Source of the DNA: Verrucomicrobiales bacterium
GTDB taxonomy: Bacteria; Verrucomicrobiota; Verrucomicrobiia; Limisphaerales; UBA9464
Assembly: GCA_027488845.1 (NCBI GenBank)
Contig: JAIYBC010000027.1
Span: forward strand, 1-59,393
Length of the DNA: 59,393 bases
Direction: 5' to 3'
Of the stretch, positions 1-59,393 are shown piece by piece. A model generated the notes under the pieces. The model worked only from the letters and a program-made list of their open reading frames with translations, was not told the DNA's origin and made no database searches. The position numbers and the translations under genes are program-made. Numbering within the stretch: the first letter of the stretch is position 1; each line of letters starts with the position of its first letter.

Positions 1-440
1 CCGGAGGTGCGCCTGCGGTGGCCGCTTTGCTGGCCGATACCGCCGATTTCGAAGCGAGCGGGCTGCAAAACCGCCGCCAAATGGCGCTGACGACCGCTAC
101 CAACCGCAGAAGACAGCGCTGCTGGCGATCAGCCGGCCTGTAGGTCACCTGAGCCAACCACGCCCACCCGCCCACCTTGCCAGTCCCTACCGAATCGGTA
201 GCCTACGGACGTGTCCCCAGTCGGTTCCTTCAATTGGCGATTGATGCCTCAAGGCGACTTCCAAGAGACTTTGTTCCATAAGTTGTCGCATATCTGCGGA
301 ACTGAGGACGGTGACGAGAAGGTATACTGATTAACGCTGAACCAATCACCCCGCTAATGCAAATAGATATTAACGAGTGGCCGCCAATCTATAGATTGAT
401 TCGAGGATGCGAGTGTTTGTTTCCTGTGGGACGATAGACT
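1..440. other. Left-edge stretch without a confident gene
   Basis: No convincing complete gene is visible. A reading frame open from the left edge to a stop at 141-143 on the plus strand could be the tail of a gene that starts outside the window, but its composition does not identify it. The rest holds a 32-bp repeat copy at 197-228, after which base composition becomes visibly more AT-rich up to the gene at 441. Confidence 0.4.
197..228 (+). repeat. 32-bp direct repeat, left copy
   Basis: This 32-bp sequence, starting ggtagcctacggacgtgtcc and ending ccagtcggttcc, recurs without mismatch at 985-1016 in the same orientation. The two copies bracket the AT-richer islet that carries the gene at 441-878. 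The core ggacgtgtcccc is a short near-palindrome that recurs in variant form at 1055-1076 and 1093-1111, which suggests a REP-like family. Confidence 0.85.
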
Positions 441-878
441 ATGAAAGTCGTGCGTCCAGCCGTTATTGTCGTAACTTTGTTTGCAGTTTGGGGTGCCCTG
501 TTGCTGGCGTCTTCTATGCTGTTTCCTCGCCTGTGTGGTAGGGTGGTCAGATGGTCTAGCGCAACGGGTATTGTTCAGGAGGAGAGGTATTTAATGGGTG
601 TTCAATATAAGACAATCAATCGTGAAACCATAGGTTGGGTGGCTGATAAATCAACTCGGATAGGCTCGAATGACGAATCGTGGCGTCTTTCCAGTGAAGA
701 TTCGATTCTGCTCCCATTTCGCAATCGGGACAGGATGCTTGAGTGTTCTCGCTATATTGATTATTTATATGAGGATGGTACATTGAATGAGGGCGAAATT
801 CAGTCCGCAAGAAATTGTCTTCGTGCCGGTGACTACGAGTGCCTCTATAGATATGCTAGAAAGGTTCGTTCCAATTAA
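441..878 (+). CDS. Hypothetical membrane-anchored protein
   Basis: I do not recognise this 145-residue protein. Residues about 7-28 form one strongly hydrophobic segment (VIVVTLFAVWGALLLASS), so it is probably anchored by an N-terminal helix or exported; the remainder is polar, with a Tyr/Arg-rich C-terminus and two cysteines near the end (RNCLRAGDYECLY). Its codon use and base composition are clearly more AT-rich than the surrounding genes. It lies alone between two identical 32-bp direct repeats. This points to acquired DNA. The ATG at 441 is the first start that includes the hydrophobic segment; no strong ribosome binding site is visible. Confidence 0.6.
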   Translation: MKVVRPAVIVVTLFAVWGALLLASSMLFPRLCGRVVRWSSATGIVQEERYLMGVQYKTINRETIGWVADKSTRIGSNDESWRLSSEDSILLPFRNRDRMLECSRYIDYLYEDGTLNEGEIQSARNCLRAGDYECLYRYARKVRSN

Positions 879-984
879 GTTGGCGTATTCACCGTTTTCG
901 CCATCCAATTAGGCAGAGTTGGGCACGTCCACCCTCGAGGTGGTTGCACATTGATCTGAATCACTGATATGTCATTTGTGGTCT

Positions 985-1016
985 GGTAGCCTACGGACGT
1001 GTCCCCAGTCGGTTCC
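985..1016 (+). repeat. 32-bp direct repeat, right copy
   Basis: This copy is identical over 32 bp to 197-228. It marks the right boundary of the AT-richer islet and also forms the left half of an inverted pair with 1055-1076. Confidence 0.85.
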
Positions 1017-1054
1017 GGTTGAAATATGGCGAAGTACGCCTGAAACAAAAGCCC

Positions 1055-1111
1055 ACTGGGGACATGTCCGTGGGAGAAGGGAATTTCGAGCCAAGGGACG
1101 TGTCCCCAAGG
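1055..1111. repeat. Inverted and third copies of the GGACGTGTCC element
   Basis: Bases 1055-1076 (actggggacatgtccgtggg and two more) are an inverted, imperfect copy of the repeat core at 985-1016. Bases 1093-1111 hold a third copy (gggacgtgtccccaag). An inverted pair separated by about 40 bases resembles the BIME arrangement of REP sequences. Confidence 0.6.
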
Positions 1112-1360
1112 TTGGAAACGCTTTCGGCCGCGAAGGCTTCCAGCCGGGCGGGGTGCGATGGTCGATGGTTGGAAGGGGAAATGGGCGAGGGGACTCGCGC
1201 ACTCCATGACGCTCGCGCGCTTGTTTCGGTCGCTTCTGCGGGAATAGGACTGGGTTCCAAAGCCCAGGGTTCAAAGCCCATCCGCCTCCGCGTGCTGGAC
1301 TTGGAGCCTCCGAAACTGTTTCGCTCTCGCATCGGTCCCTAGTCCCAATTCCTTTGTCCC

Positions 1361-2362
1361 ATGAGCGTCCCCGAATCCCCCGATCTCCTTCCCCAACTGC
1401 GGGCCGCCAGTGAACACCTGCTCAAGGTCCGTTCCGAGATGGGCCGGGTGATCGTCGGGCAGAAGGAACTCATCCACCGGCTTCTGGTCGGCTTGGTTGC
1501 CCGGGGGCACATCCTGCTCGAAGGGCTTCCGGGTCTCGCCAAGACGGCCAGCGTCAGCACGCTTGCCAGGGCCACCCACTGCCGGTTCTCCCGAATCCAG
1601 TTCACCCCCGACCTTCTCCCAGGCGACATCACCGGGACGCTCATCTACGACCCGGTCCAGGGCACCTATTCCACCCGTCAGGGTCCCATTTTCGCCAACC
1701 TCGTTCTCGCGGACGAAATCAACCGCGCCCCGAGCAAGGTCCAGTCGGCGTTGCTCGAGGCGATGCAGGAACGTCAGGTCACGATTGGTGACCGCACGTG
1801 GCCGCTTCCCGAGCCGTTCCTGGTCCTCGCAACCCAGAATCCCATCGAGCAGGAGGGCACCTACCCGTTGCCGGAGGCTCAGATGGACCGCTTCATGTTG
1901 AAGGTCGTGGTCGGCTATCCGACCGCCGCCGAGGAGTTGATCATCCTCGACCGCATGGCCTCCACCCAGCCCGACACCACCGTGGATGCCGTGGTCTCGC
2001 CGGAGGAGATCACCGGCTACCAGAAGCTGGTGAACCGGATCCACGTCGATCCGCTGGTGCGCGACTACATCGTTCGGTTGGTCGTGGCGACACGGGATGC
2101 AGCGACCGGCACCGGCGTCGCCCCCGAGCTGAAGCGCCTGGTCCGCATCGGCGCCAGTCCGCGTGCGACGATCAACCTCACGCTCGCTTCCCGCGCCTGC
2201 GCCCTGATCGAGGGGCGGGATCACGTCACGCCGGACGACGTGAAGCAGATCGCCGCCGACGTCCTGCGCCACCGCATCCTGCTGACCTACGAAGCCGAGG
2301 CCGACGAAGTGACCACCGAGAGCCTCGTGAAGACGATCCTCGGCAAGGTGAAGGTTCCCTGA
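1361..2362 (+). CDS. MoxR-family AAA+ ATPase
   Basis: This 333-residue protein is a MoxR-type AAA+ ATPase, the usual length for the family. These cytoplasmic ATPases act as chaperone-like factors that assemble or activate partner proteins, often ones with von Willebrand A domains. The Walker A motif GLPGLAKT is at residues 55-62, the Walker B acidic pair is in LVLADEINRAP (D118, E119), and a sensor-1 segment LATQNPIEQEG follows near residue 157. The C-terminal lid region has the usual basic helical character. The typical DUF58 and VWA partner genes are not in the window; the next gene converges from the other strand. The ATG at 1361 gives the family-typical N-terminus. Confidence 0.93.
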   Translation: MSVPESPDLLPQLRAASEHLLKVRSEMGRVIVGQKELIHRLLVGLVARGHILLEGLPGLAKTASVSTLARATHCRFSRIQFTPDLLPGDITGTLIYDPVQGTYSTRQGPIFANLVLADEINRAPSKVQSALLEAMQERQVTIGDRTWPLPEPFLVLATQNPIEQEGTYPLPEAQMDRFMLKVVVGYPTAAEELIILDRMASTQPDTTVDAVVSPEEITGYQKLVNRIHVDPLVRDYIVRLVVATRDAATGTGVAPELKRLVRIGASPRATINLTLASRACALIEGRDHVTPDDVKQIAADVLRHRILLTYEAEADEVTTESLVKTILGKVKVP

Positions 2363-2467
2363 GCCCGACGAGGCGGAAGGGATCTGCCATCAAAGCCGCG
2401 AAGCCGTCGAACAACGGGATCCGCGCCGACGGTCGAATCGGCCAGCCGGCCGCCCCGGCCGTCCACG

Positions 2468-4036
2468 TCACTTCTTCGGTGGCAGGTCTTTCCGGGGGAA
2501 CAGCGGCACCGGGGCGCCAACCTGGTGGCTTTCCTGTAGGCCTCCCCAAGCGGACTGGTTCCAGTCCGACGGTTCCGCGCAGACCTTGAGCTGGGCGAAG
2601 ATCTTCTCGGAGGTCCCGGGCATCACCGGCCAGATCAGCACGGCGAGGATTCGGCAGGTCTCGACGAGATTGTAGAGAACCTCGTCCAACTCGACCGCCT
2701 TGGTCGGATCCTTGGCGAGGCTGAAGGGCTTGGTCTGCTCGACGTACAGGTTGGCACGGTTGACCAGTTCCCACGTGGCCACCAAGGCGTCCTGCGGAGC
2801 CGGCTCGAGGTAGGCGGCACGGGTCTTGGCGACCGCCTGTGCGGCCTCGGCGGCGAGGAAGGAGGAGGCCTTGGGAACGACGCCGTCGCGGTACTTGTTG
2901 AGCATGTTGACCGCGCGGTTGAGCAGGTTGCCCAGGCCGTTGGCCAGCTCGGCGTTGTAGCGCGACTTGAAGCCGTCGTCGGTCCAGTTCCCGTCAGGAC
3001 CGATGCCCAATTCCCGGGTCACGTAGTAGCGGAAGGCATCGACGCCCCACTCCTCGATCACGGCGATCGGGTCCACGACGTTGCCGGTGGTCTTGCTGAG
3101 CTTCTCACCGTTCTTCTGCCACCAACCGTGGACCAGGACGGTCTTTGGCAGCGGCGCGCCCACGGCCTTCAACATGATGGGCCAGTACACTGCGTGGAAC
3201 TTGAGGATGTCCTTCCCGACGAGGTGGATGTCCGCGGGCCAAGCCTCGAGCCTGGCATCGCGGGCGGGGTAGTGGGCGCCGAGCGGGCCGGTCGCGGCGG
3301 GATCGCCGAGCGAGGCCGGCACGGAGAAGTAGTTCACCAGCGCGTCGAACCAGACGTAGGTGACGAAGCCCGGGTCGAAGGGCAGGGGAATGCCCCAGGA
3401 AAGGCGGGCCTCCGGGCGGGTGATGCAGAGGTCCTCGAGCTTCTGGGAGCGAAGGAAGCCGAGCACCTCGTTGCGACGATAGTCGGGCTGGATGAAGGAC
3501 GGATTGGCCTCGATGTGGGCGACGAGCCAGTCCTGGTGTACGCCCATGCGGAAGTACCAGTTCTCTTCCACCAGCTCGTTCACCTGACCCCACTTGGGAT
3601 CCCAGGTGCCATCCGGGTTGCGGTCCTTCTCGGTGAGGAAGGTCTCCTCCTTGACGGAGTAGTAGCCCTGGTAGGACGCCTTGTAGAAGTGCCCCTCGGC
3701 GTGGAGCTTGGAGAGGATGGCCTGGACCACCTCGCGATGGCGCGGCTGGGTGGTGCGGACGAAGTCGTCGTTGGTGAGCGAAAGGCGGCGGACGAAGTCG
3801 CCCCATTGGTCGGCGAGGCCGTCGCAGTAGGCCTGGGGAGACTGGCCCAACGCCTGGGCGGCGAGCTGGACCTTCTGTCCGTGCTCGTCGAGTCCGGTCA
3901 GGAAGAACACCGGCTCGCCGACGCTGCGACGGGCACGGGCGATCACGTCGGCGACGACCTTCTCGTAGGCGTGCCCGAGGTGGGGCGCGCCGTTGACGTA
4001 GTCGATCGCGGTGGTGATGTAGAACCGCTTGCTCAT
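2468..4036 (-). CDS. metG: Methionyl-tRNA synthetase
   Basis: This class I aminoacyl-tRNA synthetase charges tRNA(Met) in the cytoplasm. The HLGH signature is at residues 19-22 and the KMSKS-type loop appears as KLSKT at about 312-316. The connective peptide region around residues 130-165 lacks the zinc-binding cysteine knuckle, as in the zinc-free subtype. At 522 residues it has the catalytic core and anticodon-binding helical domain (about 370-500) but no C-terminal tRNA-binding extension. I chose the ATG at 4036 (MSKRFYITTA) because the family begins there; the frame is open upstream, but those 15 codons are not family-like. Confidence 0.95.
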   Translation of the reverse strand: MSKRFYITTAIDYVNGAPHLGHAYEKVVADVIARARRSVGEPVFFLTGLDEHGQKVQLAAQALGQSPQAYCDGLADQWGDFVRRLSLTNDDFVRTTQPRHREVVQAILSKLHAEGHFYKASYQGYYSVKEETFLTEKDRNPDGTWDPKWGQVNELVEENWYFRMGVHQDWLVAHIEANPSFIQPDYRRNEVLGFLRSQKLEDLCITRPEARLSWGIPLPFDPGFVTYVWFDALVNYFSVPASLGDPAATGPLGAHYPARDARLEAWPADIHLVGKDILKFHAVYWPIMLKAVGAPLPKTVLVHGWWQKNGEKLSKTTGNVVDPIAVIEEWGVDAFRYYVTRELGIGPDGNWTDDGFKSRYNAELANGLGNLLNRAVNMLNKYRDGVVPKASSFLAAEAAQAVAKTRAAYLEPAPQDALVATWELVNRANLYVEQTKPFSLAKDPTKAVELDEVLYNLVETCRILAVLIWPVMPGTSEKIFAQLKVCAEPSDWNQSAWGGLQESHQVGAPVPLFPRKDLPPKK

Positions 4037-4100
4037 GGGCCGCGAAGTGAAGCGCAACGGCGGACAAAAGCCGAAAACCAAATTGCCGGGACCCGGAAAC

Positions 4101-4132
4101 GGAAAAGACCCGGCGGAAGGCTCCGCCGGGTC
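4101..4132 (-). terminator. Rho-independent terminator of xylA
   Basis: Bases 4107-4117 (gacccggcgga) pair perfectly with 4122-4132 (tccgccgggtc) around a 4-base loop. Read on the minus strand, downstream of the xylA stop, the 11-bp stem is followed by TTTTCC, the form of an intrinsic terminator. Confidence 0.8.
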
Positions 4133-4164
4133 CTGCTGGGTCGGCCGGTGTCGGCCGGCCGCGT

Positions 4165-5481
<1,317 letters not shown>

Positions 5482-5729
5482 GTGTGTTGTGAGAATGGAC
5501 GGCGGAAACTAAGGGTGCCCACGGCGGCTTGGAAGCGGTTAAATTAGCCGGGTCCCCGACGCGAAATCTCAAACGCCTTCAGCCGCCGTCGCCGGCGTTC
5601 CAAAGGTTCAACATCCGGTGGCGAGTGCCTACGGGAGCGGCGGAAGCAAGGCCTGCCTTTCCACGACGGCATCCCGTCCACGGCAAGCGGTGTGCGCCGC
5701 TCACCCGCTGCAGTTCCCCGGCTTTCCAC

Positions 5730-5734
5730 GGAGG
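5730..5734 (+). promoter_or_regulatory. Ribosome binding site deciding the RAYT start
   Basis: GGAGG lies nine bases before the ATG at 5744 and supports that start over the longer open frame beginning near 5618. Clear Shine-Dalgarno sequences are rare in this window, so this one is informative. Confidence 0.6.
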
Positions 5735-5743
5735 TTCCTTCCC

Positions 5744-6523
5744 ATGATTCCGCGAATGAGGATGGGGCGCTGGAGGAAGCCGCCGGAGAATGCCCCCGAA
5801 TTCTACCACTGCCACTGCCGCCTCCATGTCACGGCCCGTCCCTTTGTCACCGGCGGGAAGGCTCGCTTCACGGAGATCCTGAACCGCCAGGCGGCCTTCA
5901 GCGGTGTCGAGGTCCTGACCTACAGCCTTCTCGACGATCGCTTCCACCTGCTGTGCCACGTACCGAAGCCTCCCTCCCAGTTTCCGGTCGGCGAGGAGTT
6001 GCTGCGTCGGTTCGTGGCCCTGTTCCCCGAGGCTCGGGCGAGGGCGATTGTGCGTCGGTGGGAATGCCTTCCTGCAGCCGAACGGCCCGCTTGGGAATCC
6101 ATGATCCACCGCCGGATGTGGAACATCGGCCTCTTCATGAAGGACGTGAAGCAGCGTTACTCGGAGTGGAACAACCGGAAGACCGGCAACGAAGGGGGCT
6201 CCTGGAACCAGCGGTACCACTGTGAATGGGTCGATGCCTCCAGCCCGGTGCTGTGGACGACCGCGGCCTTCATCGATCTGGCGCCCTTGCGGGCCGGGTT
6301 GGTGACCGATCCCAAGGCCCATCGTTGGGGCGCCTTCGGTGCGGCCGTCGCCGGATGCCCGGTCGCCAGGGCCGGATTCGGAAGGATCGTGGCGTCCTTC
6401 GGTCCCCCAGGCGGTGAGGAACCCTTCGAAGTCTATCGCCGATGGCTGAACGGCGTGCGGGCTTTGATGGGGATGCCGGAGACGAAGCCGTCACCGCTTC
6501 CGCCCTCCCCCGGGTTGAACTGA
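5744..6523 (+). CDS. REP-associated tyrosine transposase (RAYT) with altered HUH motif
   Basis: The 259-residue protein belongs to the Y1/IS200-like transposase superfamily, RAYT branch, which is associated with spreading REP sequences. Family features are the N-terminal YHCHCR segment (21-26), the FSGVEVLTYSL strand, the FHLLCHVPK segment (67-75), a helix with a candidate catalytic tyrosine (KQRYSEWNNR, Y139) and GSWNQRYHC. In the family the HUH motif normally reads NHFHLL; here it reads DRFHLL, so the first metal-binding His is Arg66. The enzyme may be inactive or specialised. The start at 5744 is favoured by GGAGG at 5730-5734, nine bases upstream; the frame is open further upstream without family similarity. 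Confidence 0.85.
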   Translation: MIPRMRMGRWRKPPENAPEFYHCHCRLHVTARPFVTGGKARFTEILNRQAAFSGVEVLTYSLLDDRFHLLCHVPKPPSQFPVGEELLRRFVALFPEARARAIVRRWECLPAAERPAWESMIHRRMWNIGLFMKDVKQRYSEWNNRKTGNEGGSWNQRYHCEWVDASSPVLWTTAAFIDLAPLRAGLVTDPKAHRWGAFGAAVAGCPVARAGFGRIVASFGPPGGEEPFEVYRRWLNGVRALMGMPETKPSPLPPSPGLN

Positions 6524-6533
6524 AACCATCGAT

Positions 6534-6549
6534 GACCCTGCTCCGGGTC
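6534..6549 (+). terminator. Weak hairpin between convergent genes
   Basis: gaccc (6534-6538) and gggtc (6545-6549) can form a short stem between the RAYT gene and the convergent response-regulator gene. It is followed by tgcgggtggtgtttt. The stem is short and the T-run distant, so this is a weak terminator candidate. Confidence 0.3.
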
Positions 6550-6599
6550 TGCGGGTGGTGTTTTGTCCAGGTTCCCGCGAAGCCCGATCCGAGGGCGTT

Positions 6600-7268
6600 T
6601 CAGCTCCCAAGATACCGGACAACCGCTTCCGTGCGGGTCTGCACCTGCAGCTTCTCGTAGATGCTCCGGAGATGGGTGCGGACGGTGTTGGTGCTGATGC
6701 CGAGCCGTTCCGCGATCTCCTTGTAGAGGAGCCCACGCGCGAGGGCGTCGAGGATGTCCCGTTCGCGTGGCGTCAGCGCCGGCAGCGGCTCCGCGACTGG
6801 CGTCCTGCCGGGACGGTTCAGTCCCGCGTCCTGGAACGAGGCCACCACCTTCCGGGCAATCAGGCTGCTCATCGGCGATCCACCGCCCTGGACCTCCCGG
6901 ATCGACTCCAGCAGCTCCGCGGGAGGGGTGCGCTTCAGCAGGTAGCCGCTCGCCCCGGCCCTCAATGCAGCGAAGATCCGTTCGGTGTCCTCGTAGACGG
7001 TCAGCATCACGACCAGGAGCGCCGGGTTCCGGCGCTTCAGTTCCGACACGCATTCGATCCCGGAACGGCCGGGCAGGTTGATGTCCATCAACACCACGTC
7101 GGCGATCTCCGCCAATGGACCGGCCAACGCTTCCTCGGCGTTCGCGAAGGCGTTCACGCAGCGGAATCCGTCGGCCAATTCCAAGAGCGAGATCAGGCTG
7201 GAGCGGATGCGCGCGTCGTCTTCGACAAGGGCGACACGGATCGGATCGGTGGACTCCGGCGGGCTCAC
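6600..7268 (-). CDS. NarL/FixJ-family response regulator
   Basis: A receiver domain plus a LuxR-type helix-turn-helix make this a DNA-binding response regulator. With the start used here (222 residues), the acidic pocket is in VALVEDD, the phospho-acceptor is D62 (VVLMDINLPG), and the conserved T90 and K112 are present. The HTH (about 164-220) carries LTPRERDIL and ISTNTVRTHLRSIYEKL. It lies just downstream of the sensor kinase on the same strand, so the two should form a pair. The start is uncertain: GTG at 7268 gives a normal receiver N-terminus, while ATG at 7304 and TTG at 7358 would add 12-30 residues with no family similarity. Confidence 0.92.
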   Translation of the reverse strand: MSPPESTDPIRVALVEDDARIRSSLISLLELADGFRCVNAFANAEEALAGPLAEIADVVLMDINLPGRSGIECVSELKRRNPALLVVMLTVYEDTERIFAALRAGASGYLLKRTPPAELLESIREVQGGGSPMSSLIARKVVASFQDAGLNRPGRTPVAEPLPALTPRERDILDALARGLLYKEIAERLGISTNTVRTHLRSIYEKLQVQTRTEAVVRYLGS

Positions 7269-7424
7269 GCCACAGCTATCGCACGTTCCGCGCCGCGGGG
7301 ACATCCTCCGAAAGGACGAGGTCGGGAATCCCTCCGGATTCGACTCCGACCGGGTCAATGCCGAGGACTGCGGCGAACGAGGAGTCCTTGGCGTTGGTGG
7401 CCCGGCCTGAATCCGTCGGGCAAG

Positions 7425-10400
7425 TCAGGTCGGTGACAACGGGAGATCGAGGGACACCAGGGTGCCGCTCCCCGGTGTGCTGCGGATCACGCACTCGCCT
7501 CCTGCCAGACGCGCCCGCTCCCTCATGTTCTCCAGGCCGTCGTTGAAGCGTCCGGCGAGGGCGGTGTCGAAACCTTGGCCGTTGTCGCGGATCTCCAGTC
7601 TCATCGAGGAATCCAGGACCTCGGCCCGGAGTGTCACCTCCGTTGCCCGCGCATGTTTCAGGGCGTTGTTCATCGCCTCCTTCAGCAGCAGCAGGACATG
7701 ATGGCGGGCCGCCGCCGGGATCGGTGACTCGGGAAGCCGCGGCGGAAGATCCAATCGGAATGAGAGTCTCGCCGACCGAACGTAGTCCTGTGCGAATCCG
7801 GCCAGGTACTCGACCAGCGAGGCCAGGGTGTCGTGCTCCGGATCGACCGTCCAGACCATGGCGTCCAGGTTCCGGACCACCTCGCGGGAAAGTTCGCCCA
7901 GTTCGTGGAGCCGCGACTCCGTGGCTGCGCGGTCGGAGATCTGTCTGCGGGCCAGCTCGCTGAGAAGGCCTATCTGGGTCAGGCTGGCCCCGACGTCGTC
8001 GTGCATGTTGCGCGCAATCCGGGCCCGCTCGCGGTTCACGGCGTGGTCCCGTTCCAGACGGGCCACCTTCAGGAGCAGCCGGCGCTGCGACAGCCAACGA
8101 ACCATCCCGGCCAACGTCCCGACGGACAGCACGACGGCGGCGACGCGAAACGGCAAGGTCTGCCACAGGAACGGCAGCACCACCACCGACAGCCTGGCAC
8201 CGGTGGTGTTCCAGACCCCATCGCTGTTGGCTGCGGTCACCTTCAAGGTGTATTCGCCCGGCGCCAAGCGCGTGTAGGCGACCGCCCTGGCGGTTCCCAT
8301 TTCCCGGTCCGCATCCTCCAATCCCTCGAGCTGGCACCGGAACCGGTTCCCTTCCGGCGCAACGAAACTGAGCGCGGTGTAGCGGAACTCGGTGACCAGC
8401 GGTCCCGGTGGGATCTCGACCCGTCCCGATTCCACGGCGAACGACCTGCCGTCCACCTCCACGGAGCGGATCACCACTGGCGGCGGCATCGGATTCCTGG
8501 GCAACCGTCCCGGGTCGACGACCGCCAATCCGTTCAAGGTGGCGAACCAAAGCCGTCCGTCCGGCCCCTTCCACGATGCCGGTTGCGCGCCACTGCACTC
8601 GTTCGACGGCATGCCGTCCGCCCGGTGGAAGCGGGTCGGCGAGATCGATCCGCGACGCCCTTCGCAGAGGTCCTCCAGTTCGGACAACGGACAGCGATAC
8701 AACCCGCGCGCGGTTCCCCACCACAGGTATCCAAGGTCGTCGGCGAGGAGGGACTTGATCGTCGGAGCGGGCAGCCCGTCGTTCCCGCCGATCGGCCGGA
8801 ACTTCCCGTTCCGGAATCGGGTCAGCCCGCCGCCGCCGATCCAGAGCGTGCCATTGGCCTCCAGGAAGAGGCTGCGTACGATGTCATGGGCGAGCCCATC
8901 CGTGCGGCGATAGGTCCGGACACCGGTCGCGGTCACGTGGTTCAGACCCTTCTCGGTACCCACCCAGGCGCCGCCCAAGCCGTCCCCGACGACCGCGCCG
9001 ATCTCGACGTCCAAGAGCCCCTCGGCCTGGCCCCATCTCCGGAAGCTTCCGTCCGGGTCGCGTCGGCTCAATCCCTCGTCGCCCCCGATCCATAGGCCGC
9101 CTCCGACATCCCCTGAGAGCACCGCGATCGGCCCTCCGATCAAGCCCGGTGTCGCCGAGGGGAGGAAGGTCTCCGGTGCACCGGAGACCGGAAGGTGGAA
9201 GAGTCCCAGCCCGTAGGTGCCGACCCAGATCCCGCCGTCCGACCTCGGCCAGACACTCCAGGCCAGCTGGTTGGCGTCGAACGCCGGGGGCCGGGAATCC
9301 TGCCGGAAACGGGTGCCGTCGAACCGCTGTACGCCACGACCGTGGACGGCGGTCACGACCTCGCCATCCGTCCTCACCGCGACGGAAAGCACCACGGGTC
9401 GGGTCAATCCCTCCGCGGTTCCCACCGCCCGGATCGCGCGGCGTCGCAGACGGAAGAGCCCCGCGCCGTCGGTCCCGATCCACAGGCTTCCTTCCCGATC
9501 CTCGAAGAGCCGTCGATGGGAGTTGCTGGCGAGCGCCGTCGATTCGCCGACCTGCTTCCAGTCCTCGCCGACGGCCCGTCGCCAAAGCGGCCCGAGGTTG
9601 AGCGCCCAAAGCGTCCCGTCGCGTTGGCGAAAAAGGGAGAGGCTCTGCGGGGATGGGACCGGAAGCCGGACTTCGGGAACGAGCCGGCCCGAATGGGATC
9701 GCAGCAGCCAGTCGGGTTGGGAGGCGGACTGGATCAACAACTCGCCGGCATCCATGGGCATCATGGCGCTCGTGGTCAGTCCGCTCCCGGTGCCTGGGAC
9801 CGGGTTCCAGCGTCCATTTTCGAGAAAGGCGTACTGGCCGCCCTGTTCCGTCCAGATGCGCCCCTCGGTATCGAAGGACAACTGCCAGAGACTCCCCCAG
9901 CCCGCACGGGGCGGTCCTGCGAACTCGACGAACCGTCCCGCCTCCCGGCGGAACAGCCTTCCATCTGGAAGCCCGGCCCAGACCGTTCCGTCCGGACCCA
10001 CGGCGACACGGGATCCCTGACCGCCGGGAAGACCGTCCTGGGAGGTCAGCCGTCGAAAGCGGCCGTGGGAATAGAGGACCACCACCTCCTCCGCCTGGCT
10101 CATCCACAGGCCGTTTTCACGGTCGGCGCTCAGGCTCAGGTGGAATCTCGAAAGCTCCGGGTTGCGTATCGAATCGAAGGGTTCGAATTCGACGCCGTCG
10201 AAGCGGGCCAGTCCCCCGAAGGTGGACAACCACAGGTGACCGTCGGTGGTCTGTGCGATGTCCACGACCGAGTTCTGTGGGAGGCCGTCGTCAGAGGTCC
10301 ATTGATGGAAGAGGTATTCCCCCGAAGCCGAGGCCGGCGTCTTCCCCACGGATTCCCCAGCGGGCACCGCGATGTCCTCCGCGGTCGACAGTTCCACCGC

Positions 10401-10445
10401 CAGCAGCATCCATGGAAGAAGGGTCAGTATCCGGCGAAACGACAT
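7425..10445 (-). CDS. Propeller sensor histidine kinase (Reg_prop, Y_Y_Y, HisKA_3)
   Basis: This large sensor of 1006 residues has a signal peptide (FRRILTLLPWMLLAVELSTA), then about 600 residues of two-component propeller repeats (recurrent GLPQNSVVDI, DGHLWLSTFGGLARFDG, GTDGAGLFRL-type units), a Y_Y_Y domain around 680-755, one transmembrane helix near 763-785 and a cytoplasmic NarX-type kinase. The phospho-accepting His is H815 in ARNMHDDVG; the ATPase domain has the N-box NNALKHA and DNGQGFD near 953. It should sense a periplasmic ligand, often a glycan in this architecture, and phosphorylate the regulator encoded next to it. I placed the start at the ATG at 10445 before the signal peptide; the frame is open about 330 bases further upstream. 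Confidence 0.93.
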   Translation of the reverse strand: MSFRRILTLLPWMLLAVELSTAEDIAVPAGESVGKTPASASGEYLFHQWTSDDGLPQNSVVDIAQTTDGHLWLSTFGGLARFDGVEFEPFDSIRNPELSRFHLSLSADRENGLWMSQAEEVVVLYSHGRFRRLTSQDGLPGGQGSRVAVGPDGTVWAGLPDGRLFRREAGRFVEFAGPPRAGWGSLWQLSFDTEGRIWTEQGGQYAFLENGRWNPVPGTGSGLTTSAMMPMDAGELLIQSASQPDWLLRSHSGRLVPEVRLPVPSPQSLSLFRQRDGTLWALNLGPLWRRAVGEDWKQVGESTALASNSHRRLFEDREGSLWIGTDGAGLFRLRRRAIRAVGTAEGLTRPVVLSVAVRTDGEVVTAVHGRGVQRFDGTRFRQDSRPPAFDANQLAWSVWPRSDGGIWVGTYGLGLFHLPVSGAPETFLPSATPGLIGGPIAVLSGDVGGGLWIGGDEGLSRRDPDGSFRRWGQAEGLLDVEIGAVVGDGLGGAWVGTEKGLNHVTATGVRTYRRTDGLAHDIVRSLFLEANGTLWIGGGGLTRFRNGKFRPIGGNDGLPAPTIKSLLADDLGYLWWGTARGLYRCPLSELEDLCEGRRGSISPTRFHRADGMPSNECSGAQPASWKGPDGRLWFATLNGLAVVDPGRLPRNPMPPPVVIRSVEVDGRSFAVESGRVEIPPGPLVTEFRYTALSFVAPEGNRFRCQLEGLEDADREMGTARAVAYTRLAPGEYTLKVTAANSDGVWNTTGARLSVVVLPFLWQTLPFRVAAVVLSVGTLAGMVRWLSQRRLLLKVARLERDHAVNRERARIARNMHDDVGASLTQIGLLSELARRQISDRAATESRLHELGELSREVVRNLDAMVWTVDPEHDTLASLVEYLAGFAQDYVRSARLSFRLDLPPRLPESPIPAAARHHVLLLLKEAMNNALKHARATEVTLRAEVLDSSMRLEIRDNGQGFDTALAGRFNDGLENMRERARLAGGECVIRSTPGSGTLVSLDLPLSPT

Positions 10446-10747
10446 GGCCTTTGCGGGGACGCTCTCAAGGACTCTCGGGTTCGACAGTGCGAAAGTGCCT
10501 CGTCCATTCGGGGGATCCTCGGCTGCGGATTCCCGACGGGGGGCCGGATGGGCCCCGGAACCGCGGAGGACACGGAGCGGAGGGGGCTGTCGGTTGTTCT
10601 TTGTCAGGGGTCCGTGGCCGCGGCTGCCAAGCTGCGGACGCCCGTCGCCCATTCGGGTGTTTCCTCGCTGAACGACGTCCGACGCCCCACGCCTTGCCCT
10701 GCATCCCGGCTTGGCCGCCGTTCGCCCGACCGCTAGGTTCCTTGGCA
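10446..10747. other. Divergent intergenic region with a dispersed repeat
   Basis: About 300 bases separate the sensor kinase from the divergent gene at 10748. No gene is supported. The right half, about 10589-10666, carries a copy of a dispersed repeat found again near 30024-30095. A cggaggacacggagcgg stretch at 10564-10580 resembles the GGCCACGGAGACACGG family seen at 29990, 53361 and 54781. Confidence 0.5.
10589..10666 (+). repeat. Dispersed intergenic repeat, copy 1
   Basis: Bases 10634-10664 (gcggacgcccgtcgcccatt and following) match 30066-30095 with only a few substitutions. Weaker similarity extends leftwards through ttgtcagg...cggc in both copies. Both copies lie outside coding sequence. 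Confidence 0.55.
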
Positions 10748-11359
10748 ATGCCTGATGCCAATCCCGACGCGACACTCGACCGCCTGTGGAAGGAGTATGC
10801 CGAGGCGTTCCGGGATTTCGACGACCTGACCCTCGCCCGTTGGTGCTCCCAGACGCTGGGACAGCTCCGTGGTCGCGCCTGGCGGTTGTCCCATCCGCTC
10901 GTGGCCGCCTACCGGCTCGGCTCCCAGCTTTCCCATGACCGCCAGATCTGGCTGAAACGCCTGGTCTCCACGCCTCCGGGCTACATCGAGGCCACCTGCT
11001 GCCGCGCCCCGTTGCTGCCGCTGTTCAGCCGGGATGTCGCCGCCAGTGGGCTGCTTTGTCAGCACTGTGGTGAGACCTGTGTACCCTTCGAGGACATCCC
11101 CGAGGCCATCCGGAAGAAGATCCAGGCGTGGGCCGACCGCTATGAGCCTGTGCATCAGGTGGCCCATTGGGACGACCGGCAGCGGAAGAAGTCCAAGGAC
11201 TACGACGCCGCCTACGAGGATGCCGCACAGGATGCCGAGCGGCTTCTCGCCGAGGCCGCCACCGATCTCGTCCCGGCCCTGGTCGACCTGTATCCGGCGT
11301 TGATCTGGGAAGACCAGGACGAATGCCTCGAGGTGCGTCCCGAGGACATCGTCCTCTGA
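10748..11359 (+). CDS. Hypothetical protein with a Cys-rich segment
   Basis: I do not recognise this 203-residue protein. It appears soluble: no signal peptide or membrane segment is visible. A cysteine cluster at about residues 83-111 (a CC pair, then CQHCGETC) resembles a zinc ribbon. The C-terminal half is acidic and helical. It is followed after 64 bases by the membrane protein at 11424 on the same strand, so the two may be co-transcribed. The ATG at 10748 is the first start that excludes the low-complexity, repeat-containing upstream sequence, where the frame remains open far back into the antisense of the sensor kinase. Confidence 0.65.
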   Translation: MPDANPDATLDRLWKEYAEAFRDFDDLTLARWCSQTLGQLRGRAWRLSHPLVAAYRLGSQLSHDRQIWLKRLVSTPPGYIEATCCRAPLLPLFSRDVAASGLLCQHCGETCVPFEDIPEAIRKKIQAWADRYEPVHQVAHWDDRQRKKSKDYDAAYEDAAQDAERLLAEAATDLVPALVDLYPALIWEDQDECLEVRPEDIVL

Positions 11360-11423
11360 AGCCTTGTCCCGTGCTTCCGAAGATTCTCCGGCCGATGCCG
11401 GGCGCAGCCTCCACCGATCCGAA

Positions 11424-12194
11424 ATGAATTCCCAAGAAGAGACCCCCACCCCTGGCAATCCGCCTCCCCGCCGCCGCTCGTTCCTGCGGTGGTTCCTCAT
11501 CGTGGTGGTGGGGGGGATCGTCCTCCTGACCGTCCTTTTGGTGGGCGGGATCGCCTTCGGCGTGGACTGGTTCCTGAAGAAGACCATCACCCAGCAGCTC
11601 CAACAGTCCGGTGTCGCCGAGGTGGAGATCGGCTCGCTCGACTTCGGCATCCTCCGGCCCCGCATCCACATCCGGGATGTGAAGCTCTTCTCCGAGCCAC
11701 GACTCGGCGGGGTGCAGGTGCTCGACCTGCCCGAGCTCTTCATCGAGTACGACCGTTCCGCGCTGCAGAAGTCCGAGCTGCGTCTCAAGCAGGTCCGGAT
11801 CGACCTCAAGGAACTCGCCCTGGTGGACGGCGTGGAGCAGAAGCCGGTCACCATGATGCAGATGGTGCAGCTGTTCCCGATGCAGATGTCGGAGTACACC
11901 AACCGCCTCTCATCATTGACCAACCAGGTGGACTTCGAGCGCGCCCAGCGGGTGGGCAAGCTCACGTTCAAGGGGGTCGAACGGCTGGAACTCACCGTCG
12001 GCAAGGTCCGCTTCATCGACCTCAAGGATCCCAGCGCGGAACGTGTGGCCACCCTCTCGATACACCGTCGGAAGTGGTCCAACCTGAATTCCCTCCCGGA
12101 ACTGGTTCCGATCGGGGTCGACCTCGCCGTGCGCGCCGCCGTCGGAGCCCAACCGGTTTCAACCCAGAAGCCGGCCAAGGCCGCTTCGAAGTAG
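11424..12194 (+). CDS. Hypothetical membrane-anchored protein, AsmA-like N-terminus
   Basis: The 256-residue protein has a Pro/Arg-rich cytoplasmic head, one strong transmembrane helix at about 22-48 (WFLIVVVGGIVLLTVLLV) and a periplasmic domain. Just after the helix, segments like VEIGSLDFGILRPRIHIRDVKL and the alternating LRLKQVRIDLKELAL pattern resemble the N-terminal repeats of AsmA/DUF748-type envelope proteins, which help move or organise lipids. The protein is much shorter than those families, so this is only an architectural resemblance. The ATG at 11424 puts a normal head in front of the helix. Confidence 0.6.
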   Translation: MNSQEETPTPGNPPPRRRSFLRWFLIVVVGGIVLLTVLLVGGIAFGVDWFLKKTITQQLQQSGVAEVEIGSLDFGILRPRIHIRDVKLFSEPRLGGVQVLDLPELFIEYDRSALQKSELRLKQVRIDLKELALVDGVEQKPVTMMQMVQLFPMQMSEYTNRLSSLTNQVDFERAQRVGKLTFKGVERLELTVGKVRFIDLKDPSAERVATLSIHRRKWSNLNSLPELVPIGVDLAVRAAVGAQPVSTQKPAKAASK

Positions 12195-12201
12195 CAGAGC
12201 G

Positions 12202-12286
12202 TTGTCCGTTGCCCATTGTCCGTTGTCCGTTGCCAGTGGGTGCCCCCCGAGTACGGCGAATCCGGAATCCCGAATCCTCCGATTCT
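12202..12286. repeat. Low-complexity intergenic repeats
   Basis: Between a plus-strand gene and the convergent trmL, 12202-12234 consists of tandem variants of ttgtccgttgcc, and 12254-12286 of cggaatcccgaatcc-like units. Similar short repeats fill other spacers in the window (15198-15243, 16550-16650, 27179-27211, 30099-30130, 55762-55804). Confidence 0.6.
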
Positions 12287-12760
12287 CTACCTCGGCACGA
12301 TCCGGCCGCCGAATCCGGTCTGGCGCAGCGCCTCGAAAAGCACGATGGCCGCGCAGTTGGACAGGTTCAGCGAGCGCGCCTCGGGATTGAGCATGGGGAT
12401 CTCCACCCAGCCCTCGCGATGCGCCTCGAGCAACGCCGCGGGCAATCCGGCGGTCTCACGCCCGAAGACCAGGTAGTCCCCGGGAAGGTACCGGACATCG
12501 ACGTGGTTTCGTGGTGCGCCCTGTTCCACCAGCCACAGACGTGCCCCTTCGGGAAGTCCCGCCCGGAAGGAGTCCCAAGACGGCCAGAGCTTCCAGTCGA
12601 CCTGCTTCCAGTAGTCCATCCCGGCCCGGGCCAGACGCCGGTCGTCGATCTCGAACCCCAGCGGCTCGATGAGGTGAAGGCGGCTCCGTGTCGCCGCACA
12701 CAGGCGGGCGATGTTCCCGGTGTTGGGCGGGATCTCGGGTTCGAGGAGGACGATGTTCAT
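12287..12760 (-). CDS. trmL: tRNA (cytidine/uridine-2'-O-)-methyltransferase
   Basis: This 157-residue SPOUT-class methyltransferase modifies the 2'-O of the wobble base (position 34) of tRNA(Leu), using S-adenosylmethionine. Family hallmarks are the N-terminal NIVLLEPEIPPNTGNIARLC, the knot segments FGRETAGLP (about 100-108) and EIPML, and the C-terminal LNLSNCAAIVLFEALRQ. Length and start match the family exactly. The gene stands alone, convergent to the gene at 11424, with a 260-base gap to truA. It is sometimes called cspR or yibK. Confidence 0.95.
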   Translation of the reverse strand: MNIVLLEPEIPPNTGNIARLCAATRSRLHLIEPLGFEIDDRRLARAGMDYWKQVDWKLWPSWDSFRAGLPEGARLWLVEQGAPRNHVDVRYLPGDYLVFGRETAGLPAALLEAHREGWVEIPMLNPEARSLNLSNCAAIVLFEALRQTGFGGRIVPR

Positions 12761-13022
12761 CGTCGGGATTTCGACACGGATTTCACGGATTCCAGGCCGG
12801 AAACAGCCCGGACCTTCAGTCCTCGTCCAGGCGCAACCTTGCAGTGGGGGCGTAGACCGATCTCACACAAGCACGCAAAGGCGCCGATCGGGCGCCGGAT
12901 TTGGGACCGGACCAGCGATCCCCGTGCGGTGGACGGTTCCGCAACGGCAAACCAGCGGATGGCTCCCCGTTCCCCGTCGGCGTTGCGGCTTGGCGTTGCG
13001 GTCCCTTCTGCATCGGTCCGGT

Positions 13023-13829
13023 TCAGGGATCATCGGTCGCGGTTTCCTGATCCGCCGGATGCGGCCGGCGTTGTTCTCCCGGCTTTCGGTAGTAGACCTT
13101 CCATAGGACGAGGCCAAGCGCCGGGGCGGTCATCCCGGCCAGACGTCGGTCGCGGCCCTCCAGCATCGGCAGGAGAGCCTCCGGGGGGAAGCGACCATGT
13201 CCCACCTGCACCAGCGTGCCGACGATCCCGCGGCACATCTTGTAGAGGAAGCCGTCGGCCTCGATCACCACGGTGATGGCCGGTCCGGAGCGCCGGACGT
13301 CGCATCGGGTGAGGTTGCGGACGGTGTGCAGACGCGCGTAGCCCGGGGTGGCGCTGAAGGCGAGGAAGTCATGGCGTCCGACCAGGCTGGCCGCGGCGCG
13401 GCGCATGGACGCGATGTCGAGGGGGCGGGGCAGGTGCCATTGGTACCGCAATCCAAGGGGATCGGCGGCCGGGGCGTTCCAGACGTTGTAGCGGTACTGC
13501 TTGCCCACGGCGTCGAAGCGCGCGTGGAAGTCGGGCCTCCGCTTCCTCGCGTCCACGACCCGGATGTCCTCGGGCAGATGGGCGTTGGCGGCAAGCACGA
13601 GCTTCCTGCCGTCCATGCGCCACTCAGCGGCCGGGATGTCGAAGTGCACCGACATGCCGCGGGCGTGGACGCCGGTGTCGGTGCGCGAGGAACTGAGGAC
13701 CCGGGGCGCGCTGGGGAAGAGGCGCGCCAATGCCTCCTCCACGCGCTGTTGGACGGACACGCCCTCGGGCTGAACCTGCCATCCGAGATAGGCCGTGCCG
13801 TCGTAGGCCACGAGCATCTGGATGCGCAC
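13023..13829 (-). CDS. truA: tRNA pseudouridine(38-40) synthase
   Basis: TruA isomerises uridines 38, 39 and 40 in the tRNA anticodon arm. The catalytic Asp is in SSRTDTGVHARG (D51 with this start), and the N-terminal VAYDGTAYLGWQ and C-terminal FLYKMCRGIVGTLVQVG segments are typical. I chose the GTG at 13829 because it gives the family N-terminus (MRIQMLVAYDG). The frame is open to a TTG at 13922, which would add 31 residues and overlap the upstream ruvX by 11 bases; translational coupling from there cannot be excluded. It follows ruvX and nagB on the same strand as a tight cluster. Confidence 0.94.
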   Translation of the reverse strand: MRIQMLVAYDGTAYLGWQVQPEGVSVQQRVEEALARLFPSAPRVLSSSRTDTGVHARGMSVHFDIPAAEWRMDGRKLVLAANAHLPEDIRVVDARKRRPDFHARFDAVGKQYRYNVWNAPAADPLGLRYQWHLPRPLDIASMRRAAASLVGRHDFLAFSATPGYARLHTVRNLTRCDVRRSGPAITVVIEADGFLYKMCRGIVGTLVQVGHGRFPPEALLPMLEGRDRRLAGMTAPALGLVLWKVYYRKPGEQRRPHPADQETATDDP

Positions 13830-13911
13830 CGAACCCGGTGCGGCGCGGTCGGGCTTCTCTCGCGTGCGGGAACTCTTCACGGAGTCGTCGACGGCCGATC
13901 CGAGCCGGACA

Positions 13912-14325
13912 TCACGGCGCAAGGCTGTCGAGGTAGCCCTGGAGGAGGACCGCTGCGGCCGCTGCGTCGATCCGTTCGCGTTGGCCGGAGGACTTCGTGC
14001 CGCCGCTGCGGAGCGCCTTCGACGCGGACACCGTGGTGAGCCGTTCGTCCCAGGTCCGGATCGGGACGAGGATCACGTCCTTCAACGCCGCGATGAAGGC
14101 CCGGACCTTGGCCGCGGCCTCGCCGTAGGTGCCGTCCATGTTCCGCGGCATGCCCACGACGATCAGGTCCGCCTGCTGTTCCTTGATGAGGAACTTCAGC
14201 CGGTCGAGGAACTCGGTGAACGGCTCGGCCGGGATGAACTCCAGCGGGCGGGCGATCATCTTGAGTTCGTCGCTGACGGCGACGCCGATCCGGACGGTGC
14301 CGTGGTCGAGGGCGAGGATGCGCAT
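13912..14325 (-). CDS. ruvX: Putative pre-16S rRNA nuclease / Holliday-junction resolvase homologue
   Basis: The 137-residue protein is of the YqgF/RuvX family, an RNase H-fold nuclease involved in maturing the 5' end of 16S rRNA. Seen features are the N-terminal acidic strand LALDHGTVRIGVAVSD, the central VVGMPRNMDGTYGE segment and the conserved WDERLTTVSA. Length and start are canonical. It sits 13 bases downstream of nagB and just upstream of truA, probably in one transcript. Confidence 0.94.
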   Translation of the reverse strand: MRILALDHGTVRIGVAVSDELKMIARPLEFIPAEPFTEFLDRLKFLIKEQQADLIVVGMPRNMDGTYGEAAAKVRAFIAALKDVILVPIRTWDERLTTVSASKALRSGGTKSSGQRERIDAAAAAVLLQGYLDSLAP

Positions 14326-14338
14326 GGGACGGGGTGGG

Positions 14339-15118
14339 TCAGAGCAGGGCCGCCGAGTCGTTGTCGATCAGCAGCACGGCCGCCGGATTCCGTCGTAGCG
14401 CGGAAGCCGGGCAGAGGGAGCTCACCGGGCCCTGGAGCAGGTTCTTCACCGGCACCGCCTTGCGCTTCTCCGGAGCGACGCAGACCACCTTCCGCGCGGT
14501 CATGAGGGCCGGGATGGTGAGGGTGATCGCGTAGGGCGGGACGGTCTCGAGCGAGCTGAAGTGCCCCTCCTTGACCTGCTGCATCTTGCAGGCGTCGTCG
14601 AGGCGCACGACCTTGACCCATTCGGAGTCGTCGAGCCGGGCGACGTGGGGGTCGTTGAAGGCGAGGTGGCCGTTCTCGCCGACGCCGAGGCAGCAGAGGT
14701 CGATGGCCTGGGATTCGAGCAAGGCGCGGTAGCGGGCGCATTCGACATGGGGCAGGTCGCAGTCGCCGCCGATGTAGTGGAACGCCTTCGGATGGACGAG
14801 CGACTCGACCTTCTCGCGCATGTAGTGCCGGAAGGACGCCGGGTGGTCGGCGCGGATGCCGAGGTATTCGTCCATGTGGAACAGGGTGACCTTGGACCAT
14901 TCGACCCCGCCGAGGGCGACGAGGTTCTTGAGGAACTGGATCTGGGAATTGCCGGTGGCGAGGATGGCCGCGGCCGATCCTTGGCGGGCGATGGTCTCGG
15001 CGAGGTAGTCCCGGACATGCAGGGCCACGAACGCGGCGAGATCGGGCTGGGTGGCGAACTGGAGGACGTCGAGGGCGTCGGCCTTGAACGTACGGACCGG
15101 GGACGGAGAGGAGCTCAT
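14339..15118 (-). CDS. nagB: Glucosamine-6-phosphate deaminase family protein
   Basis: NagB-type sugar isomerases convert glucosamine-6-phosphate to fructose-6-phosphate and ammonia. Motifs seen in this 259-residue protein are ATGNSQIQFL (phosphate loop), FHMDEYLGI with the catalytic aspartate region, and GVGENGHLAFNDP, diagnostic of the family. The sequence is somewhat diverged from classical NagB, so a related aminosugar isomerase function is possible. The start may be ATG at 15118 or one of two tandem ATGs at 15130-15133 (MMAPPM); the frame is open to 15451, but that extension runs through low-complexity intergenic repeats. It heads the nagB-ruvX-truA cluster. Confidence 0.88.
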   Translation of the reverse strand: MSSSPSPVRTFKADALDVLQFATQPDLAAFVALHVRDYLAETIARQGSAAAILATGNSQIQFLKNLVALGGVEWSKVTLFHMDEYLGIRADHPASFRHYMREKVESLVHPKAFHYIGGDCDLPHVECARYRALLESQAIDLCCLGVGENGHLAFNDPHVARLDDSEWVKVVRLDDACKMQQVKEGHFSSLETVPPYAITLTIPALMTARKVVCVAPEKRKAVPVKNLLQGPVSSLCPASALRRNPAAVLLIDNDSAALL

Positions 15119-15197
15119 CGGTGGGGCCATCATGAGGAACCGCCCAGCTCCCGACAAGCGGCAGAGCGGGTGTGGAGCGCGGAGGGGGAAGCGGGTG

Positions 15198-15243
15198 GGT
15201 TGAAGAGTGAACCGTTGAAGGGTTGAAGGGTGAATGGGTGAAC
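15198..15243. repeat. Degenerate GTTGAAGGG tandem repeat
   Basis: The spacer between nagB and the divergent radical SAM gene contains successive variants of gttgaagg/gtgaa units. A closely similar block occurs at 55762-55804, about 40 kb away and also intergenic. Confidence 0.6.
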
Positions 15244-15344
15244 GTGCCTGAAACCGGGTGTCCGGAACGCGGAAACGGGAATCGGCCCGGCCAACTAAGG
15301 GTTGCGACGTCGGGGGTTTCACGGAGACTCCGCATCCGATTTCG

Positions 15345-16532
15345 ATGAGCGCTGTCGCACTTCCCCAGATTCCGCCGGTCGCATCGCCGACCGTGGCCTC
15401 CCCGCTGCCCGTGGAGGACTTCTCCCAGCCGGTGCCGCGCCCGACCACCAACCTGCTCGGCCTGGTCCGCGACGTCTTCCAGCACGGCGGTCCCGGCTAC
15501 CTGCAGTTCGCGATCACCAACCTCTGCAACGCGGACTGCGGTTTCTGCGGCTTCGCCCGGAGCCAGTTCGATCCGAAGAAGCGCCGTTCGGTGACTCTCA
15601 GGGAGGCCATCGACGTCATCGACATCGCGAAGAAGAACCACATCGGCTACCTGCTCTTCGTGGGCGGCGAGCCGCTGGTCCACAAGGAACTGCGGGCGAT
15701 GGTCCGGTACGCGGCCCGGCAGGGCATCCGGCCGATGATCTGCACCAACGGCGGCCTGTGGACCGAGGAGAACATGCGCGCCCTGGCCAGCGACGGCCTG
15801 AGCAGCGTGATCATGTCGATCGACGCCCACGACATCGCGGTGCACGAGAAGAACCGCGGCCTTCCGGACGTGTGCCGGAAGATCAAGCGGGCGAACGAGT
15901 TCTTCCCGACGCTCGGCGTCCAGACGACGGCGAGCATCACCGCCAGCCGCCTGATCGAGGACTTCGACAAGCTGCCGGAGTTCCTGAAGTCCCTGGGCTT
16001 CGAGAGCTGCACGTTCAGCTATCCGCTGACCGACCTGAAGAGCAGCTACCTGAGCTTCAGCGAGGGCGGGCTGGTGAGCTTCACACGGGACGAACTCATC
16101 GGGGTCTTCGACAAGATCAAGAAGATGAAGCATTCCAGCGGGTATCCGGTGGTGAACCCGACGGAATCCCTCGACGAGATGCAGCGGCACCTGCGTGGCG
16201 AGACCGAGCGGTTCGGCTGCCTGGGTGGCTACAAGTACTTCTACCTCGACTGGCACCTCAACCTGTACCGCTGCCATTTCTGGGAGACCCCGATGTGCAA
16301 CGTGTACGAGTGGGACGAGAGCAAGCTGGTCCGCGACGGTTGCACGCGGTGCATGATCGACTGCTACCGCGATCCGAGCGTGCTGCAGTTCGTGGCGGTG
16401 AACGCCATGGACACCTGGCACGCCTTGAAGAAGGGGCAGGTGGTGAAGGCCGCGAAACACGTCTTCGACAAGCGGAACCTGATCTCGTTGAAGGCCGTGG
16501 CCGAGGACTTCAAGTGGGTGACGAAGGTGTAG
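15345..16532 (+). CDS. Radical SAM protein, function unassigned
   Basis: The 395-residue protein has the canonical radical SAM cluster-binding motif CNADCGFC (C61, C65, C68), followed by LLFVGGEPLVHKEL, the GGE element that contacts S-adenosylmethionine. Further cysteines near the C-terminus (CLGG, CHFWETPMC and CTRCMIDC, about 288-345) suggest an auxiliary cluster of SPASM/twitch type. A proline-rich leader of about 35 residues precedes the barrel. The substrate cannot be read from the sequence. The next gene on the same strand, 122 bases on, encodes a YjhG-type dehydratase. The ATG at 15345 is preferred; the frame extends upstream into intergenic sequence. Confidence 0.9.
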   Translation: MSAVALPQIPPVASPTVASPLPVEDFSQPVPRPTTNLLGLVRDVFQHGGPGYLQFAITNLCNADCGFCGFARSQFDPKKRRSVTLREAIDVIDIAKKNHIGYLLFVGGEPLVHKELRAMVRYAARQGIRPMICTNGGLWTEENMRALASDGLSSVIMSIDAHDIAVHEKNRGLPDVCRKIKRANEFFPTLGVQTTASITASRLIEDFDKLPEFLKSLGFESCTFSYPLTDLKSSYLSFSEGGLVSFTRDELIGVFDKIKKMKHSSGYPVVNPTESLDEMQRHLRGETERFGCLGGYKYFYLDWHLNLYRCHFWETPMCNVYEWDESKLVRDGCTRCMIDCYRDPSVLQFVAVNAMDTWHALKKGQVVKAAKHVFDKRNLISLKAVAEDFKWVTKV

Positions 16533-16549
16533 GGAAGGCGTCGGGGAGT

Positions 16550-16650
16550 ATTCGAGATTCCCGATTCCCGATTCCCGACGCCTGACGCCTGACGCCCGAC
16601 GCCCGACGCCCGTTCCGCTGAACACTTGAAACCGAGAACTGAAAACTTCC
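16550..16650. repeat. Composite short tandem repeats
   Basis: The spacer downstream of the radical SAM gene is built from three kinds of short unit: gattcccgattcccgattcc, then cgcctgacgcctgacgcccg variants, then accgagaactgaaaacttcc. The last type recurs before ilvN (27179-27211) and near 30099-30130. It leaves little room for a regulated promoter for the dehydratase gene. Confidence 0.65.
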
Positions 16651-16654
16651 GACC

Positions 16655-18598
16655 GTGACTTCCGCCGACCTGTTCGCCTCGGCCCCGAGTGACATCTACA
16701 AGATCCGGACGCGCGCCCCTGGGCCCGCGGGTTCGCTTCCGTTGACCGAGTCGATGCTGCGGGAATGGGCGAGCGGGGACCTGTTCGGCATGACCCAGAA
16801 TGCCGGCATGGGATGGAACCCGTCCGAACTGGGGCGGAAGCAGTTCCTCATCCTGAGCACCCAAGGTGGGATGCGGGCGGAAGACGGACGTCCGATCGCG
16901 TTGGGCTACCACACCGGCCACTGGGAGATCGGCCTTTTGGTGAAGGCGGCGGCGGAGACGATCCGCGATTCCAAGGCGTTGCCGTTCGCGGCCTATGTTT
17001 CCGATCCGTGCGACGGCCGCACGCAGGGCACGGTGGGGATGTTCGACAGCCTGCCGTACCGGAACGACGCGGCGATGGTGTTCCGTCGTCTGGTGCGGTC
17101 GTTGCCGCAGCGGGTCGGGGTCCTCGGCGTGGCGACCTGCGACAAGGGGCTTCCGGCCATGATGATGGCCTTGGCCGCGTTGAAGGACCTTCCGACGGTG
17201 CTGGCGCCGGGCGGGGTGACGTTGCCGCCGGAGACCGGTGAGGATGCCGGGGCGGTGCAGACGATCGGCGCCCGCTTTGCCCATGGGATGCTGAGCCTGG
17301 ACGAGGCGGCGGCGTTGGGCTGCCGGGCCTGCGGGACACCGGGCGGCGGGTGCCAATTCCTGGGCACCGCGGCGACGTCGCAGGTGGTGGCGGAGGCGTT
17401 GGGACTTGCGTTGCCGCACACGGCCCTGGCGCCGAGCGGCGAGGCGGTCTGGACCGAGATCGGACATGCCTCGGCGCGGGCGCTCCTGTTTCGCGAGAAG
17501 GCGGGCATCCCGACGTCGCGGATCCTCACCGATGGCGCGATCCGGAACGCGATGACCGTGCATGCAGCCTTCGGCGGCTCGACCAACCTGTTGTTGCACA
17601 TCCCGGCCGTGGCCCATGCGGCCGGCTTGAGGCGTCCGACCGTGGACGACTGGATCGAGGTGAACCGCCGCACGCCGCGCCTGGTGTCCGTGCTGCCCAA
17701 CGGGCCGGTGCATCATCCGACCGTCCGGGCGTTCCTCGCGGGCGGCGTGCCGGAGGTGATGCTGCATCTGCGCGACCTCGGGCTTCTGGACCTGGCCGCC
17801 TTGACGGCATCGGGGGAGCCGTTGGGCGCGATGCTGGACGCCTGGAGGGATTCGGAGCGCCGGCGACGTTTCCGGGAAGCGCTGCTGGAACGCGACGGTG
17901 TGGATCCGGACGACGTGGTGTTCACGCCGGCGCGGGCCAAGGAGCGGGGACTGACCAGCACCGTGACCTTCCCGCGCGGCAACCTCGCCCCGGAAGGGTC
18001 GGTCATAAAAAGCACGTCGATCGACCCCTCGGTGGTGGGATCGGACGGCGTCTACCGCATCGAGGGACCTGCGAAGGTGTTCACGCGGGAGCGGGAAGCG
18101 ATGGCGGCGATCAAGTCGGGGAACGTGCGGGCCGGAGACGTGGTGGTGCTCGCCGGGGCCGGGCCGATGGGCACCGGGATGGAGGAGACCTACCAGCTCA
18201 CCTCGGCGTTGAAGCACCTGCCGTTCGGGAAGCACGTGGCGCTGGTGACGGATGCGCGGTTCAGCGGCGTCTCAACGGGGGCGTGCATCGGGCATGTGGG
18301 ACCGGAGGCGTTGGCGGGAGGACCGATCGGCAAGGTCCGCGACGGCGACCGCATCCGCATCGTGATCGACCGGGTCGGCCTGGTGGGAAGCCTGGATCTC
18401 GTCGGGGATGCGACGGGGCCATTGGATCCTGAGGCCGCCAAGGCGTTGTTGGATTCCCGCGCTCCGCATCCGGGACTTTCGGCCCACGAGAAGCTGCCGG
18501 ACGACACCCGGCTTTGGGCCGCGTTGGTCAAGGCCGGTGGTGGCACGTGGGGCGGCTGCGTCTATGACGTCGACGCGATCCTGGCCCGGTTGGGTTGA
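16655..18598 (+). CDS. yjhG: YjhG/YagF-family aldonate (D-xylonate) dehydratase
   Basis: The 647-residue protein belongs to the IlvD/EDD superfamily of Fe-S dehydratases, YjhG/YagF branch, whose characterised members dehydrate D-xylonate to 2-keto-3-deoxy-xylonate. The branch-specific N-terminus is present ([33 protein letters not shown]). Likely cluster ligands lie in [19 protein letters not shown] and [13 protein letters not shown]. Length matches the branch. Substrate specificity within the family is not fixed by sequence; xylA at 4165-5481 is the only other xylose gene seen and belongs to the isomerase route, not the oxidative one. The start is a GTG at 16655. Confidence 0.9.
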
Positions 18599-18631
18599 CG
18601 CAGCCTGTCCGGTGACGGCGGCGGAAAGATA

Positions 18632-18664
18632 ACGGCGGTGACCGGATGACTCCGACCACCGCCG
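18632..18664 (-). terminator. Candidate terminator downstream of the PEP-CTERM gene
   Basis: acggcggt (18632-18639) pairs with accgccgt (18657-18664), with partial pairing inside. On the minus strand the stem is followed by TATCTTTCC, consistent with a weak intrinsic terminator for the gene ending at 18688. It lies between two convergent genes and could serve both. Confidence 0.45.
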
Positions 18665-18687
18665 TCGCCATGGGGTTCCCCAACCCT

Positions 18688-19434
18688 TCACGCCGTCCTG
18701 CGACGGCGCCATGCGGCGAAAGCGAGACCGGCGACGCCGGCGACGAGGGCGTATTCCGAAGGTTCAGGAACCGCTTGCACGGCGAACACGAACGTGCCGG
18801 TGTCCGACACCGTGCCGTCCACCGCATGGACGCCGCTGGCGGTGAAGGTGACCTCATACACGCCGGGCGCCGTGAAGCCGACGTTGTAGTGCGCGTGGCC
18901 GCCCGCGCCGAGGAGGATGCGGTCGGTGCCCGAGATGCCATCGACGGTGGACATGCGGACCGAGGGTTCACCAAAGGTGCCGTTCTGCCAGACGGAGAAC
19001 TGTCCGGGACCGGAGACGGAATCCAGGGTGATCGAAAGGAAGCCGGTCCAATCGGCGGGATCCAGCTCCTCGGAACCGATGCCGAGGAACGGCTTGGAGG
19101 CATCCTGGGACTGGGGGAGGAACCACAGCTGCGAACCCGCGGCCGTGCCGATGAAATCCCAAGCGGAGCCGGAAGGCCGCGAGATCGAGGGATCCGGGAC
19201 GAGGATGGTGAATCCGGACGGGGCGAACTCCGCATCCTCGCCGAGTGCGACGCCATTGATCAGCGATCCGGCGTGGATGTGGCCGTGGAGTTCGAGGGCC
19301 CCGCCGTCGTAGGCGAGGCCGATGTCCCCATGTCCCTCGGAGTAGACGAAGGACTGGGCCAAGGTGGACGTTCCGGCGGCCAGGATCGCGGCTGCGGTCC
19401 AGGCGAGGCGAATTTGGTTTCGGGAGGCGTTCAT
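18688..19434 (-). CDS. PEP-CTERM protein with choice-of-anchor M domain
   Basis: The exported 248-residue protein has a signal peptide (about 10-26, ending STLAQ) and a C-terminal PEP-CTERM signal: VPEPSEYAL, a hydrophobic stretch and the basic end WRRRRTA. PEP-CTERM tails are recognised by exosortase-type systems for surface sorting. The central region contains GGHAHYNVGFTAPGVYEVTF (about 190-209), the hallmark of the choice-of-anchor M/surface-anchored repeat domain. No exosortase is in the window. The ATG at 19434 fits the signal peptide. It abuts the upstream gene's stop (19436) and may be co-transcribed with it. Confidence 0.88.
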   Translation of the reverse strand: MNASRNQIRLAWTAAAILAAGTSTLAQSFVYSEGHGDIGLAYDGGALELHGHIHAGSLINGVALGEDAEFAPSGFTILVPDPSISRPSGSAWDFIGTAAGSQLWFLPQSQDASKPFLGIGSEELDPADWTGFLSITLDSVSGPGQFSVWQNGTFGEPSVRMSTVDGISGTDRILLGAGGHAHYNVGFTAPGVYEVTFTASGVHAVDGTVSDTGTFVFAVQAVPEPSEYALVAGVAGLAFAAWRRRRTA

Positions 19435-19435
19435 T

Positions 19436-20059
19436 TCAGCGGGATGTTGAGGACGGATCTGTGTTTTTGTGCGTAGCGGTGGTCCGAGGCGGTAGCCCGG
19501 AACCGGAAGGGGAACCCGGATCGGCGGCAAGTTGGGAGCTTCTGCGGCTTCGGAGTCCATCGGCCCAGGACTCGTAGGCTTCCAGCCAGGCGAGGAACTC
19601 CGACAAGGCCAGTTCGACCGACGACGATTCCGGGTCACGGGCAGCTCGGGAAAGGACCTCGGAAGGGAGTAGTCCGAAAGGAACCTCGGAGACCTCGGGG
19701 GGAAGGGGCCGGATGCATCCCAAAGGGCGGACGAAGATCATTCCGGGGCGTCCACCGCCTCCGATGCCAACCCACTGCGAGTGCAGTTCGATCCGGCGGT
19801 CATGCCATGTCCTTGAGTAGACGCTGCTGCCGCCGAGATTCGGATGCTTTCGGGCGATGAATCCATGGCGAACCAGCAGGTTGCCTGAAGGATTTGTGAC
19901 ATCGAGCCCCCATCGGAACATCTGGTCCTCCAACCGCCTGCGGGCTTCACGCCGCCTGGACCGGCCTTGTCTCATCAGCGCCTTCGCGAGCGTTCCTTCT
20001 CCCACTGGTGGACTCTTCTTGGCTCGCAAGCCTTGTGATGGAAAGAAGAGGGACTTCAT
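19436..20059 (-). CDS. Hypothetical basic protein
   Basis: I do not recognise this 207-residue protein. The N-terminal 45 residues are very basic (QGRSRRREARRRLEDQ), the middle is a mixed beta-type region (GNLLVRHGFIARKHPNLGG, SVYSRTWHDRRIELHSQWVG), and the C-terminus is Ser/Pro/Thr-rich and probably disordered. No signal peptide or membrane segment is seen; a nucleic-acid-binding role is possible but not shown. The ATG at 20059 lies inside the left arm of a large palindrome (20057-20100). A start at the ATG at 19975 (MRQGRSRRRE) is an alternative. The gene's stop lies two bases before the PEP-CTERM protein's start codon. Confidence 0.6.
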   Translation of the reverse strand: MKSLFFPSQGLRAKKSPPVGEGTLAKALMRQGRSRRREARRRLEDQMFRWGLDVTNPSGNLLVRHGFIARKHPNLGGSSVYSRTWHDRRIELHSQWVGIGGGGRPGMIFVRPLGCIRPLPPEVSEVPFGLLPSEVLSRAARDPESSSVELALSEFLAWLEAYESWADGLRSRRSSQLAADPGSPSGSGLPPRTTATHKNTDPSSTSR

Positions 20060-20100
20060 TGCAAAGCGTTCGCGTTATATGATGCGAACGGTTTGCAATG
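20057..20100. promoter_or_regulatory. 44-bp inverted repeat, candidate operator/promoter
   Basis: Arms of 17 bases, cattgcaaagcgttcgc (20057-20073) and gcgaacggtttgcaatg (20084-20100), match as an inverted repeat with one mismatch around the AT-rich spacer gttatatgat. Each arm resembles a LacI-family operator (GCRAACG..TTTGC). The spacer offers -10-like hexamers on both strands (TATGAT plus, TATAAC minus). The left arm includes the start codon of the gene at 19436-20059. No T-run follows, so it is not a normal terminator. Confidence 0.6.
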
Positions 20101-20253
20101 GCAAGAAGTGAAATCCAAAAACAGTATGCTGCGCGGGCTCAAGCCGTCCCGGAGGGCGGCGACCTGTCGTCGGAGTCGGTGGTTTGGAATCGCCTCCGAC
20201 GGCCCTGCTGGCGGCAAAGGGAGGGGCTTTGTGGTGTCGGCCGCTGGCCCGGC

Positions 20254-21342
20254 TCAGAAGCTGAACTGGACGCCGGCGGTGGCCCCGAAGACGGATCCGA
20301 GCTGGATCTCGACGCCACGGTTGAGCGTGGAGAAATTCAGGTCCGGGTTGGACTGGAGCTGGATTCCGCCGAAGGCGCTCCACCGTTCGGTGAACCGGAA
20401 GTCGAGGCTGGCTTGGGCGTAGAAGCCCGGTCGCCAATCGTGGCGCGAGGCGTCCCCGACGATGGAGCCCGGGGCCGCCGCGGCCAGGGCCGGGTCTGTG
20501 AAGCTGGAGGTTTCCGTGAAGGTCAGGTCCGCCTGGGCCAGCACGGTGCAGAACCCGGCGCTGGCAGTCAGGGTGAGACGGTCCGTGAGGGGCAATTCCA
20601 CCCAGGGGCCGAGCTTGACGCTGTGCAGGTCGGCGGTGACGGAGGCGGAGAGGCTGTTGACCCCGGCGCTGGAGACGGACGTGGAGCCAACCGGGGCGAA
20701 GTCCAGGACCGGCGCCAGAGGGCCGCCCGGGATCGGGCCTTCGTAGGTTCCGCGGTAGCCGGGCGCAGGCGGGACGATGCCGCCGAGCGAGTAGACCGAT
20801 TGGTTCCGGGTGGCGGTTCCGGTGGTGGAGCCCGATGCCGCGGCGTCGAAGGTGCCGTAGCCGTAGCCGGCCTCGAATCCCCAGTGTGCGGTCTTCTTGT
20901 TCCAGACGCGGAAGGCGTAGAGCTCGTACATGCCGAACAGTTCGCCGCCGAACCCGGTTGACGAGCCGCCATCGAGGGTTCCGACCCTCGGGACGTTGTC
21001 GTAGCGGGTCAGGGTCAGGTTGCCGCCAGCGACCTGCGAGGCGTTGTCATATCCCCAGTTCCAAGTGACCGCGCCCGGATTCGCGACGCCGGCCGCGTTG
21101 GTGGAGGTGTTGGAGCCGATCAGCACGTAGCCGTCCCCGAATTGTCCCGGAGCCGTGGAGAGCGCGGCCTTGGTGTCGGTGAACTTCGCCTGGAGTCCGA
21201 ACTGGACGCGCCCCTGCACGCGGATCCGGATGCCGTACGGCTCGGGAAGGTCCTCGTCGGGAAGCTGGGACTGGGCCCGGGCGCCGACGGCGGTTCCGGT
21301 GGCGACGAGGGCGAGGAAGGTGTGTCGGAGCTGGGGCTTCAT
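20254..21342 (-). CDS. Putative outer-membrane beta-barrel protein
   Basis: The 362-residue protein has a signal peptide (about 1-24, ending GARAQ) and alternating amphipathic strands with aromatic girdle residues (WNWGYDN, FGGELFGMYELYAFRVW, HWGFEAGYGYGTF), ending in a Phe-terminated strand (GATAGVQFSF), as expected for an outer-membrane barrel. The family is not recognised. A Gly/Ser/Pro-rich loop region occupies about 165-225. It is followed on the minus strand, after 194 bases, by the palindrome and the hypothetical gene at 20059. It probably forms one of a run of secreted-protein genes from 26920 down to 18688. Confidence 0.75.
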   Translation of the reverse strand: MKPQLRHTFLALVATGTAVGARAQSQLPDEDLPEPYGIRIRVQGRVQFGLQAKFTDTKAALSTAPGQFGDGYVLIGSNTSTNAAGVANPGAVTWNWGYDNASQVAGGNLTLTRYDNVPRVGTLDGGSSTGFGGELFGMYELYAFRVWNKKTAHWGFEAGYGYGTFDAAASGSTTGTATRNQSVYSLGGIVPPAPGYRGTYEGPIPGGPLAPVLDFAPVGSTSVSSAGVNSLSASVTADLHSVKLGPWVELPLTDRLTLTASAGFCTVLAQADLTFTETSSFTDPALAAAAPGSIVGDASRHDWRPGFYAQASLDFRFTERWSAFGGIQLQSNPDLNFSTLNRGVEIQLGSVFGATAGVQFSF

Positions 21343-21423
21343 CGGCTGGAAAGGAGAAGGAGAAGGGGGAGTGTGGATCGGGGACGGAGGCGGCGTTCGG
21401 GGAGGCGGGTTCCCAGACCGCGT

Positions 21424-22929
21424 TCAGCGGAACTCGAGGACCCGGTAGAACCGGTTCGTGGTCGGGGCCGAGACGGTCCGGGGCGGGCCGTTGTCGAGCC
21501 ACTGGACGGTGCGGCCGTTGCCACGGAACGCCGGCCGTGCCGTGAGGATGGCGGTGTCGTTCGTGGTCTGCGCGCTGAAGTCGGTCAGGGTGTCGGTGTA
21601 ACGGACGTAGTAGCTGAAGGTGTTCAGGGTCGGGAACTCGAGCAGGACGCCGTCCGCGACCCGCGTGGGCGTCGGCGTGATGCTGCGTCGGCCGGTGCTG
21701 GTGGTGACCGAGTAGGCCACGGCCGCCTCGGCGACGTAGCCGGGGGTGCCGAGGCTTCCGATGCGGCCGTCGGAGACGTAGTACTCGAGCTGGACCCGGC
21801 GCGGTCCGCCATAGGCCGCGAGCGGCCCAAGGAAGAGCGACGGAACGGGTGGGGTTCCCACCGGGCCGACGGACGTCACCAGCGAGACCGGCACGCCACG
21901 GGTGTCGTTGGTCAAACCGGTGATCAGGAGCCGGATGTCGGCGAGTTCATCGGGGGAGATGTTCACGACATCCACCGGCTGCACGAAATAGCCGGTCTGG
22001 CGGTTGAGGGTCGGGGAGCCGACCGGGATGATCTGGGGCTGGAGGGAGATGAGGAGGGGGAAGACGCCCTCGTTGGTCCCGTAGACCCGTCGGCTGGCGG
22101 AGGGCAGGGCGATGTAGGGCGCGACGAGATTGGTGGCCGGAAGGCCGGTCACCGCCTGGATGCCGGCCTGGCGGAGGGCGTCGGTCGGCGCCAGCGAGGC
22201 CGGGGTCTCGAAGGTGAAGTTGCCGAGCAGCTGGGAGACGTTGGTGAAGAACGTCGAGTTGGTCAGCGCGAAGACGAAGGACAGGGCGGAGGGATGGTTG
22301 GTGACCCAGAGGACGTGGTTGGTGCTGCCGACATAGTCGGCGAGGAACTCGAAACGGGGATTGGCGACCACGCCGTTGGAGTAGCCGAGGGTCAGCGCGA
22401 CCGCCCGGTCGTCGCCTTGGATGGTGAACGTGATGGGAAAGACGTGGCGGTTCCACGCGGCGACGTTCGTCACGGGGCCGGCGCCGTTGTCGACGACGTT
22501 GGTGAGGTTGACGACGGTATTGGTGGAATTGGCAAGACGCAGGATGGAGGGGAGGCCCACGAGCACCTTCAGGGTCGCCACCGAACTGGTGACGGAGAGG
22601 GCGCCGGACCGGACCACCACCCCGTAGTCGCCGGCGTTGGTGACCGAGGTGTTGTTGAACGCCAACGTCGCCAACGTGGTGTTGGTGAAGAAGTTGTTGG
22701 TGGCGCCGACCAGCAGGTTGGTTCCCTGGTACCACTGGTAGGTGAGGGGGGCGTCACCCTCGGCGAGGACCGAGAGTTCGGTGTCGGCGCCGGCGAAGAT
22801 GCCCTGGGTCACCGGTTGACGGAGGATGCGCAGGGACGGCGTCGGGTTCCCGGCCAAGGCCGTCGGGGCGAGCAGTGCGCCGAGGGCGAGGACGAGACCG
22901 AGGAGGCGGGCGACGATCGGGATGTGCAT
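21424..22929 (-). CDS. Exported Ig-like domain protein with shared C-terminal domain
   Basis: This 501-residue exported protein starts with a clear signal peptide (VARLLGLVLALGALLAPTALA). Residues about 35-122 form an immunoglobulin-like domain of the kind common in verrucomicrobial surface proteins (APLTYQWYQGTNLLVGATNN ... NAGDYGVVVRSG). The long middle is Thr/Asn/Val-rich beta structure with no recognised family. The last 80 residues contain YYVRYTDTLTDFS and end in TTNRFYRVLEFR, resembling the C-termini of the proteins at 23036, 33112 and 37714. The ATG at 22929 precedes the signal peptide; the frame is open further upstream. Confidence 0.75.
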   Translation of the reverse strand: MHIPIVARLLGLVLALGALLAPTALAGNPTPSLRILRQPVTQGIFAGADTELSVLAEGDAPLTYQWYQGTNLLVGATNNFFTNTTLATLAFNNTSVTNAGDYGVVVRSGALSVTSSVATLKVLVGLPSILRLANSTNTVVNLTNVVDNGAGPVTNVAAWNRHVFPITFTIQGDDRAVALTLGYSNGVVANPRFEFLADYVGSTNHVLWVTNHPSALSFVFALTNSTFFTNVSQLLGNFTFETPASLAPTDALRQAGIQAVTGLPATNLVAPYIALPSASRRVYGTNEGVFPLLISLQPQIIPVGSPTLNRQTGYFVQPVDVVNISPDELADIRLLITGLTNDTRGVPVSLVTSVGPVGTPPVPSLFLGPLAAYGGPRRVQLEYYVSDGRIGSLGTPGYVAEAAVAYSVTTSTGRRSITPTPTRVADGVLLEFPTLNTFSYYVRYTDTLTDFSAQTTNDTAILTARPAFRGNGRTVQWLDNGPPRTVSAPTTNRFYRVLEFR

Positions 22930-23035
22930 CGGGTGTGCGTGGCCGGGGGTGGCGGCGAGCGGACCGGCCTCCACGGCCCGCTGTTTCTGCGGATACGTCG
23001 GGGGGCCAGCAAGCGCAAAGTCCGCGCGGACCGCC

Positions 23036-26000
23036 CTAGTGGCGCCGGAGCCGGTAGTAGCGGGTGGAGTGGAGGATGGGAACCTCGAGCGATTCGACCC
23101 GGTTGCTCCGTGCGCCCGGGAATTCGACGACGCGGATCCAGGGGCCGGCCCCAAGCTCGCCGAGTTCCTCGAGCCGATGGGAAGTACCTGCCGGAGCCTC
23201 GAATCGGAGACCGAGCCGATCGCCGACCACGGGGGAGAAGCCCAGGGTGGCCGGCCTGAACACGGGGGCCGGATCCGGGGCGCCTGGGGAACCCCAGGGG
23301 ACCGAACTCCGCCTCCAGGTCCCCGGCAGCGCCGGATCACCGGGAGCGGTTTCGTCGACGACCACCAGCGAAAACCCGCCGCCGTCGGCCAAGGGCTGCC
23401 AGTCGGCGCCGAATCGGAAGTCGAACACCGGCTCGTCGAGGGCTCCGAACAGCGCGATCCGTTCGCCTCCGTTGGAAAGCCGTTGGGTGGGATAGCTGCC
23501 GAGGATGTTGGTCACACCGGGGTATTGGGTCCGGAAGCGGACGGGATCCGCGACCACCACGCCGCGTTGTCCCGGCGCCAGGGTCGCCCGGTTGGTCGTG
23601 GTCCAGTCGAAGTCCACGCCTCCGCGCAACCGCATCCCGGCCAGCGGGACCGTCCGCGTGCCCAAGTTGGTCAACTCGACGAACTCGAAGTCGTCGGCGT
23701 CGCCCTCGGCCCCGTTGTCGTCGGGATGGAAGTGGATCTCGGTGACCGCCAAGGGAATCGGATCGGTCACGTAGGTCGCGGAGACGGGTCCCGACCAGAT
23801 GGACCGGAGCGGAGGATTGTTCGGGCCGGTGAGGGCGTTGTGGGACGGGTTGACGGTCCGAGCGACGAGCTTGGAGTTGGCGTCGATCCGGACCGGGGTC
23901 CCGTTGTAGCGGAAGGCCGCCGGGTTGGTGCGGCCGCCTGGGGCGCGGGGATCCGTGCCGTTGAGGGTGTAGTAGACCGTGAGTCCCGCGGGCGGGTTGA
24001 TCGCGGCGCCGAAGCCGGCCGTGACCCGACCGCCTGCTGTGGCCAGCGTCGGCCGCGCGACGAACTGCCGGTCCATGAAGTCGGCCCGGTTCGAGATCCA
24101 GGCGCGCATCAGGTTCACCTCGGACTGGTAGCTTCCGCCCCGTGGAGCCACGCCCCATCGGGTCTGTTCGCGCGGTTGGGCGGCCCGGACCTGGTTCGCC
24201 ATCTGGTCGATCAGGCGCCATAGGTTGGTGGTGCTGAACTCGCGTTGCCGCAGCGACTGGTAGCGGTCGATGTAGTCCTGGAAGAAGTCGGGATCGAGGA
24301 ACATCCGGTCCCACCAGGTGTAGTTGAAGAAGTCCGTGCCACCGTCCTGGGTTTGCGACCGCCACACCCGCGGGTTGGCATCGCGGCCGTCGGTGGATCC
24401 CAAGGCCCGGTCGAAGTCCCACAGCGGTCCGAACTTCAGGGGACCGTTCCGCTCCTTGTAGAAGAAGGCGCTGAGCCGCAGGGCGTCGACGTTGAACGCG
24501 AGGACGTTCAACAGGTGGTGGTCGATCCACGACGGCGTGTCGACGAAGGCACGGAAACCGTTGGTCGGGTTCATGAAGCCGGCGCCGTAGAGGGCGTTGC
24601 CGAAGGCGTTCATGTGGTTCCGGATGTAGTTCAGCTGGGGGGCCCGCGCCGGAAGGGTCAGCTCACGCTCGGGCGGCTCCACGAAGCCCATCACCTGGTT
24701 CGCGGCGAAGAGGCCGGAGTCGCCGGGATCCAGGCGGTCGACCTTCATCATGTAGCCGCCGGTGATCGACGGGGCGGTGAGGTTCTGCGGCTGGAGCGAT
24801 CCGGCGTCGACGCGGTCCCCGCCGATCTCGACCCGTTCCTGCAGCACGTAGATCCCCGAGTAGGAGGCCTGCTGGACCTGGCCGATGCCGGATCCGACGA
24901 AGTACACCTCCACGAATCGCGTCCTCGGCGAGTAGCGTCCGATGTCGCGGCTGAGCTGGTGCATGAACGGATTGTGGATGAGCACCGGCTCGAAGAAGTT
25001 CGGGCCGTAGAGGACCCAGTCGCCGTCGGCCGGCATGCCGAGCACGGAGACGGCCCGGTCGTTGTCGAGTTCGTCCCGGAACTCCAGCCGGTAGCTGGCC
25101 TTGGCGAGACCCTCCGTGCTGGAACCCCGGACCGAGATGCCGGCCCTGGAGCTCAGCGCGGGCCGATTGGTGAGGGTGGTGAAGCCGTTGGTTCCCGGCT
25201 CGAAAACCTGGATGGTCGCGGGGATGCGCGTGTTGGCCGGCGGGCGGCCACGGTTGAAGTCGTGGATCAACATCACGGGCAGGTCCGAACGGAACGCGGC
25301 CACCGGAATGGACAGCGGGAAGTAGCTCTCGCTCCGCAGCGTTCCCGGAAACAGGCCCGGTGCGAAGGCCCTCGCGCGGACCTGGACCGCCAGGTTGGTG
25401 AAGGTCAGGACGTTGGTGTACGCGGCCGAGGCCTCGGTCGGCACGGTGCCGTCGAGCGTGTACCGGATCACCGCATTGGTGACGGCCGGTGCGTTCGTGG
25501 ACGGGTTCAGCGCCAGGCTCAGGACGCCTGCGGGGTAGGTGCCACCCGGGATCGAGAACACCACGTCCGGCGCGAATCCGTCGCCACGCGCGGTGTTGGG
25601 CTGACCCGGAGTCGGCGTCGTGAAATAGCCCAGCCGGGTCGAGGCCCCTTCCGCGTGGCCATAGGAGACGTCACCACGTTGGGGCGGATAGGCCGGGGAA
25701 TACTGGTAGACCACGGCGCCGGACGGACCGAGCAACGCGAGGCGTTCGCCTTCCGTGCTGAGGCGGAAGTTGGTGTGCAGCGCGGCGGCGGCGTTGGTCC
25801 GGTTCTTCCCGGAGGCCCAGACCAGCAGCCGCCCGTTGGCGGAGAGGTTCACCGAAGGAAACCGCCAGGTTTCGCCGCCGTCCTGCAGCGACCAACCGGC
25901 CAGCGAGACCGTCGAAGACGATCCGTTGAAGATCTCGATCCAGTCCGAGCGGTCGCCGTCGTCGTCGCGGATCCCCCGGTCGTTGGAGGCGAGGAACTCG

Positions 26001-26920
26001 CTGATGCTGATTCCCGGCGGGGCCGCGTTGGGATCCACGGTGAAGCGCCAGGTGCCGCCGGCAAACGGAAGCGCCGCGCTGGAACGGTCGGTGATGCCGC
26101 TTCCGGCCGGGATCGTCACGGTCACCGGACCCGCCGCCGGTGGCGGAAAGGAGAAGAGGTACTGCTCGGGAGCGAGCTGGAACGAGAAGGTGGCCGGGTT
26201 CCCGTTGATGCGCAGGTCGGAGGCCTCGACCCCCTGCACCGGTTCGCTGAACAGCAGTTCGATCGAGTCGAGCCGCGTGACCACCGCCCCGTCGTTCGGT
26301 TGGATCCGGGCCACGGTCGGAGGTTCCGAGTCCTGCGTTCCCCCGAGCGAGGCGTCGAGGACGATGTCGCTGCTGCCCAGGCTTCCGTTCAGGACCTGGA
26401 TCGCGAGGACGTTGGTCCCGTTGCGGAGCGCGGACTGTGGATCCGCGACGGCATATTCCTCGAAGTCCACCGGCTCCTCGGCATTGGCCGTGGCGAGGCT
26501 GTCGAAGCGGGGTTCGCCCTCGGGCGCGGACAAACGGGCGATCTCCTTGCCGTTCAGCCAGGCCACGAAGCCGTCGTCGACCTTGACCCGCAGCAACAGG
26601 GTCCGGATGTCCAGCGTGTTCGTGACCACGAAGGACCGCCGGAGGAATAGGGTCGAGTACCGGCCGGCCATGTCGGTGATCTCGGTGCCGGCAAGGGGTT
26701 CGCCGTAGAAGAGCGGCAACCGTCCGGTTTCCCAGCCGGTCTCGGGAAATCCGACCCCACGCCAGACCGAGGTGTCGGGCGTGGAGGCCTCGGCGGTCCC
26801 ACGAAGAAACCTCCAAGTGCCGCCCGCCGGGATCCAGGTGACCGATTGGGACCGGAGTTCGCCCGTCAAGACGACCCACAAGGGGACGAAGAGTGCGAGC
26901 CAGTTCCGCGCGTGCTTCAT
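23036..26920 (-). CDS. CotH kinase-family surface protein with lamin-tail domains
   Basis: The 1294-residue secreted protein has a signal peptide, an N-terminal beta domain, a Big-type linker, a lamin-tail domain at about 330-430 (GISISEFLASNDRG, WIEIFNGSSSTVSLAGWSLQD), a chitobiase-C-terminal-like domain (RYTLDGTVPTEASAAYTN), the CotH kinase-like domain at about 585-870 (ISVRGSSTEGLAKASYRLEF, LIHNPFMHQLSRDIG, GIYVLQERVEIGG), a second chitobiase-like domain (VYYTLNGTDPRAPGG) and a second lamin-tail domain (AVTEIHFHPDD). It ends in the shared tail STRYYRLRRH. CotH domains in spores are protein kinases; the role in Verrucomicrobia is unknown, probably at the cell surface. The ATG at 26920 gives the signal peptide. 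Confidence 0.88.
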   Translation of the reverse strand: MKHARNWLALFVPLWVVLTGELRSQSVTWIPAGGTWRFLRGTAEASTPDTSVWRGVGFPETGWETGRLPLFYGEPLAGTEITDMAGRYSTLFLRRSFVVTNTLDIRTLLLRVKVDDGFVAWLNGKEIARLSAPEGEPRFDSLATANAEEPVDFEEYAVADPQSALRNGTNVLAIQVLNGSLGSSDIVLDASLGGTQDSEPPTVARIQPNDGAVVTRLDSIELLFSEPVQGVEASDLRINGNPATFSFQLAPEQYLFSFPPPAAGPVTVTIPAGSGITDRSSAALPFAGGTWRFTVDPNAAPPGISISEFLASNDRGIRDDDGDRSDWIEIFNGSSSTVSLAGWSLQDGGETWRFPSVNLSANGRLLVWASGKNRTNAAAALHTNFRLSTEGERLALLGPSGAVVYQYSPAYPPQRGDVSYGHAEGASTRLGYFTTPTPGQPNTARGDGFAPDVVFSIPGGTYPAGVLSLALNPSTNAPAVTNAVIRYTLDGTVPTEASAAYTNVLTFTNLAVQVRARAFAPGLFPGTLRSESYFPLSIPVAAFRSDLPVMLIHDFNRGRPPANTRIPATIQVFEPGTNGFTTLTNRPALSSRAGISVRGSSTEGLAKASYRLEFRDELDNDRAVSVLGMPADGDWVLYGPNFFEPVLIHNPFMHQLSRDIGRYSPRTRFVEVYFVGSGIGQVQQASYSGIYVLQERVEIGGDRVDAGSLQPQNLTAPSITGGYMMKVDRLDPGDSGLFAANQVMGFVEPPERELTLPARAPQLNYIRNHMNAFGNALYGAGFMNPTNGFRAFVDTPSWIDHHLLNVLAFNVDALRLSAFFYKERNGPLKFGPLWDFDRALGSTDGRDANPRVWRSQTQDGGTDFFNYTWWDRMFLDPDFFQDYIDRYQSLRQREFSTTNLWRLIDQMANQVRAAQPREQTRWGVAPRGGSYQSEVNLMRAWISNRADFMDRQFVARPTLATAGGRVTAGFGAAINPPAGLTVYYTLNGTDPRAPGGRTNPAAFRYNGTPVRIDANSKLVARTVNPSHNALTGPNNPPLRSIWSGPVSATYVTDPIPLAVTEIHFHPDDNGAEGDADDFEFVELTNLGTRTVPLAGMRLRGGVDFDWTTTNRATLAPGQRGVVVADPVRFRTQYPGVTNILGSYPTQRLSNGGERIALFGALDEPVFDFRFGADWQPLADGGGFSLVVVDETAPGDPALPGTWRRSSVPWGSPGAPDPAPVFRPATLGFSPVVGDRLGLRFEAPAGTSHRLEELGELGAGPWIRVVEFPGARSNRVESLEVPILHSTRYYRLRRH

Positions 26921-27211
26921 GGATGTGAATGTGACCGATATGTGACGAACGGTCCATGGCTGGAATGGAATTTCCCCGTTGCCGCTGTGGGTCGGGAGCG
27001 GATAGCGTCCGCCCGTGATTCCGGTCCGCAGTTCCATGTCCGTACGCGTAGCCCTCGTGGGCTGATGCGTGCGACTGGCTGTCCGGATTCCAGGTCGCCC
27101 GCGTCCCCGGCAACGGATCGCGGGCTTCGGTTTTTGGCGGGGCCCAGTTTCCGAAGTCCGGGTCCGCCCCGGCGTCCGGCCGAGAACCGAAAACTGAAAA
27201 CCGACAACTTC
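26921..27211. other. Divergent intergenic region upstream of ilvN
   Basis: No gene is supported. The end nearest ilvN (27179-27211) is a tandem of gaaccgaaaactgaaaacc units. I could not see a leader peptide or attenuator-like hairpin for ilvN, and no clear promoter. Confidence 0.4.
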
Positions 27212-27685
27212 ATGCGCCACACCATCTCCGTCCTCGTCGAAAACAAGTTCGGCGTGCTCACCCGCGTCGCCGGCCTGTTCAGCGGCCGTGGATACAACAT
27301 CGACTCGCTGAACGTCGCCCCCACCCACGACGCGACTCTCAGCCGGATGACCATCGTCACCCGCGGCGACGACGCCACCGTCGAGCAGATCTGCAAGCAG
27401 CTCGAGAAGCTGATCGATTCCGTGAAGGTCGTCGACTACAGCAAGACCGACTACATCGACCGCGAACTGGTCCTGGTGAAGGTCGCCGCGAACAGCCAGA
27501 ACCGCGCGGAGATCTGCCAGATGGCCGAGCTCTTCCGGGCCAAGGTGGTCAACGTCCAGCCGGACAACCTCGTCATCGAGATCACCGGCGCGGAAGGGAA
27601 GATCAACCAGTTCCTGGCCCTGCTGAAGGACTTCGGCATCCAGGACCTGACCCGCACCGGGGTGGTGGCGCTGCCGCGTCTCTGA
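27212..27685 (+). CDS. ilvN: Acetolactate synthase small (regulatory) subunit
   Basis: The 157-residue protein is the regulatory subunit of acetolactate synthase, first enzyme of branched-chain amino acid synthesis, and confers valine feedback control. The N-terminal ACT domain (HTISVLVENKFGVLTRVAGL, GRGYNIDSLNV) and the C-terminal domain (VKVAANSQNRAEI, VIEITGAEGKINQFL) are complete. Length is normal. The catalytic subunit gene ilvB is not adjacent, so it must be encoded elsewhere. The ATG at 27212 matches the family start; the frame is open upstream. A strong intrinsic terminator follows. Confidence 0.95.
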   Translation: MRHTISVLVENKFGVLTRVAGLFSGRGYNIDSLNVAPTHDATLSRMTIVTRGDDATVEQICKQLEKLIDSVKVVDYSKTDYIDRELVLVKVAANSQNRAEICQMAELFRAKVVNVQPDNLVIEITGAEGKINQFLALLKDFGIQDLTRTGVVALPRL

Positions 27686-27716
27686 CCGGTTCGCCCAAGG
27701 TTTCCTGAAGAAACGA

Positions 27717-27747
27717 AAAGGCCCGCCATTCCGGCGGGCCTTTCTGT
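27717..27747. terminator. Bidirectional intrinsic terminator
   Basis: aaaggcccgcc (27717-27727) pairs perfectly with ggcgggccttt (27733-27743) around a 5-base loop. T-rich ends follow on both strands, so it can terminate ilvN (plus) and the convergent glutathione peroxidase gene (minus). Confidence 0.85.
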
Positions 27748-27787
27748 TTCCGATCCCGGATTCCCGGCGGCTGACGCCCGGAACCGA

Positions 27788-28333
27788 TCAGTGCGCCTTC
27801 AGCGCGGCTTCGATGGCCTCGATGATCTCGGGGGCGTCGGGCTTCACACCGTGGAGGAAGCGCTTGATGACCTTGCCGTCGCGACCGATCAGGAACTTGT
27901 TGAAGTTCCATTTGATCGGTCCGGGGAAGGCGGCCTTTTCACCGGTCAACTCGGCGTAGAGCGGGTGCTGCTCGGGCGGGTTGACGTTGATCTTCGCGAA
28001 GAGGGGGAAGGTCACCGAGTACTTGGAAGCGCAGAAGGTCTTGATCTCGGCCGCGGTGCCCGGTTCCTGTCCACCGAACTGGTTGCAGGGGAATCCGAGG
28101 ATTTCGAGCCCCTGCTTCTGATACTTGAGGTACACCGATTCGAGCTGTTCGTACTGGGGAGTCAGCCCGCACCTCGACGCGACGTTGACGACCAGCAGGA
28201 CCTTGCCGGAGTAGGCCTTGAGGGAGGTCTCCTTGCCGTCGATGTCCTGGATCTTGATGTCTTGGAGCGGGGTGGCGGCGGTCATGGAAAGGACGGAGGC
28301 GAGCAGAAGCCCGGTGAGGTGGCTGAGTTTCAT
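27788..28333 (-). CDS. Exported glutathione peroxidase-family protein
   Basis: The 181-residue protein is a thioredoxin-fold peroxidase. The peroxidatic Cys is C55 (VASRCGLTPQY); other active-site residues are in FPCNQFGGQEPG (Q85) and WNFNKFL (W142, N143). Unlike most bacterial homologues it carries an N-terminal signal peptide (residues 1-20, LLLASVLSMTAA), so it should act outside the cytoplasm, probably using a thioredoxin-like reductant. C83 in FPCNQF may be the resolving Cys region. It is convergent with ilvN and shares a terminator with it. Confidence 0.93.
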   Translation of the reverse strand: MKLSHLTGLLLASVLSMTAATPLQDIKIQDIDGKETSLKAYSGKVLLVVNVASRCGLTPQYEQLESVYLKYQKQGLEILGFPCNQFGGQEPGTAAEIKTFCASKYSVTFPLFAKINVNPPEQHPLYAELTGEKAAFPGPIKWNFNKFLIGRDGKVIKRFLHGVKPDAPEIIEAIEAALKAH

Positions 28334-28452
28334 GTTCGTGGGAAGATTGCGTGGTTTCCGGCGGAGTCAATGCAGCGGGAACCGGACCGTGCGCCCCAAA
28401 CATCCGCGGAGTGCGGCCTTGCCGGCGTCCTCCAACCGACCAACCTCCGCGG

Positions 28453-29031
28453 GTGCGCATCATCGGAGGTCTCGCCGCAGGGCGTCTGCTCAAGGTCCCG
28501 GACGGAATCGGCGTCCGGCCCACGCCCGACAAGGTCAAGCTGGCGGTCTTCAACAGCCTGGGCGCCTTCCTGGATGGGGCGCGTGTCCTCGACCTCTTCG
28601 CGGGCAGCGGCGCCCTCGGTCTCGAATGCCTCAGCCGTGGCGCCCGCGAGATGGTCAGCGTCGAACTGTCCGAGAAGCACGCCCGGTTCTTCCGCCAGAA
28701 CCTCCACTCCAGCGGACTGCCCGCGGGATTGGTCACGCTGCGGGTCCAGGACGTCTTCACCGCCTTTCCCCAGCTCGCGGAAGCGGGACGCAGCTTCGAC
28801 CTGATCATCGCCGACCCGCCCTACGGCGAGAAGAACGTGGGACGTCGTTCGACGTCGCTCGCGCAGAAGCTGCTCGACGATGTCGTGCTGCCCGGGCTGC
28901 TGGCGACCGGCGGGTTGTTCGTGGTGGGCCACACCAAGCGCGACACGCTCGAGATCCCTTCGGTCTGGTCCGAACGCAAGGAGATGCGCCACGGCGACAC
29001 CGTCATGCGCTTCCTCCACCGACCTTCATGA
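28453..29031 (+). CDS. rsmD: 16S rRNA (guanine(966)-N2)-methyltransferase
   Basis: RsmD methylates G966 of 16S rRNA in assembled 30S particles, using S-adenosylmethionine. The 192-residue protein has the N-terminal RIIGGLAAGRLLKVP, the RPTPDKVKLAVFN segment, the cofactor loop DLFAGSGALGLECLSRGA and the catalytic DPPYGEKN. I chose the GTG at 28453, which gives the family N-terminus; the frame is open to about 28351. Its stop overlaps the start of the next gene (ATGA at 29028-29031), so the two are translationally coupled. Confidence 0.93.
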   Translation: MRIIGGLAAGRLLKVPDGIGVRPTPDKVKLAVFNSLGAFLDGARVLDLFAGSGALGLECLSRGAREMVSVELSEKHARFFRQNLHSSGLPAGLVTLRVQDVFTAFPQLAEAGRSFDLIIADPPYGEKNVGRRSTSLAQKLLDDVVLPGLLATGGLFVVGHTKRDTLEIPSVWSERKEMRHGDTVMRFLHRPS

Positions 29032-29984
29032 GAACGCCTTCTCCGCTGCGGTTCCTGTTCCGCCTTCTCCTGGCCATGATGTCCACCGCCGCCGCCGCCG
29101 AACCGCCCTTGGCCGGCCTGGCCGGCGCCACCCATTCGGAGAAGCTGCAACAACGGGTGGAGAGAGCGGTCGCGCGCACGTTGGCGGAGACGTGGAAGCC
29201 CGCCCTGAGGTCGAACCAGGTCGCGGTGACCGTCGTGGACCTTTCCGGGTCGGACCGGCCGGCGTTCGCCAGCCATCGCGGCACCGCGGTCATCTATCCC
29301 GCGAGCGTCATCAAGATGTTCTACCTGGGTGCGGTGCACCGTTGGATGGAGGACGGACGGATTGCAGACACCGCGGAGGTGCGGCGTGCGATGCGGGACA
29401 TGATCGTGGAGTCCTACAACGAGCCGACCCACTACCTGATCGACTTGTTGACCGGGACGACGAGTGGTCCGGAGTTGTCGGCGTCGGATTTGCGGGACTG
29501 GTGGGACCGTCGCAACGCGGTCAACCGGTGGCTGAAGGAACTCGGCTACCCGGAATCGATCAACGCGAGCAAGAAGCCGTGGTGCGAAGGGCCCTACGGA
29601 CGTGAGAGCCAGGCCATCCGGGAATTCGAACCCAAGCGCAATTTCCTGACCACCGAGGCCACCGCGCGGATGCTGTCGGAGATCGCCCTCGGCCGATTGG
29701 TCACGGCGGAGCGTTCGAAGCAGATGCTGGAGTTGATGGCGCGGGATTTCGAGGCGCCGGCGACCGATCCCGAGGATCAGGCGCACGGCTACAGCGGCAT
29801 CGCGTTGAAATCGGGAACGACCCTGTGGTCCAAGTGCGGACTCACCAGCGAGACGCGTCACGATGCGGCGTTGATCCGCATGACGGACGGACGTCGGCTT
29901 GTCGTGGTGACCTTCACCACCGATCACGCGAACGAGCGGCGCATCATCCCGTCCATCGTCTCGGGCATCCTGGAAGGGTACTGA
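29028..29984 (+). CDS. Class A beta-lactamase-like serine hydrolase
   Basis: The exported 318-residue protein has a signal peptide (about 1-24) and a penicillin-binding fold. The SxxK motif is S93-V-I-K96 (YPASVIKMFYL), the SxN motif is S129-Y-N131, and the region EPKRN (E201-N205) followed by FLTTEATARML resembles the omega-loop/ENTTP-like part of class A enzymes. The third motif, usually KTG, reads K269-C-G271. Function may be beta-lactam hydrolysis or a cell-wall peptidase-like activity; the KCG variant makes substrate prediction unsafe. It overlaps rsmD by four bases, so it is expressed with a housekeeping gene. Confidence 0.85.
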   Translation: MRTPSPLRFLFRLLLAMMSTAAAAEPPLAGLAGATHSEKLQQRVERAVARTLAETWKPALRSNQVAVTVVDLSGSDRPAFASHRGTAVIYPASVIKMFYLGAVHRWMEDGRIADTAEVRRAMRDMIVESYNEPTHYLIDLLTGTTSGPELSASDLRDWWDRRNAVNRWLKELGYPESINASKKPWCEGPYGRESQAIREFEPKRNFLTTEATARMLSEIALGRLVTAERSKQMLELMARDFEAPATDPEDQAHGYSGIALKSGTTLWSKCGLTSETRHDAALIRMTDGRRLVVVTFTTDHANERRIIPSIVSGILEGY

Positions 29985-29989
29985 GGTTT

Positions 29990-30130
29990 GGCCACGGAGA
30001 CACGGAACCAAGGGCTTGTAGCCCGTTGATCGTTGTCAGTGACACGGCGCCGCAGCGGCCCGGCAGCGGACGCTCGCCGCCCATTCGGTTGTCTGCCCAC
30101 CGAAACCTGGAAACGAACAACCGAAAACTC
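29990..30130. repeat. Composite intergenic repeat block
   Basis: Three repeat types lie in this spacer. ggccacggagacacggaa (29990-30007) recurs at 53361 and, inverted, at 54781. Bases 30024-30095 resemble 10589-10666. cgaaacctggaaacgaacaa and following (30100-30130) is of the gaaaactgaaaacc type seen near 16630 and 27190. Confidence 0.6.
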
Positions 30131-30171
30131 CCCCTCGCGCGATCGGATATCGGCACGACGGGGTGGGAATC

Positions 30172-31524
30172 TCAGGCGGCCAGCTTGCCGAGGATGCCGG
30201 TGCTGTCGCCGAAACGTTCCGCCGGTGCGCCCATGCGCTCGAGCATCGCGAGGAACAGGTTGGCCATCGGCGTGTTCTTCTCGTAGCGGAGATGCCGACC
30301 GGCCTGGATCGTCCCGCCGCCGCGTCCCGCGAGCAGCACGGGAAGGTTGTTGTGCGCGTGGGAATTGCCGTCCTCGATCGCGCTTCCGTACACGATCATC
30401 GAGTTGTCGAGCAGGCTCGAGCCGTCCGGGTCCTTGGTCTCGTTCAACTGCTTGAGCCAGGCGGCGAAGAGCTGCATGTGCAGGACGTTGATCTTGGCGA
30501 TCTTCTCCTTCTTCGCGGCGTCGTCCTGGTGGTGGGAGAGGTCGTGGTGGCCTTCCTTCACCCCGATGTCGGGATAGGGACGGTTGCTGCCGTCGTGCGC
30601 CATGATGAACGAGGCGATGCGGGTGCTGTCGGTGCGGAACGCCAGGGTGAGGATGTCGAACATCAGCTTGGCGTGGTCCTCGTAGCGGGCTGGAACACCC
30701 TTGGGCCGGGTCTCGTCGGGGATGTCATGGCCGACCTTGTCCGCCATCTCGATGCGGCGTTCGACGTCGCGGACGGCGGTCATGTACTCGTCGAGCTTGC
30801 GCTGGTCGTTCCGGCCGAGCTTCCCGTGGAGGCGTCGGGCGTCTTCCAGCACGAAGTCCAGTATGCTCGAACGGCGCTGCAGCTTCCGCGCGCGCATCTC
30901 GGCGGTCTCGTTGGGGTCGCCGTGGGCGAAGAGCCGTTCGAAGGCCAGCTTGGGATCGACCTCAGGCGGCAGGGGAGAGGACGGCGAGCGCCACGCGATG
31001 TTGAAGGAGTAGGCGCAGCTGTAGCCGGAGTCACATTGGCCGGAGAGTTGGCCGCGGTCGGTGCCGAGCTCGAGCGAGGGGAAGAGGGTGTTGTTCCCGA
31101 CGCGCTGGGCCGCGAACTGGTCGACCGAGACGCCGACATGGATGTCGGAACCCTGCGTCTTCCGCGCCTGGGCTGCGGTCAGGAAGGTGGCCGAGGCCCG
31201 GGCGTGGTCGCCGGCGCCGTCGCCGTTGGGGAAGGCCTTCTGGTGGGCCAGGCCGCTGAGCACGGAGACCTGGTTCCGGACCGCCGACAACGGTTGCAGG
31301 ATCCGCGGCAGCTCGAAGTCGGTTCCCTCGGCCTTGGGCGTCCAGTCGGCCATGTTGGCCCCGTTCGGGATGTACACGAACGCCATGCGCAACGGCGCCT
31401 TGGCCGCCGCGGCTCCGGCTCCCAGCAGCCGCACTCCCGGCGCGGAAGAAAGGAAGGGCAGGGCGACCGCCGTTCCCAGACCCCTCAGGAACGACCTCCG
31501 GTTGAGTGATTCAATGCCGTTCAT
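30172..31524 (-). CDS. DUF1552 domain protein, Tat-exported
   Basis: The 450-residue protein belongs to the DUF1552 family, frequent in Planctomycetes and Verrucomicrobia and usually found with cytochrome-like DUF1587/1588/1592/1595 proteins; its biochemical role is unknown. The N-terminus has a twin-arginine signal (NRRSFLRGLGTAVALPFL), so it is folded before export. Typical family segments are FVYIPNGANM, LSGLAHQKAFPNGDGAGDHA, SGYSCAYSFNIAWR and DNSMIVYGSAIEDGNSHAHNNLP. The usual partner genes are absent here; it is divergent from the S8 protease gene. The start at 31524 matches the Tat signal. Confidence 0.93.
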   Translation of the reverse strand: MNGIESLNRRSFLRGLGTAVALPFLSSAPGVRLLGAGAAAAKAPLRMAFVYIPNGANMADWTPKAEGTDFELPRILQPLSAVRNQVSVLSGLAHQKAFPNGDGAGDHARASATFLTAAQARKTQGSDIHVGVSVDQFAAQRVGNNTLFPSLELGTDRGQLSGQCDSGYSCAYSFNIAWRSPSSPLPPEVDPKLAFERLFAHGDPNETAEMRARKLQRRSSILDFVLEDARRLHGKLGRNDQRKLDEYMTAVRDVERRIEMADKVGHDIPDETRPKGVPARYEDHAKLMFDILTLAFRTDSTRIASFIMAHDGSNRPYPDIGVKEGHHDLSHHQDDAAKKEKIAKINVLHMQLFAAWLKQLNETKDPDGSSLLDNSMIVYGSAIEDGNSHAHNNLPVLLAGRGGGTIQAGRHLRYEKNTPMANLFLAMLERMGAPAERFGDSTGILGKLAA

Positions 31525-31636
31525 GCGAATTGGTGGACTCGGACGAAAGTACGTACACGTCGCTTCAACTCAAGTGGGATTCCCCGAGGCCGTTCCGGAA
31601 GTGGCGGACCGCCCACGATCCACTAGGATCCCGGCC

Positions 31637-33001
31637 GTGTTCCGGTGCCTTTTCCTGCTGGCGACGGTCCTCGGCGGCTCCATGGCCGTTGAGGCCGCGA
31701 CCAATGAGGGCGCTCCCGTGCTGGTGTGGAGGGCGTCCAAGGACCGCCATGACGCCGCGATCCCCGGTTGGCCGGTCACCCGGGTGCTGGGCCGGTTGGC
31801 CCGGCAGACCGGTTGGCGCGTCCTCGTGGAGCCTGGCGTGCGTTCGGCGGTACGGGTCCGGTTCAACGGACTCCCGGCGCGTGAGGCGTTGCCGCGACTT
31901 CTCGGCGGGCTGGACTTCTCGCTGACCTCCGCCTCGAACGGCGTGACGACCCTCAAGGTCTTCCGCTCCGCCGCGTCGGCGGCCCGGGAGGAGGTCGACG
32001 CGGAACGGGACGGGATCCGGGAGGACGAACTGATCGTGCGTCTGCGCAGGAATGCCCCCGGCGCCGCGGCGGAATGGGCCCGTCGGTTGGGCGGCGAGCT
32101 GGTGGGAACCAATGGCACCGCGATGCGCCTGAAGTTCGATTCCGTCGCCGAGGCGTCCGCGGCGAAGTCCGTGTTGGAGTCGGATTCCGAGGTGGCTTCG
32201 GTGGAGAACAACCTCGACCTCTTCCCGCCCGAGGTTCCTGTTCCGGCCAGCGACGCACTTCCGGCGCCGCTCTCGTTGCAGCCGACGGTGAATCCCGACG
32301 GCAGCCGACGGGTGATCGCCCTGGTCGATTCCGCGGTGCAGCCGCTGGGGGCGGAATACCAGGCGTTCCTGTTGCCGGCGGTGGAGATCGTGCCCGGGGC
32401 GGCTCCGGGTGCCGAGCCCACCCATGGCACCTCGATGGCCGAGGCCATTCTCCGCGGACTCGGAGCCGGTTCCTCCGACGGACAATCCACCACCCGCGTC
32501 CGCAGCTACGACGTCTACGGCCCCAACGCGAGCACCACCACATGGGACGTCGCGGTCGCCGTCACCCGGGCGGTCCAGGACGGCGCCACCATCGTGAATC
32601 TCTCCCTGGGAAGCGGTCAGGACAGTCCCTACCTGAGAGACGTGCTGTCCTCGGTGACCTCGCAGGGCGCCTTGGTGGTGGCCGCGGCCGGGAACGACGC
32701 CAGCGCCGAGGCCTTCTACCCGGCGGCCTACGATTCGGCGTTGGCGGTCACCTCGTCCACGGGCGGCAATCGACTGGCGTCGTTCGCCAACTTCGGCGGA
32801 TTCGTCGACGTCGCCGCGCCGGGGGCCACCACCGTCAGCCTTTCCGGCAACACCTGGCGGGTGCAGGGCACCTCGGTCTCCGCCGCCTACGTTTCCGGCG
32901 TTGCCGGGGCGTTGGGACGGAATCCGTCGACCTCGCTCCTGGAAGTCCGGCAGACCCTGGGTACGACGTTCCCGGTTCCGGCGACGTCGCGAGCTCCCTG
33001 A
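31637..33001 (+). CDS. S8 (subtilisin-like) serine protease with N-terminal STN-like domain
   Basis: The 454-residue exported protease has a short signal peptide (FRCLFLLATVLGGSMAVEA), then a region at about 28-110 (TRVLGRLARQTGWRVLVEPG, FNGLPAREALPRLLGGLDF) that resembles the STN domain of secretins and TonB receptors, then a propeptide-like segment at about 130-195 (ELIVRLRRNAPG, ASVENNLDLFP), and a subtilase domain. The catalytic triad is D231 (ALVDSAVQ), H263 (PTHGTSMAEA) and S413 (QGTSVSAAYVSG), with oxyanion N353 (AAAGNDAS). The start is a GTG at 31637, chosen because it precedes the signal peptide. Targets are unknown. Confidence 0.88.
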   Translation: MFRCLFLLATVLGGSMAVEAATNEGAPVLVWRASKDRHDAAIPGWPVTRVLGRLARQTGWRVLVEPGVRSAVRVRFNGLPAREALPRLLGGLDFSLTSASNGVTTLKVFRSAASAAREEVDAERDGIREDELIVRLRRNAPGAAAEWARRLGGELVGTNGTAMRLKFDSVAEASAAKSVLESDSEVASVENNLDLFPPEVPVPASDALPAPLSLQPTVNPDGSRRVIALVDSAVQPLGAEYQAFLLPAVEIVPGAAPGAEPTHGTSMAEAILRGLGAGSSDGQSTTRVRSYDVYGPNASTTTWDVAVAVTRAVQDGATIVNLSLGSGQDSPYLRDVLSSVTSQGALVVAAAGNDASAEAFYPAAYDSALAVTSSTGGNRLASFANFGGFVDVAAPGATTVSLSGNTWRVQGTSVSAAYVSGVAGALGRNPSTSLLEVRQTLGTTFPVPATSRAP

Positions 33002-33050
33002 TCCGGGATCGGGGAAAGAAGAGAAGTCCGCAGCCTGGCGGCCGCGGTTG
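33001..33050 (-). repeat. Dispersed repeat, minus-oriented copy
   Basis: Starting at the last base of the S8 protease stop codon, this sequence matches 50993-51043 in inverted orientation. Sixteen bases are identical (gaagtccgcagcctgg at 33023-33038), with further similarity to the atccggga end. It lies between two convergent genes. Confidence 0.6.
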
Positions 33051-33111
33051 CTTGCGGGGAATCTGGAATCGAAGATCCGGAATCGCGAATGGCCGGCGGC
33101 CTGGGCCGGAA

Positions 33112-34278
33112 TCAGTTCGCGGTGCGGACCCGGAAGACGCGGACGGCGTTCGTCGGGGCGAGGGTCATCACGGCGCCGGTGGAACGTCCGAGCACGTCGA
33201 GCACGGGAGAGAAGGTTCCGGTGAGGTCGCCGGCCGATTCCAGCCGGTAGGGACGCCCTTCGATGCCGGTGAAGCGGAGTTGGACCGAATCGGCCGAACG
33301 GCCGGGCGGATCGAGCCGCAGGGGCGGAACCACCGTGAGCACGGCGTTGACGCTGTTCGTCGATCCGCCCGCGTTGGAAATCCGGACGGCGTAGGTGCCG
33401 CCGTCGCCTTCGGTCACGTTGGTGAGCACCAGTTCGCTCGAATTCCCTCCCACCGCCTGGCTGCCGCGGGTCCAGGCGAACGAAAGGCCGTCTCCGGCCG
33501 CGCCGACACCGAGGCGCACGGTCTCTCCCGCGTGGACCGACCGGGAGGCCGGTTGGGCCGTGATGGACGGCGGGGGATTGGGCGTGGCGACGGTGAGGTT
33601 CACGAACTCGCTGAACACGGTGGCCACGCTGTTCACCAGGCGGACACGGTAGCGGCCTGCGGCGGAGGGTTGGACGTTGGTGAGAGTCAGCGTGGTGTTG
33701 GTGGCGCCCGAGACCTCGATGTCCTCCTTGAACCAGCGAAGGGTGAGGGGCCGGTGTCCGGTGAACGCGACGGCGAAGGTCGCGTTCTGGCCCGGGTTGG
33801 CGGTGACGTTGGTTGGCGGCGTCGTGATGACGGGCGGCGCCGTGTTCACCACGGTGACGGTCACGTTCTTGGTGGCGGAATTGCCGCTGAAGTTCGAGTT
33901 CTCCCAACCGCGGATGGACAAGGTGTAGCTGCCGCCGTTGGTCGGCGTGCCGGAAAGGATGCCCCGGCTGCTCAAGGCGAGTCCGGGAGGCAGGGGACTC
34001 GTGGTCGAGTAGGCGGCGGCGGTGCCGTGGGAGGTGTCGGAGACGATGAAGGTCGTGGAGCTCCGGATCCCGTTGGTGGCCCGCACGGTGGTCGGTGAGA
34101 TGCCCGAGGCGCCCGAGAGTCCGTGCATGGAGCCGGCGACCGAGGCGGTGCCGAAGATCCACCGCAGGATGGCGATGGCCGGACCGGGGGCGAGCTTGGG
34201 CGAGGCGTGCTGGAAGACGCGGGTGAGGGGGGCGAGCTGGAGGAAGGCGGCGAGGACGTGCGGGCGGAAGGCGTTCAT
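33112..34278 (-). CDS. Exported Ig-domain protein with shared C-terminal domain
   Basis: The 388-residue protein has a hydrophobic N-terminus (AFRPHVLAAFLQLAP) that is a poor signal peptide. A putative-Ig domain follows at about 75-145 (SPLPPGLALSSRGILSGTPT), then two immunoglobulin-like domains at about 150-240 and 242-320 (WFKEDIEVSGATNTTLTL, SAAGRYRVRLVNS; GDGLSFAWTRGSQAVGGNSS). The C-terminal 70 residues (LRFTGIEGRPYRLESAGDL ... RVFRVRTAN) resemble the tails of the proteins at 21424, 23036 and 37714. It is probably an adhesive surface protein. The ATG at 34278 is used; the frame extends upstream through the DUF4266 gene region in another reading frame. Confidence 0.75.
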   Translation of the reverse strand: MNAFRPHVLAAFLQLAPLTRVFQHASPKLAPGPAIAILRWIFGTASVAGSMHGLSGASGISPTTVRATNGIRSSTTFIVSDTSHGTAAAYSTTSPLPPGLALSSRGILSGTPTNGGSYTLSIRGWENSNFSGNSATKNVTVTVVNTAPPVITTPPTNVTANPGQNATFAVAFTGHRPLTLRWFKEDIEVSGATNTTLTLTNVQPSAAGRYRVRLVNSVATVFSEFVNLTVATPNPPPSITAQPASRSVHAGETVRLGVGAAGDGLSFAWTRGSQAVGGNSSELVLTNVTEGDGGTYAVRISNAGGSTNSVNAVLTVVPPLRLDPPGRSADSVQLRFTGIEGRPYRLESAGDLTGTFSPVLDVLGRSTGAVMTLAPTNAVRVFRVRTAN

Positions 34279-34312
34279 TCTGGGAATCGACTTGGGTTCG
34301 GGATCCTTGGGG

Positions 34313-34540
34313 TCAGTTGCATCCGCATCCGCCGCCACCCACGCCGCGACCGCCGTTGGCGGCCTCTCGGCTGAACCACATGTGGTCCGCCAGCCCTTGG
34401 CCGGCCGGATCGCGGTCGCCACGCATCGTGGCGTCGGACAGCGTCCGTTTCTGCCAGGGCTCGACGTTCTTGCAACCACTGGCCAACAGGACGCCGGCCA
34501 GCAGGACGGCGGCGCTCAGGGACTTTCGGGTTGGGGGCAT
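34313..34540 (-). CDS. DUF4266 lipoprotein
   Basis: This 75-residue protein is a small lipoprotein of the DUF4266 family. It has a basic head, a hydrophobic segment and lipobox LLASGC with acylation site C23, then PWQKRTLSDATM, DHMWFSREA and a Gly-rich end GGGGCGCN with two terminal cysteines, all typical. Family members co-occur with DUF3570, ApbE and thioredoxin genes, exactly as here (34609-37437). SDAT (T38) resembles the S/T-x-A-T/S sites that ApbE modifies with FMN, so it may be the flavin-carrying subunit; that is inference. The stop lies 34 bases before the next gene on the same strand. Confidence 0.85.
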   Translation of the reverse strand: MPPTRKSLSAAVLLAGVLLASGCKNVEPWQKRTLSDATMRGDRDPAGQGLADHMWFSREAANGGRGVGGGGCGCN

Positions 34541-34608
34541 GACGGCACGGACTTCGGGGTCTCTCGGACGCCGGAGGGCAACTCCGGACGTGGAATCGTA
34601 CGTTGAGC

Positions 34609-35151
34609 TCATTTCAGCTTCGCGAGCAGTTCCTCGATGATGCCGACGTAGGTCTTCCGGGTGGATTCCCCCTCGAACTTGGGGTGGACCGAGTGGATGA
34701 CTCCGTCCGGCGCGACGAAGTAGGAGGTCGGCATGCCCGGAGGCCGCAGCGAGAAGGCCGCCTTCTCCTTGGCGTCGCGCACGATGGGGAAGGTGACCTT
34801 GTTCTGCTTCAGGAAGCGGTCCATCTCCGCCTTCTCCTCGTCCATGCTGATGCCGATCAGCACGTAGCCCTTGGGGCCGTATTCCTTGTGCAAGGCCTCG
34901 AGGACCGGGAAGGACTCCTTGCAGGGCACGCACCAGGAAGCCCAGAAGTCGAGATGGACCACCTTTCCGGCCGTGGCGGGCAGGGTGCCTTCCAATCCGA
35001 ACTTCGCGAGGTCCGGCAGCTTGTCCCCGGCCTTGGCCGCGGCGGCGGACAACCGGAAGGGCGACAGGGTGGCGGCTCCGAGCACGCCCATGGCGCCGAG
35101 GCGGCGGACGAACTGGCGGCGGTGAAGCGGTTCAGCTGGCAACGTGTTCAT
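34609..35151 (-). CDS. TlpA-like thioredoxin-fold protein
   Basis: The 180-residue protein is an envelope thiol-disulfide protein of the TlpA/ResA/AhpC-TSA group. The active site is WCVPC (C74, C77) in HLDFWASWCVPCKESFP; the cis-proline region is PPGMPTSYFV. The N-terminus HRRQFVRRLGAMGVLGAATLS looks like a twin-arginine or Sec signal. In the DUF3570/DUF4266/ApbE set it is presumably the thiol reductant or maturation factor for the Cys-containing lipoprotein. Its start overlaps the end of the apbE gene by 20 bases, so the two are translationally coupled. Confidence 0.9.
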   Translation of the reverse strand: MNTLPAEPLHRRQFVRRLGAMGVLGAATLSPFRLSAAAAKAGDKLPDLAKFGLEGTLPATAGKVVHLDFWASWCVPCKESFPVLEALHKEYGPKGYVLIGISMDEEKAEMDRFLKQNKVTFPIVRDAKEKAAFSLRPPGMPTSYFVAPDGVIHSVHPKFEGESTRKTYVGIIEELLAKLK

Positions 35152-36157
35152 GGAATCGTCTGCTGGTGAGTTTCTTGTTCCCGAGATGGATCGCGCCCGA
35201 GACCCCCGGCTGGGTCTCCAACAGCTTCAGCCCCTCCTCCGGTCCGAGAACGAAGGCGGCGGTGCTGAGCATGCCGGCCTGGGTGCAGGACGGCGCCAGA
35301 ACGTTCACGGCGCGGCAGCCGTTGTCCACCGGCCTTCCGGTGCGGAGATCCAGGATGTGACCGTAGCGGCGTCCACCCGCCTCGAACCGTCGATGGTAAT
35401 CGCCCGAAGAGGCCACCGCCGCATTGCGGACGGCCAGACCGCACCAGGCGGATCCCGGACGGTCCGGATCCTCCAGTCCGATGTGCCACCCGGGACGTCC
35501 GTCGGCCGGCAGGCCCGAGACGCGGATGTCCGCGCCGAAATCGACCAGCAGACCGGTGAGCCCGAACCCCGAACCCAGGACCACGACCTGGTCCACGGCG
35601 TATTCCTTGCCCATGCCGCCCAGGTCGAGGCTCATGCCGGGGATGGACAGCCGCACCTTTCCCGGTTGCCGCTCCACACGCCGCCAGCCGATCCGGGTCC
35701 GTGCGTCCGCGATCTCCGCCTCCGAAGGGATCCGCGCCGAACGCCAATCCCAAAGCCGGATCAACGGCAGCGCGGTCGGATCGAAGACCCCGCGGGTGAG
35801 GAAGTGCATCTCGTGGCACAGGGCGAGGATGCGGTCGGTCTCGGGGTCGGATTCCACCGGCGCGGCTCCCGCCGAGGCGTTGAGGGCCGAGACCCAGCTT
35901 CCGGGAAGGTATCGCGAGTACTTGGCCTCGAAGGCGGCCACCCAGTCCACGGCGGTGCGGAAGAAGCCGTCGACCTCCGCCGGCCTGCCCGCGGCCAGCA
36001 GGCGACACGGTGTCCCCATGGCGAGGAAGGACCTCTGGCGTCCCCCGGGCAGTTGGGCATCGACGATGGAACCGCGGATCCGTTCCAGGACCGCACGGGT
36101 GTTCCAGGGGTCCCCGATGCTTCCGGCCGTTCCCGGGATGGAGGCGGTGGTCGACAT
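35132..36157 (-). CDS. apbE: FAD:protein FMN transferase
   Basis: ApbE attaches FMN covalently to Thr/Ser residues of exported redox proteins. The 341-residue protein carries the family segments AMGTPCRLLA, DWVAAFEAKYSRYLPGSWVS, LDLGGMGKEYAVDQ, FGADIRVSG and the metal/FAD region GHILDLRTGRPVDNGCRAV. No clear signal peptide or lipobox is visible with the start used; the ATG at 36157 is preferred because upstream codons read through the neighbouring gene. It is five bases downstream of the DUF3570 gene and overlaps the thioredoxin gene. A likely acceptor is the DUF4266 lipoprotein. Confidence 0.9.
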   Translation of the reverse strand: MSTTASIPGTAGSIGDPWNTRAVLERIRGSIVDAQLPGGRQRSFLAMGTPCRLLAAGRPAEVDGFFRTAVDWVAAFEAKYSRYLPGSWVSALNASAGAAPVESDPETDRILALCHEMHFLTRGVFDPTALPLIRLWDWRSARIPSEAEIADARTRIGWRRVERQPGKVRLSIPGMSLDLGGMGKEYAVDQVVVLGSGFGLTGLLVDFGADIRVSGLPADGRPGWHIGLEDPDRPGSAWCGLAVRNAAVASSGDYHRRFEAGGRRYGHILDLRTGRPVDNGCRAVNVLAPSCTQAGMLSTAAFVLGPEEGLKLLETQPGVSGAIHLGNKKLTSRRFHEHVAS

Positions 36158-36162
36158 CCGGT

Positions 36163-37437
36163 TCACCAGCGGAATCCCATGCCGACCGTGTAGACGTTCG
36201 CCTGCGGGAACGCCGACTGGTAGGAGCGGTCCTCCAGCGCGAACATGGCGTAGCGCTTGTAGGCGAAGTCGACCGAGATGTGGTCGGTGACTTCCCAATG
36301 GATTCCCACGCCGGCCGTGAAGGTCTCCAAGCGGCTGAGCCGGTAGTCCGAGGAGAAATGCTGCGGCCAGGCCGGAACGGCGAACGGCGTACCGTCGCCC
36401 GGATAGCCCGGATCCCCCTCGAACAGGTAGCTGCCGTCGCTCTGCAACGCGATGTTCACGCCGTTCGCGTCGATGCGGTTGTTCGAGCCGATGAACGACG
36501 GCGCGTAGAAGTCGGCGGAAGTCTGGAAATGGTAGCGGAACAGCGGCGAGAGGGTGAGCCGTGAACCGACCTTCTGGTTCCAGGCCACGGTGAAGGTGTG
36601 CGCCTTGATCCCCCAGTCGTCGTTGTGGAAGCGGTAGTTCGCGTCGACGCTTCCCTTCAGCGGCGTCACGAAGTGGGTGATCCCAAGGAAGGCGACCTGC
36701 TTGAGCCGCTCGTCGGGACGACGTTCCGGAATGGGGAAACCGGGGTCGCTGTTGAGGTCGTCACCGGGATAGTCGAACCGGAAATACACCCCCTTGTACG
36801 GGTCGGTGAGGTAGCCGTCGGCGATCCCGACGGAGAAGTTCGCGGTCAGGTAGGTCTTCGGTCCCAGGAGCTGGGTCACTCCGACGAGGACGTCCAGGGT
36901 GTCCTTGTCGCGCCAGTCGGTCCGGTTGGAGAGCCAGTAGCCCGTGACGCGGTCGAAGTTGCGGGCCAGCCCGACGGTGAGGGTCGTGTTCTTGTCGTTG
37001 AACTCGATGCTCTCGCTCAGGGAGATGCCCACCGATTCGTAGTCGCTTTCCTCGCTGTAGGAGATCTGGGGCCGGGTGATGAAGCGTCCGGTGGTGATGG
37101 CCGCCTCGACGTAGCCGGCCCGGCGGATGTCCTCGAGGTACTGCAGCGGCACCTGGCCGGATCCGGGCACCGGGATGCCGCCGTTGGGCGAGGAGCCGGA
37201 GATGCCGTCGTAGACGAAGTTGCCCTTGGCCACGACCTTCGAGTTCAACGCCTGCTCCGCGAACACCGAATGGGTGCGGACACGGATGCGGTTGTCGTCC
37301 TCGATGTAGTCCTCGTAACGGTAGTCGACGCGGTTTTCGGCCTTGAGGCGGGCCGGCAGGGAGAAGTGGACCAACGCCGCCAGGACGGCGGCACGCACCG
37401 CGGGATTGCGACGCCGCGAGGGAAGGGGTCGAGCCAT
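36163..37437 (-). CDS. DUF3570 outer-membrane beta-barrel protein
   Basis: The 424-residue protein is a DUF3570 family member: a signal peptide (AAVLAALVHFSLPARLKA) is followed by NRVDYRYEDYIEDDNRIRV and FVYDGISGSSPNGG, both characteristic, then repeated amphipathic strands (VGLARNFDRVTGYWLSNRTD, TFTVAWNQKVGSRLTLSPLF), ending in an aromatic-terminated strand (YTVGMGFRW). It should form an outer-membrane barrel, the outer component of the DUF3570/ApbE/thioredoxin/DUF4266 set that follows on the same strand. A GGAAACCG element about 97-109 bases upstream may be an ECF-type -35 site. The ATG at 37437 gives the best signal peptide. Confidence 0.9.
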   Translation of the reverse strand: MARPLPSRRRNPAVRAAVLAALVHFSLPARLKAENRVDYRYEDYIEDDNRIRVRTHSVFAEQALNSKVVAKGNFVYDGISGSSPNGGIPVPGSGQVPLQYLEDIRRAGYVEAAITTGRFITRPQISYSEESDYESVGISLSESIEFNDKNTTLTVGLARNFDRVTGYWLSNRTDWRDKDTLDVLVGVTQLLGPKTYLTANFSVGIADGYLTDPYKGVYFRFDYPGDDLNSDPGFPIPERRPDERLKQVAFLGITHFVTPLKGSVDANYRFHNDDWGIKAHTFTVAWNQKVGSRLTLSPLFRYHFQTSADFYAPSFIGSNNRIDANGVNIALQSDGSYLFEGDPGYPGDGTPFAVPAWPQHFSSDYRLSRLETFTAGVGIHWEVTDHISVDFAYKRYAMFALEDRSYQSAFPQANVYTVGMGFRW

Positions 37438-37533
37438 CGGCCTCAGGCTACTTGCTGCGCCCGGCGCGGGGCAAACCAGTTGGTGCATGGCGTCCTATGG
37501 CCGCCGCTGGCCCGCTTCGGATACAGAAAATCG

Positions 37534-37546
37534 GCACTCGGTTTCC
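37534..37546 (-). promoter_or_regulatory. Candidate ECF -35 element upstream of the DUF3570 operon
   Basis: The minus-strand sequence GGAAACCGAGTGC shares 11 of 13 bases with GGAAACCGGGCGC at 42628-42640 upstream of the ECF sigma gene. GGAAAC resembles ECF -35 elements. The position would allow a leader of about 70 bases. A matching -10 is not certain. Confidence 0.4.
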
Positions 37547-37713
37547 AGCGGTCCGGCGTGGGTGCTTCATTCGACCACGGAGCGCCGGGCATCCTCCTGC
37601 GGAAGAATGGATTGCCGAGGAGGCGCCTCTGGTCGACCGATGTGTGCCGGAGGATGGGCGACGTCCGGGATTTCGCAGAGACGGGCTCGTTCCCTTCGTC
37701 GTCGATGGGTGAC

Positions 37714-38496
37714 CTACCTCCGGCGGACGCGGAAGAACACCCCCATCCGTGCCGAAGGGAACTCGAGGCGGGTCTTGCCGCCAACCATCGAGACCGATCC
37801 TGCGGCCTGTTCCGACCATTCCGAGAAGTCCGTCGTGGCTTCGATGCGCAGGGATCCGTCGACCGCCCCCTCGATCTCGAACGAGAACACCCCCGATGGC
37901 GAGACCCGTGGCTCGAGGATCCGTAGCGTCGCCGGGGTTGGCGCAGGTTGGACCGCGTCGATGGCGGCCCGGAAGTCGGCGATCGGGAAGCTGGTTTCCC
38001 CATATCCCAACTGGCTGTAGATGAGTTCCCAGGGCTGGTGTCCCGCCGCGTTGGTCACCCCATTGATGATGGCGAAAATCGGCTGGCCGGAGGAGGCGAA
38101 CCGACGTGCCACCGCGCGGTTGAAGTCCTGGAGGACCAACTCGAGGCCCGCACGCTGCACGAAATTCGACGTCTGGGACTCCTGCCCGGACTGGAGGTTG
38201 ACACCGATGTGGACGACCGGAACCCCATGGGGATTGCCTCCCCGGGTTTCGTACCAGTGGTCGATGCCATCGAGGAGTTGTGGCGCGGCGGCCTGGCAGA
38301 ACGGGCACCACCAGGCGAACCAGTCGAGCACGACGATCTTTCCCGCGAAATCGTGGAGGCTGACCGGTCGCTGGGTGGCCCGGTCGACCAGGGTGAAGTT
38401 GGTGACGACTTCGCCGACGCGGTATTGCTGTGCGAGGGCCGTCCGAGACGCGAACGCAGCAAGAAGGACCAGGAAGATGAGGAGGAACCGTTTCAT
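37714..38496 (-). CDS. TlpA-like thioredoxin with an extra C-terminal domain
   Basis: The 260-residue exported protein has a signal peptide (KRFLLIFLVLLAAFASRTALA), a thioredoxin-fold domain with WWCPFC (C64, C67) and, unusually, a C-terminal beta domain from about residue 190 (SGVFSFEIEGAVDGSLRIEA, ending GVFFRVRRR). That tail resembles those of three large surface proteins in this window, so the thioredoxin may be delivered to the surface or outer membrane. It is the last gene of the ECF-linked cluster (42574 to 37714), six bases after the barrel gene. The nearest relative here is the thioredoxin at 39602. Confidence 0.85.
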   Translation of the reverse strand: MKRFLLIFLVLLAAFASRTALAQQYRVGEVVTNFTLVDRATQRPVSLHDFAGKIVVLDWFAWWCPFCQAAAPQLLDGIDHWYETRGGNPHGVPVVHIGVNLQSGQESQTSNFVQRAGLELVLQDFNRAVARRFASSGQPIFAIINGVTNAAGHQPWELIYSQLGYGETSFPIADFRAAIDAVQPAPTPATLRILEPRVSPSGVFSFEIEGAVDGSLRIEATTDFSEWSEQAAGSVSMVGGKTRLEFPSARMGVFFRVRRR

Positions 38497-38501
38497 GGAG
38501 G

Positions 38502-39605
38502 TCAGAATTCGAGGGAGTAGGCGAGCCGGACGGAAACCCAGGAGCGTCCGCGGTAGAGGTTTCCGAAGAAGGCGGTCCCGATTCCCGCGGCGTCGTACTC
38601 CGTGAAGTAGGGCCCCGCGGTGAGGGCCAGTGAATGCGCCCCGCGGGTTCGGCGGAGCATCACGCCTCCCTGCCACGCCTGCAGCGCAGGGGCGGCCGTG
38701 GTGAAGAGCGTGTTCTCGATCTCGCCCGTGTCCGTGTACCAACGTCCATTCAACCCGAAGGCCCAACCGCCTTCGGTTTCGTACTCGATGGATGCCCCGG
38801 CGTAGGTGGCCGAAAACGAGGGCTCTTCTGCGGCATGGCCGGCGAAGGATCGGGCCACCCATCGCTCGCCGAGCGCCACGTTGATCGAGCCCTGGACGGA
38901 ATGGCGCGGATCGCGGTCCGAGGTGTCCGTTGTCCGGACCTCACCCAGCAGCCGCACCCTCCTCCCCGCCAGAGATTCCACGGCGACGTGATACGACCCG
39001 GTGCCGAGCTGCTCCCGACCTCGGCGCAGGCCGTCGAAGTCGATTTCGTAGCCGGGAGCGATCCGGTCGCGGGCAAGGCTCACATCGGCTTGGAGGAACG
39101 TCGTGGCGGGGATGATCTCCCATCGGAATCCCGCCTGCACGGCCTGGCCGGACGGCTCCGGAATGCGGTATCCCAGTCCCGAGAACTGCTGTCGGAAGTA
39201 GCGATCCAACCAAGCCGACCTGAAATCCCCGAAACCGTCATAGGCCCGGAAGGAGCCCAGCAGGACCAAGGGTTCCGTCGCGCGGTACCTGCCGGACACC
39301 TGACCCAGGATCCGTCGCTCCGAAACCGTCGTCTCCGAGCCGAGGAAGTCGAAGGTCGCCGGCCGGTATTCGAGGTCCTGGGTCGCGAGCGTGAGGCCGG
39401 CGTTCCATTCCGTCCGCCCCCGCTTCCATCCGTACTCCGCGGAGGATTGGGTCAGGACGATGTCGCTGGAGAGCAGCGCGTCGAATTCCGCCTGCACGCG
39501 CTGGCTGGTCGGGGTGCCCGACTCCTCCGCCATCACGGCGGCAGAAGCGACCCAGATGGCACCGGCGAATCCCAGGACTGGCTTCATGGCGTAGGCGTGG
39601 TTCAT
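38502..39605 (-). CDS. Outer-membrane beta-barrel protein, possible DUF3570 analogue
   Basis: The 367-residue protein has a signal peptide (about 7-26, ending VMAEE) and a run of amphipathic strands with aromatic residues (EYGWKRGRTEWNAGLTLAT, LVLLGSFRAYDGFGDFRSAW, WAFGLNGRWYTDT), ending in VSVRLAYSLEF with terminal Phe, as in outer-membrane barrels. No named family is certain. Its place in the cluster (lipoprotein, thioredoxin, barrel) parallels the DUF3570 gene next door. The ATG at 39605 overlaps the thioredoxin stop as ATGA, so translation is coupled; an internal ATG at 39587 is also possible. Confidence 0.75.
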   Translation of the reverse strand: MNHAYAMKPVLGFAGAIWVASAAVMAEESGTPTSQRVQAEFDALLSSDIVLTQSSAEYGWKRGRTEWNAGLTLATQDLEYRPATFDFLGSETTVSERRILGQVSGRYRATEPLVLLGSFRAYDGFGDFRSAWLDRYFRQQFSGLGYRIPEPSGQAVQAGFRWEIIPATTFLQADVSLARDRIAPGYEIDFDGLRRGREQLGTGSYHVAVESLAGRRVRLLGEVRTTDTSDRDPRHSVQGSINVALGERWVARSFAGHAAEEPSFSATYAGASIEYETEGGWAFGLNGRWYTDTGEIENTLFTTAAPALQAWQGGVMLRRTRGAHSLALTAGPYFTEYDAAGIGTAFFGNLYRGRSWVSVRLAYSLEF

Positions 39606-40147
39606 CGACCCGCCTTTCCGATTCCGTCGATGATCCGTCGCAGCGCCGACGTGCCGCCAAATGCGTTTTCCGCGTGGACGACTGTGAACCCCTTGCCATC
39701 GGCCGCTCCACCGGTTCCATCGACCACGACCAGCCGCGGCATCGTCTTCCCCCCGTACTTCCGGAAGGTCTCGCCATCGACGTCGTCGACGACCATCGCG
39801 GGCCGGTGCCGGTCGATGAATCGTGCCGTCCCCTTCGGATCGTCCTGGTCGACATTCACCGAGAGCACCCGGACCGGGATGCCGTTGCTGTTGCCTTGGC
39901 GCTGGAGGTAGTGCTTCCGGATGTCGGCTTCGATCAGGGGCGCCGATTTTCCGCAGGGAACACACCAGTGGGCGAAGAAGTCGATCACCACGATCTCGCC
40001 GGCGAAGTCGGCCAGGGAAACCGTTCCTTCCGCCCCATGTGTCCTCAGCGAGAAGGAGGGTGCCGGTTCCGGCGGTGCGGGTCGTGCCGCCGCGCAGAGG
40101 AGGACGGACAGAATCGCCGCGAGCAGCGACGGCATCGGTTTCTTCAT
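39602..40147 (-). CDS. TlpA-like thioredoxin-fold protein
   Basis: The 181-residue exported protein has a signal peptide (about 1-22, ending CAAARPA) and a TlpA/ResA-type domain with HWCVPC (C62, C65) and the cis-Pro segment TMPRLVVVDG. Compared with the thioredoxin at 34609 it has a longer loop (YLQRQGNSNGIPVRVLSVN). It sits between the Cys-tailed lipoprotein (22 bases upstream) and the barrel gene (4-base overlap), the same set of roles as in the DUF3570 operon but in a different order. Confidence 0.9.
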   Translation of the reverse strand: MKKPMPSLLAAILSVLLCAAARPAPPEPAPSFSLRTHGAEGTVSLADFAGEIVVIDFFAHWCVPCGKSAPLIEADIRKHYLQRQGNSNGIPVRVLSVNVDQDDPKGTARFIDRHRPAMVVDDVDGETFRKYGGKTMPRLVVVDGTGGAADGKGFTVVHAENAFGGTSALRRIIDGIGKAGR

Positions 40148-40169
40148 GGGCGGTCGGTGTTGGCTTCCC

Positions 40170-40397
40170 TCAGCGGCAGGAACTGCAGCCTGCAGCCAGG
40201 CCCGCAGCTGCGCCGGATGCGCCCGATTCGATCTGCAGGGCGACCCGTGGACGGTCCGAGTGGACCGCCGAGTCCGAGAACTGCATCGACGACTTCGACA
40301 CGAGTCGTTGGCGGTGTGAAGGAACCGCGCATCCCGATACCAGCAGGAGGCACAGGAGGGACGCGGTGGCTGCGGCCGCTGGGTTTTTCGGGTTCAT
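40170..40397 (-). CDS. Small Cys-tailed lipoprotein, DUF4266-like
   Basis: The protein has 75 residues, with lipobox LLVSGC and acylation at C23. After a short Ser-rich middle (RLVSKSSMQFSDSAV) it ends in an Ala/Gly-rich stretch and two terminal cysteines (SGAAAGLAAGCSSCR). Length, lipid-acceptor position and Gly/Cys tail match the DUF4266 lipoprotein at 34313; VSKSSM aligns with LSDATM there. It may therefore be a diverged DUF4266 protein, although overall identity is low. It lies just upstream of a TlpA-like gene and 54 bases downstream of the DUF547 gene. Confidence 0.7.
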   Translation of the reverse strand: MNPKNPAAAATASLLCLLLVSGCAVPSHRQRLVSKSSMQFSDSAVHSDRPRVALQIESGASGAAAGLAAGCSSCR

Positions 40398-40451
40398 GAC
40401 GACGGAGGTGACCTGACAATGAGTCTCAGTCGCCGGCCGATTCCTTACGAC

Positions 40452-41231
40452 TCACCTCGCCCTATCGTTCAGCGTCCAGTCGTAGTCCGTGTGGCGGATG
40501 CGGTAGGAACCCGTCTTCAACTCGGCAGCGTCCGCAGATGACATGAAGTCCGCGACGTATTCGACGAGCGGACGTCCACCTTGGGTGAAGTCCGACGCGT
40601 ACCAGTCGAAGATCGGCGAAAGCCACAGTGTCTTCGCGGCCCGGTCGATGCGGTTCTTGGCGGACTGGGCCAGGAAGACGCGCGCCTGGTCGTCGAGTTG
40701 GGCCCCGAGGCGTGCGGCGACGAACGGCTCGGACCGCAACGGCGGACAGCTCCGCGCCGCGCAGACCAGCGCGAAGTGGATCCGGGGTTCCGAGAAGACC
40801 GGCCGGATGAGTTCGTGTTCCAGCCGATCCAAGGTGATGCGTCCGCCCTGGAATCCGACCACTTCCTGTTTCCACGGGCCCTTCAACAGACTGCCGATCT
40901 TCCGGATGCTCGAGATGGGATGGTGGTCGACGATGAGCTTCAGCGTGGCGGCGTTGTAGAGGTTGATCAGGAAGGCCAGCCTTTGGTCGCGCGACCACTT
41001 CTCGAAGTCTTCCCGGGGAACCGCCGAAAGCACGGCGAGGTAGGAATCGAGTTCCGCGGGGACCGCCTTCAGTGCGGCGTAGTCCACGACGCCATTGGTG
41101 ACGTTCGCCGCGAGCACCCTCGCGAACCCGGAATGGGTGTGGTCGAAGTCCGCGGATGCCATGACCGCTGCATGCAACGTGAGCAGAAGGACGACGAGGT
41201 GGCGCAGAGGTCGGAGAAGTTCGGAGTGCAT
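40452..41231 (-). CDS. DUF547 domain protein, exported
   Basis: The 259-residue protein has a signal peptide (LVVLLLTLHAAVMASA) and the DUF547 domain: QRLAFLINLYNAATLKLIVDH, SSIRKIGSLLKGPWKQ, GGRITLDRLEHELIRP and the Cys-containing FALVCAARSCPPLRSEPF. DUF547 proteins are widespread secreted proteins of unknown function. Position in the cluster, between the anti-sigma-like gene and the lipoprotein gene, suggests that it belongs to the same envelope redox system. The ATG at 41231 precedes the signal peptide; the upstream gene ends 13 bases away in transcription order. Confidence 0.9.
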   Translation of the reverse strand: MHSELLRPLRHLVVLLLTLHAAVMASADFDHTHSGFARVLAANVTNGVVDYAALKAVPAELDSYLAVLSAVPREDFEKWSRDQRLAFLINLYNAATLKLIVDHHPISSIRKIGSLLKGPWKQEVVGFQGGRITLDRLEHELIRPVFSEPRIHFALVCAARSCPPLRSEPFVAARLGAQLDDQARVFLAQSAKNRIDRAAKTLWLSPIFDWYASDFTQGGRPLVEYVADFMSSADAAELKTGSYRIRHTDYDWTLNDRAR

Positions 41232-41244
41232 GCCGGTGGGGGGA

Positions 41245-42024
41245 TCAGAGTTGGCTGGGTTCGACTTCGCGGAGGAGGCGGTCGGGTTCCATCGTGGAGA
41301 GCGCGACATAGACGCGTCCGCCCGTCGCCCAGGTCAGCGTGTTCCATTCGCCGGCACGTGCCGGCTCCGCGGTCGTCGGCTGAGGTGCCGAAGCCGGTTC
41401 GGAAAGCGCGGCACGGTCGACGCTGACCAGATGGATCAGCTGGCCGTCCGCGCCGGAGCTGAAGCAGATGAGGAAGGCATCGTGGCCCCGCCACCGGAAG
41501 ACCTTGCAACCGAAGGTCGGCAACGGCCGCAGGCTGCGCGGGGCCTCCAGACGGACCGCGCTTGGCCTAGTGGCGGCCCATTCCTGGAGAGCGGGAAATC
41601 CCCGGTCCCGACGGTCGAAGTCATGCGCCCATTCGTCGGTCAGGAACCGCGCTGCGGCGTTCCTGAATCCGCGGGTGTCGCCCGTGTTTCCGGCGGTCCG
41701 CCAAGGGATCAGGACGGCGATCATGCCCGCCAGGAGCGCCGCGATGGCCCAGGGCCAGACCCCGCCCAGCCAGGAACGTTGGGGTGTCGCCGCAGGACGC
41801 CGTCCCGCGAGGATGGCGTCCTTCAGGTCGGCAGGAGGGGCGATCCGTTCCAGCTTGGCGCACACGGCGGAGTCGAATCCGCGGATCTCCTTCAACCACT
41901 CGCGCAACACGGGGTCCGACTCGGCATAGGCCAGTGCCTCTGCATAGCGGGGGTCCGTGGGCGCAACTCCGCCTGGCGGATGCGCCCCGAGGATGAACTG
42001 GGCTTGGGTGCGATTCATGATCAT
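41245..42024 (-). CDS. Putative membrane anti-sigma factor
   Basis: The 259-residue protein has a cytoplasmic N-terminal region of about 85 residues with a helical, anti-sigma-like look (AYAESDPVLREWLKEI, FDSAVCAKLERIAPPADLKD), one transmembrane helix at about 89-108 (WPWAIAALLAGMIAVLIPW) and a periplasmic domain. It lacks the zinc HxxxCxxC motif, so it is a zinc-independent type if an anti-sigma. Location four bases after the ECF sigma gene strongly suggests that it is the cognate regulator. The start is ATG at 42024 or the in-frame ATG at 42018. Confidence 0.75.
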   Translation of the reverse strand: MIMNRTQAQFILGAHPPGGVAPTDPRYAEALAYAESDPVLREWLKEIRGFDSAVCAKLERIAPPADLKDAILAGRRPAATPQRSWLGGVWPWAIAALLAGMIAVLIPWRTAGNTGDTRGFRNAAARFLTDEWAHDFDRRDRGFPALQEWAATRPSAVRLEAPRSLRPLPTFGCKVFRWRGHDAFLICFSSGADGQLIHLVSVDRAALSEPASAPQPTTAEPARAGEWNTLTWATGGRVYVALSTMEPDRLLREVEPSQL

Positions 42025-42028
42025 GCCT

Positions 42029-42574
42029 TCAGTCCGGTTCCGTTCCGGTTCGGCGGAAGACGGTGACCTTCCGGTCTTCCGCCGTCATGCGGGACGACAG
42101 GAGGGCCCGCAATTGGCTCCTCCCACGGGATATCCGGGACATCACGGTCCCGATCGGGGTCTCCAAGGTCTCGGCGATCTCGGAGTAGGTCATCCGCTCC
42201 AGGTAGAAGAGGGACAGGGAAGACCGGTACCGCTCGTCGACTTCCTGCAGAGCCTGCATCACGAGGTCCGAGTCCATCTTCTCGACTTCCCCGGGCTGGA
42301 TCTGGGGCAGGTCTCCCTCGGCTTCGGAGATCTCGAGCTCCGGGAATCGGGCAGACCTCCTCCGGGTCTTCAGGAACTCCCGATACAGGGTCGTGAACAG
42401 CCAGCCCTTCGTCTTCGACTCGTCCCGGATCCCCCCGCGGTGGCGGATCCACAGGTAGAAGGTCTCCTGGGTCAGGTCGCATGCGGCGCTTTGGCTTCCG
42501 GACAGGGCGAGCGCATAGCGATAGAGAGCCCCATAGTGAAGCTCGATCACCGCATCCATGTCCGTCGCTGCCAC
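42029..42574 (-). CDS. ECF-type RNA polymerase sigma factor
   Basis: The protein has sigma-70 region 2 (LYRYALALSGSQSAACDLTQ, ETFYLWI) and region 4 (YRSSLSLFYLERMTYSEIAE, TPIGTVMSRISRGRSQL) and lacks regions 1 and 3, typical of ECF factors. Up to 181 residues. The start may be GTG at 42574 or ATG at 42559 (MDAVIELHY); the shorter form is closer to family habit. It is the first gene of the minus-strand array that runs to 34313 and is divergent from a glycosyltransferase. A GGAAACCG element just upstream suggests autoregulation. Confidence 0.92.
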   Translation of the reverse strand: MAATDMDAVIELHYGALYRYALALSGSQSAACDLTQETFYLWIRHRGGIRDESKTKGWLFTTLYREFLKTRRRSARFPELEISEAEGDLPQIQPGEVEKMDSDLVMQALQEVDERYRSSLSLFYLERMTYSEIAETLETPIGTVMSRISRGRSQLRALLSSRMTAEDRKVTVFRRTGTEPD

Positions 42575-42627
42575 GATGTGAAGAGGTCGCCGATGTCCGT
42601 CCTATTCCCGCGATTTCCTGGAATAAT

Positions 42628-42640
42628 GCGCCCGGTTTCC
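42628..42640 (-). promoter_or_regulatory. Candidate ECF -35 element upstream of the sigma gene
   Basis: The minus-strand sequence GGAAACCGGGCGC is similar to GGAAACCGAGTGC at 37534-37546. Counting 35 bases on would put a transcript start about 30-45 bases before the sigma gene's start codon. This fits autoregulation; the -10 is not clear. Confidence 0.4.
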
Positions 42641-42673
42641 GACTCGGAAGGAGGTTGTCCGAGGAATCGTCCC

Positions 42674-43489
42674 ATGCAAACCACCCGACTTCCCACAAAT
42701 TCAGGCGGCAACCACTCCCGGCTTCCGGACGGGGTCGTCGTCGTGATGCCCGCCCTGGACGAGGTCGGCGCCGTTGCGTCCTCGGTCCAGCAGTGGCTGG
42801 AGGCCGGTGCGGCCCGCGTTCGGGTGGTCGACAACGGCAGTCGTGACGGCACTTCGGAGCAGGCCCGTCTGGCCGGGGCGGAGGTGCTTCCGGAACCCAG
42901 GCGGGGCTTCGGGGCGGCGGCATGGCGAGGTCTCCAATCCTGGCCCGAGGACTGCCCGTGGGTGCTGTTCGCCTCCGCCGATGGCAGCGACCGGCTCTCG
43001 CCGGCGGAGCTGGATGGGTGGCGGGCGGCCGCATGCGCCGGCGCCGACCTGATCGTCGGCGACCGCACGGCGAGTGACCGTTCCAAGGCCCGCCTCCGAC
43101 CCGTGCAGAGGATGGGCAACCGGCTTTCCTGTTTCGTGATCCGGTGGTGTTGGGGACGCCGGTTCGCCGACATCGGATCGCTGCGCCTCGTGCGTCGGAC
43201 CGCGATCGATGCCATGGACCTGCGTGATCGCGGGTTCGGCTGGAACGTGGAGATGCAGACACGCGCCATCGAATTGGGCCTCCGTATCGTCGAGCTGCCC
43301 GTCGAGCATCGGGAACGGCTCCACGGCGAGTCCAAGATCTCCGGGAACTTCCGGGGCACCGTCCGCGCCGGTGCCGGCATCCTCCGTTCGCTGGGCTGGT
43401 TCCTCGTACGTCACCTCGCAACACGTTGGAGCCGCTCGCGGTCCGTCCTCCGTGGAATCCCGGACCCTTCGCTCCATCATCCCAGGTGA
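42674..43489 (+). CDS. Family 2 glycosyltransferase
   Basis: The 271-residue protein is a GT-A fold glycosyltransferase: VVVVMPALDEVGAVASSVQQ at the N-terminus, VVDNGSRDGTSEQA for nucleotide-sugar binding, FASADGSDRLSP as the probable metal-binding acidic segment, and the C-terminal helix region with GESKISGNFRG. No transmembrane segment is obvious, so it probably works at the inner face of the membrane, perhaps transferring sugar to polyprenyl phosphate. Its stop overlaps the start of the next gene (GTGA at 43486-43489), so it is coupled to the membrane glycosyltransferase. Confidence 0.88.
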   Translation: MQTTRLPTNSGGNHSRLPDGVVVVMPALDEVGAVASSVQQWLEAGAARVRVVDNGSRDGTSEQARLAGAEVLPEPRRGFGAAAWRGLQSWPEDCPWVLFASADGSDRLSPAELDGWRAAACAGADLIVGDRTASDRSKARLRPVQRMGNRLSCFVIRWCWGRRFADIGSLRLVRRTAIDAMDLRDRGFGWNVEMQTRAIELGLRIVELPVEHRERLHGESKISGNFRGTVRAGAGILRSLGWFLVRHLATRWSRSRSVLRGIPDPSLHHPR

Positions 43490-44838
43490 ACCGAAGTCCC
43501 GGGTCCAAGGTAACGCCGAAGGGGGAACGGGATCGCATCCGGGTCTTGCACCTTTGTGGAGCGCTTTCGCTCATCGCTTGGATCGCCCTCTCCCTGCAAC
43601 CGTCGGACCTGCCCCGGCCTGCGGTTCTGATCCTGTGGCTCGTGGCGCAGGGGTTGGGATGGGTCGCACTGGTCACGGCTGTCGGATCGGGCCCGGTCAG
43701 GCCACCGCAAAGTGCCGTACTCGCCTGGGCCGTTGCGTTCCGCATTGTCGGCCTCCTTTCGATGCCAGTCCTTGAGGACGACCCGTTCCGCTACCTCTGG
43801 GACGGCAGGATGTTCGTGCTCACCGGCAACCCCTACCGCTCTCCACCGTCGGCGTCCTATGGCGATGCCGATCTGCCCGAGGCCTTCCAGTCCGTCCTCG
43901 ACCAGGTGAACCATCCGGAGCTGCGCACCGTGTACGGACCGGTTTCCCAGCTTGGATTCGCCGTGTCCCACCTCGTTGCCCCCGGAAGACTCTGGCCGTG
44001 GAAGCTCATCCTGTTCGCGGCGGAGCTGACGACCTGGATCGCATGGCGCGGCCGCCTTGGAAGGCGCGGAACACTCCTCATCACATGGTGTCCTTTGGCC
44101 GTCGCCGAAACCGCCTTCAACGCCCATCCAGAAGCCTTGGGCATCGCGTTGCTTTCCTGGGGACTCGCCAGTCGTTCGGCGACCGTTTCCGGTGCGTGCC
44201 TTGCGCTGTCGGGGGGCGCGAAGGCCCTGGGTTGGCTCCTGGCCCCGGTGTTCCTCGCACGACGTGGAATCGTGGCGTGGTCGGCCTTCGCGGCCACCCT
44301 GGCCGCGGTCTATCTGCCGTTCCTGGCGCAGGGACACGGAACCGAGTTCGAGTCGCTCCGGATCATGGCTACGGAATGGAGCTTCAACGCCTCTTTGGTT
44401 CCGCTTTTCGGTTTGATCCTCGGTGATCAGGCTGCACGACTGGCCTGCCAAGGGGTGTTCCTCGTCCTGGTCGCTGGCGGGTCCTGCCGGCTCGCACGGC
44501 GCCTCGAGACCGGGCGGCGCGGAGCAATCCTGCGGGACCGTTGGACACTGCAGGCCTATGGTGCGCTCTTCCTGCTCAGTGCCGCAGTGAACCCTTGGTA
44601 TCTGCTTTGGCTCCTGCCGGCCGCCGCCGCGTTGCGTTCGACCGTCGCCTTCGTGGCCTTGGCCGCGGTGCCGCTGTCCTACTGCACCTGGGAAAACCTC
44701 GGACTGCCTGGCAGCGATCCCCATGGCCAACCCGTTTGGGTTCCCTGCCTGGAGTACGGCTCCGTGGCCGCCGCGGCTCTCCTGTTCCGGGAGACTTTCC
44801 CGCGGAAGACAGAAAGCCCGGGGTCCCCAAAAGGGTGA
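43486..44838 (+). CDS. Integral membrane glycosyltransferase-like protein
   Basis: The 450-residue protein has about ten hydrophobic helices. The loop after the second or third helix has DDPFRYLWDGRMFVLTGNPY (about 98-117), the type of acidic motif found in polyprenol-phosphate-dependent GT-C mannosyltransferases, where the Asp acts as catalytic base. HPEALGIALLSWGLA and the helix-loop pattern agree. With the GT2 gene directly upstream (4-base overlap), the pair probably makes and uses a polyprenyl-phosphate sugar for an envelope glycan. The start is GTG at 43486. Confidence 0.75.
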   Translation: MNRSPGSKVTPKGERDRIRVLHLCGALSLIAWIALSLQPSDLPRPAVLILWLVAQGLGWVALVTAVGSGPVRPPQSAVLAWAVAFRIVGLLSMPVLEDDPFRYLWDGRMFVLTGNPYRSPPSASYGDADLPEAFQSVLDQVNHPELRTVYGPVSQLGFAVSHLVAPGRLWPWKLILFAAELTTWIAWRGRLGRRGTLLITWCPLAVAETAFNAHPEALGIALLSWGLASRSATVSGACLALSGGAKALGWLLAPVFLARRGIVAWSAFAATLAAVYLPFLAQGHGTEFESLRIMATEWSFNASLVPLFGLILGDQAARLACQGVFLVLVAGGSCRLARRLETGRRGAILRDRWTLQAYGALFLLSAAVNPWYLLWLLPAAAALRSTVAFVALAAVPLSYCTWENLGLPGSDPHGQPVWVPCLEYGSVAAAALLFRETFPRKTESPGSPKG

Positions 44839-44846
44839 CCCCGGGC
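44816..44846. terminator. Strong hairpin between convergent genes
   Basis: gcccggggtc (44816-44825) pairs perfectly with gaccccgggc (44837-44846), with ccc/ggg extension in the loop. It overlaps the last codons of the membrane glycosyltransferase. On the minus strand it is followed by TTTCTGTCTTCC, so it mainly fits termination of the gene ending at 44870. Confidence 0.6.
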
Positions 44847-44869
44847 ACAACGCACGACGGGCGGAACGC

Positions 44870-45769
44870 CTATCGCAACCGAAGAGGGAACGAGACCGAG
44901 AAGCCGTAGACCGTGCGTTCACCGGTGTTCCGGCCGTCGATCTTCATGCCCACGGTGAACTGGTAGGTGCGTCCGCCGGCATCGGTGTATCCGAGGCCGC
45001 CTTCGACCAGTTGCAGGCGCTCACGGACTTGGGGAAATCCATAGATCGTTCCGAACCCGGGTCCGCCGATGTCACCGCCGCTCAGGCCCTGGGTGTGACG
45101 ATAGGCGAGGCTGAGCGTGACCCCGCGCAGCCCGGTGACCGACAGATCCTGGAAGATCCCGAAAGAACCGAAGAGGTCCTGGGGCACCCGTTCGGCGCGA
45201 TGGCGGAATCCGAAGTCCCCGAAGTAGCCGAATCCGATCGGGGAGTACTGGTGTCCGAAAAGCAGCGAGACCTCGCCGCCCGAGGCGCCATCACCCGGGT
45301 TCAACGGGGCCGCATAGGCCACGTCGTAGCTTCCCTCGACGATCCCGGCCACCCGGATCGCCAGGTTCGGCACCCAGGAACCGGACTCGGAAGACTCAAG
45401 GAGCCGGTATCGCAGCCCAACGGAGGTGTCGGACAAACCGTCGACGGAGGTTCGTCCGAAGCCGGCGAAGTCGCCGGTGCCGGCCCTGACGTAGCCGATG
45501 TTCAGGTCCGCGGCGAAGTCGGGGGTGATCCCGTACTCCGCCACCACGAAGGCGTTGTGTTGGTCGAAGGAGGCGTTGTTGTCCCGCAGTACGGTCACCT
45601 TCTGGTCGCCCACCCGGAAGGCGTCGAAGGTGCTGAAGACATATCCGGGGGTGAGCACCAGTTCGCCTTCGGAAGGCAACCAGGCGCTTTGGGCCCTTGC
45701 CGGGCATACTGCGGATGCCGCCCCGACGCACAGGGCCAGGACCGCGGACTTGGAGGTGTTGGTTTTCAC
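44870..45769 (-). CDS. Putative outer-membrane protein
   Basis: The 299-residue protein has a signal peptide (AVLALCVGAASAVCPARAQ) and alternating strands typical of outer-membrane barrels (GELVLTPGYVFSTFDAFRVG, AFVVAEYGITPDFAADLNIG, DTSVGLRYRLLES), ending in VYGFSVSFPLRLR. No named family is recognised with confidence; it resembles the transporter/porin-like meta-pathway proteins in general layout. The start is a GTG at 45769. It follows the small exported protein gene by 32 bases and is probably co-transcribed with it. Confidence 0.75.
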   Translation of the reverse strand: MKTNTSKSAVLALCVGAASAVCPARAQSAWLPSEGELVLTPGYVFSTFDAFRVGDQKVTVLRDNNASFDQHNAFVVAEYGITPDFAADLNIGYVRAGTGDFAGFGRTSVDGLSDTSVGLRYRLLESSESGSWVPNLAIRVAGIVEGSYDVAYAAPLNPGDGASGGEVSLLFGHQYSPIGFGYFGDFGFRHRAERVPQDLFGSFGIFQDLSVTGLRGVTLSLAYRHTQGLSGGDIGGPGFGTIYGFPQVRERLQLVEGGLGYTDAGGRTYQFTVGMKIDGRNTGERTVYGFSVSFPLRLR

Positions 45770-45801
45770 GTGGGAGTCGCTGATGGGACGAGGTTGCGCG
45801 T

Positions 45802-46170
45802 TCACTTGCGGGCGTGGCGGCGGTTCACGTACGCCTCCAAGGCCTCGAGCTGCTCCGGGGTCAATTTCCCAGCCAGTGCGGGGAGGTCCTTCTTCTTGGC
45901 AACCGACGCCGGCAACATCGCCTGGAGAGCCTCCAACCGGGGCTTCTGCACCGACGCATCCTCCATCGCGTTCAGTTGAAGGCGTCCGTTGTACAACCGC
46001 TGCCCCAACGCCCGCTTCTCCTTGTCGGCCGATTTCGCGGCATCTTCCGCGGTCACCACCCTGGGAGGACGTTGGTAGGTGCTGCCGGAGGCCAAGATCC
46101 GATGGTTCGCGGACCCGATCAGGATCCAGGCGGCACCAAGCTGAAGGAGAAGTCGAAGACGGGAGTTCAT
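45802..46170 (-). CDS. Small exported hypothetical protein
   Basis: I do not recognise this 122-residue protein. It has an N-terminal hydrophobic segment (LLLQLGAAWILIGSANHRI), consistent with a signal peptide, and a mostly helical, charged body. The end LTPEQLEALEAYVNRR recalls the last helix of cytochrome c-like proteins, but no CxxCH haem site is present. A perfect inverted repeat (46172-46197) ends at the base pair next to its start codon. The outer-membrane protein gene follows after 32 bases. Confidence 0.65.
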   Translation of the reverse strand: MNSRLRLLLQLGAAWILIGSANHRILASGSTYQRPPRVVTAEDAAKSADKEKRALGQRLYNGRLQLNAMEDASVQKPRLEALQAMLPASVAKKKDLPALAGKLTPEQLEALEAYVNRRHARK

Positions 46171-46171
46171 T

Positions 46172-46197
46172 GGATGTGGAGTGATTCCTCCACATCC
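46172..46197. promoter_or_regulatory. Perfect inverted repeat next to a start codon
   Basis: ggatgtggag (46172-46181) and ctccacatcc (46188-46197) form a perfect 10-bp inverted repeat around a 6-base spacer. It lies immediately upstream of the ATG at 46170 on the minus strand. It could be an operator or a 5'-leader hairpin affecting translation; GGAGG lies within it. Confidence 0.5.
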
Positions 46198-46335
46198 GAG
46201 TCCGAAACCATGCGGACTATTCCCGCAGCCGACGGCAATCCGTCCGGCTCGACTCTACGGCACGGGGATTCCCTGGAGCCCAGGCGCCGCGACAGTTCGC
46301 AATCCCCTCCTGCAGAACCACGAAACCGCGCCGTC

Positions 46336-47652
46336 CTAGATCGCGAAGTCGTTGTACTCTGGCTTCAGGGCCTCGATGGGCGGGAACAGCATGCCGGCGG
46401 CGACGGTCGCATTTGTCCCCTGCTCGATGAGGATGAACGATCCCGTGAGCCGGTTCGTGCCGTAGCCGTCGAACACGACGGGCTTCGCCGTGCGGATGCG
46501 GATCTCGCCGATGTCGTTCATCCCGAGTTCGCTGGGCTCCAGCTCGGGCTCGAAGGTCCGGATGTCGGTCCGGCTCTCGATGCTGGTGACCATCGCCTGG
46601 ACGGTCTGGGTGGTGTGCTTGAGGAAGTACTTCCGGCCCTTCTGCAGGGGGCGGCTGTTCATCCAGCAGACCCGCGCGTGCAGGTCCGTCGACATCCCGG
46701 GCAACGAGTCGAGCCCCACGATCATGTCGCCCCGGCTGACGTCCAGGTCGTGTTCGAGCTGCAGCGTGACGCTCTGCGGGCAGAACGCCTCCTCGAGGGT
46801 TCCGTCGAGCGTCCAGATCTGCTTCACCGTGCTCTTCACGCCGCTCGGGAGGATCATCACGCGCTGTCCCACCCGCACGATGCCGCTGGCGATCTGTCCG
46901 CTGAGCCCGCGGAAGTCGTGCAGCTCCGGGTTGGTCGGATCGTTCGGCCGGTTCACCCACTGCACCGGGAAACGCAGTCCCTGGAGGTTCCAGTCGCTCG
47001 CGATGTGGACCGTCTCAAGATGCCCCAGCAGCGTCGGACCCACGTACCACGGGGTGTGACGCGAGGGATCCACCACGTTGTCCCCGTTCAGGGCGCTCAA
47101 CGGGATGAACTTCACGTCCTTGATGTCGAGCCGCGGCAGGAAGCCCTCGAACTCGTCGCGGATCTCGGTGAACCGCGCCTCGCTCCAGTCCACGAGGTCC
47201 ATCTTGTTCACCGCGATGACCAGGTGCGGGATCCGCAACAGGGAGGCGATGTAGGTGTGCCGACGGGACTGCTCGATCACGCCCTGACGCGCGTCGACCA
47301 GCACGATGGACAGGTTCGCCGTCGAGGCGCCGGTCACCATGTTCCGCGTGTACTGCACGTGTCCGGGGGTGTCGGCCACGATGAACTTCCGGCGCGGCGT
47401 CGCGAAGTAGCGGTAGGCGACGTCGATCGTTATGCCCTGTTCCCGCTCCGCACGGAGGCCGTCGGTCAGGTTGGCCAGGTTGATCTGCCCACCGCCGGTG
47501 ATGTCGGCCGAACGCTCCAACGCCTCCATCTGGTCCTCCATGATGGACTTGGAGTCGTACAGCAGCCGGCCGATCAACGTGGACTTGCCGTCGTCCACCG
47601 ACCCGCAGGTGTTGAATCGCAGAAGCTCGATCGGATGTGTCGTCGCGGACAT
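46336..47652 (-). CDS. cysN: Sulfate adenylyltransferase subunit 1 (GTPase)
   Basis: CysN is the GTP-hydrolysing subunit that drives ATP sulfurylase in sulfate activation. The 438-residue protein has GTPase motifs GSVDDGKST (G1), ADTPGH (G3) and NKMD (G4), with VAYRYFATPRRKFI in the switch region and EF-Tu-like beta-barrel domains. It ends after these domains, without the fused APS kinase seen in NodQ or CysNC. The catalytic partner cysD, normally immediately upstream, is missing: the upstream neighbour is an FG-GAP protein gene. The start at 47652 is canonical. Confidence 0.95.
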   Translation of the reverse strand: MSATTHPIELLRFNTCGSVDDGKSTLIGRLLYDSKSIMEDQMEALERSADITGGGQINLANLTDGLRAEREQGITIDVAYRYFATPRRKFIVADTPGHVQYTRNMVTGASTANLSIVLVDARQGVIEQSRRHTYIASLLRIPHLVIAVNKMDLVDWSEARFTEIRDEFEGFLPRLDIKDVKFIPLSALNGDNVVDPSRHTPWYVGPTLLGHLETVHIASDWNLQGLRFPVQWVNRPNDPTNPELHDFRGLSGQIASGIVRVGQRVMILPSGVKSTVKQIWTLDGTLEEAFCPQSVTLQLEHDLDVSRGDMIVGLDSLPGMSTDLHARVCWMNSRPLQKGRKYFLKHTTQTVQAMVTSIESRTDIRTFEPELEPSELGMNDIGEIRIRTAKPVVFDGYGTNRLTGSFILIEQGTNATVAAGMLFPPIEALKPEYNDFAI

Positions 47653-47734
47653 GTACAGGGCCGGGGATTAAAACGGCCCCCGACCCACGACGCACCACCA
47701 AAACATCCACAAAAGCCGCAAAACCCCAGTCGGA

Positions 47735-49303
47735 CTATCGGGTTTGGTTGCGGAGGATCAGGGTGGAGGGGCCCTTTTCCTTCCACAGGGACTTCAACTT
47801 CTCCGGCACGTCCGTGGGCATCTCGATGAGGGAGCCCAGCACGAGGTCCTCGTCGCCGTCGCCGTCGAGGTCGCCGGCGTCCATGGAGATCCAGCGTCCG
47901 GTGACCCCTTGGCGCAGGGTGCGGGCGCGGAACTCGAGGCGACCCTTTCCTCCGGTGTTCTCGAAATACAGGAAGCCCTCCTGCGGCGTGACCGGGTAGT
48001 CCGGGAAGAACGAGATGGCGGCGATGTCGAGGTCGCCGTCCCCGTCGAAATCCCGGGCCAACGCGCGATAGGCCCCGTTCATGGCGCCGAACCACGCCTC
48101 CTCCCAGCGCAGCCCACCGCGGTTGAGCAGGATCCGGACGCCATGGTGCGGCTTCGGCGGCGAGGTGCCGAAGTCGGCGTTGTCGCCGTTGGTGACCAGG
48201 ATGTCCGGGCGGCCGTCGCCGTCGAAGTCCGCCAGTTCGAAACCCGAGTGTCCCCAGCCCGGCCTCCGCTGGAACACGGTCCGATGCTCGAACGCCCCTC
48301 CGCCTTGGTTCCGATACAGGTGCAGCGTCTCCCGGGCCTGCGCCTGCAGCAGCAGCAGGTCCGGTTTGCCGTCGCCGTCCAGGTCGCGGATCTCGCACCG
48401 CAACGCCCCGGGTTCGTTCAGCAGCACGCGCTCGGCGAAGGTCCCGTCCCGAAGCCCCTCCAACCACAGGAACCGCCCGAGGAAGTTGCCGAAGCCGCAC
48501 ACGGTGAGGTCGTCGAGGCCGTCCCCGTTGAGGTCGCCCAGGTTCACGTGCGAAAGCCGCGGTTGGCCGGAAAGGATCGGCACCGGAACGGGTTTCGCAG
48601 CGCGACGGTCCACCCGGAGGACCTGCCCGACGGGCTCCTCGCGCGGGAAGAAATGCCCGATGGCCGCGAAGTACCAATGACGTTCGTTCGACGCCATCGA
48701 GACCGGGATGTTGCCCAACGGCATCGAACCGATCGCACGGCCGGCGGCATCGAGGACATCGATTCCCTGGGTCGTGATGTCCGCGGCGAGGTACGCGTGG
48801 TTCGGCACGTCGATGTACACGTAGGGCGTCCTCTGCGGCGAACGCCGGAACGGAGCGGCCTCGGCGCGGAACAGCGGCAGGCCGACCTCGATCCGCGCGC
48901 CGTCCTGGACCGACGCCAGGCGCTCCGGCGCGGCGTTGGTGTAGTAGTCCGCGATGCGGTCGAACTGCTCCGCCGGGATGCGTGGAACCTTCGGGAAGTA
49001 GCCCGCCTCGACCAAGCGCGGCAGGTCGCGGAAGTACCCGTTCGTCGGCGGCGGCTCCAGCCCGACCAGGTACCGCATCTTCGGCAGCAGTTCCTCATGC
49101 CAGGTCCGGCGGTCGAGGTCCTCCGGCGACGGCTGCAGGTGGCATTGCGAGCAGTACGCCGCGGCCGCCAACCGCCCCGGATGCGATGCGGTCTTCGGCA
49201 CCGTCGCCGGCACCGCCGTGGCACCGGATTCCGACGCGCCAACCTGGGCTGCCAGCAGGAGCAGCAGCCAGGGCAGGACGCGTTGGACGGCACGGGGAAT
49301 CAA
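47735..49303 (-). CDS. FG-GAP/VCBS repeat protein with a haem-c-like motif
   Basis: The 522-residue exported protein has a signal peptide (PWLLLLLAAQVGAS), then a CxxCH motif (C51-S-Q-C54-H55 in YCSQCHLQPSPEDL) suggesting covalent haem c. A series of FG-GAP/VCBS repeats with calcium-binding DxDGDG loops follows (DLNGDGLDD, DLDGDGKPD, DFDGDGRPD, DFDGDGDLD, DLDGDGDED), forming a beta-propeller. The start is uncertain: the frame is open far upstream and no ATG precedes the signal peptide closely; I use the TTG at 49303. It is divergent from the isochorismatase/ThuA gene. Confidence 0.85.
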   Translation of the reverse strand: MIPRAVQRVLPWLLLLLAAQVGASESGATAVPATVPKTASHPGRLAAAAYCSQCHLQPSPEDLDRRTWHEELLPKMRYLVGLEPPPTNGYFRDLPRLVEAGYFPKVPRIPAEQFDRIADYYTNAAPERLASVQDGARIEVGLPLFRAEAAPFRRSPQRTPYVYIDVPNHAYLAADITTQGIDVLDAAGRAIGSMPLGNIPVSMASNERHWYFAAIGHFFPREEPVGQVLRVDRRAAKPVPVPILSGQPRLSHVNLGDLNGDGLDDLTVCGFGNFLGRFLWLEGLRDGTFAERVLLNEPGALRCEIRDLDGDGKPDLLLLQAQARETLHLYRNQGGGAFEHRTVFQRRPGWGHSGFELADFDGDGRPDILVTNGDNADFGTSPPKPHHGVRILLNRGGLRWEEAWFGAMNGAYRALARDFDGDGDLDIAAISFFPDYPVTPQEGFLYFENTGGKGRLEFRARTLRQGVTGRWISMDAGDLDGDGDEDLVLGSLIEMPTDVPEKLKSLWKEKGPSTLILRNQTR

Positions 49304-49424
49304 CGGCCGGAGGCTATCGGCCGCCCCGGCCCGCGCCCAACGAGAATCTCGCGGGCCGCCGACTCCCTCCGCCCCGGCCCTCGCCGCTTGGCAGTGGCCC
49401 GCGACGTCTGTCATAAACCGTCGC

Positions 49425-50981
49425 ATGCCCCCGCTCCGCCTCCTTCTCCTCGGCCTTCTCGCCGCGCTCCCGGCGGTGGCCGCGTCGCTCGACTTCAACG
49501 CCCGGTCCCGCCGTTCCGCCGGCGACCCGCTCGACACCAACCGTGTCGTGGTCGCGAACGGACGGGTCTCCTGGGATCCCGCCAAGACCGCCGTCGTCGT
49601 CTGCGACATGTGGGACCGCCACCATTGTCCCGACGCCACCGCCCGCGTCGGCGAGATGGTCCCGCGCATGAACGCCGTCCTCAAGGAGGCCCGGTCCCGC
49701 GGCGCGCTCATCATCCACTGCCCGAGCGACACGATGGACTTCTACAAGGACCACCCCGGACGGAAGCTCGCCCAGTCCGCGCCCAAGGTGGCCACGCTGA
49801 TCCCGCTTGAGGGCTGGTGCTCGCTCAAGCCCGACCGCGAGGCGGCCCTGCCCATCGACGATTCCGACGGCGGCTGCGACGGCTGCCCGGACTGCCCCTC
49901 GTTCAAGGCCTGGAAATCCCAGCACCCGGGCTTGGAGATCGCCGAGGGCGACGCCGTCACCGATTCCGCCGAGGCCTTCTACCTCATGAAACAACGGGGC
50001 ATCACCAACGTCCTGGTCATGGGCGTGCACATCAACATGTGCGTGCTCGGACGCCCGTTCTCGATCCGCCAGATGGTCCGCCAGGGACAGAACGTCCTCC
50101 TCATGCGCGACCTCACCGACTCCATGTACAACCACCGGCGTCGGCCGTTCGTGAACCACTTCCGCGGCACCGAACTGGTCGTCGAACACATCGAACAGTA
50201 CTGGTGCCCCAGCGTCACCAGCGCCGACCTGCTCGGCGGCGAACCGCACCGCTTCCAGGCCGACAAGCCCAAGCATGTCGTGATCGTGGTCGGCGAGAAC
50301 GAATACCGCACCTGGGAGACGTTGCCCGAATTCGCCGGACGCGAACTCGAATGGCGCGGCATCCGCACCTCGTGGGTGATGTCGTCCACCAACCAGCAGG
50401 ACCACGGGTTCCGGAACTGGGAGGTCTTGAAGGACGCCGACGCGGTCGTGCTTTCGGTCCGTCGCCGCGGCACGCCGGAGGGCATGATGCGCCTGCTGCG
50501 GGAACACGTCGCCCAAGGCAAACCGCTCGTCAGCCTCCGCACGTCGCTTCACGCGTTCGAGCTCCGTGAAGGCCTGCTCCCGCCCGGACGGGGATGGAAG
50601 AACATGGACGAGGAGGTCCTCGGTGTGGACTACCAGGACCACTACGGAGCGGGCCCGGCCGCGACGATCACCACCCCGGCGGCCATGGAATCCCACCCCA
50701 TCCTCCGTGGTGTCCCGCGGAACTTCGTCTCCAAGCACCACCTCTACCGGATCCGCAACCCCGCCGGCAGCACGACGGTTCTCCTCCAGGGCCGGCTCTC
50801 CGACGGATCGTCTCAGACCGAGCCCGTCGCCTGGATCAACACCGCCGGAGGACGCCGGATCTTCGGGACGTCGCTCGGCGGGCCCGAGGACTTCTCCGAC
50901 CCGGCCTTCCGTCGACTGCTTCGGAACGGGATCCTGTGGGCCCTCGACGAGTTCATCGCCCCAGAGGTCGCCGGACGATAG
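49425..50981 (+). CDS. Exported isochorismatase-like hydrolase fused to a ThuA-like domain
   Basis: The 518-residue protein has a signal peptide (RLLLLGLLAALPAVAA). The first domain (about 50-250) is an isochorismatase-fold cysteine hydrolase with VVVCDMWDRHHC (D61) and catalytic-Cys segment VHINMCVLGRP (C206); it holds an extra Cys cluster (CDGCPDC, 151-157). The second domain (about 275-518) resembles the ThuA/class I glutamine-amidotransferase-like fold (HVVIVVGENEYRTWETLPEF, DADAVVLSVRRRG). Secreted fusions of this kind appear in Verrucomicrobia and Planctomycetes and probably act on amides or carbohydrates; the substrate is unknown. The ATG at 49425 gives the signal peptide. Confidence 0.85.
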   Translation: MPPLRLLLLGLLAALPAVAASLDFNARSRRSAGDPLDTNRVVVANGRVSWDPAKTAVVVCDMWDRHHCPDATARVGEMVPRMNAVLKEARSRGALIIHCPSDTMDFYKDHPGRKLAQSAPKVATLIPLEGWCSLKPDREAALPIDDSDGGCDGCPDCPSFKAWKSQHPGLEIAEGDAVTDSAEAFYLMKQRGITNVLVMGVHINMCVLGRPFSIRQMVRQGQNVLLMRDLTDSMYNHRRRPFVNHFRGTELVVEHIEQYWCPSVTSADLLGGEPHRFQADKPKHVVIVVGENEYRTWETLPEFAGRELEWRGIRTSWVMSSTNQQDHGFRNWEVLKDADAVVLSVRRRGTPEGMMRLLREHVAQGKPLVSLRTSLHAFELREGLLPPGRGWKNMDEEVLGVDYQDHYGAGPAATITTPAAMESHPILRGVPRNFVSKHHLYRIRNPAGSTTVLLQGRLSDGSSQTEPVAWINTAGGRRIFGTSLGGPEDFSDPAFRRLLRNGILWALDEFIAPEVAGR

Positions 50982-50992
50982 AAACTGAGCCC

Positions 50993-51043
50993 GTGGCCAC
51001 GGCCTCCAGGCTGCGGACTTCCCTTCGGTGCCAAATCCCGGAT
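50993..51043 (+). repeat. Dispersed repeat, plus-oriented copy
   Basis: Immediately downstream of the gene ending at 50981, this stretch (ccgtggccacggcctccagg and following) matches 33001-33050 in inverted orientation, with ccaggctgcggacttc (51006-51021) identical and the outer atcccggat end shared. Confidence 0.6.
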
Positions 51044-51165
51044 GTGCGGGAGGCGACTTCCCCTCGACGTCGGTTCCGATCCCGGAAAACCGCCGTTTCC
51101 TTCCAGCTCTCCAGCGGCTTTGCGCTTTGGCGTGGGGTCTGTTTTGAACCCCGCATCGCACGCCT

Positions 51166-51891
51166 TCACCCCTCCGGCACCGACGGCCGGATGGCCCACG
51201 CCTTCACGTCCACCCGTCGCGCGAAGTGGCACAGCGGAGCGGTGTCCGGAATCCCCAGACCCAACGGAGCGAGCATCGTGTCCGTCGTCACCACCGCCTC
51301 AGCGGGCTGCAGCGGCCACGGTTCATGCGCCACTGCGCCCCACCAGATCCGGCCCCCTTTGTCCGCGGAGTAGAGCCGGTATCGCTCGGTCAGCCAGTGC
51401 TCGAGGCTTCCCGAGACCGAACGTGCGGCCGGTCCTGTCGGACGGTATCGGGCTTCGAACTCCGCTTCGCTCCCGCCGTTCCGTCGCGAGCGATACCGCA
51501 CCCCGTCGGCCTCGCTCTCCACCTGCATCGTCGCGTGGCGGTAGGGCAGATGGAAGAAGGTCCGCGCGGTCCACACGGCGATCGCGCTCGCGGCGTCGAG
51601 GCTGAAGAACCACACGCCCGGCCGTCCGTGGTGCCGGACGTAGGTGCGGACGTTCAGCTCCGGGAACGAGGACGAGAACGGCATCGGAGGCAAACCCCGC
51701 AGCCGGGTGCGGCACATCCGGAAGGGCACCACCGCAATCCAGGCGGATCCCCCGAAGAGATCCAGCTCCAGTCCCGGAGGGATCCGTGCCGATAGGAGCG
51801 AAGGCGCGATGGGCCAATGCAGGAAGAGCAGGTCCTCCCAGCCCATGGAGATCATCCAGGGACGAGCCGGTGGGGCAGGTGAGTCGGACAC
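51166..51891 (-). CDS. DUF2071/YqjF-family protein
   Basis: The 241-residue protein belongs to the DUF2071 (YqjF) family of cytoplasmic proteins, of unknown function. Typical elements are DLLFLHWPIAPSLLSARIPP, AWIAVVPFRMCRTRLRGLPP, FPELNVRTYVRHHGRPGVWF, FFSLDA, FFHLPYRHATM and LTERYRLYSADKGG. The start may be GTG at 51891 or the ATG at 51855. It is divergent from the flavin disulfide reductase gene, with about 100 bases between them. Confidence 0.88.
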   Translation of the reverse strand: MSDSPAPPARPWMISMGWEDLLFLHWPIAPSLLSARIPPGLELDLFGGSAWIAVVPFRMCRTRLRGLPPMPFSSSFPELNVRTYVRHHGRPGVWFFSLDAASAIAVWTARTFFHLPYRHATMQVESEADGVRYRSRRNGGSEAEFEARYRPTGPAARSVSGSLEHWLTERYRLYSADKGGRIWWGAVAHEPWPLQPAEAVVTTDTMLAPLGLGIPDTAPLCHFARRVDVKAWAIRPSVPEG

Positions 51892-51989
51892 GGCGTCATC
51901 CTCGTGTCGAACGCCACGTCGGCAAGGCGGGTGTCCGGCGCTTCGCCGATCGGCATGGCGCGGCGGCGGGTTCGCGCCATGATCCCGCC

Positions 51990-53357
51990 ATGCTTCGATT
52001 CGACGTCGTGGTGGTGGGTGGCGGCAGCGCGGGTTATGCGGCGGCCCGGACCCTCGCCGCCGGCGGCCGGCGCACCGCGGTGGTGGACGGCGCCCCGGAA
52101 CTCGGCGGCCTCTGCATCCTGCGCGGCTGCATGCCGACCAAGGCCCTTCTCCACGCCGCCGAACTCCGCCAGGCCATCCGCGAGGCGGAACACTGGGGCA
52201 TCCATGCCGGCGAGGTGCGGATCGACACCGCACGCCTCTTCGGAAGGAAGGACTTCCTGATCCGCGACTTCGCCGGCTACCGCCAGGGCCAGCTGACGGA
52301 CGGACGTTGGGAACTGTTCCGGTCCACCGCGCGGTTCCTGGCTCCACACCGCCTGGAACTGGCCGACGGACGGACGATCGAGGCCGACCACTTCATCCTC
52401 GCGACCGGATCGGAGATCGCGCCGCCGCCGGTCCCCGGACTCGCCGAGGCCGCGCCGCTCACCTCCGACTCGGCCCTCCTGGATCGACCCATTCCGGGTT
52501 CGCTGATCGTCCTCGGCGGCGGTGCGGTGTCCCTGGAGTTCGCCCAGTTCTTCGCCCGCCTCGGCACCCGGGTCACCGTGATCCAACGCGGGCCCCATCT
52601 CCTGTCGGACTTCGATCCCGACGTCGCCGACGAGGTGGCGAAGGCCTTCCGACGCGAAGGCATCGAGGTCTGGACCGGCACCCGGCTGCTCGAGGTGCGT
52701 CGGGAAGGGGCACGGGTCGAAGTCCGCTTCGAACAGGGCGGCGAAGCCCGGAGCGTTTCGGCGGCGGAGGTCTTCCACGGATTGGGGCGCCGTCCGAACA
52801 CGGCCGGCCTGGGTCTGGAGAACGCCGGCGTGGAACTCGACGGCCACCGGATCCGCACCGACGCATCCCAGCGGACCACCGCGCCACACATCCTTGCGGC
52901 CGGGGACTGCTGCGGACCGCACGAGATCGTCCACCTCGCCATCCTGCAGGGAGAAGTCGCGGCGGCGAACGTGCTTGGGCGTCCGCGGACGATGGACTAC
53001 CGGCTCCTGTTGTCGGTGGTCTTCACCGAACCCCAGGCCGCCCAGGTCGGTCTCGGCGAGCGGCAGGCGCTGGCCGCGGGACGGCGCATCCGGACGGCGG
53101 CCTACCCGTTCAACGACCATGGAAAGTCGATGATCCTGGGAGCGCAGGAAGGCTTCGTGAAGCTGATCGTCGACGCCGACACCGGGGAGATCCTGGGCGG
53201 CGCGTGTGTCGGGCCGCAGGGCGGGGAATTGATCCACGAGGTGGTCGTGGCGATGGCCGCCCGGATGACCGCCGCCCAATTCGCCGCGGTGCCGCACTAC
53301 CATCCGACCTTGGCTGAGATCTGGACCTACCCGGCGGAGGAACTGGCAGGCGGGTGA
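51990..53357 (+). CDS. Pyridine nucleotide-disulfide oxidoreductase (class I)
   Basis: The 455-residue flavoprotein belongs to the glutathione reductase/lipoamide dehydrogenase/mercuric reductase family. It has the FAD-binding VVVVGGGSAGYAAARTLAAG, the redox-active pair C42 and C47 (GGLCILRGCMPTKALL), an NAD(P) site (LIVLGGGAVSLEFAQFFARL), the FAD segment ILAAGDCCGP and the C-terminal dimer/acid-base element HYHPTLAEIW. It is not a typical mercuric reductase: no N-terminal metal-binding domain or C-terminal Cys pair. It resembles a dihydrolipoamide-dehydrogenase-like reductase of unknown disulfide substrate. The ATG at 51990 fits the family. Confidence 0.93.
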   Translation: MLRFDVVVVGGGSAGYAAARTLAAGGRRTAVVDGAPELGGLCILRGCMPTKALLHAAELRQAIREAEHWGIHAGEVRIDTARLFGRKDFLIRDFAGYRQGQLTDGRWELFRSTARFLAPHRLELADGRTIEADHFILATGSEIAPPPVPGLAEAAPLTSDSALLDRPIPGSLIVLGGGAVSLEFAQFFARLGTRVTVIQRGPHLLSDFDPDVADEVAKAFRREGIEVWTGTRLLEVRREGARVEVRFEQGGEARSVSAAEVFHGLGRRPNTAGLGLENAGVELDGHRIRTDASQRTTAPHILAAGDCCGPHEIVHLAILQGEVAAANVLGRPRTMDYRLLLSVVFTEPQAAQVGLGERQALAAGRRIRTAAYPFNDHGKSMILGAQEGFVKLIVDADTGEILGGACVGPQGGELIHEVVVAMAARMTAAQFAAVPHYHPTLAEIWTYPAEELAGG

Positions 53358-53360
53358 GTG

Positions 53361-53390
53361 GGCCACGGAGACACGGAAGACACGGGGAAG
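53361..53390 (+). repeat. GGCCACGGAGACACGG repeat
   Basis: ggccacggagacacggaaga and following lies just after the stop of the disulfide reductase gene. Related copies occur at 29990-30007 (direct) and 54781-54811 (inverted). Confidence 0.65.
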
Positions 53391-53513
53391 TGTCTGTTAG
53401 ATTCCAGAGGACAAGAAGTCGAAGTTGGACGGGCAATGAACTGCCTCGGGTAAATTGGCGTCTGTCATGGCAATTCCCACTGAAAGCGGGATGAGGCTCG
53501 AAACCGATCCCAG

Positions 53514-54194
53514 ATGATGTCCTCGCTGACCATGGACAATCGCCTTCGCAGATGGCTTCCAAGCGTCACGCTGGTTGCTTTGGCGTTGGGCGCTGGTGCC
53601 GGTTGGAGGATGGAGTTGGAACTACGCGGTGGTTGGGCCGGCCTGGCGTGGCTTGGCTACTTTCACTGGGCCGTTCCAGTATTCGTTGGAGGCTTCGTCC
53701 TCTGGTCCGCGGTTTTCGGAGAAGTGGAGCGCCGGACCGCGTTATTGGTGACTTTGGTGGGATTTTCGATCGGAGCCTATCTCCTCTGTGTGGTTGCTCT
53801 GGGCCTCTTCTTTGCGACCGGCCCGTCCGCTGCGATCGCCAGCCTCCAACTGGGTATGGGGAACATCGAAATCGGACTTCGCCGCTTCGAAGTGGCGCAT
53901 TGGGCAATCCTTGTGATTTGGCCCCTCATTCCGATTGCGTTTTGCCACCTTCTACGTCGCTTTGGCACACCGATTACCCCTTTCAGGGCAATGTGCTCTT
54001 CGACATTCTTCGTTCTCAGTTGGCCGGTGGCGGTTTTCGTTCGCGGATTCTTCGAGCGAAGCGGATCCTCCGATCTGATCCATGCTCTCAAGAGCGGCTT
54101 TGTTGTTCCATTCCTTGTCGTGTCGCTTGGTATTCCCCTGCTTCGGTTTCCAGCTTTTCCAGGCCTTCGTCTTCCACGGACAGAATCCAACTAG
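53514..54194 (+). CDS. Hypothetical integral membrane protein
   Basis: I do not recognise this 226-residue protein. It has about six hydrophobic segments (for example SVTLVALALGAGAG, FHWAVPVFVGGFVLW, ALLVTLVGFSIGAYLLCVVALGL in two parts, WAILVIWPLIPIAF, TFFVLSWPVAVF, VPFLVVSLGIPLL), so it is a small polytopic inner-membrane protein. The base composition is less GC-rich than the core genes around it, and together with the next gene it lies between inverted copies of a dispersed repeat (53361 and 54781). The start may be either of the ATGs at 53514/53517. Confidence 0.6.
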   Translation: MMSSLTMDNRLRRWLPSVTLVALALGAGAGWRMELELRGGWAGLAWLGYFHWAVPVFVGGFVLWSAVFGEVERRTALLVTLVGFSIGAYLLCVVALGLFFATGPSAAIASLQLGMGNIEIGLRRFEVAHWAILVIWPLIPIAFCHLLRRFGTPITPFRAMCSSTFFVLSWPVAVFVRGFFERSGSSDLIHALKSGFVVPFLVVSLGIPLLRFPAFPGLRLPRTESN

Positions 54195-54210
54195 AGATTG
54201 AATCAATTCC

Positions 54211-54228
54211 ATTGGGGACAGGTCCGGC
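54211..54228 (-). repeat. GGACAGGTCC element
   Basis: attggggacaggtccggc resembles the inverted REP-like core near 1055-1076 (ggggacatgtccg). It lies in the spacer between two hypothetical genes. Confidence 0.4.
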
Positions 54229-54267
54229 GGCGAGGGTCTCTGAAGTTCCTTCTCAACAAGCACTACC

Positions 54268-54684
54268 ATGAAACCACTCTTCGTCTTCACCCTTTTGGTT
54301 GTGCCTCTCCTTGTCGCCATGGGGGTGGGTGATTCGGATGGGTTCAACCTGAGTTATCCTGCCAAGAAGCACTGGTCGGCCCGGCAACTGTATCAGGCGG
54401 ACGGATCTTCGAGTGCGAAACAGGAGGTCATCGGCCAGTTCGTGCTGCTCGATGTGGTGGTCGTGATCGAGCGGGAGGTTCCGCTGGTGGATATCGTGGT
54501 TCCGAAGGAGTTGGCAGAGGGTTCCGCACGTCCATCCCGGGTCATCCAAGCACACCTGATCAGTGCCACCACCATGGCGTCGTCGCTCAAGAAGGGCGAA
54601 AGGCACCGCATCGAAGGCATCCTCGTCGATGAAGGATTTGGTGCCTACACGATCTACCTCCACCGCGCTCAACCGAGTCGCTGA
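54268..54684 (+). CDS. Small exported hypothetical protein
   Basis: I do not recognise this 138-residue protein. Residues 1-19 form a signal peptide (FVFTLLVVPLLVAMGVG), and the body is rich in beta-type Val/Ile (IGQFVLLDVVVVIEREVPLV), suggesting a compact periplasmic beta protein. It lies 73 bases downstream of the membrane protein gene on the same strand, so the two may act together. Neither has a recognised family, and both sit between inverted copies of the GGCCACGGAGACACGG repeat. Confidence 0.55.
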   Translation: MKPLFVFTLLVVPLLVAMGVGDSDGFNLSYPAKKHWSARQLYQADGSSSAKQEVIGQFVLLDVVVVIEREVPLVDIVVPKELAEGSARPSRVIQAHLISATTMASSLKKGERHRIEGILVDEGFGAYTIYLHRAQPSR

Positions 54685-54755
54685 ACCTCAGGCTGCGAGC
54701 CTCTGTGGACCGTGACCGGATTTGAGTCGAGGCGAGAGACTCGCGACCTCGTCTC

Positions 54756-55112
54756 CTACGGCGTGCCGGGGGAGTCGGATTTCTCCGTGTCCTCCGTGCC
54801 TCCGTGGCCAGCCCCGCAGCGTCTCAACCGCACCCAGGTGGCGCCTTCGCCGCCGTGGGCTGGGGAGGCGGGGGACATGGATTCGATTTCCGGGATCCGT
54901 GGCAGCAACGCCAGCACGCCGGCCTTCAATGCGCCGGTTCCCCGGCCGTGGATCACCCGGACCTCCAGGATCCCCCGGGCAACGCACTCGCGCAGGTACT
55001 CCGGCAACAGCTCGCCGATCTCCCGAGGTCGGAATGTGTGCAGGTCCAACTCCCCGGTGATCGGCAAGGGCACCGGTTCGTCGAAGTCAGGCGGGTCGGT
55101 TTCGGATGGCAT
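54756..55112 (-). CDS. Smr-domain protein
   Basis: The 118-residue protein contains a small MutS-related (Smr) domain, a nucleic-acid-binding or nicking module. Seen elements are GELDLHTFRPREIGELLPEY (the LDLH motif) and VRVIHGRGTGALKAGV (the HGxG motif). It is a stand-alone Smr protein rather than part of MutS2. The last 20 or so residues (GHGGTEDTEKSDSPG) are the translation of an inverted GGCCACGGAGACACGG-type repeat, so the repeat's insertion has altered the C-terminus. Confidence 0.87.
   Translation of the reverse strand: MPSETDPPDFDEPVPLPITGELDLHTFRPREIGELLPEYLRECVARGILEVRVIHGRGTGALKAGVLALLPRIPEIESMSPASPAHGGEGATWVRLRRCGAGHGGTEDTEKSDSPGTP
54781..54811 (-). repeat. Inverted GGCCACGGAGACACGG repeat, inside the smr 3' end
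   Basis: On the minus strand this reads tggccacggaggcacggagg and then acacggagaaa. It matches 53361-53390 in opposite orientation and forms part of the coding sequence of the Smr protein. Confidence 0.6.
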
Positions 55113-55224
55113 CGGGCGTGTACGACAGGATCCGGCGCCGGGAGGGCCGTCCGTCCTGAACCGAGTGTAACCGGATGCGATGTTCTCGGTCAGCGGAGTT
55201 CGTCACCACAATCAGATCTCCCAG

Positions 55225-55749
55225 ATGAATCCTACCCAGATCCTGACCTTCGTCGCCGCGGTCGGCCTCGTTTCGGCCGCGCGCGCGGACATCGACTTCT
55301 CCAAGCTTCCTCCGGCTGCGGCCAAGAAGGGAGTGACCTTCGAAAAGGACATCAAACCCCTGTTCGAGGCCTCCTGTTTCCGTTGCCACGGTGAGGAACG
55401 CCAGAAGGGCGGTCTCCGCGTCGACAGCCTCAAGGCCGTGCTCGAGGGCGGCGAGGAGGGCAAGGTTGTCGTCCCCGGCAAGATCAAGGAAAGCAGCCTG
55501 CTCGTGTCGGTGTCCGGCCTGGATCCCGAGAAGTCCATGCCGCCCAAGAAGAAAGGCGGGCCCGGCGGCCCCGGTGGACGAGGCCCGGGTGGTCCCGGTG
55601 GCGGACCGGGCGGACCTGGTGGAGGGCGTCCTCCCGGTGGACCCGGAGGCGGTGGCCCTGGCGGCGGCGGATTCGGTGCGCCTCCCAAGGACCTGACCCC
55701 GGAGCAGGTCGGACTCGTCCGCGCTTGGATCGAGCAGGGCGCGAAGTGA
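55225..55749 (+). CDS. Planctomycete-type cytochrome c protein with Gly/Pro-rich insert
   Basis: The 174-residue exported protein has a signal peptide (about 1-21, ending SAARA) and a PSCyt1-type cytochrome domain: haem-binding CxxCH at C51-F-R-C54-H55 (ASCFRCHGEERQKGGLRVDS) and SLLVSVSGLDPEKSMPPKKK with a candidate axial Met. A Gly/Pro repeat of about 45 residues (about 113-158) is inserted before the final helix LTPEQVGLVRAWIEQG, which closes the fold. The next gene on the same strand (55932) carries the same domain in a larger protein, so the two may work together. The ATG at 55225 gives the signal peptide. Confidence 0.87.
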   Translation: MNPTQILTFVAAVGLVSAARADIDFSKLPPAAAKKGVTFEKDIKPLFEASCFRCHGEERQKGGLRVDSLKAVLEGGEEGKVVVPGKIKESSLLVSVSGLDPEKSMPPKKKGGPGGPGGRGPGGPGGGPGGPGGGRPPGGPGGGGPGGGGFGAPPKDLTPEQVGLVRAWIEQGAK

Positions 55750-55761
55750 GTTGGGGTGGGG

Positions 55762-55804
55762 CGTTGAACGGTTGAAGGGCCGAGGGGTTGAAGCGTTGAA
55801 GGGC
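55762..55804. repeat. Degenerate GTTGAAGGG tandem repeat, second block
   Basis: cgttgaacggttgaagggcc and following repeats the motif seen at 15198-15243. It lies between two co-oriented cytochrome genes. Confidence 0.6.
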
Positions 55805-55931
55805 GCTTTGCAGCCTGATGGCGGTCCCGGCCGCTGACTTCGGAGAACGCACGTAGCCCCCGGCTCCGGTTTCGGGCCAAGAATCTTTCCGAATCGAAAG
55901 CGATGGGGCAGCGTCCCGGGGATCCACTGGG

Positions 55932-58900
55932 ATGCTGCCCTTTCTTCCATTTTCCAGACCGCTGCGGGTTGGCGTCGTCACGCTGGTCGTGGCGTGGGCG
56001 TCGGGTGTCGGGTTGCGTTCGGCGGAAGCGGACCGATCGGACTTCTTCGAGCGCAGGATCCGGCCGGTGCTGGTCGAGCGGTGCGAGGAGTGCCACAGCG
56101 TGGCTTCCGGAAAGAAGAAGGGCGGCCTGCTGCTCGACAGCCGTGCCGGACTCCTGGCGGGTGGTGACACGCGGGCTGCGGTGGTGCCGGGCGATCCGCA
56201 GAAGAGCCTGCTCATGGAGGCGGTCCGCTACGGGAACCACGACCTGCAGATGCCTCCCAAGGGCCGCCTACCGGACGCGACGATCGCCGACCTGGAGCGC
56301 TGGATCGCCGACGGCGCGTTCGATCCGCGTTTGCCACGAAGCGGGAGCGCATCGTCCACACCGGGCGCGTCCAACGCGGAGGCAGGATCCCATTGGGCCT
56401 TCCAACCACTGCGGCGGACTCCACCGCCGGCGGGATCCGCGGCCCACCCGATCGACCGCTTCATCGAGGCCCGGTTGAACGAGGCCGGTCTCCGTTCCAC
56501 GCCGGAGGCGGATCGCCGGACGCTGCTGCGCCGCCTTTCGTACGACCTCACCGGGCTCCCGCCGTCGCCTGCACTGCAGGAGGCCTTCCTGAAGGGATCG
56601 GGAGTCGACGACGACGTCGCCTGGATCGAGCGTCTGATGGCTTCGCCGGCCTACGGCGAGCGTTGGGGGCGCTGGTGGCTGGACGTCGCGCGCTATGCCG
56701 ACACCAACGGCCAGGACGAGAACAAGGTCATGGCCAACGCATGGCGCTACCGCGACTGGGTCGTGCGGGCATTCAACCGCAACCTGCCGTTCGACCAGTT
56801 CATCACGGAGCAGTTGGCCGGCGACCTCCTGTCGACCCATGGCGTGACGGAGCCGGAGGTGTTCGACCGCTGGACGGCCACCGGCTTCCTGGTGTTGGGG
56901 CCCAAGATGCTGGCCGAGCAGGACAAGCCGAAGCTGGTGATGGACCTGGTGGACGAACAGATCGACGTCGTCGGCCGGGCCTTCCTGGGGCTGACGGTCA
57001 GTTGTGCGCGCTGCCACGACCACAAGTTCGATCCCGTTCCGACCCGGGACTACTACGCCCTGGCGGGGATCTTCAAGAGCACCAAGACGATGGCCAACCT
57101 GGACTTCGTCTCGCGGTTCAACGAGCGTCGCGTCTCGGATGCGGCGCGGGTCGCGGCAGTGGAGGCACACGCGGCCGAGCTGTCCCGGCTCGAGGCCGAA
57201 CTCAAGTCGGCCACTGCCGCTGCAAAGACCGGCCTGATCGACCGCTGGACCTCGGCGGTTGCGGAGTTGCTGAGGAAGCCGGACGCCGGGACGGAAGCGT
57301 TGCCTCCGGAGGCGGTGAAGCGGTTGAGGGCCGTCCTGGCCGACACCAACGACGCGGGTGGCATCGCGGCGACGTTGCGTCGATGGACCTCGGGTGCGGT
57401 TCCCCTGGAGGAATTGCTGCGGAAAACGGGATCCAGCAACGGAATGGCGGGAATCCGTCTCGGTCCGGGTCGGACGGGGGCGGCGTTCCTTGCCGACGGA
57501 TCGAACCAGATCGAGGCGCCGCACCGTGATGAACTGGAGCCGGCCCGACTCACCGTCGAGGCCTGGGTCCGCCCGGATGTTCTCCCGACCGAGGGCGAAA
57601 CCCGCCGTTGGCTGGTCTCGAAGGGGGCCAACGAGTGGGCCGAAGGACATTACGCCCTGGTGATCGACGGTTCCCGGGCGGGGGCCTACCTCAACATCGG
57701 CGGCGGACCGGAGAAGGTCTTCGCCGCGTGGTCGGCGCCGGGAGTCCTTGAGGCGGACCGTTGGCGGCATCTGGCGATGACCTTCGACGGCCAGGTGCTG
57801 CGGGTCTTCGTGGACGGCGTTTCGGTGGCGGAGGCCCCGGTGGCCCGCGAACGGAACCGTGGCGTGGGGCCGCTCGTGGTGGGCCGTCGGCCGGATGGGT
57901 ATGTCGGATTCCGCGGCGCGCTCGACGGGATCCGCGTCCATGCGCGCGCCTTGGAAGCCGCGGAGCTGAAGGCGGCCTTCGAGAACCCGGGAAAGCCGGG
58001 GAGTGGCGCCTTGATCGCCGGGTGGGAGTTCGACGAACTGGACGAAGCCGGGAAGCTGGCCGTGGCGGAAGCGGAGACCCGGCGGTTCCTGAACGGACCG
58101 GAGGGGCTTCTCACGCCGCCGAAGGAATTCCGTGCCCTGCTGGCGGAACCTAGGAGACGGGAGTTGGAGACGTTGGAAGCGAAGTTGCAGCGCGTCCGCA
58201 CCAACACGCCGCCTCCGGTCGAGTATGCCTTGGCGGTCGAGGAAGCGTCGGTGGTGGACCTGCCGGTGCACATCCGTGGCAGCCACCTGAACCCGGCCAA
58301 GGAACCGGTTCCGCGGGGATTCGTGCGGGTCGCGCACCGCGGCGGTTCCGTAGCCCTGCCGAAGGATCGCAGCGGGCGACTGGAATTGGCGGAATGGCTG
58401 ACCGGGCCGGAGAACCCGCTTACGGCGCGGGTGATCGTGAATCGGGTCTGGCAGGCGCATTTCGGCGAGGGACTGGTTCGGACGCCGGACAACTTCGGCC
58501 TGCGCGGCGAGAAGCCGACCCATCCGGAGCTGCTCGACTGGCTGGCCGCGGAGTTCATCGCCTCAGGTTGGGATCTGAAGCGCCTGCATCGGCTCATCCT
58601 GACCAGCGGGACCTGGCGTCGCGCTGGTCGAGGACATCCCGATTTCGATCCGGAGACGGCGACCCGGGATCCGGACAACCGGCTCTTGTCTTGGTTCCCG
58701 AGACAGCGGCTGGAGGCGGAGATGGTGCGCGATGCGTTGCTGCTCGTCTCGGGCCGGTTGGACGCGTCCATCGGCGGCTCCCTGGTGTCGTGGAAGAACG
58801 ACGAGTACACGCCCGAGGATTCCGTGAGTGCGGGTTCGGTGCGCCGGTCGCTCTACCTGCCGGTGGTGCGGGACCGGGTGTACGACATGTTCACCATCTT

Positions 58901-59234
58901 CGACTTCGCGAACCCGAGCGTGGGCACGTCGCGTCGGACGCCGACCGTCGTTTCCCACCAGGCATTGTTCTTCCTCAACAGCCCGCTGGTGCGGGAGTGC
59001 TCCTCGGCATTGGCGGACCGGCTGCTCGCGCTTCCGGGGAACGATTCCGTCCTGCGTCTCCGGGAAGCCCATCTCCTTGCGCTGGGACGTCCGCCGAGCC
59101 CGGCCGAGACCGACCGGGCGATGCGCTTCCTGCAGGCCTCCTCCCGGCCTGAGGCGCCCGATGCGGAACGCCGCGCCTGGGCAGCCTGGTGTCAGGTCCT
59201 GCTCGCCTCGAACGAGTTCCTCTACCGGGACTGA
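55932..59234 (+). CDS. PSCyt1/DUF1549/LamG/DUF1553 secreted protein
   Basis: The 1100-residue protein is the large planctomycete/verrucomicrobial cytochrome-like protein. A signal peptide is followed by PSCyt1 with CxxCH (C51-E-E-C54-H55), DUF1549 (PSCyt2, about 175-385: LLRRLSYDLTGLPPSPALQE, RYADTNGQDE and SCARCHDHKFDPVPTRDYYA), a LamG/concanavalin domain (about 520-690: LTVEAWVRPDVLP, WRHLAMTFDGQVLRVFVDGV) and DUF1553 (PSD1, about 815-1090: LAEWLTGPENPLTARVIVNR, SLYLPVVRD). Such proteins usually sit upstream of a DUF1501 gene and are thought to act in polysaccharide degradation at the cell surface, but this is unproven. The DUF1501 partner would lie beyond the right edge. Confidence 0.94.
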   Translation: MLPFLPFSRPLRVGVVTLVVAWASGVGLRSAEADRSDFFERRIRPVLVERCEECHSVASGKKKGGLLLDSRAGLLAGGDTRAAVVPGDPQKSLLMEAVRYGNHDLQMPPKGRLPDATIADLERWIADGAFDPRLPRSGSASSTPGASNAEAGSHWAFQPLRRTPPPAGSAAHPIDRFIEARLNEAGLRSTPEADRRTLLRRLSYDLTGLPPSPALQEAFLKGSGVDDDVAWIERLMASPAYGERWGRWWLDVARYADTNGQDENKVMANAWRYRDWVVRAFNRNLPFDQFITEQLAGDLLSTHGVTEPEVFDRWTATGFLVLGPKMLAEQDKPKLVMDLVDEQIDVVGRAFLGLTVSCARCHDHKFDPVPTRDYYALAGIFKSTKTMANLDFVSRFNERRVSDAARVAAVEAHAAELSRLEAELKSATAAAKTGLIDRWTSAVAELLRKPDAGTEALPPEAVKRLRAVLADTNDAGGIAATLRRWTSGAVPLEELLRKTGSSNGMAGIRLGPGRTGAAFLADGSNQIEAPHRDELEPARLTVEAWVRPDVLPTEGETRRWLVSKGANEWAEGHYALVIDGSRAGAYLNIGGGPEKVFAAWSAPGVLEADRWRHLAMTFDGQVLRVFVDGVSVAEAPVARERNRGVGPLVVGRRPDGYVGFRGALDGIRVHARALEAAELKAAFENPGKPGSGALIAGWEFDELDEAGKLAVAEAETRRFLNGPEGLLTPPKEFRALLAEPRRRELETLEAKLQRVRTNTPPPVEYALAVEEASVVDLPVHIRGSHLNPAKEPVPRGFVRVAHRGGSVALPKDRSGRLELAEWLTGPENPLTARVIVNRVWQAHFGEGLVRTPDNFGLRGEKPTHPELLDWLAAEFIASGWDLKRLHRLILTSGTWRRAGRGHPDFDPETATRDPDNRLLSWFPRQRLEAEMVRDALLLVSGRLDASIGGSLVSWKNDEYTPEDSVSAGSVRRSLYLPVVRDRVYDMFTIFDFANPSVGTSRRTPTVVSHQALFFLNSPLVRECSSALADRLLALPGNDSVLRLREAHLLALGRPPSPAETDRAMRFLQASSRPEAPDAERRAWAAWCQVLLASNEFLYRD

Positions 59235-59393
59235 GCCGAAACGATTCCGAGGGAGCAGGGACTGGCCTCACGCCAAGAACCGACCCCAACCGATTGGGGT
59301 GTTTTGCTGCAATGAACTTGGTAGATCGAGCGTAGCCGGCGTTCGGGCAGCGTGGCCGCTAGCGGTTTGGTGCCTTCAGTGCCCGTCGCGAAG
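59235..59393. other. Right-edge non-coding stretch
   Basis: After the stop of the PSD1 protein gene no gene is visible in the last 159 bases. ccccaaccgattggggtgtt at 59282-59301 can form a short hairpin (ccccaa/ttgggg) followed by tgttttgc, a plausible terminator for that gene. Confidence 0.4.
59282..59306 (+). terminator. Candidate terminator after the PSD1 gene
   Basis: ccccaa (59282-59287) and ttgggg (59292-59297) form a stem around a short loop, and tgttttg follows. The stem is short but its position, about 50 bases after the stop codon, fits. Confidence 0.45.

Follow-up and report, generated by a model that had tools for sequence, protein, structure and literature searches.

The seven-gene set at 37714-42574 of the window (the whole stretch analysed, 59,393 nt of Verrucomicrobiales bacterium GCA_027488845.1, contig JAIYBC010000027.1, positions 1 to 59,393) is tentatively read as an ECF-controlled outer-membrane thiol-redox module, a dithiol relay in which one thioredoxin is periplasmic and the other exported, and this reading is given a probability of about 0.45. 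The seven open reading frames all lie on the minus strand. The first encodes an ECF sigma factor (SIG, 42029..42574, GTG start), which has sigma regions 2 and 4 but no region 3 according to Pfam and NCBIfam (Sigma70_r2 and r4_2, TIGR02937 sigma70-ECF, above cut-off); it is followed by an anti-sigma-like membrane protein (ANTI, 41245..42024), an accessory DUF547 protein with a signal peptide (40452..41231, start most likely at 41231; PF04784, E = 1.8e-23), a small lipoprotein ending in GCSSCR (LIPO, 40170..40397), a TlpA-like thioredoxin with the motif CVPC (TRX1, 39602..40147), a predicted 16-strand outer-membrane beta-barrel (BAR, 38502..39605), and a second TlpA-like thioredoxin with CPFC and a C-terminal surface-type domain (TRX2, 37714..38496, start most likely at 38496). 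The intergenic gaps measure 4, 13, 54, 22, -4, and 5 bases, the negative one being an ATGA overlap of the TRX1 and barrel genes at 39602-39605. The earlier note had described an ECF-linked envelope redox cluster of seven co-oriented and tightly spaced genes with this overlap, and the strand, positions, and measured gaps bear out that layout. Genes in the fetched loci were called with one fixed model, and some of its starts are misplaced.

Whether the gene order recurs elsewhere, a question left by the earlier note, can be answered affirmatively: all seven genes stand in the same order in G013 (L023), G012 (L024), whose contig starts with the end of ANTI, keeps the order from there on, and G019 (L032), which belongs to another genus, has all seven plus two genes between DUF547 and the lipoprotein. 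The module is present in many Verrucomicrobiota, and what recurs in many further genomes is the core LIPO-TRX1-BAR-TRX2; the unit as first drawn stands in its seven genes, their order, and their spacing, while the conserved unit is this core only. Across 51 barrel loci from 46 genomes (five genomes with two loci each; L023, near-identical to the window, was left out, and 12 of the 50 genomes with a barrel were not fetched for the locus counts), a LIPO homologue lies beside the barrel in 47, an upstream thioredoxin with CxxC in 28, and a downstream thioredoxin in 40. No upstream TRX1 was recovered from 22 of these loci and no downstream thioredoxin from 11, some of these cases being contig ends, so the two thioredoxins are not in every copy. 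Clustering of same-strand neighbours within 7 kb placed barrel and thioredoxin in 51 loci, LIPO in 38, DUF547 in 4, and the co-occurring sigma and anti-sigma genes in 12 and 9, respectively. DUF547 is not a core part, and 17 of the 20 fetched DUF547 loci are without the core. That the sigma pair and DUF547 are missing near most barrel loci in this clustering would suit the view that the seven genes are independent units, adjacent by chance; this view is barely credible, and against it stand the recurrence of the core, the fusion of TRX1 and barrel in one open frame (22/51 loci), and the common promoter motif described below.

The fold of BAR was predicted by AlphaFold2 as a barrel of 16 strands with a mean pLDDT of 85, and Pfam returned only a sub-threshold Imm35 match. 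The 50 Foldseek matches listed are all other outer-membrane barrels at TM ≤0.60 and 7-12% identity, and the 50 VIA-align matches listed are likewise all barrels (Z 15.1-21.3), in the order BamA, polysaccharide secretin, PelBC, CymA, CdiB, BcsC, OmpG, and others; since these matches are assorted outer-membrane barrels, the fold is of no particular family. In the alignment of 43 family members, strand parity points 16 of the 19 conserved charged columns of the strands towards the lumen. BAR itself has no cysteine, none is conserved among the 43 members, and no column has Cys in more than 2 of them; because a conserved cysteine is missing, the barrel would be a scaffold or channel and not a carrier. 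A folded thioredoxin does not fit inside a 16-strand barrel, which is too narrow.

LIPO belongs to no Pfam or NCBIfam family, and its C-terminal C..C tail is found in 47 of 48 sequences. The earlier note had held that the roles of barrel, thioredoxin, and small Cys lipoprotein repeat those of the adjacent set at 34313-37437, and that the seven genes are a diverged second arm of this DUF3570/ApbE set without an ApbE of their own. The repeated roles are real, and none of the seven genes matches ApbE in Pfam; the idea of a second arm was not supported. Profile comparison (hhalign) of the 43 barrels with 25 DUF3570 proteins gave a probability of 2.3%, Pfam shows no DUF3570 match in BAR, and the window barrel lacks the flavinylation motif [ST]GA[ST], which 3 of the 43 barrels have, whereas SGA[ST] occurs in 23 of 25 full-length DUF3570 relatives. 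Because the barrel has neither detectable DUF3570 homology nor a flavinylation motif, a second ApbE arm is unsupported; the identification of the barrel as a DUF3570 was rejected for its profile score and its missing motif. It is very improbable that the barrel is a DUF3570 that has diverged and receives its flavin from the ApbE next door, even though the two sets adjoin in the window genus with similar part lists, the window LIPO carries SGAS, and LIPO and DUF4266 are of near-equal mature length and alike in layout by eye. The motif missing from 40 of the 43 barrels argues the other way, as do the 276 bases between the sets in the window, and so does the fact that the two sets are found apart in other genomes: among the barrel loci searched, the only ones with a DUF3570 profile match next to the barrel are the window, L023, and L024, and an ApbE profile (two sequences) matches only in the window and L023, adjoining DUF3570. 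Two DUF3570 matches from a further scan fall on the contigs of L023 and L024 again. The window, L023, and L024 represent three of the four genomes of the window genus that have the barrel. LIPO as a flavinylation substrate was also considered and rejected, SGAS being present in 3 of 48 sequences only, every one of the window genus. In hhalign, LIPO and DUF4266 gave 83% with the signal peptide and under 1% without it; their local score was exceeded in 6 of 60 column shuffles, and their global score in 7 of 100 full shuffles and in none of 100 that kept the tail.

It has been reported that ApbE clusters pair DUF3570, a thioredoxin, and a small Cys-tailed secreted protein (eLife 2021;10:e66878, PMC8238504). 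The seven-gene unit resembles the ApbE/DUF3570/thioredoxin/DUF4266 clusters described there in having a barrel, a thioredoxin, and a small Cys-tailed protein, with one such set next door, but differs from ApbE/DUF3570 clusters in being without ApbE, detectable DUF3570 homology, and a flavinylation motif in the window barrel, and in having its own ECF factor, fusions of thioredoxin and barrel, and, in relatives, TRX2 genes with an in-frame TGA.

Both thioredoxins match AhpC-TSA or Redoxin in Pfam above cut-off (Redoxin/AhpC-TSA for TRX1, AhpC-TSA for TRX2), and they are TlpA/ResA-like, yet fall under the curated NCBIfam cut-offs. The AlphaFold2 model of one thioredoxin-barrel fusion consists of a signal helix, a thioredoxin fold, a low-confidence linker, and a 16-strand barrel. 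The C-terminal domain of TRX2 also ends the Ig-domain ORF at 33112-34515 (E 1.5e-4), which agrees with the extra surface-type domain assigned to the second thioredoxin at the outset, and some TRX2 relatives carry Ig or LRR domains; TRX2 would accordingly lie at the cell surface, a placement taken only from domain types and this shared C-terminal domain. An alternative reading is oxidative folding or repair of exported and surface proteins, in which the thioredoxins would reduce, isomerise, or repair client cysteines, the barrel would serve for docking, and the co-regulated glycosyltransferases would belong to the same surface-protein stress response. The thioredoxin type, with scores under the curated cut-offs, is compatible with this, as are the fusion that puts a thioredoxin at the outer membrane and the glycosyltransferase gene preceded by the same promoter motif, but the CxxC tail of LIPO in 47 of 48 sequences and the conserved charged barrel lumen are left unexplained, and folding or repair is considered unlikely, if a serious competitor.

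In seven loci from relatives of the window, an in-frame TGA falls exactly at the first active-site Cys (CxxC) of TRX2, and thioredoxin homology runs on past it. SelB is found above cut-off in 6 of the 7 TGA genomes versus 10 of 35 others, and an above-cut-off tRNA-Sec match of 91-96 nt in 5 of 7 versus 12 of 35, the latter counts having been made with stricter filters than the gathering score. The sole TGA genome without a SelB match is 60% complete. Selenocysteine machinery is thus present in most genomes with a TGA-type TRX2, and some TRX2 relatives apparently contain selenocysteine. A SECIS-like hairpin follows the TGA in all seven loci with z-scores of -3.2 to +0.6, compared with -3.1 to +1.6 in 24 Cys loci, which makes these hairpins weak evidence. 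For the window's own genome, selenocysteine is not supported: the best SelB-model match reaches 165 bits (cut-off 242), and the best tRNA-Sec match (54 bits against a gathering score of 47; 86 nt) is taken as an ordinary tRNA because it lies just beyond that SelB-model match, which is EF-Tu-like, as in many of the other genomes examined. A cd02966 "Thiol-disulfide isomerase-like protein" with UxxC and a UGC-containing TlpA family have been listed (PMC13188914), so a selenocysteine form of the fold that the TlpA/ResA-like TRX1 and TRX2 share is not itself new. The TGA-type TRX2 genes found here stand in the context of an outer-membrane barrel, which the listed forms are not known to do, and none of four TGA-type TRX2 proteins reached a curated NCBIfam cut-off.

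Cysteine-responsive ECF systems consist of an adjacent sigma factor and a single-TM anti-sigma factor with conserved cysteines. SIG likewise adjoins ANTI, which comprises an N-terminal part, one TM segment recognised by eye, and a C-terminal domain that is presumably periplasmic, its topology being taken from the sequence; the C, C, H, and W of this domain are invariant in all 13 aligned homologues. Unlike those pairs, ANTI has no Pfam match, including no anti-sigma domain. The invariant C, C, and H would also suit metal or metalloid handling, in which the barrel would carry a thiol-reactive metal or metalloid in or out, the Cys proteins would bind and reduce it, and ANTI would sense it through Cys-Cys-His. 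The accessory cassette, with its MerA/lipoamide-dehydrogenase-like FAD reductase and its VTT protein, points the same way, as does the VIT1 iron transporter reported in 25 DsbD-type DUF3570 clusters (PMC8238504). The other same-strand families, however, each occur in at most 6 of 51 loci (by clustering in which small clusters were unannotated, so that a rarer transporter may have been missed), any one column of the barrel alignment has His in at most 15 of 43 members and Cys in at most 2, Met forms no such column after the start, and metal handling is regarded as distinctly unlikely.

A predicted ECF promoter of the form GGAATA-N17-CTC lies at 42583..42608 on the minus strand, 8 nt before the GTG of the sigma gene, and the motif GGAATA-N16/17-CTC is found ahead of 8 of 11 related sigma genes with its boxes 8-10 nt upstream, the exceptions at that place being L067, L221, and L241. 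It also precedes 12 of 46 LIPO genes, while other motifs of the same letters average 0.19 and never exceed 4. In the window, 3 sites were counted versus 0.28 expected by shuffling, and they precede the sigma operon, a divergent glycosyltransferase, and a small-protein/barrel pair; none lies before DUF3570. Genome-wide, the motif is about as frequent as the shuffle rate would give, with 26 sites versus about 25 predicted from the window rate (0.28 per 59 kb), although the pattern read backwards gave 0 sites; by the gene calls, 5 of the 26 are intergenic (3 in the window, L268, and L275) and the other 21 fall within genes. The claim of a regulon rests on the cross-genome motif test. We infer that SIG reads this motif, and the gene set seems to be induced by its own sigma factor.

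The predicted sigma-controlled region extends past 42574 to about 46223. A second, divergent promoter of this type is predicted at 42620..42645 on the plus strand; it faces 42674-44838, where a family 2 glycosyltransferase of the same predicted regulon (42674..43489, plus strand; PF00535, motif 28 nt before the start) is followed by an ORF for a multi-spanning membrane protein without a Pfam or NCBIfam family (43426..44838, plus strand), possibly, as a guess, a GT-C type glycosyltransferase. A third predicted promoter of this type at 46198..46223 on the minus strand precedes a predicted sigma-controlled pair of minus-strand genes, namely a probably exported small protein of 122 aa (45802..46170) and a putative second outer-membrane barrel recognised by sequence (44870..45805), both without a Pfam or NCBIfam family.

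For the thiol-redox module, we infer the function and the direction of electron flow as follows. Oxidation or metal binding at the ANTI cysteines would release the sigma factor; the barrel would hold TRX1 on the periplasmic side, and the flexible CxxC tail of LIPO would swap dithiol and disulfide with TRX1 and would also exchange with the cell-surface TRX2, at or through the barrel. Neither heme nor flavin would be needed for reducing (or oxidising) equivalents to cross the outer membrane or run along it in this way, and the part of the co-regulated glycosyltransferases in the same response may be the modification of surface proteins. The module may therefore be a heme-free route for reducing power to the cell surface. 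Its most specific form, a heme- and flavin-free trans-outer-membrane dithiol/selenol conduit leading from barrel-tethered TRX1 over the LIPO tail to surface TRX2 under ECF thiol-sensing, is doubtful. The surface TRX2 of such a conduit would be a selenoprotein in some species.

In MtrCAB-type porin-cytochrome conduits, a barrel stands between a redox protein on the inner side of the outer membrane and another on its outer side, and the arrangement proposed here is similar in that a redox protein would stand on either side of a barrel; unlike in those conduits, the c-type cytochrome motif CXXCH occurs in none of the seven proteins. The known outer-membrane redox routes use mostly hemes; covalent flavins are a more recent addition (PMC8238504). 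Among the matches listed in a literature search on the domains and module features, there is no paper on a barrel-thioredoxin-lipoprotein module. If the proposal is true, the module adds a thiol/selenol route to outer-membrane redox, gives several unnamed protein families across Verrucomicrobiota a first testable role, and accounts for the selenocysteine codon kept in an exported thioredoxin of some Verrucomicrobiota; the partnership and the regulon are directly testable because of the thioredoxin-barrel fusions and the promoter motif. One DsbD-type protein is encoded in the window genome and is a possible electron source for the module.

The seven genes on the minus strand at 37714–42574 are confirmed and are tightly spaced, as the earlier note had described, with intergenic gaps of 4, 13, 54, 22, −4 and 5 bases. 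When the seven proteins were searched against Pfam, the sigma factor (42029–42574), the DUF547 protein and both thioredoxins (TRX1, 39602–40147; TRX2, 37714–38496) were matched, no family was returned for the anti-sigma-like protein (41245–42024) and the lipoprotein (40170–40397), and the barrel (38502–39605) gave a match below threshold only. The conserved part was examined in 51 barrel loci from 46 genomes, a set that excludes L023, a locus near-identical to the window, and does not include 12 of the 50 genomes in which the order-level survey found a barrel. A small lipoprotein homologue is present at 47 of the 51 loci, a thioredoxin downstream of the barrel at 40 and an upstream thioredoxin with CxxC at 28, several of the misses being contig ends. 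Among 46 loci found by pattern scan, many of which coincide with places in the 51-locus set, 44 have the lipoprotein ahead of the barrel. Clustering of neighbouring ORFs (≥70 aa, ≤7 kb from the barrel) at the 51 loci returned the barrel/thioredoxin family at 51 loci, the lipoprotein at 38, the sigma factor at 12 and the anti-sigma protein at 9; two more large clusters, of 39 and 15 loci, consist of ORFs on the other strand of these same genes, and all remaining clusters, mostly unannotated, reach at most 6 loci each. DUF547 occurs at 4 loci in this clustering and is not part of the core. At L062, L032, L229 and L230 it is accompanied by a VTT-domain protein and an FAD disulfide reductase, which in L062 scores above cut-off for one NCBIfam subfamily of FAD-containing oxidoreductases. 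The window also encodes a MerA/dihydrolipoamide dehydrogenase-like FAD disulfide reductase (51990–53357), which falls below the cut-offs of 25 NCBIfam families among the matches listed.

Within the family, the barrel was detected in 16 of 50 genomes and 8 of 9 genera. Sampling at order level found it in 50 of 293 genomes, and at phylum level in 7 of 387, the window genome counted and one of the seven belonging to another class. Two peptide patterns run against one genome per species (84,980 species) yielded 46 barrel loci, the patterns being narrow, so that barrels may also exist in other phyla; all 46 lie in records titled as MAGs, under names which we take to be those of Verrucomicrobiota. 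Two such records, L211 and L216, are titled Akkermansia muciniphila, and these titles look wrong; the contigs are the same as those of G210, a genome of the window's order, and G012, of its genus.

A single open frame spans the barrel and the thioredoxin before it in 22 of the 51 loci, including L105, where the contig start falls inside the thioredoxin. One fusion was modelled with AlphaFold2 from an alignment of 17 such proteins: a signal helix is followed by a thioredoxin fold, which a low-confidence linker joins to a 16-strand barrel. The one-frame loci and this model are strong evidence for joint action of TRX1 and the barrel and, taken with what is generally known of barrel topology, for a periplasmic location of TRX1. 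The window barrel itself was modelled with AlphaFold2 and 13 family members as a 16-strand fold (mean pLDDT 85). In the 43-member alignment, strand parity turns 16 of 19 conserved charged strand positions towards the lumen, and Cys occurs in at most two members at any column; for the barrel, a role as channel or scaffold is more probable than one as carrier.

Behind the thioredoxin domain, relatives of TRX2 carry an Ig domain (L062) or Ig and LRR domains (L070), and the C-terminal domain of the window TRX2 also closes an Ig-domain ORF at 33112–34515 (E 1.5e-4), the Ig-domain protein being placed at 33112–34278. Judging from these domains, TRX2 would be located at the surface or extracellularly. 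Matches to the C-terminal domain stand at the ORF end in 112 of 140 cases, overlapping loci being counted repeatedly, and in this the domain resembles a sorting or anchoring signal. The favoured reading of the module is an ECF-induced outer-membrane dithiol relay, for which a DsbD-type protein, encoded in the window genome outside the module, could supply electrons; it competes with two other readings, one in which surface proteins are oxidatively folded or repaired and one of metal handling.

At seven loci from three families (L102, L103, L104, L108, L109, L139 and L140), an in-frame TGA stands exactly at the first Cys of the TRX2 CxxC, and thioredoxin homology extends past it. SelB was above cut-off in 6 of 7 genomes with this TGA form versus 10 of 35 others, the exception being a genome that is 60% complete, and a tRNA-Sec match of 91–96 nt was above cut-off in 5 of 7 versus 12 of 35. 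A hairpin follows the TGA at all seven loci (z −3.2 to +0.6); this alone proves little, because 24 Cys loci folded likewise gave z −3.1 to +1.6. The lowest z among the latter belongs to L120, a Cys homologue in which the hairpin seen in the TGA-type relatives L139 and L140 is retained, as if Sec had recently been swapped for Cys. The window TRX2 has Cys, and SelB was not found in its genome by the same profile test. Sec forms of TlpA-like proteins already appear in a review (PMC13188914), and such a form by itself is known.

The Cys, Cys, His and Trp of the anti-sigma protein, all in the portion behind the TM segment, are invariant in 13 of 13 sequences. Of 11 related sigma genes, 8 are preceded by a predicted promoter motif, GGAATA-N16/17-CTC, 8–10 nt from the start codon as counted by eye, and this spacing suggests that the leader is very short or missing; the sigma upstream regions of L067, L221 and L241 are without it at that place. 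The motif also precedes lipoprotein genes in 12 of 46 upstream regions, 8 of the 12 genes having no anti-sigma gene in the fetched stretch; among 180 same-letter motifs including this one, the next best reached 4 (the same two boxes with a one-base shift) and the mean was 0.19. The window holds three sites where shuffling predicts 0.28. They precede the sigma gene, a divergent glycosyltransferase gene and the gene of a 122-aa protein, which has a second putative barrel gene behind it. The genome has 26 sites, not above the shuffle-rate prediction (backwards-pattern control, 0), and three of the five intergenic ones are in the window; the predicted sigma regulon therefore looks local. The 122-aa protein and second putative barrel (44870–46170) match no family, and homologues of the pair adjoin the module in L023 and L032 too. 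In L061 (5723–7098) and L063 (12226–13455), genes for a TlpA-like protein and a small membrane protein run divergently from the sigma gene, and a motif site faces them; the TlpA-like protein of L061 has a sub-threshold YHS match.

It has been reported that ApbE, DUF3570, thioredoxin and DUF4266 form clusters and that two [S/T]GA[S/T] motifs are the flavinylation sites of DUF3570 (PMC8238504). To the earlier note the seven-gene unit looked like a diverged second arm of such a set at 34313–37437. The similarity of roles holds as a similar part list; the kinship is not supported, since the window barrel has no detectable DUF3570 homology and no flavinylation motif. DUF4266 and the lipoprotein are alike in length and layout, and profile comparison did not separate relatedness from chance. 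We conclude that the parts are alike and reject membership in the DUF3570/ApbE system. SGAT or SGAS is present in 23 of 25 full-length DUF3570 relatives of the order; the window DUF3570 protein (36163–37437) has SGSS at this position, which makes its flavinylation there doubtful. Finally, a plus-strand ORF at 31061–33001, overlapping weak opposite-strand calls, has subtilisin-like features by eye.
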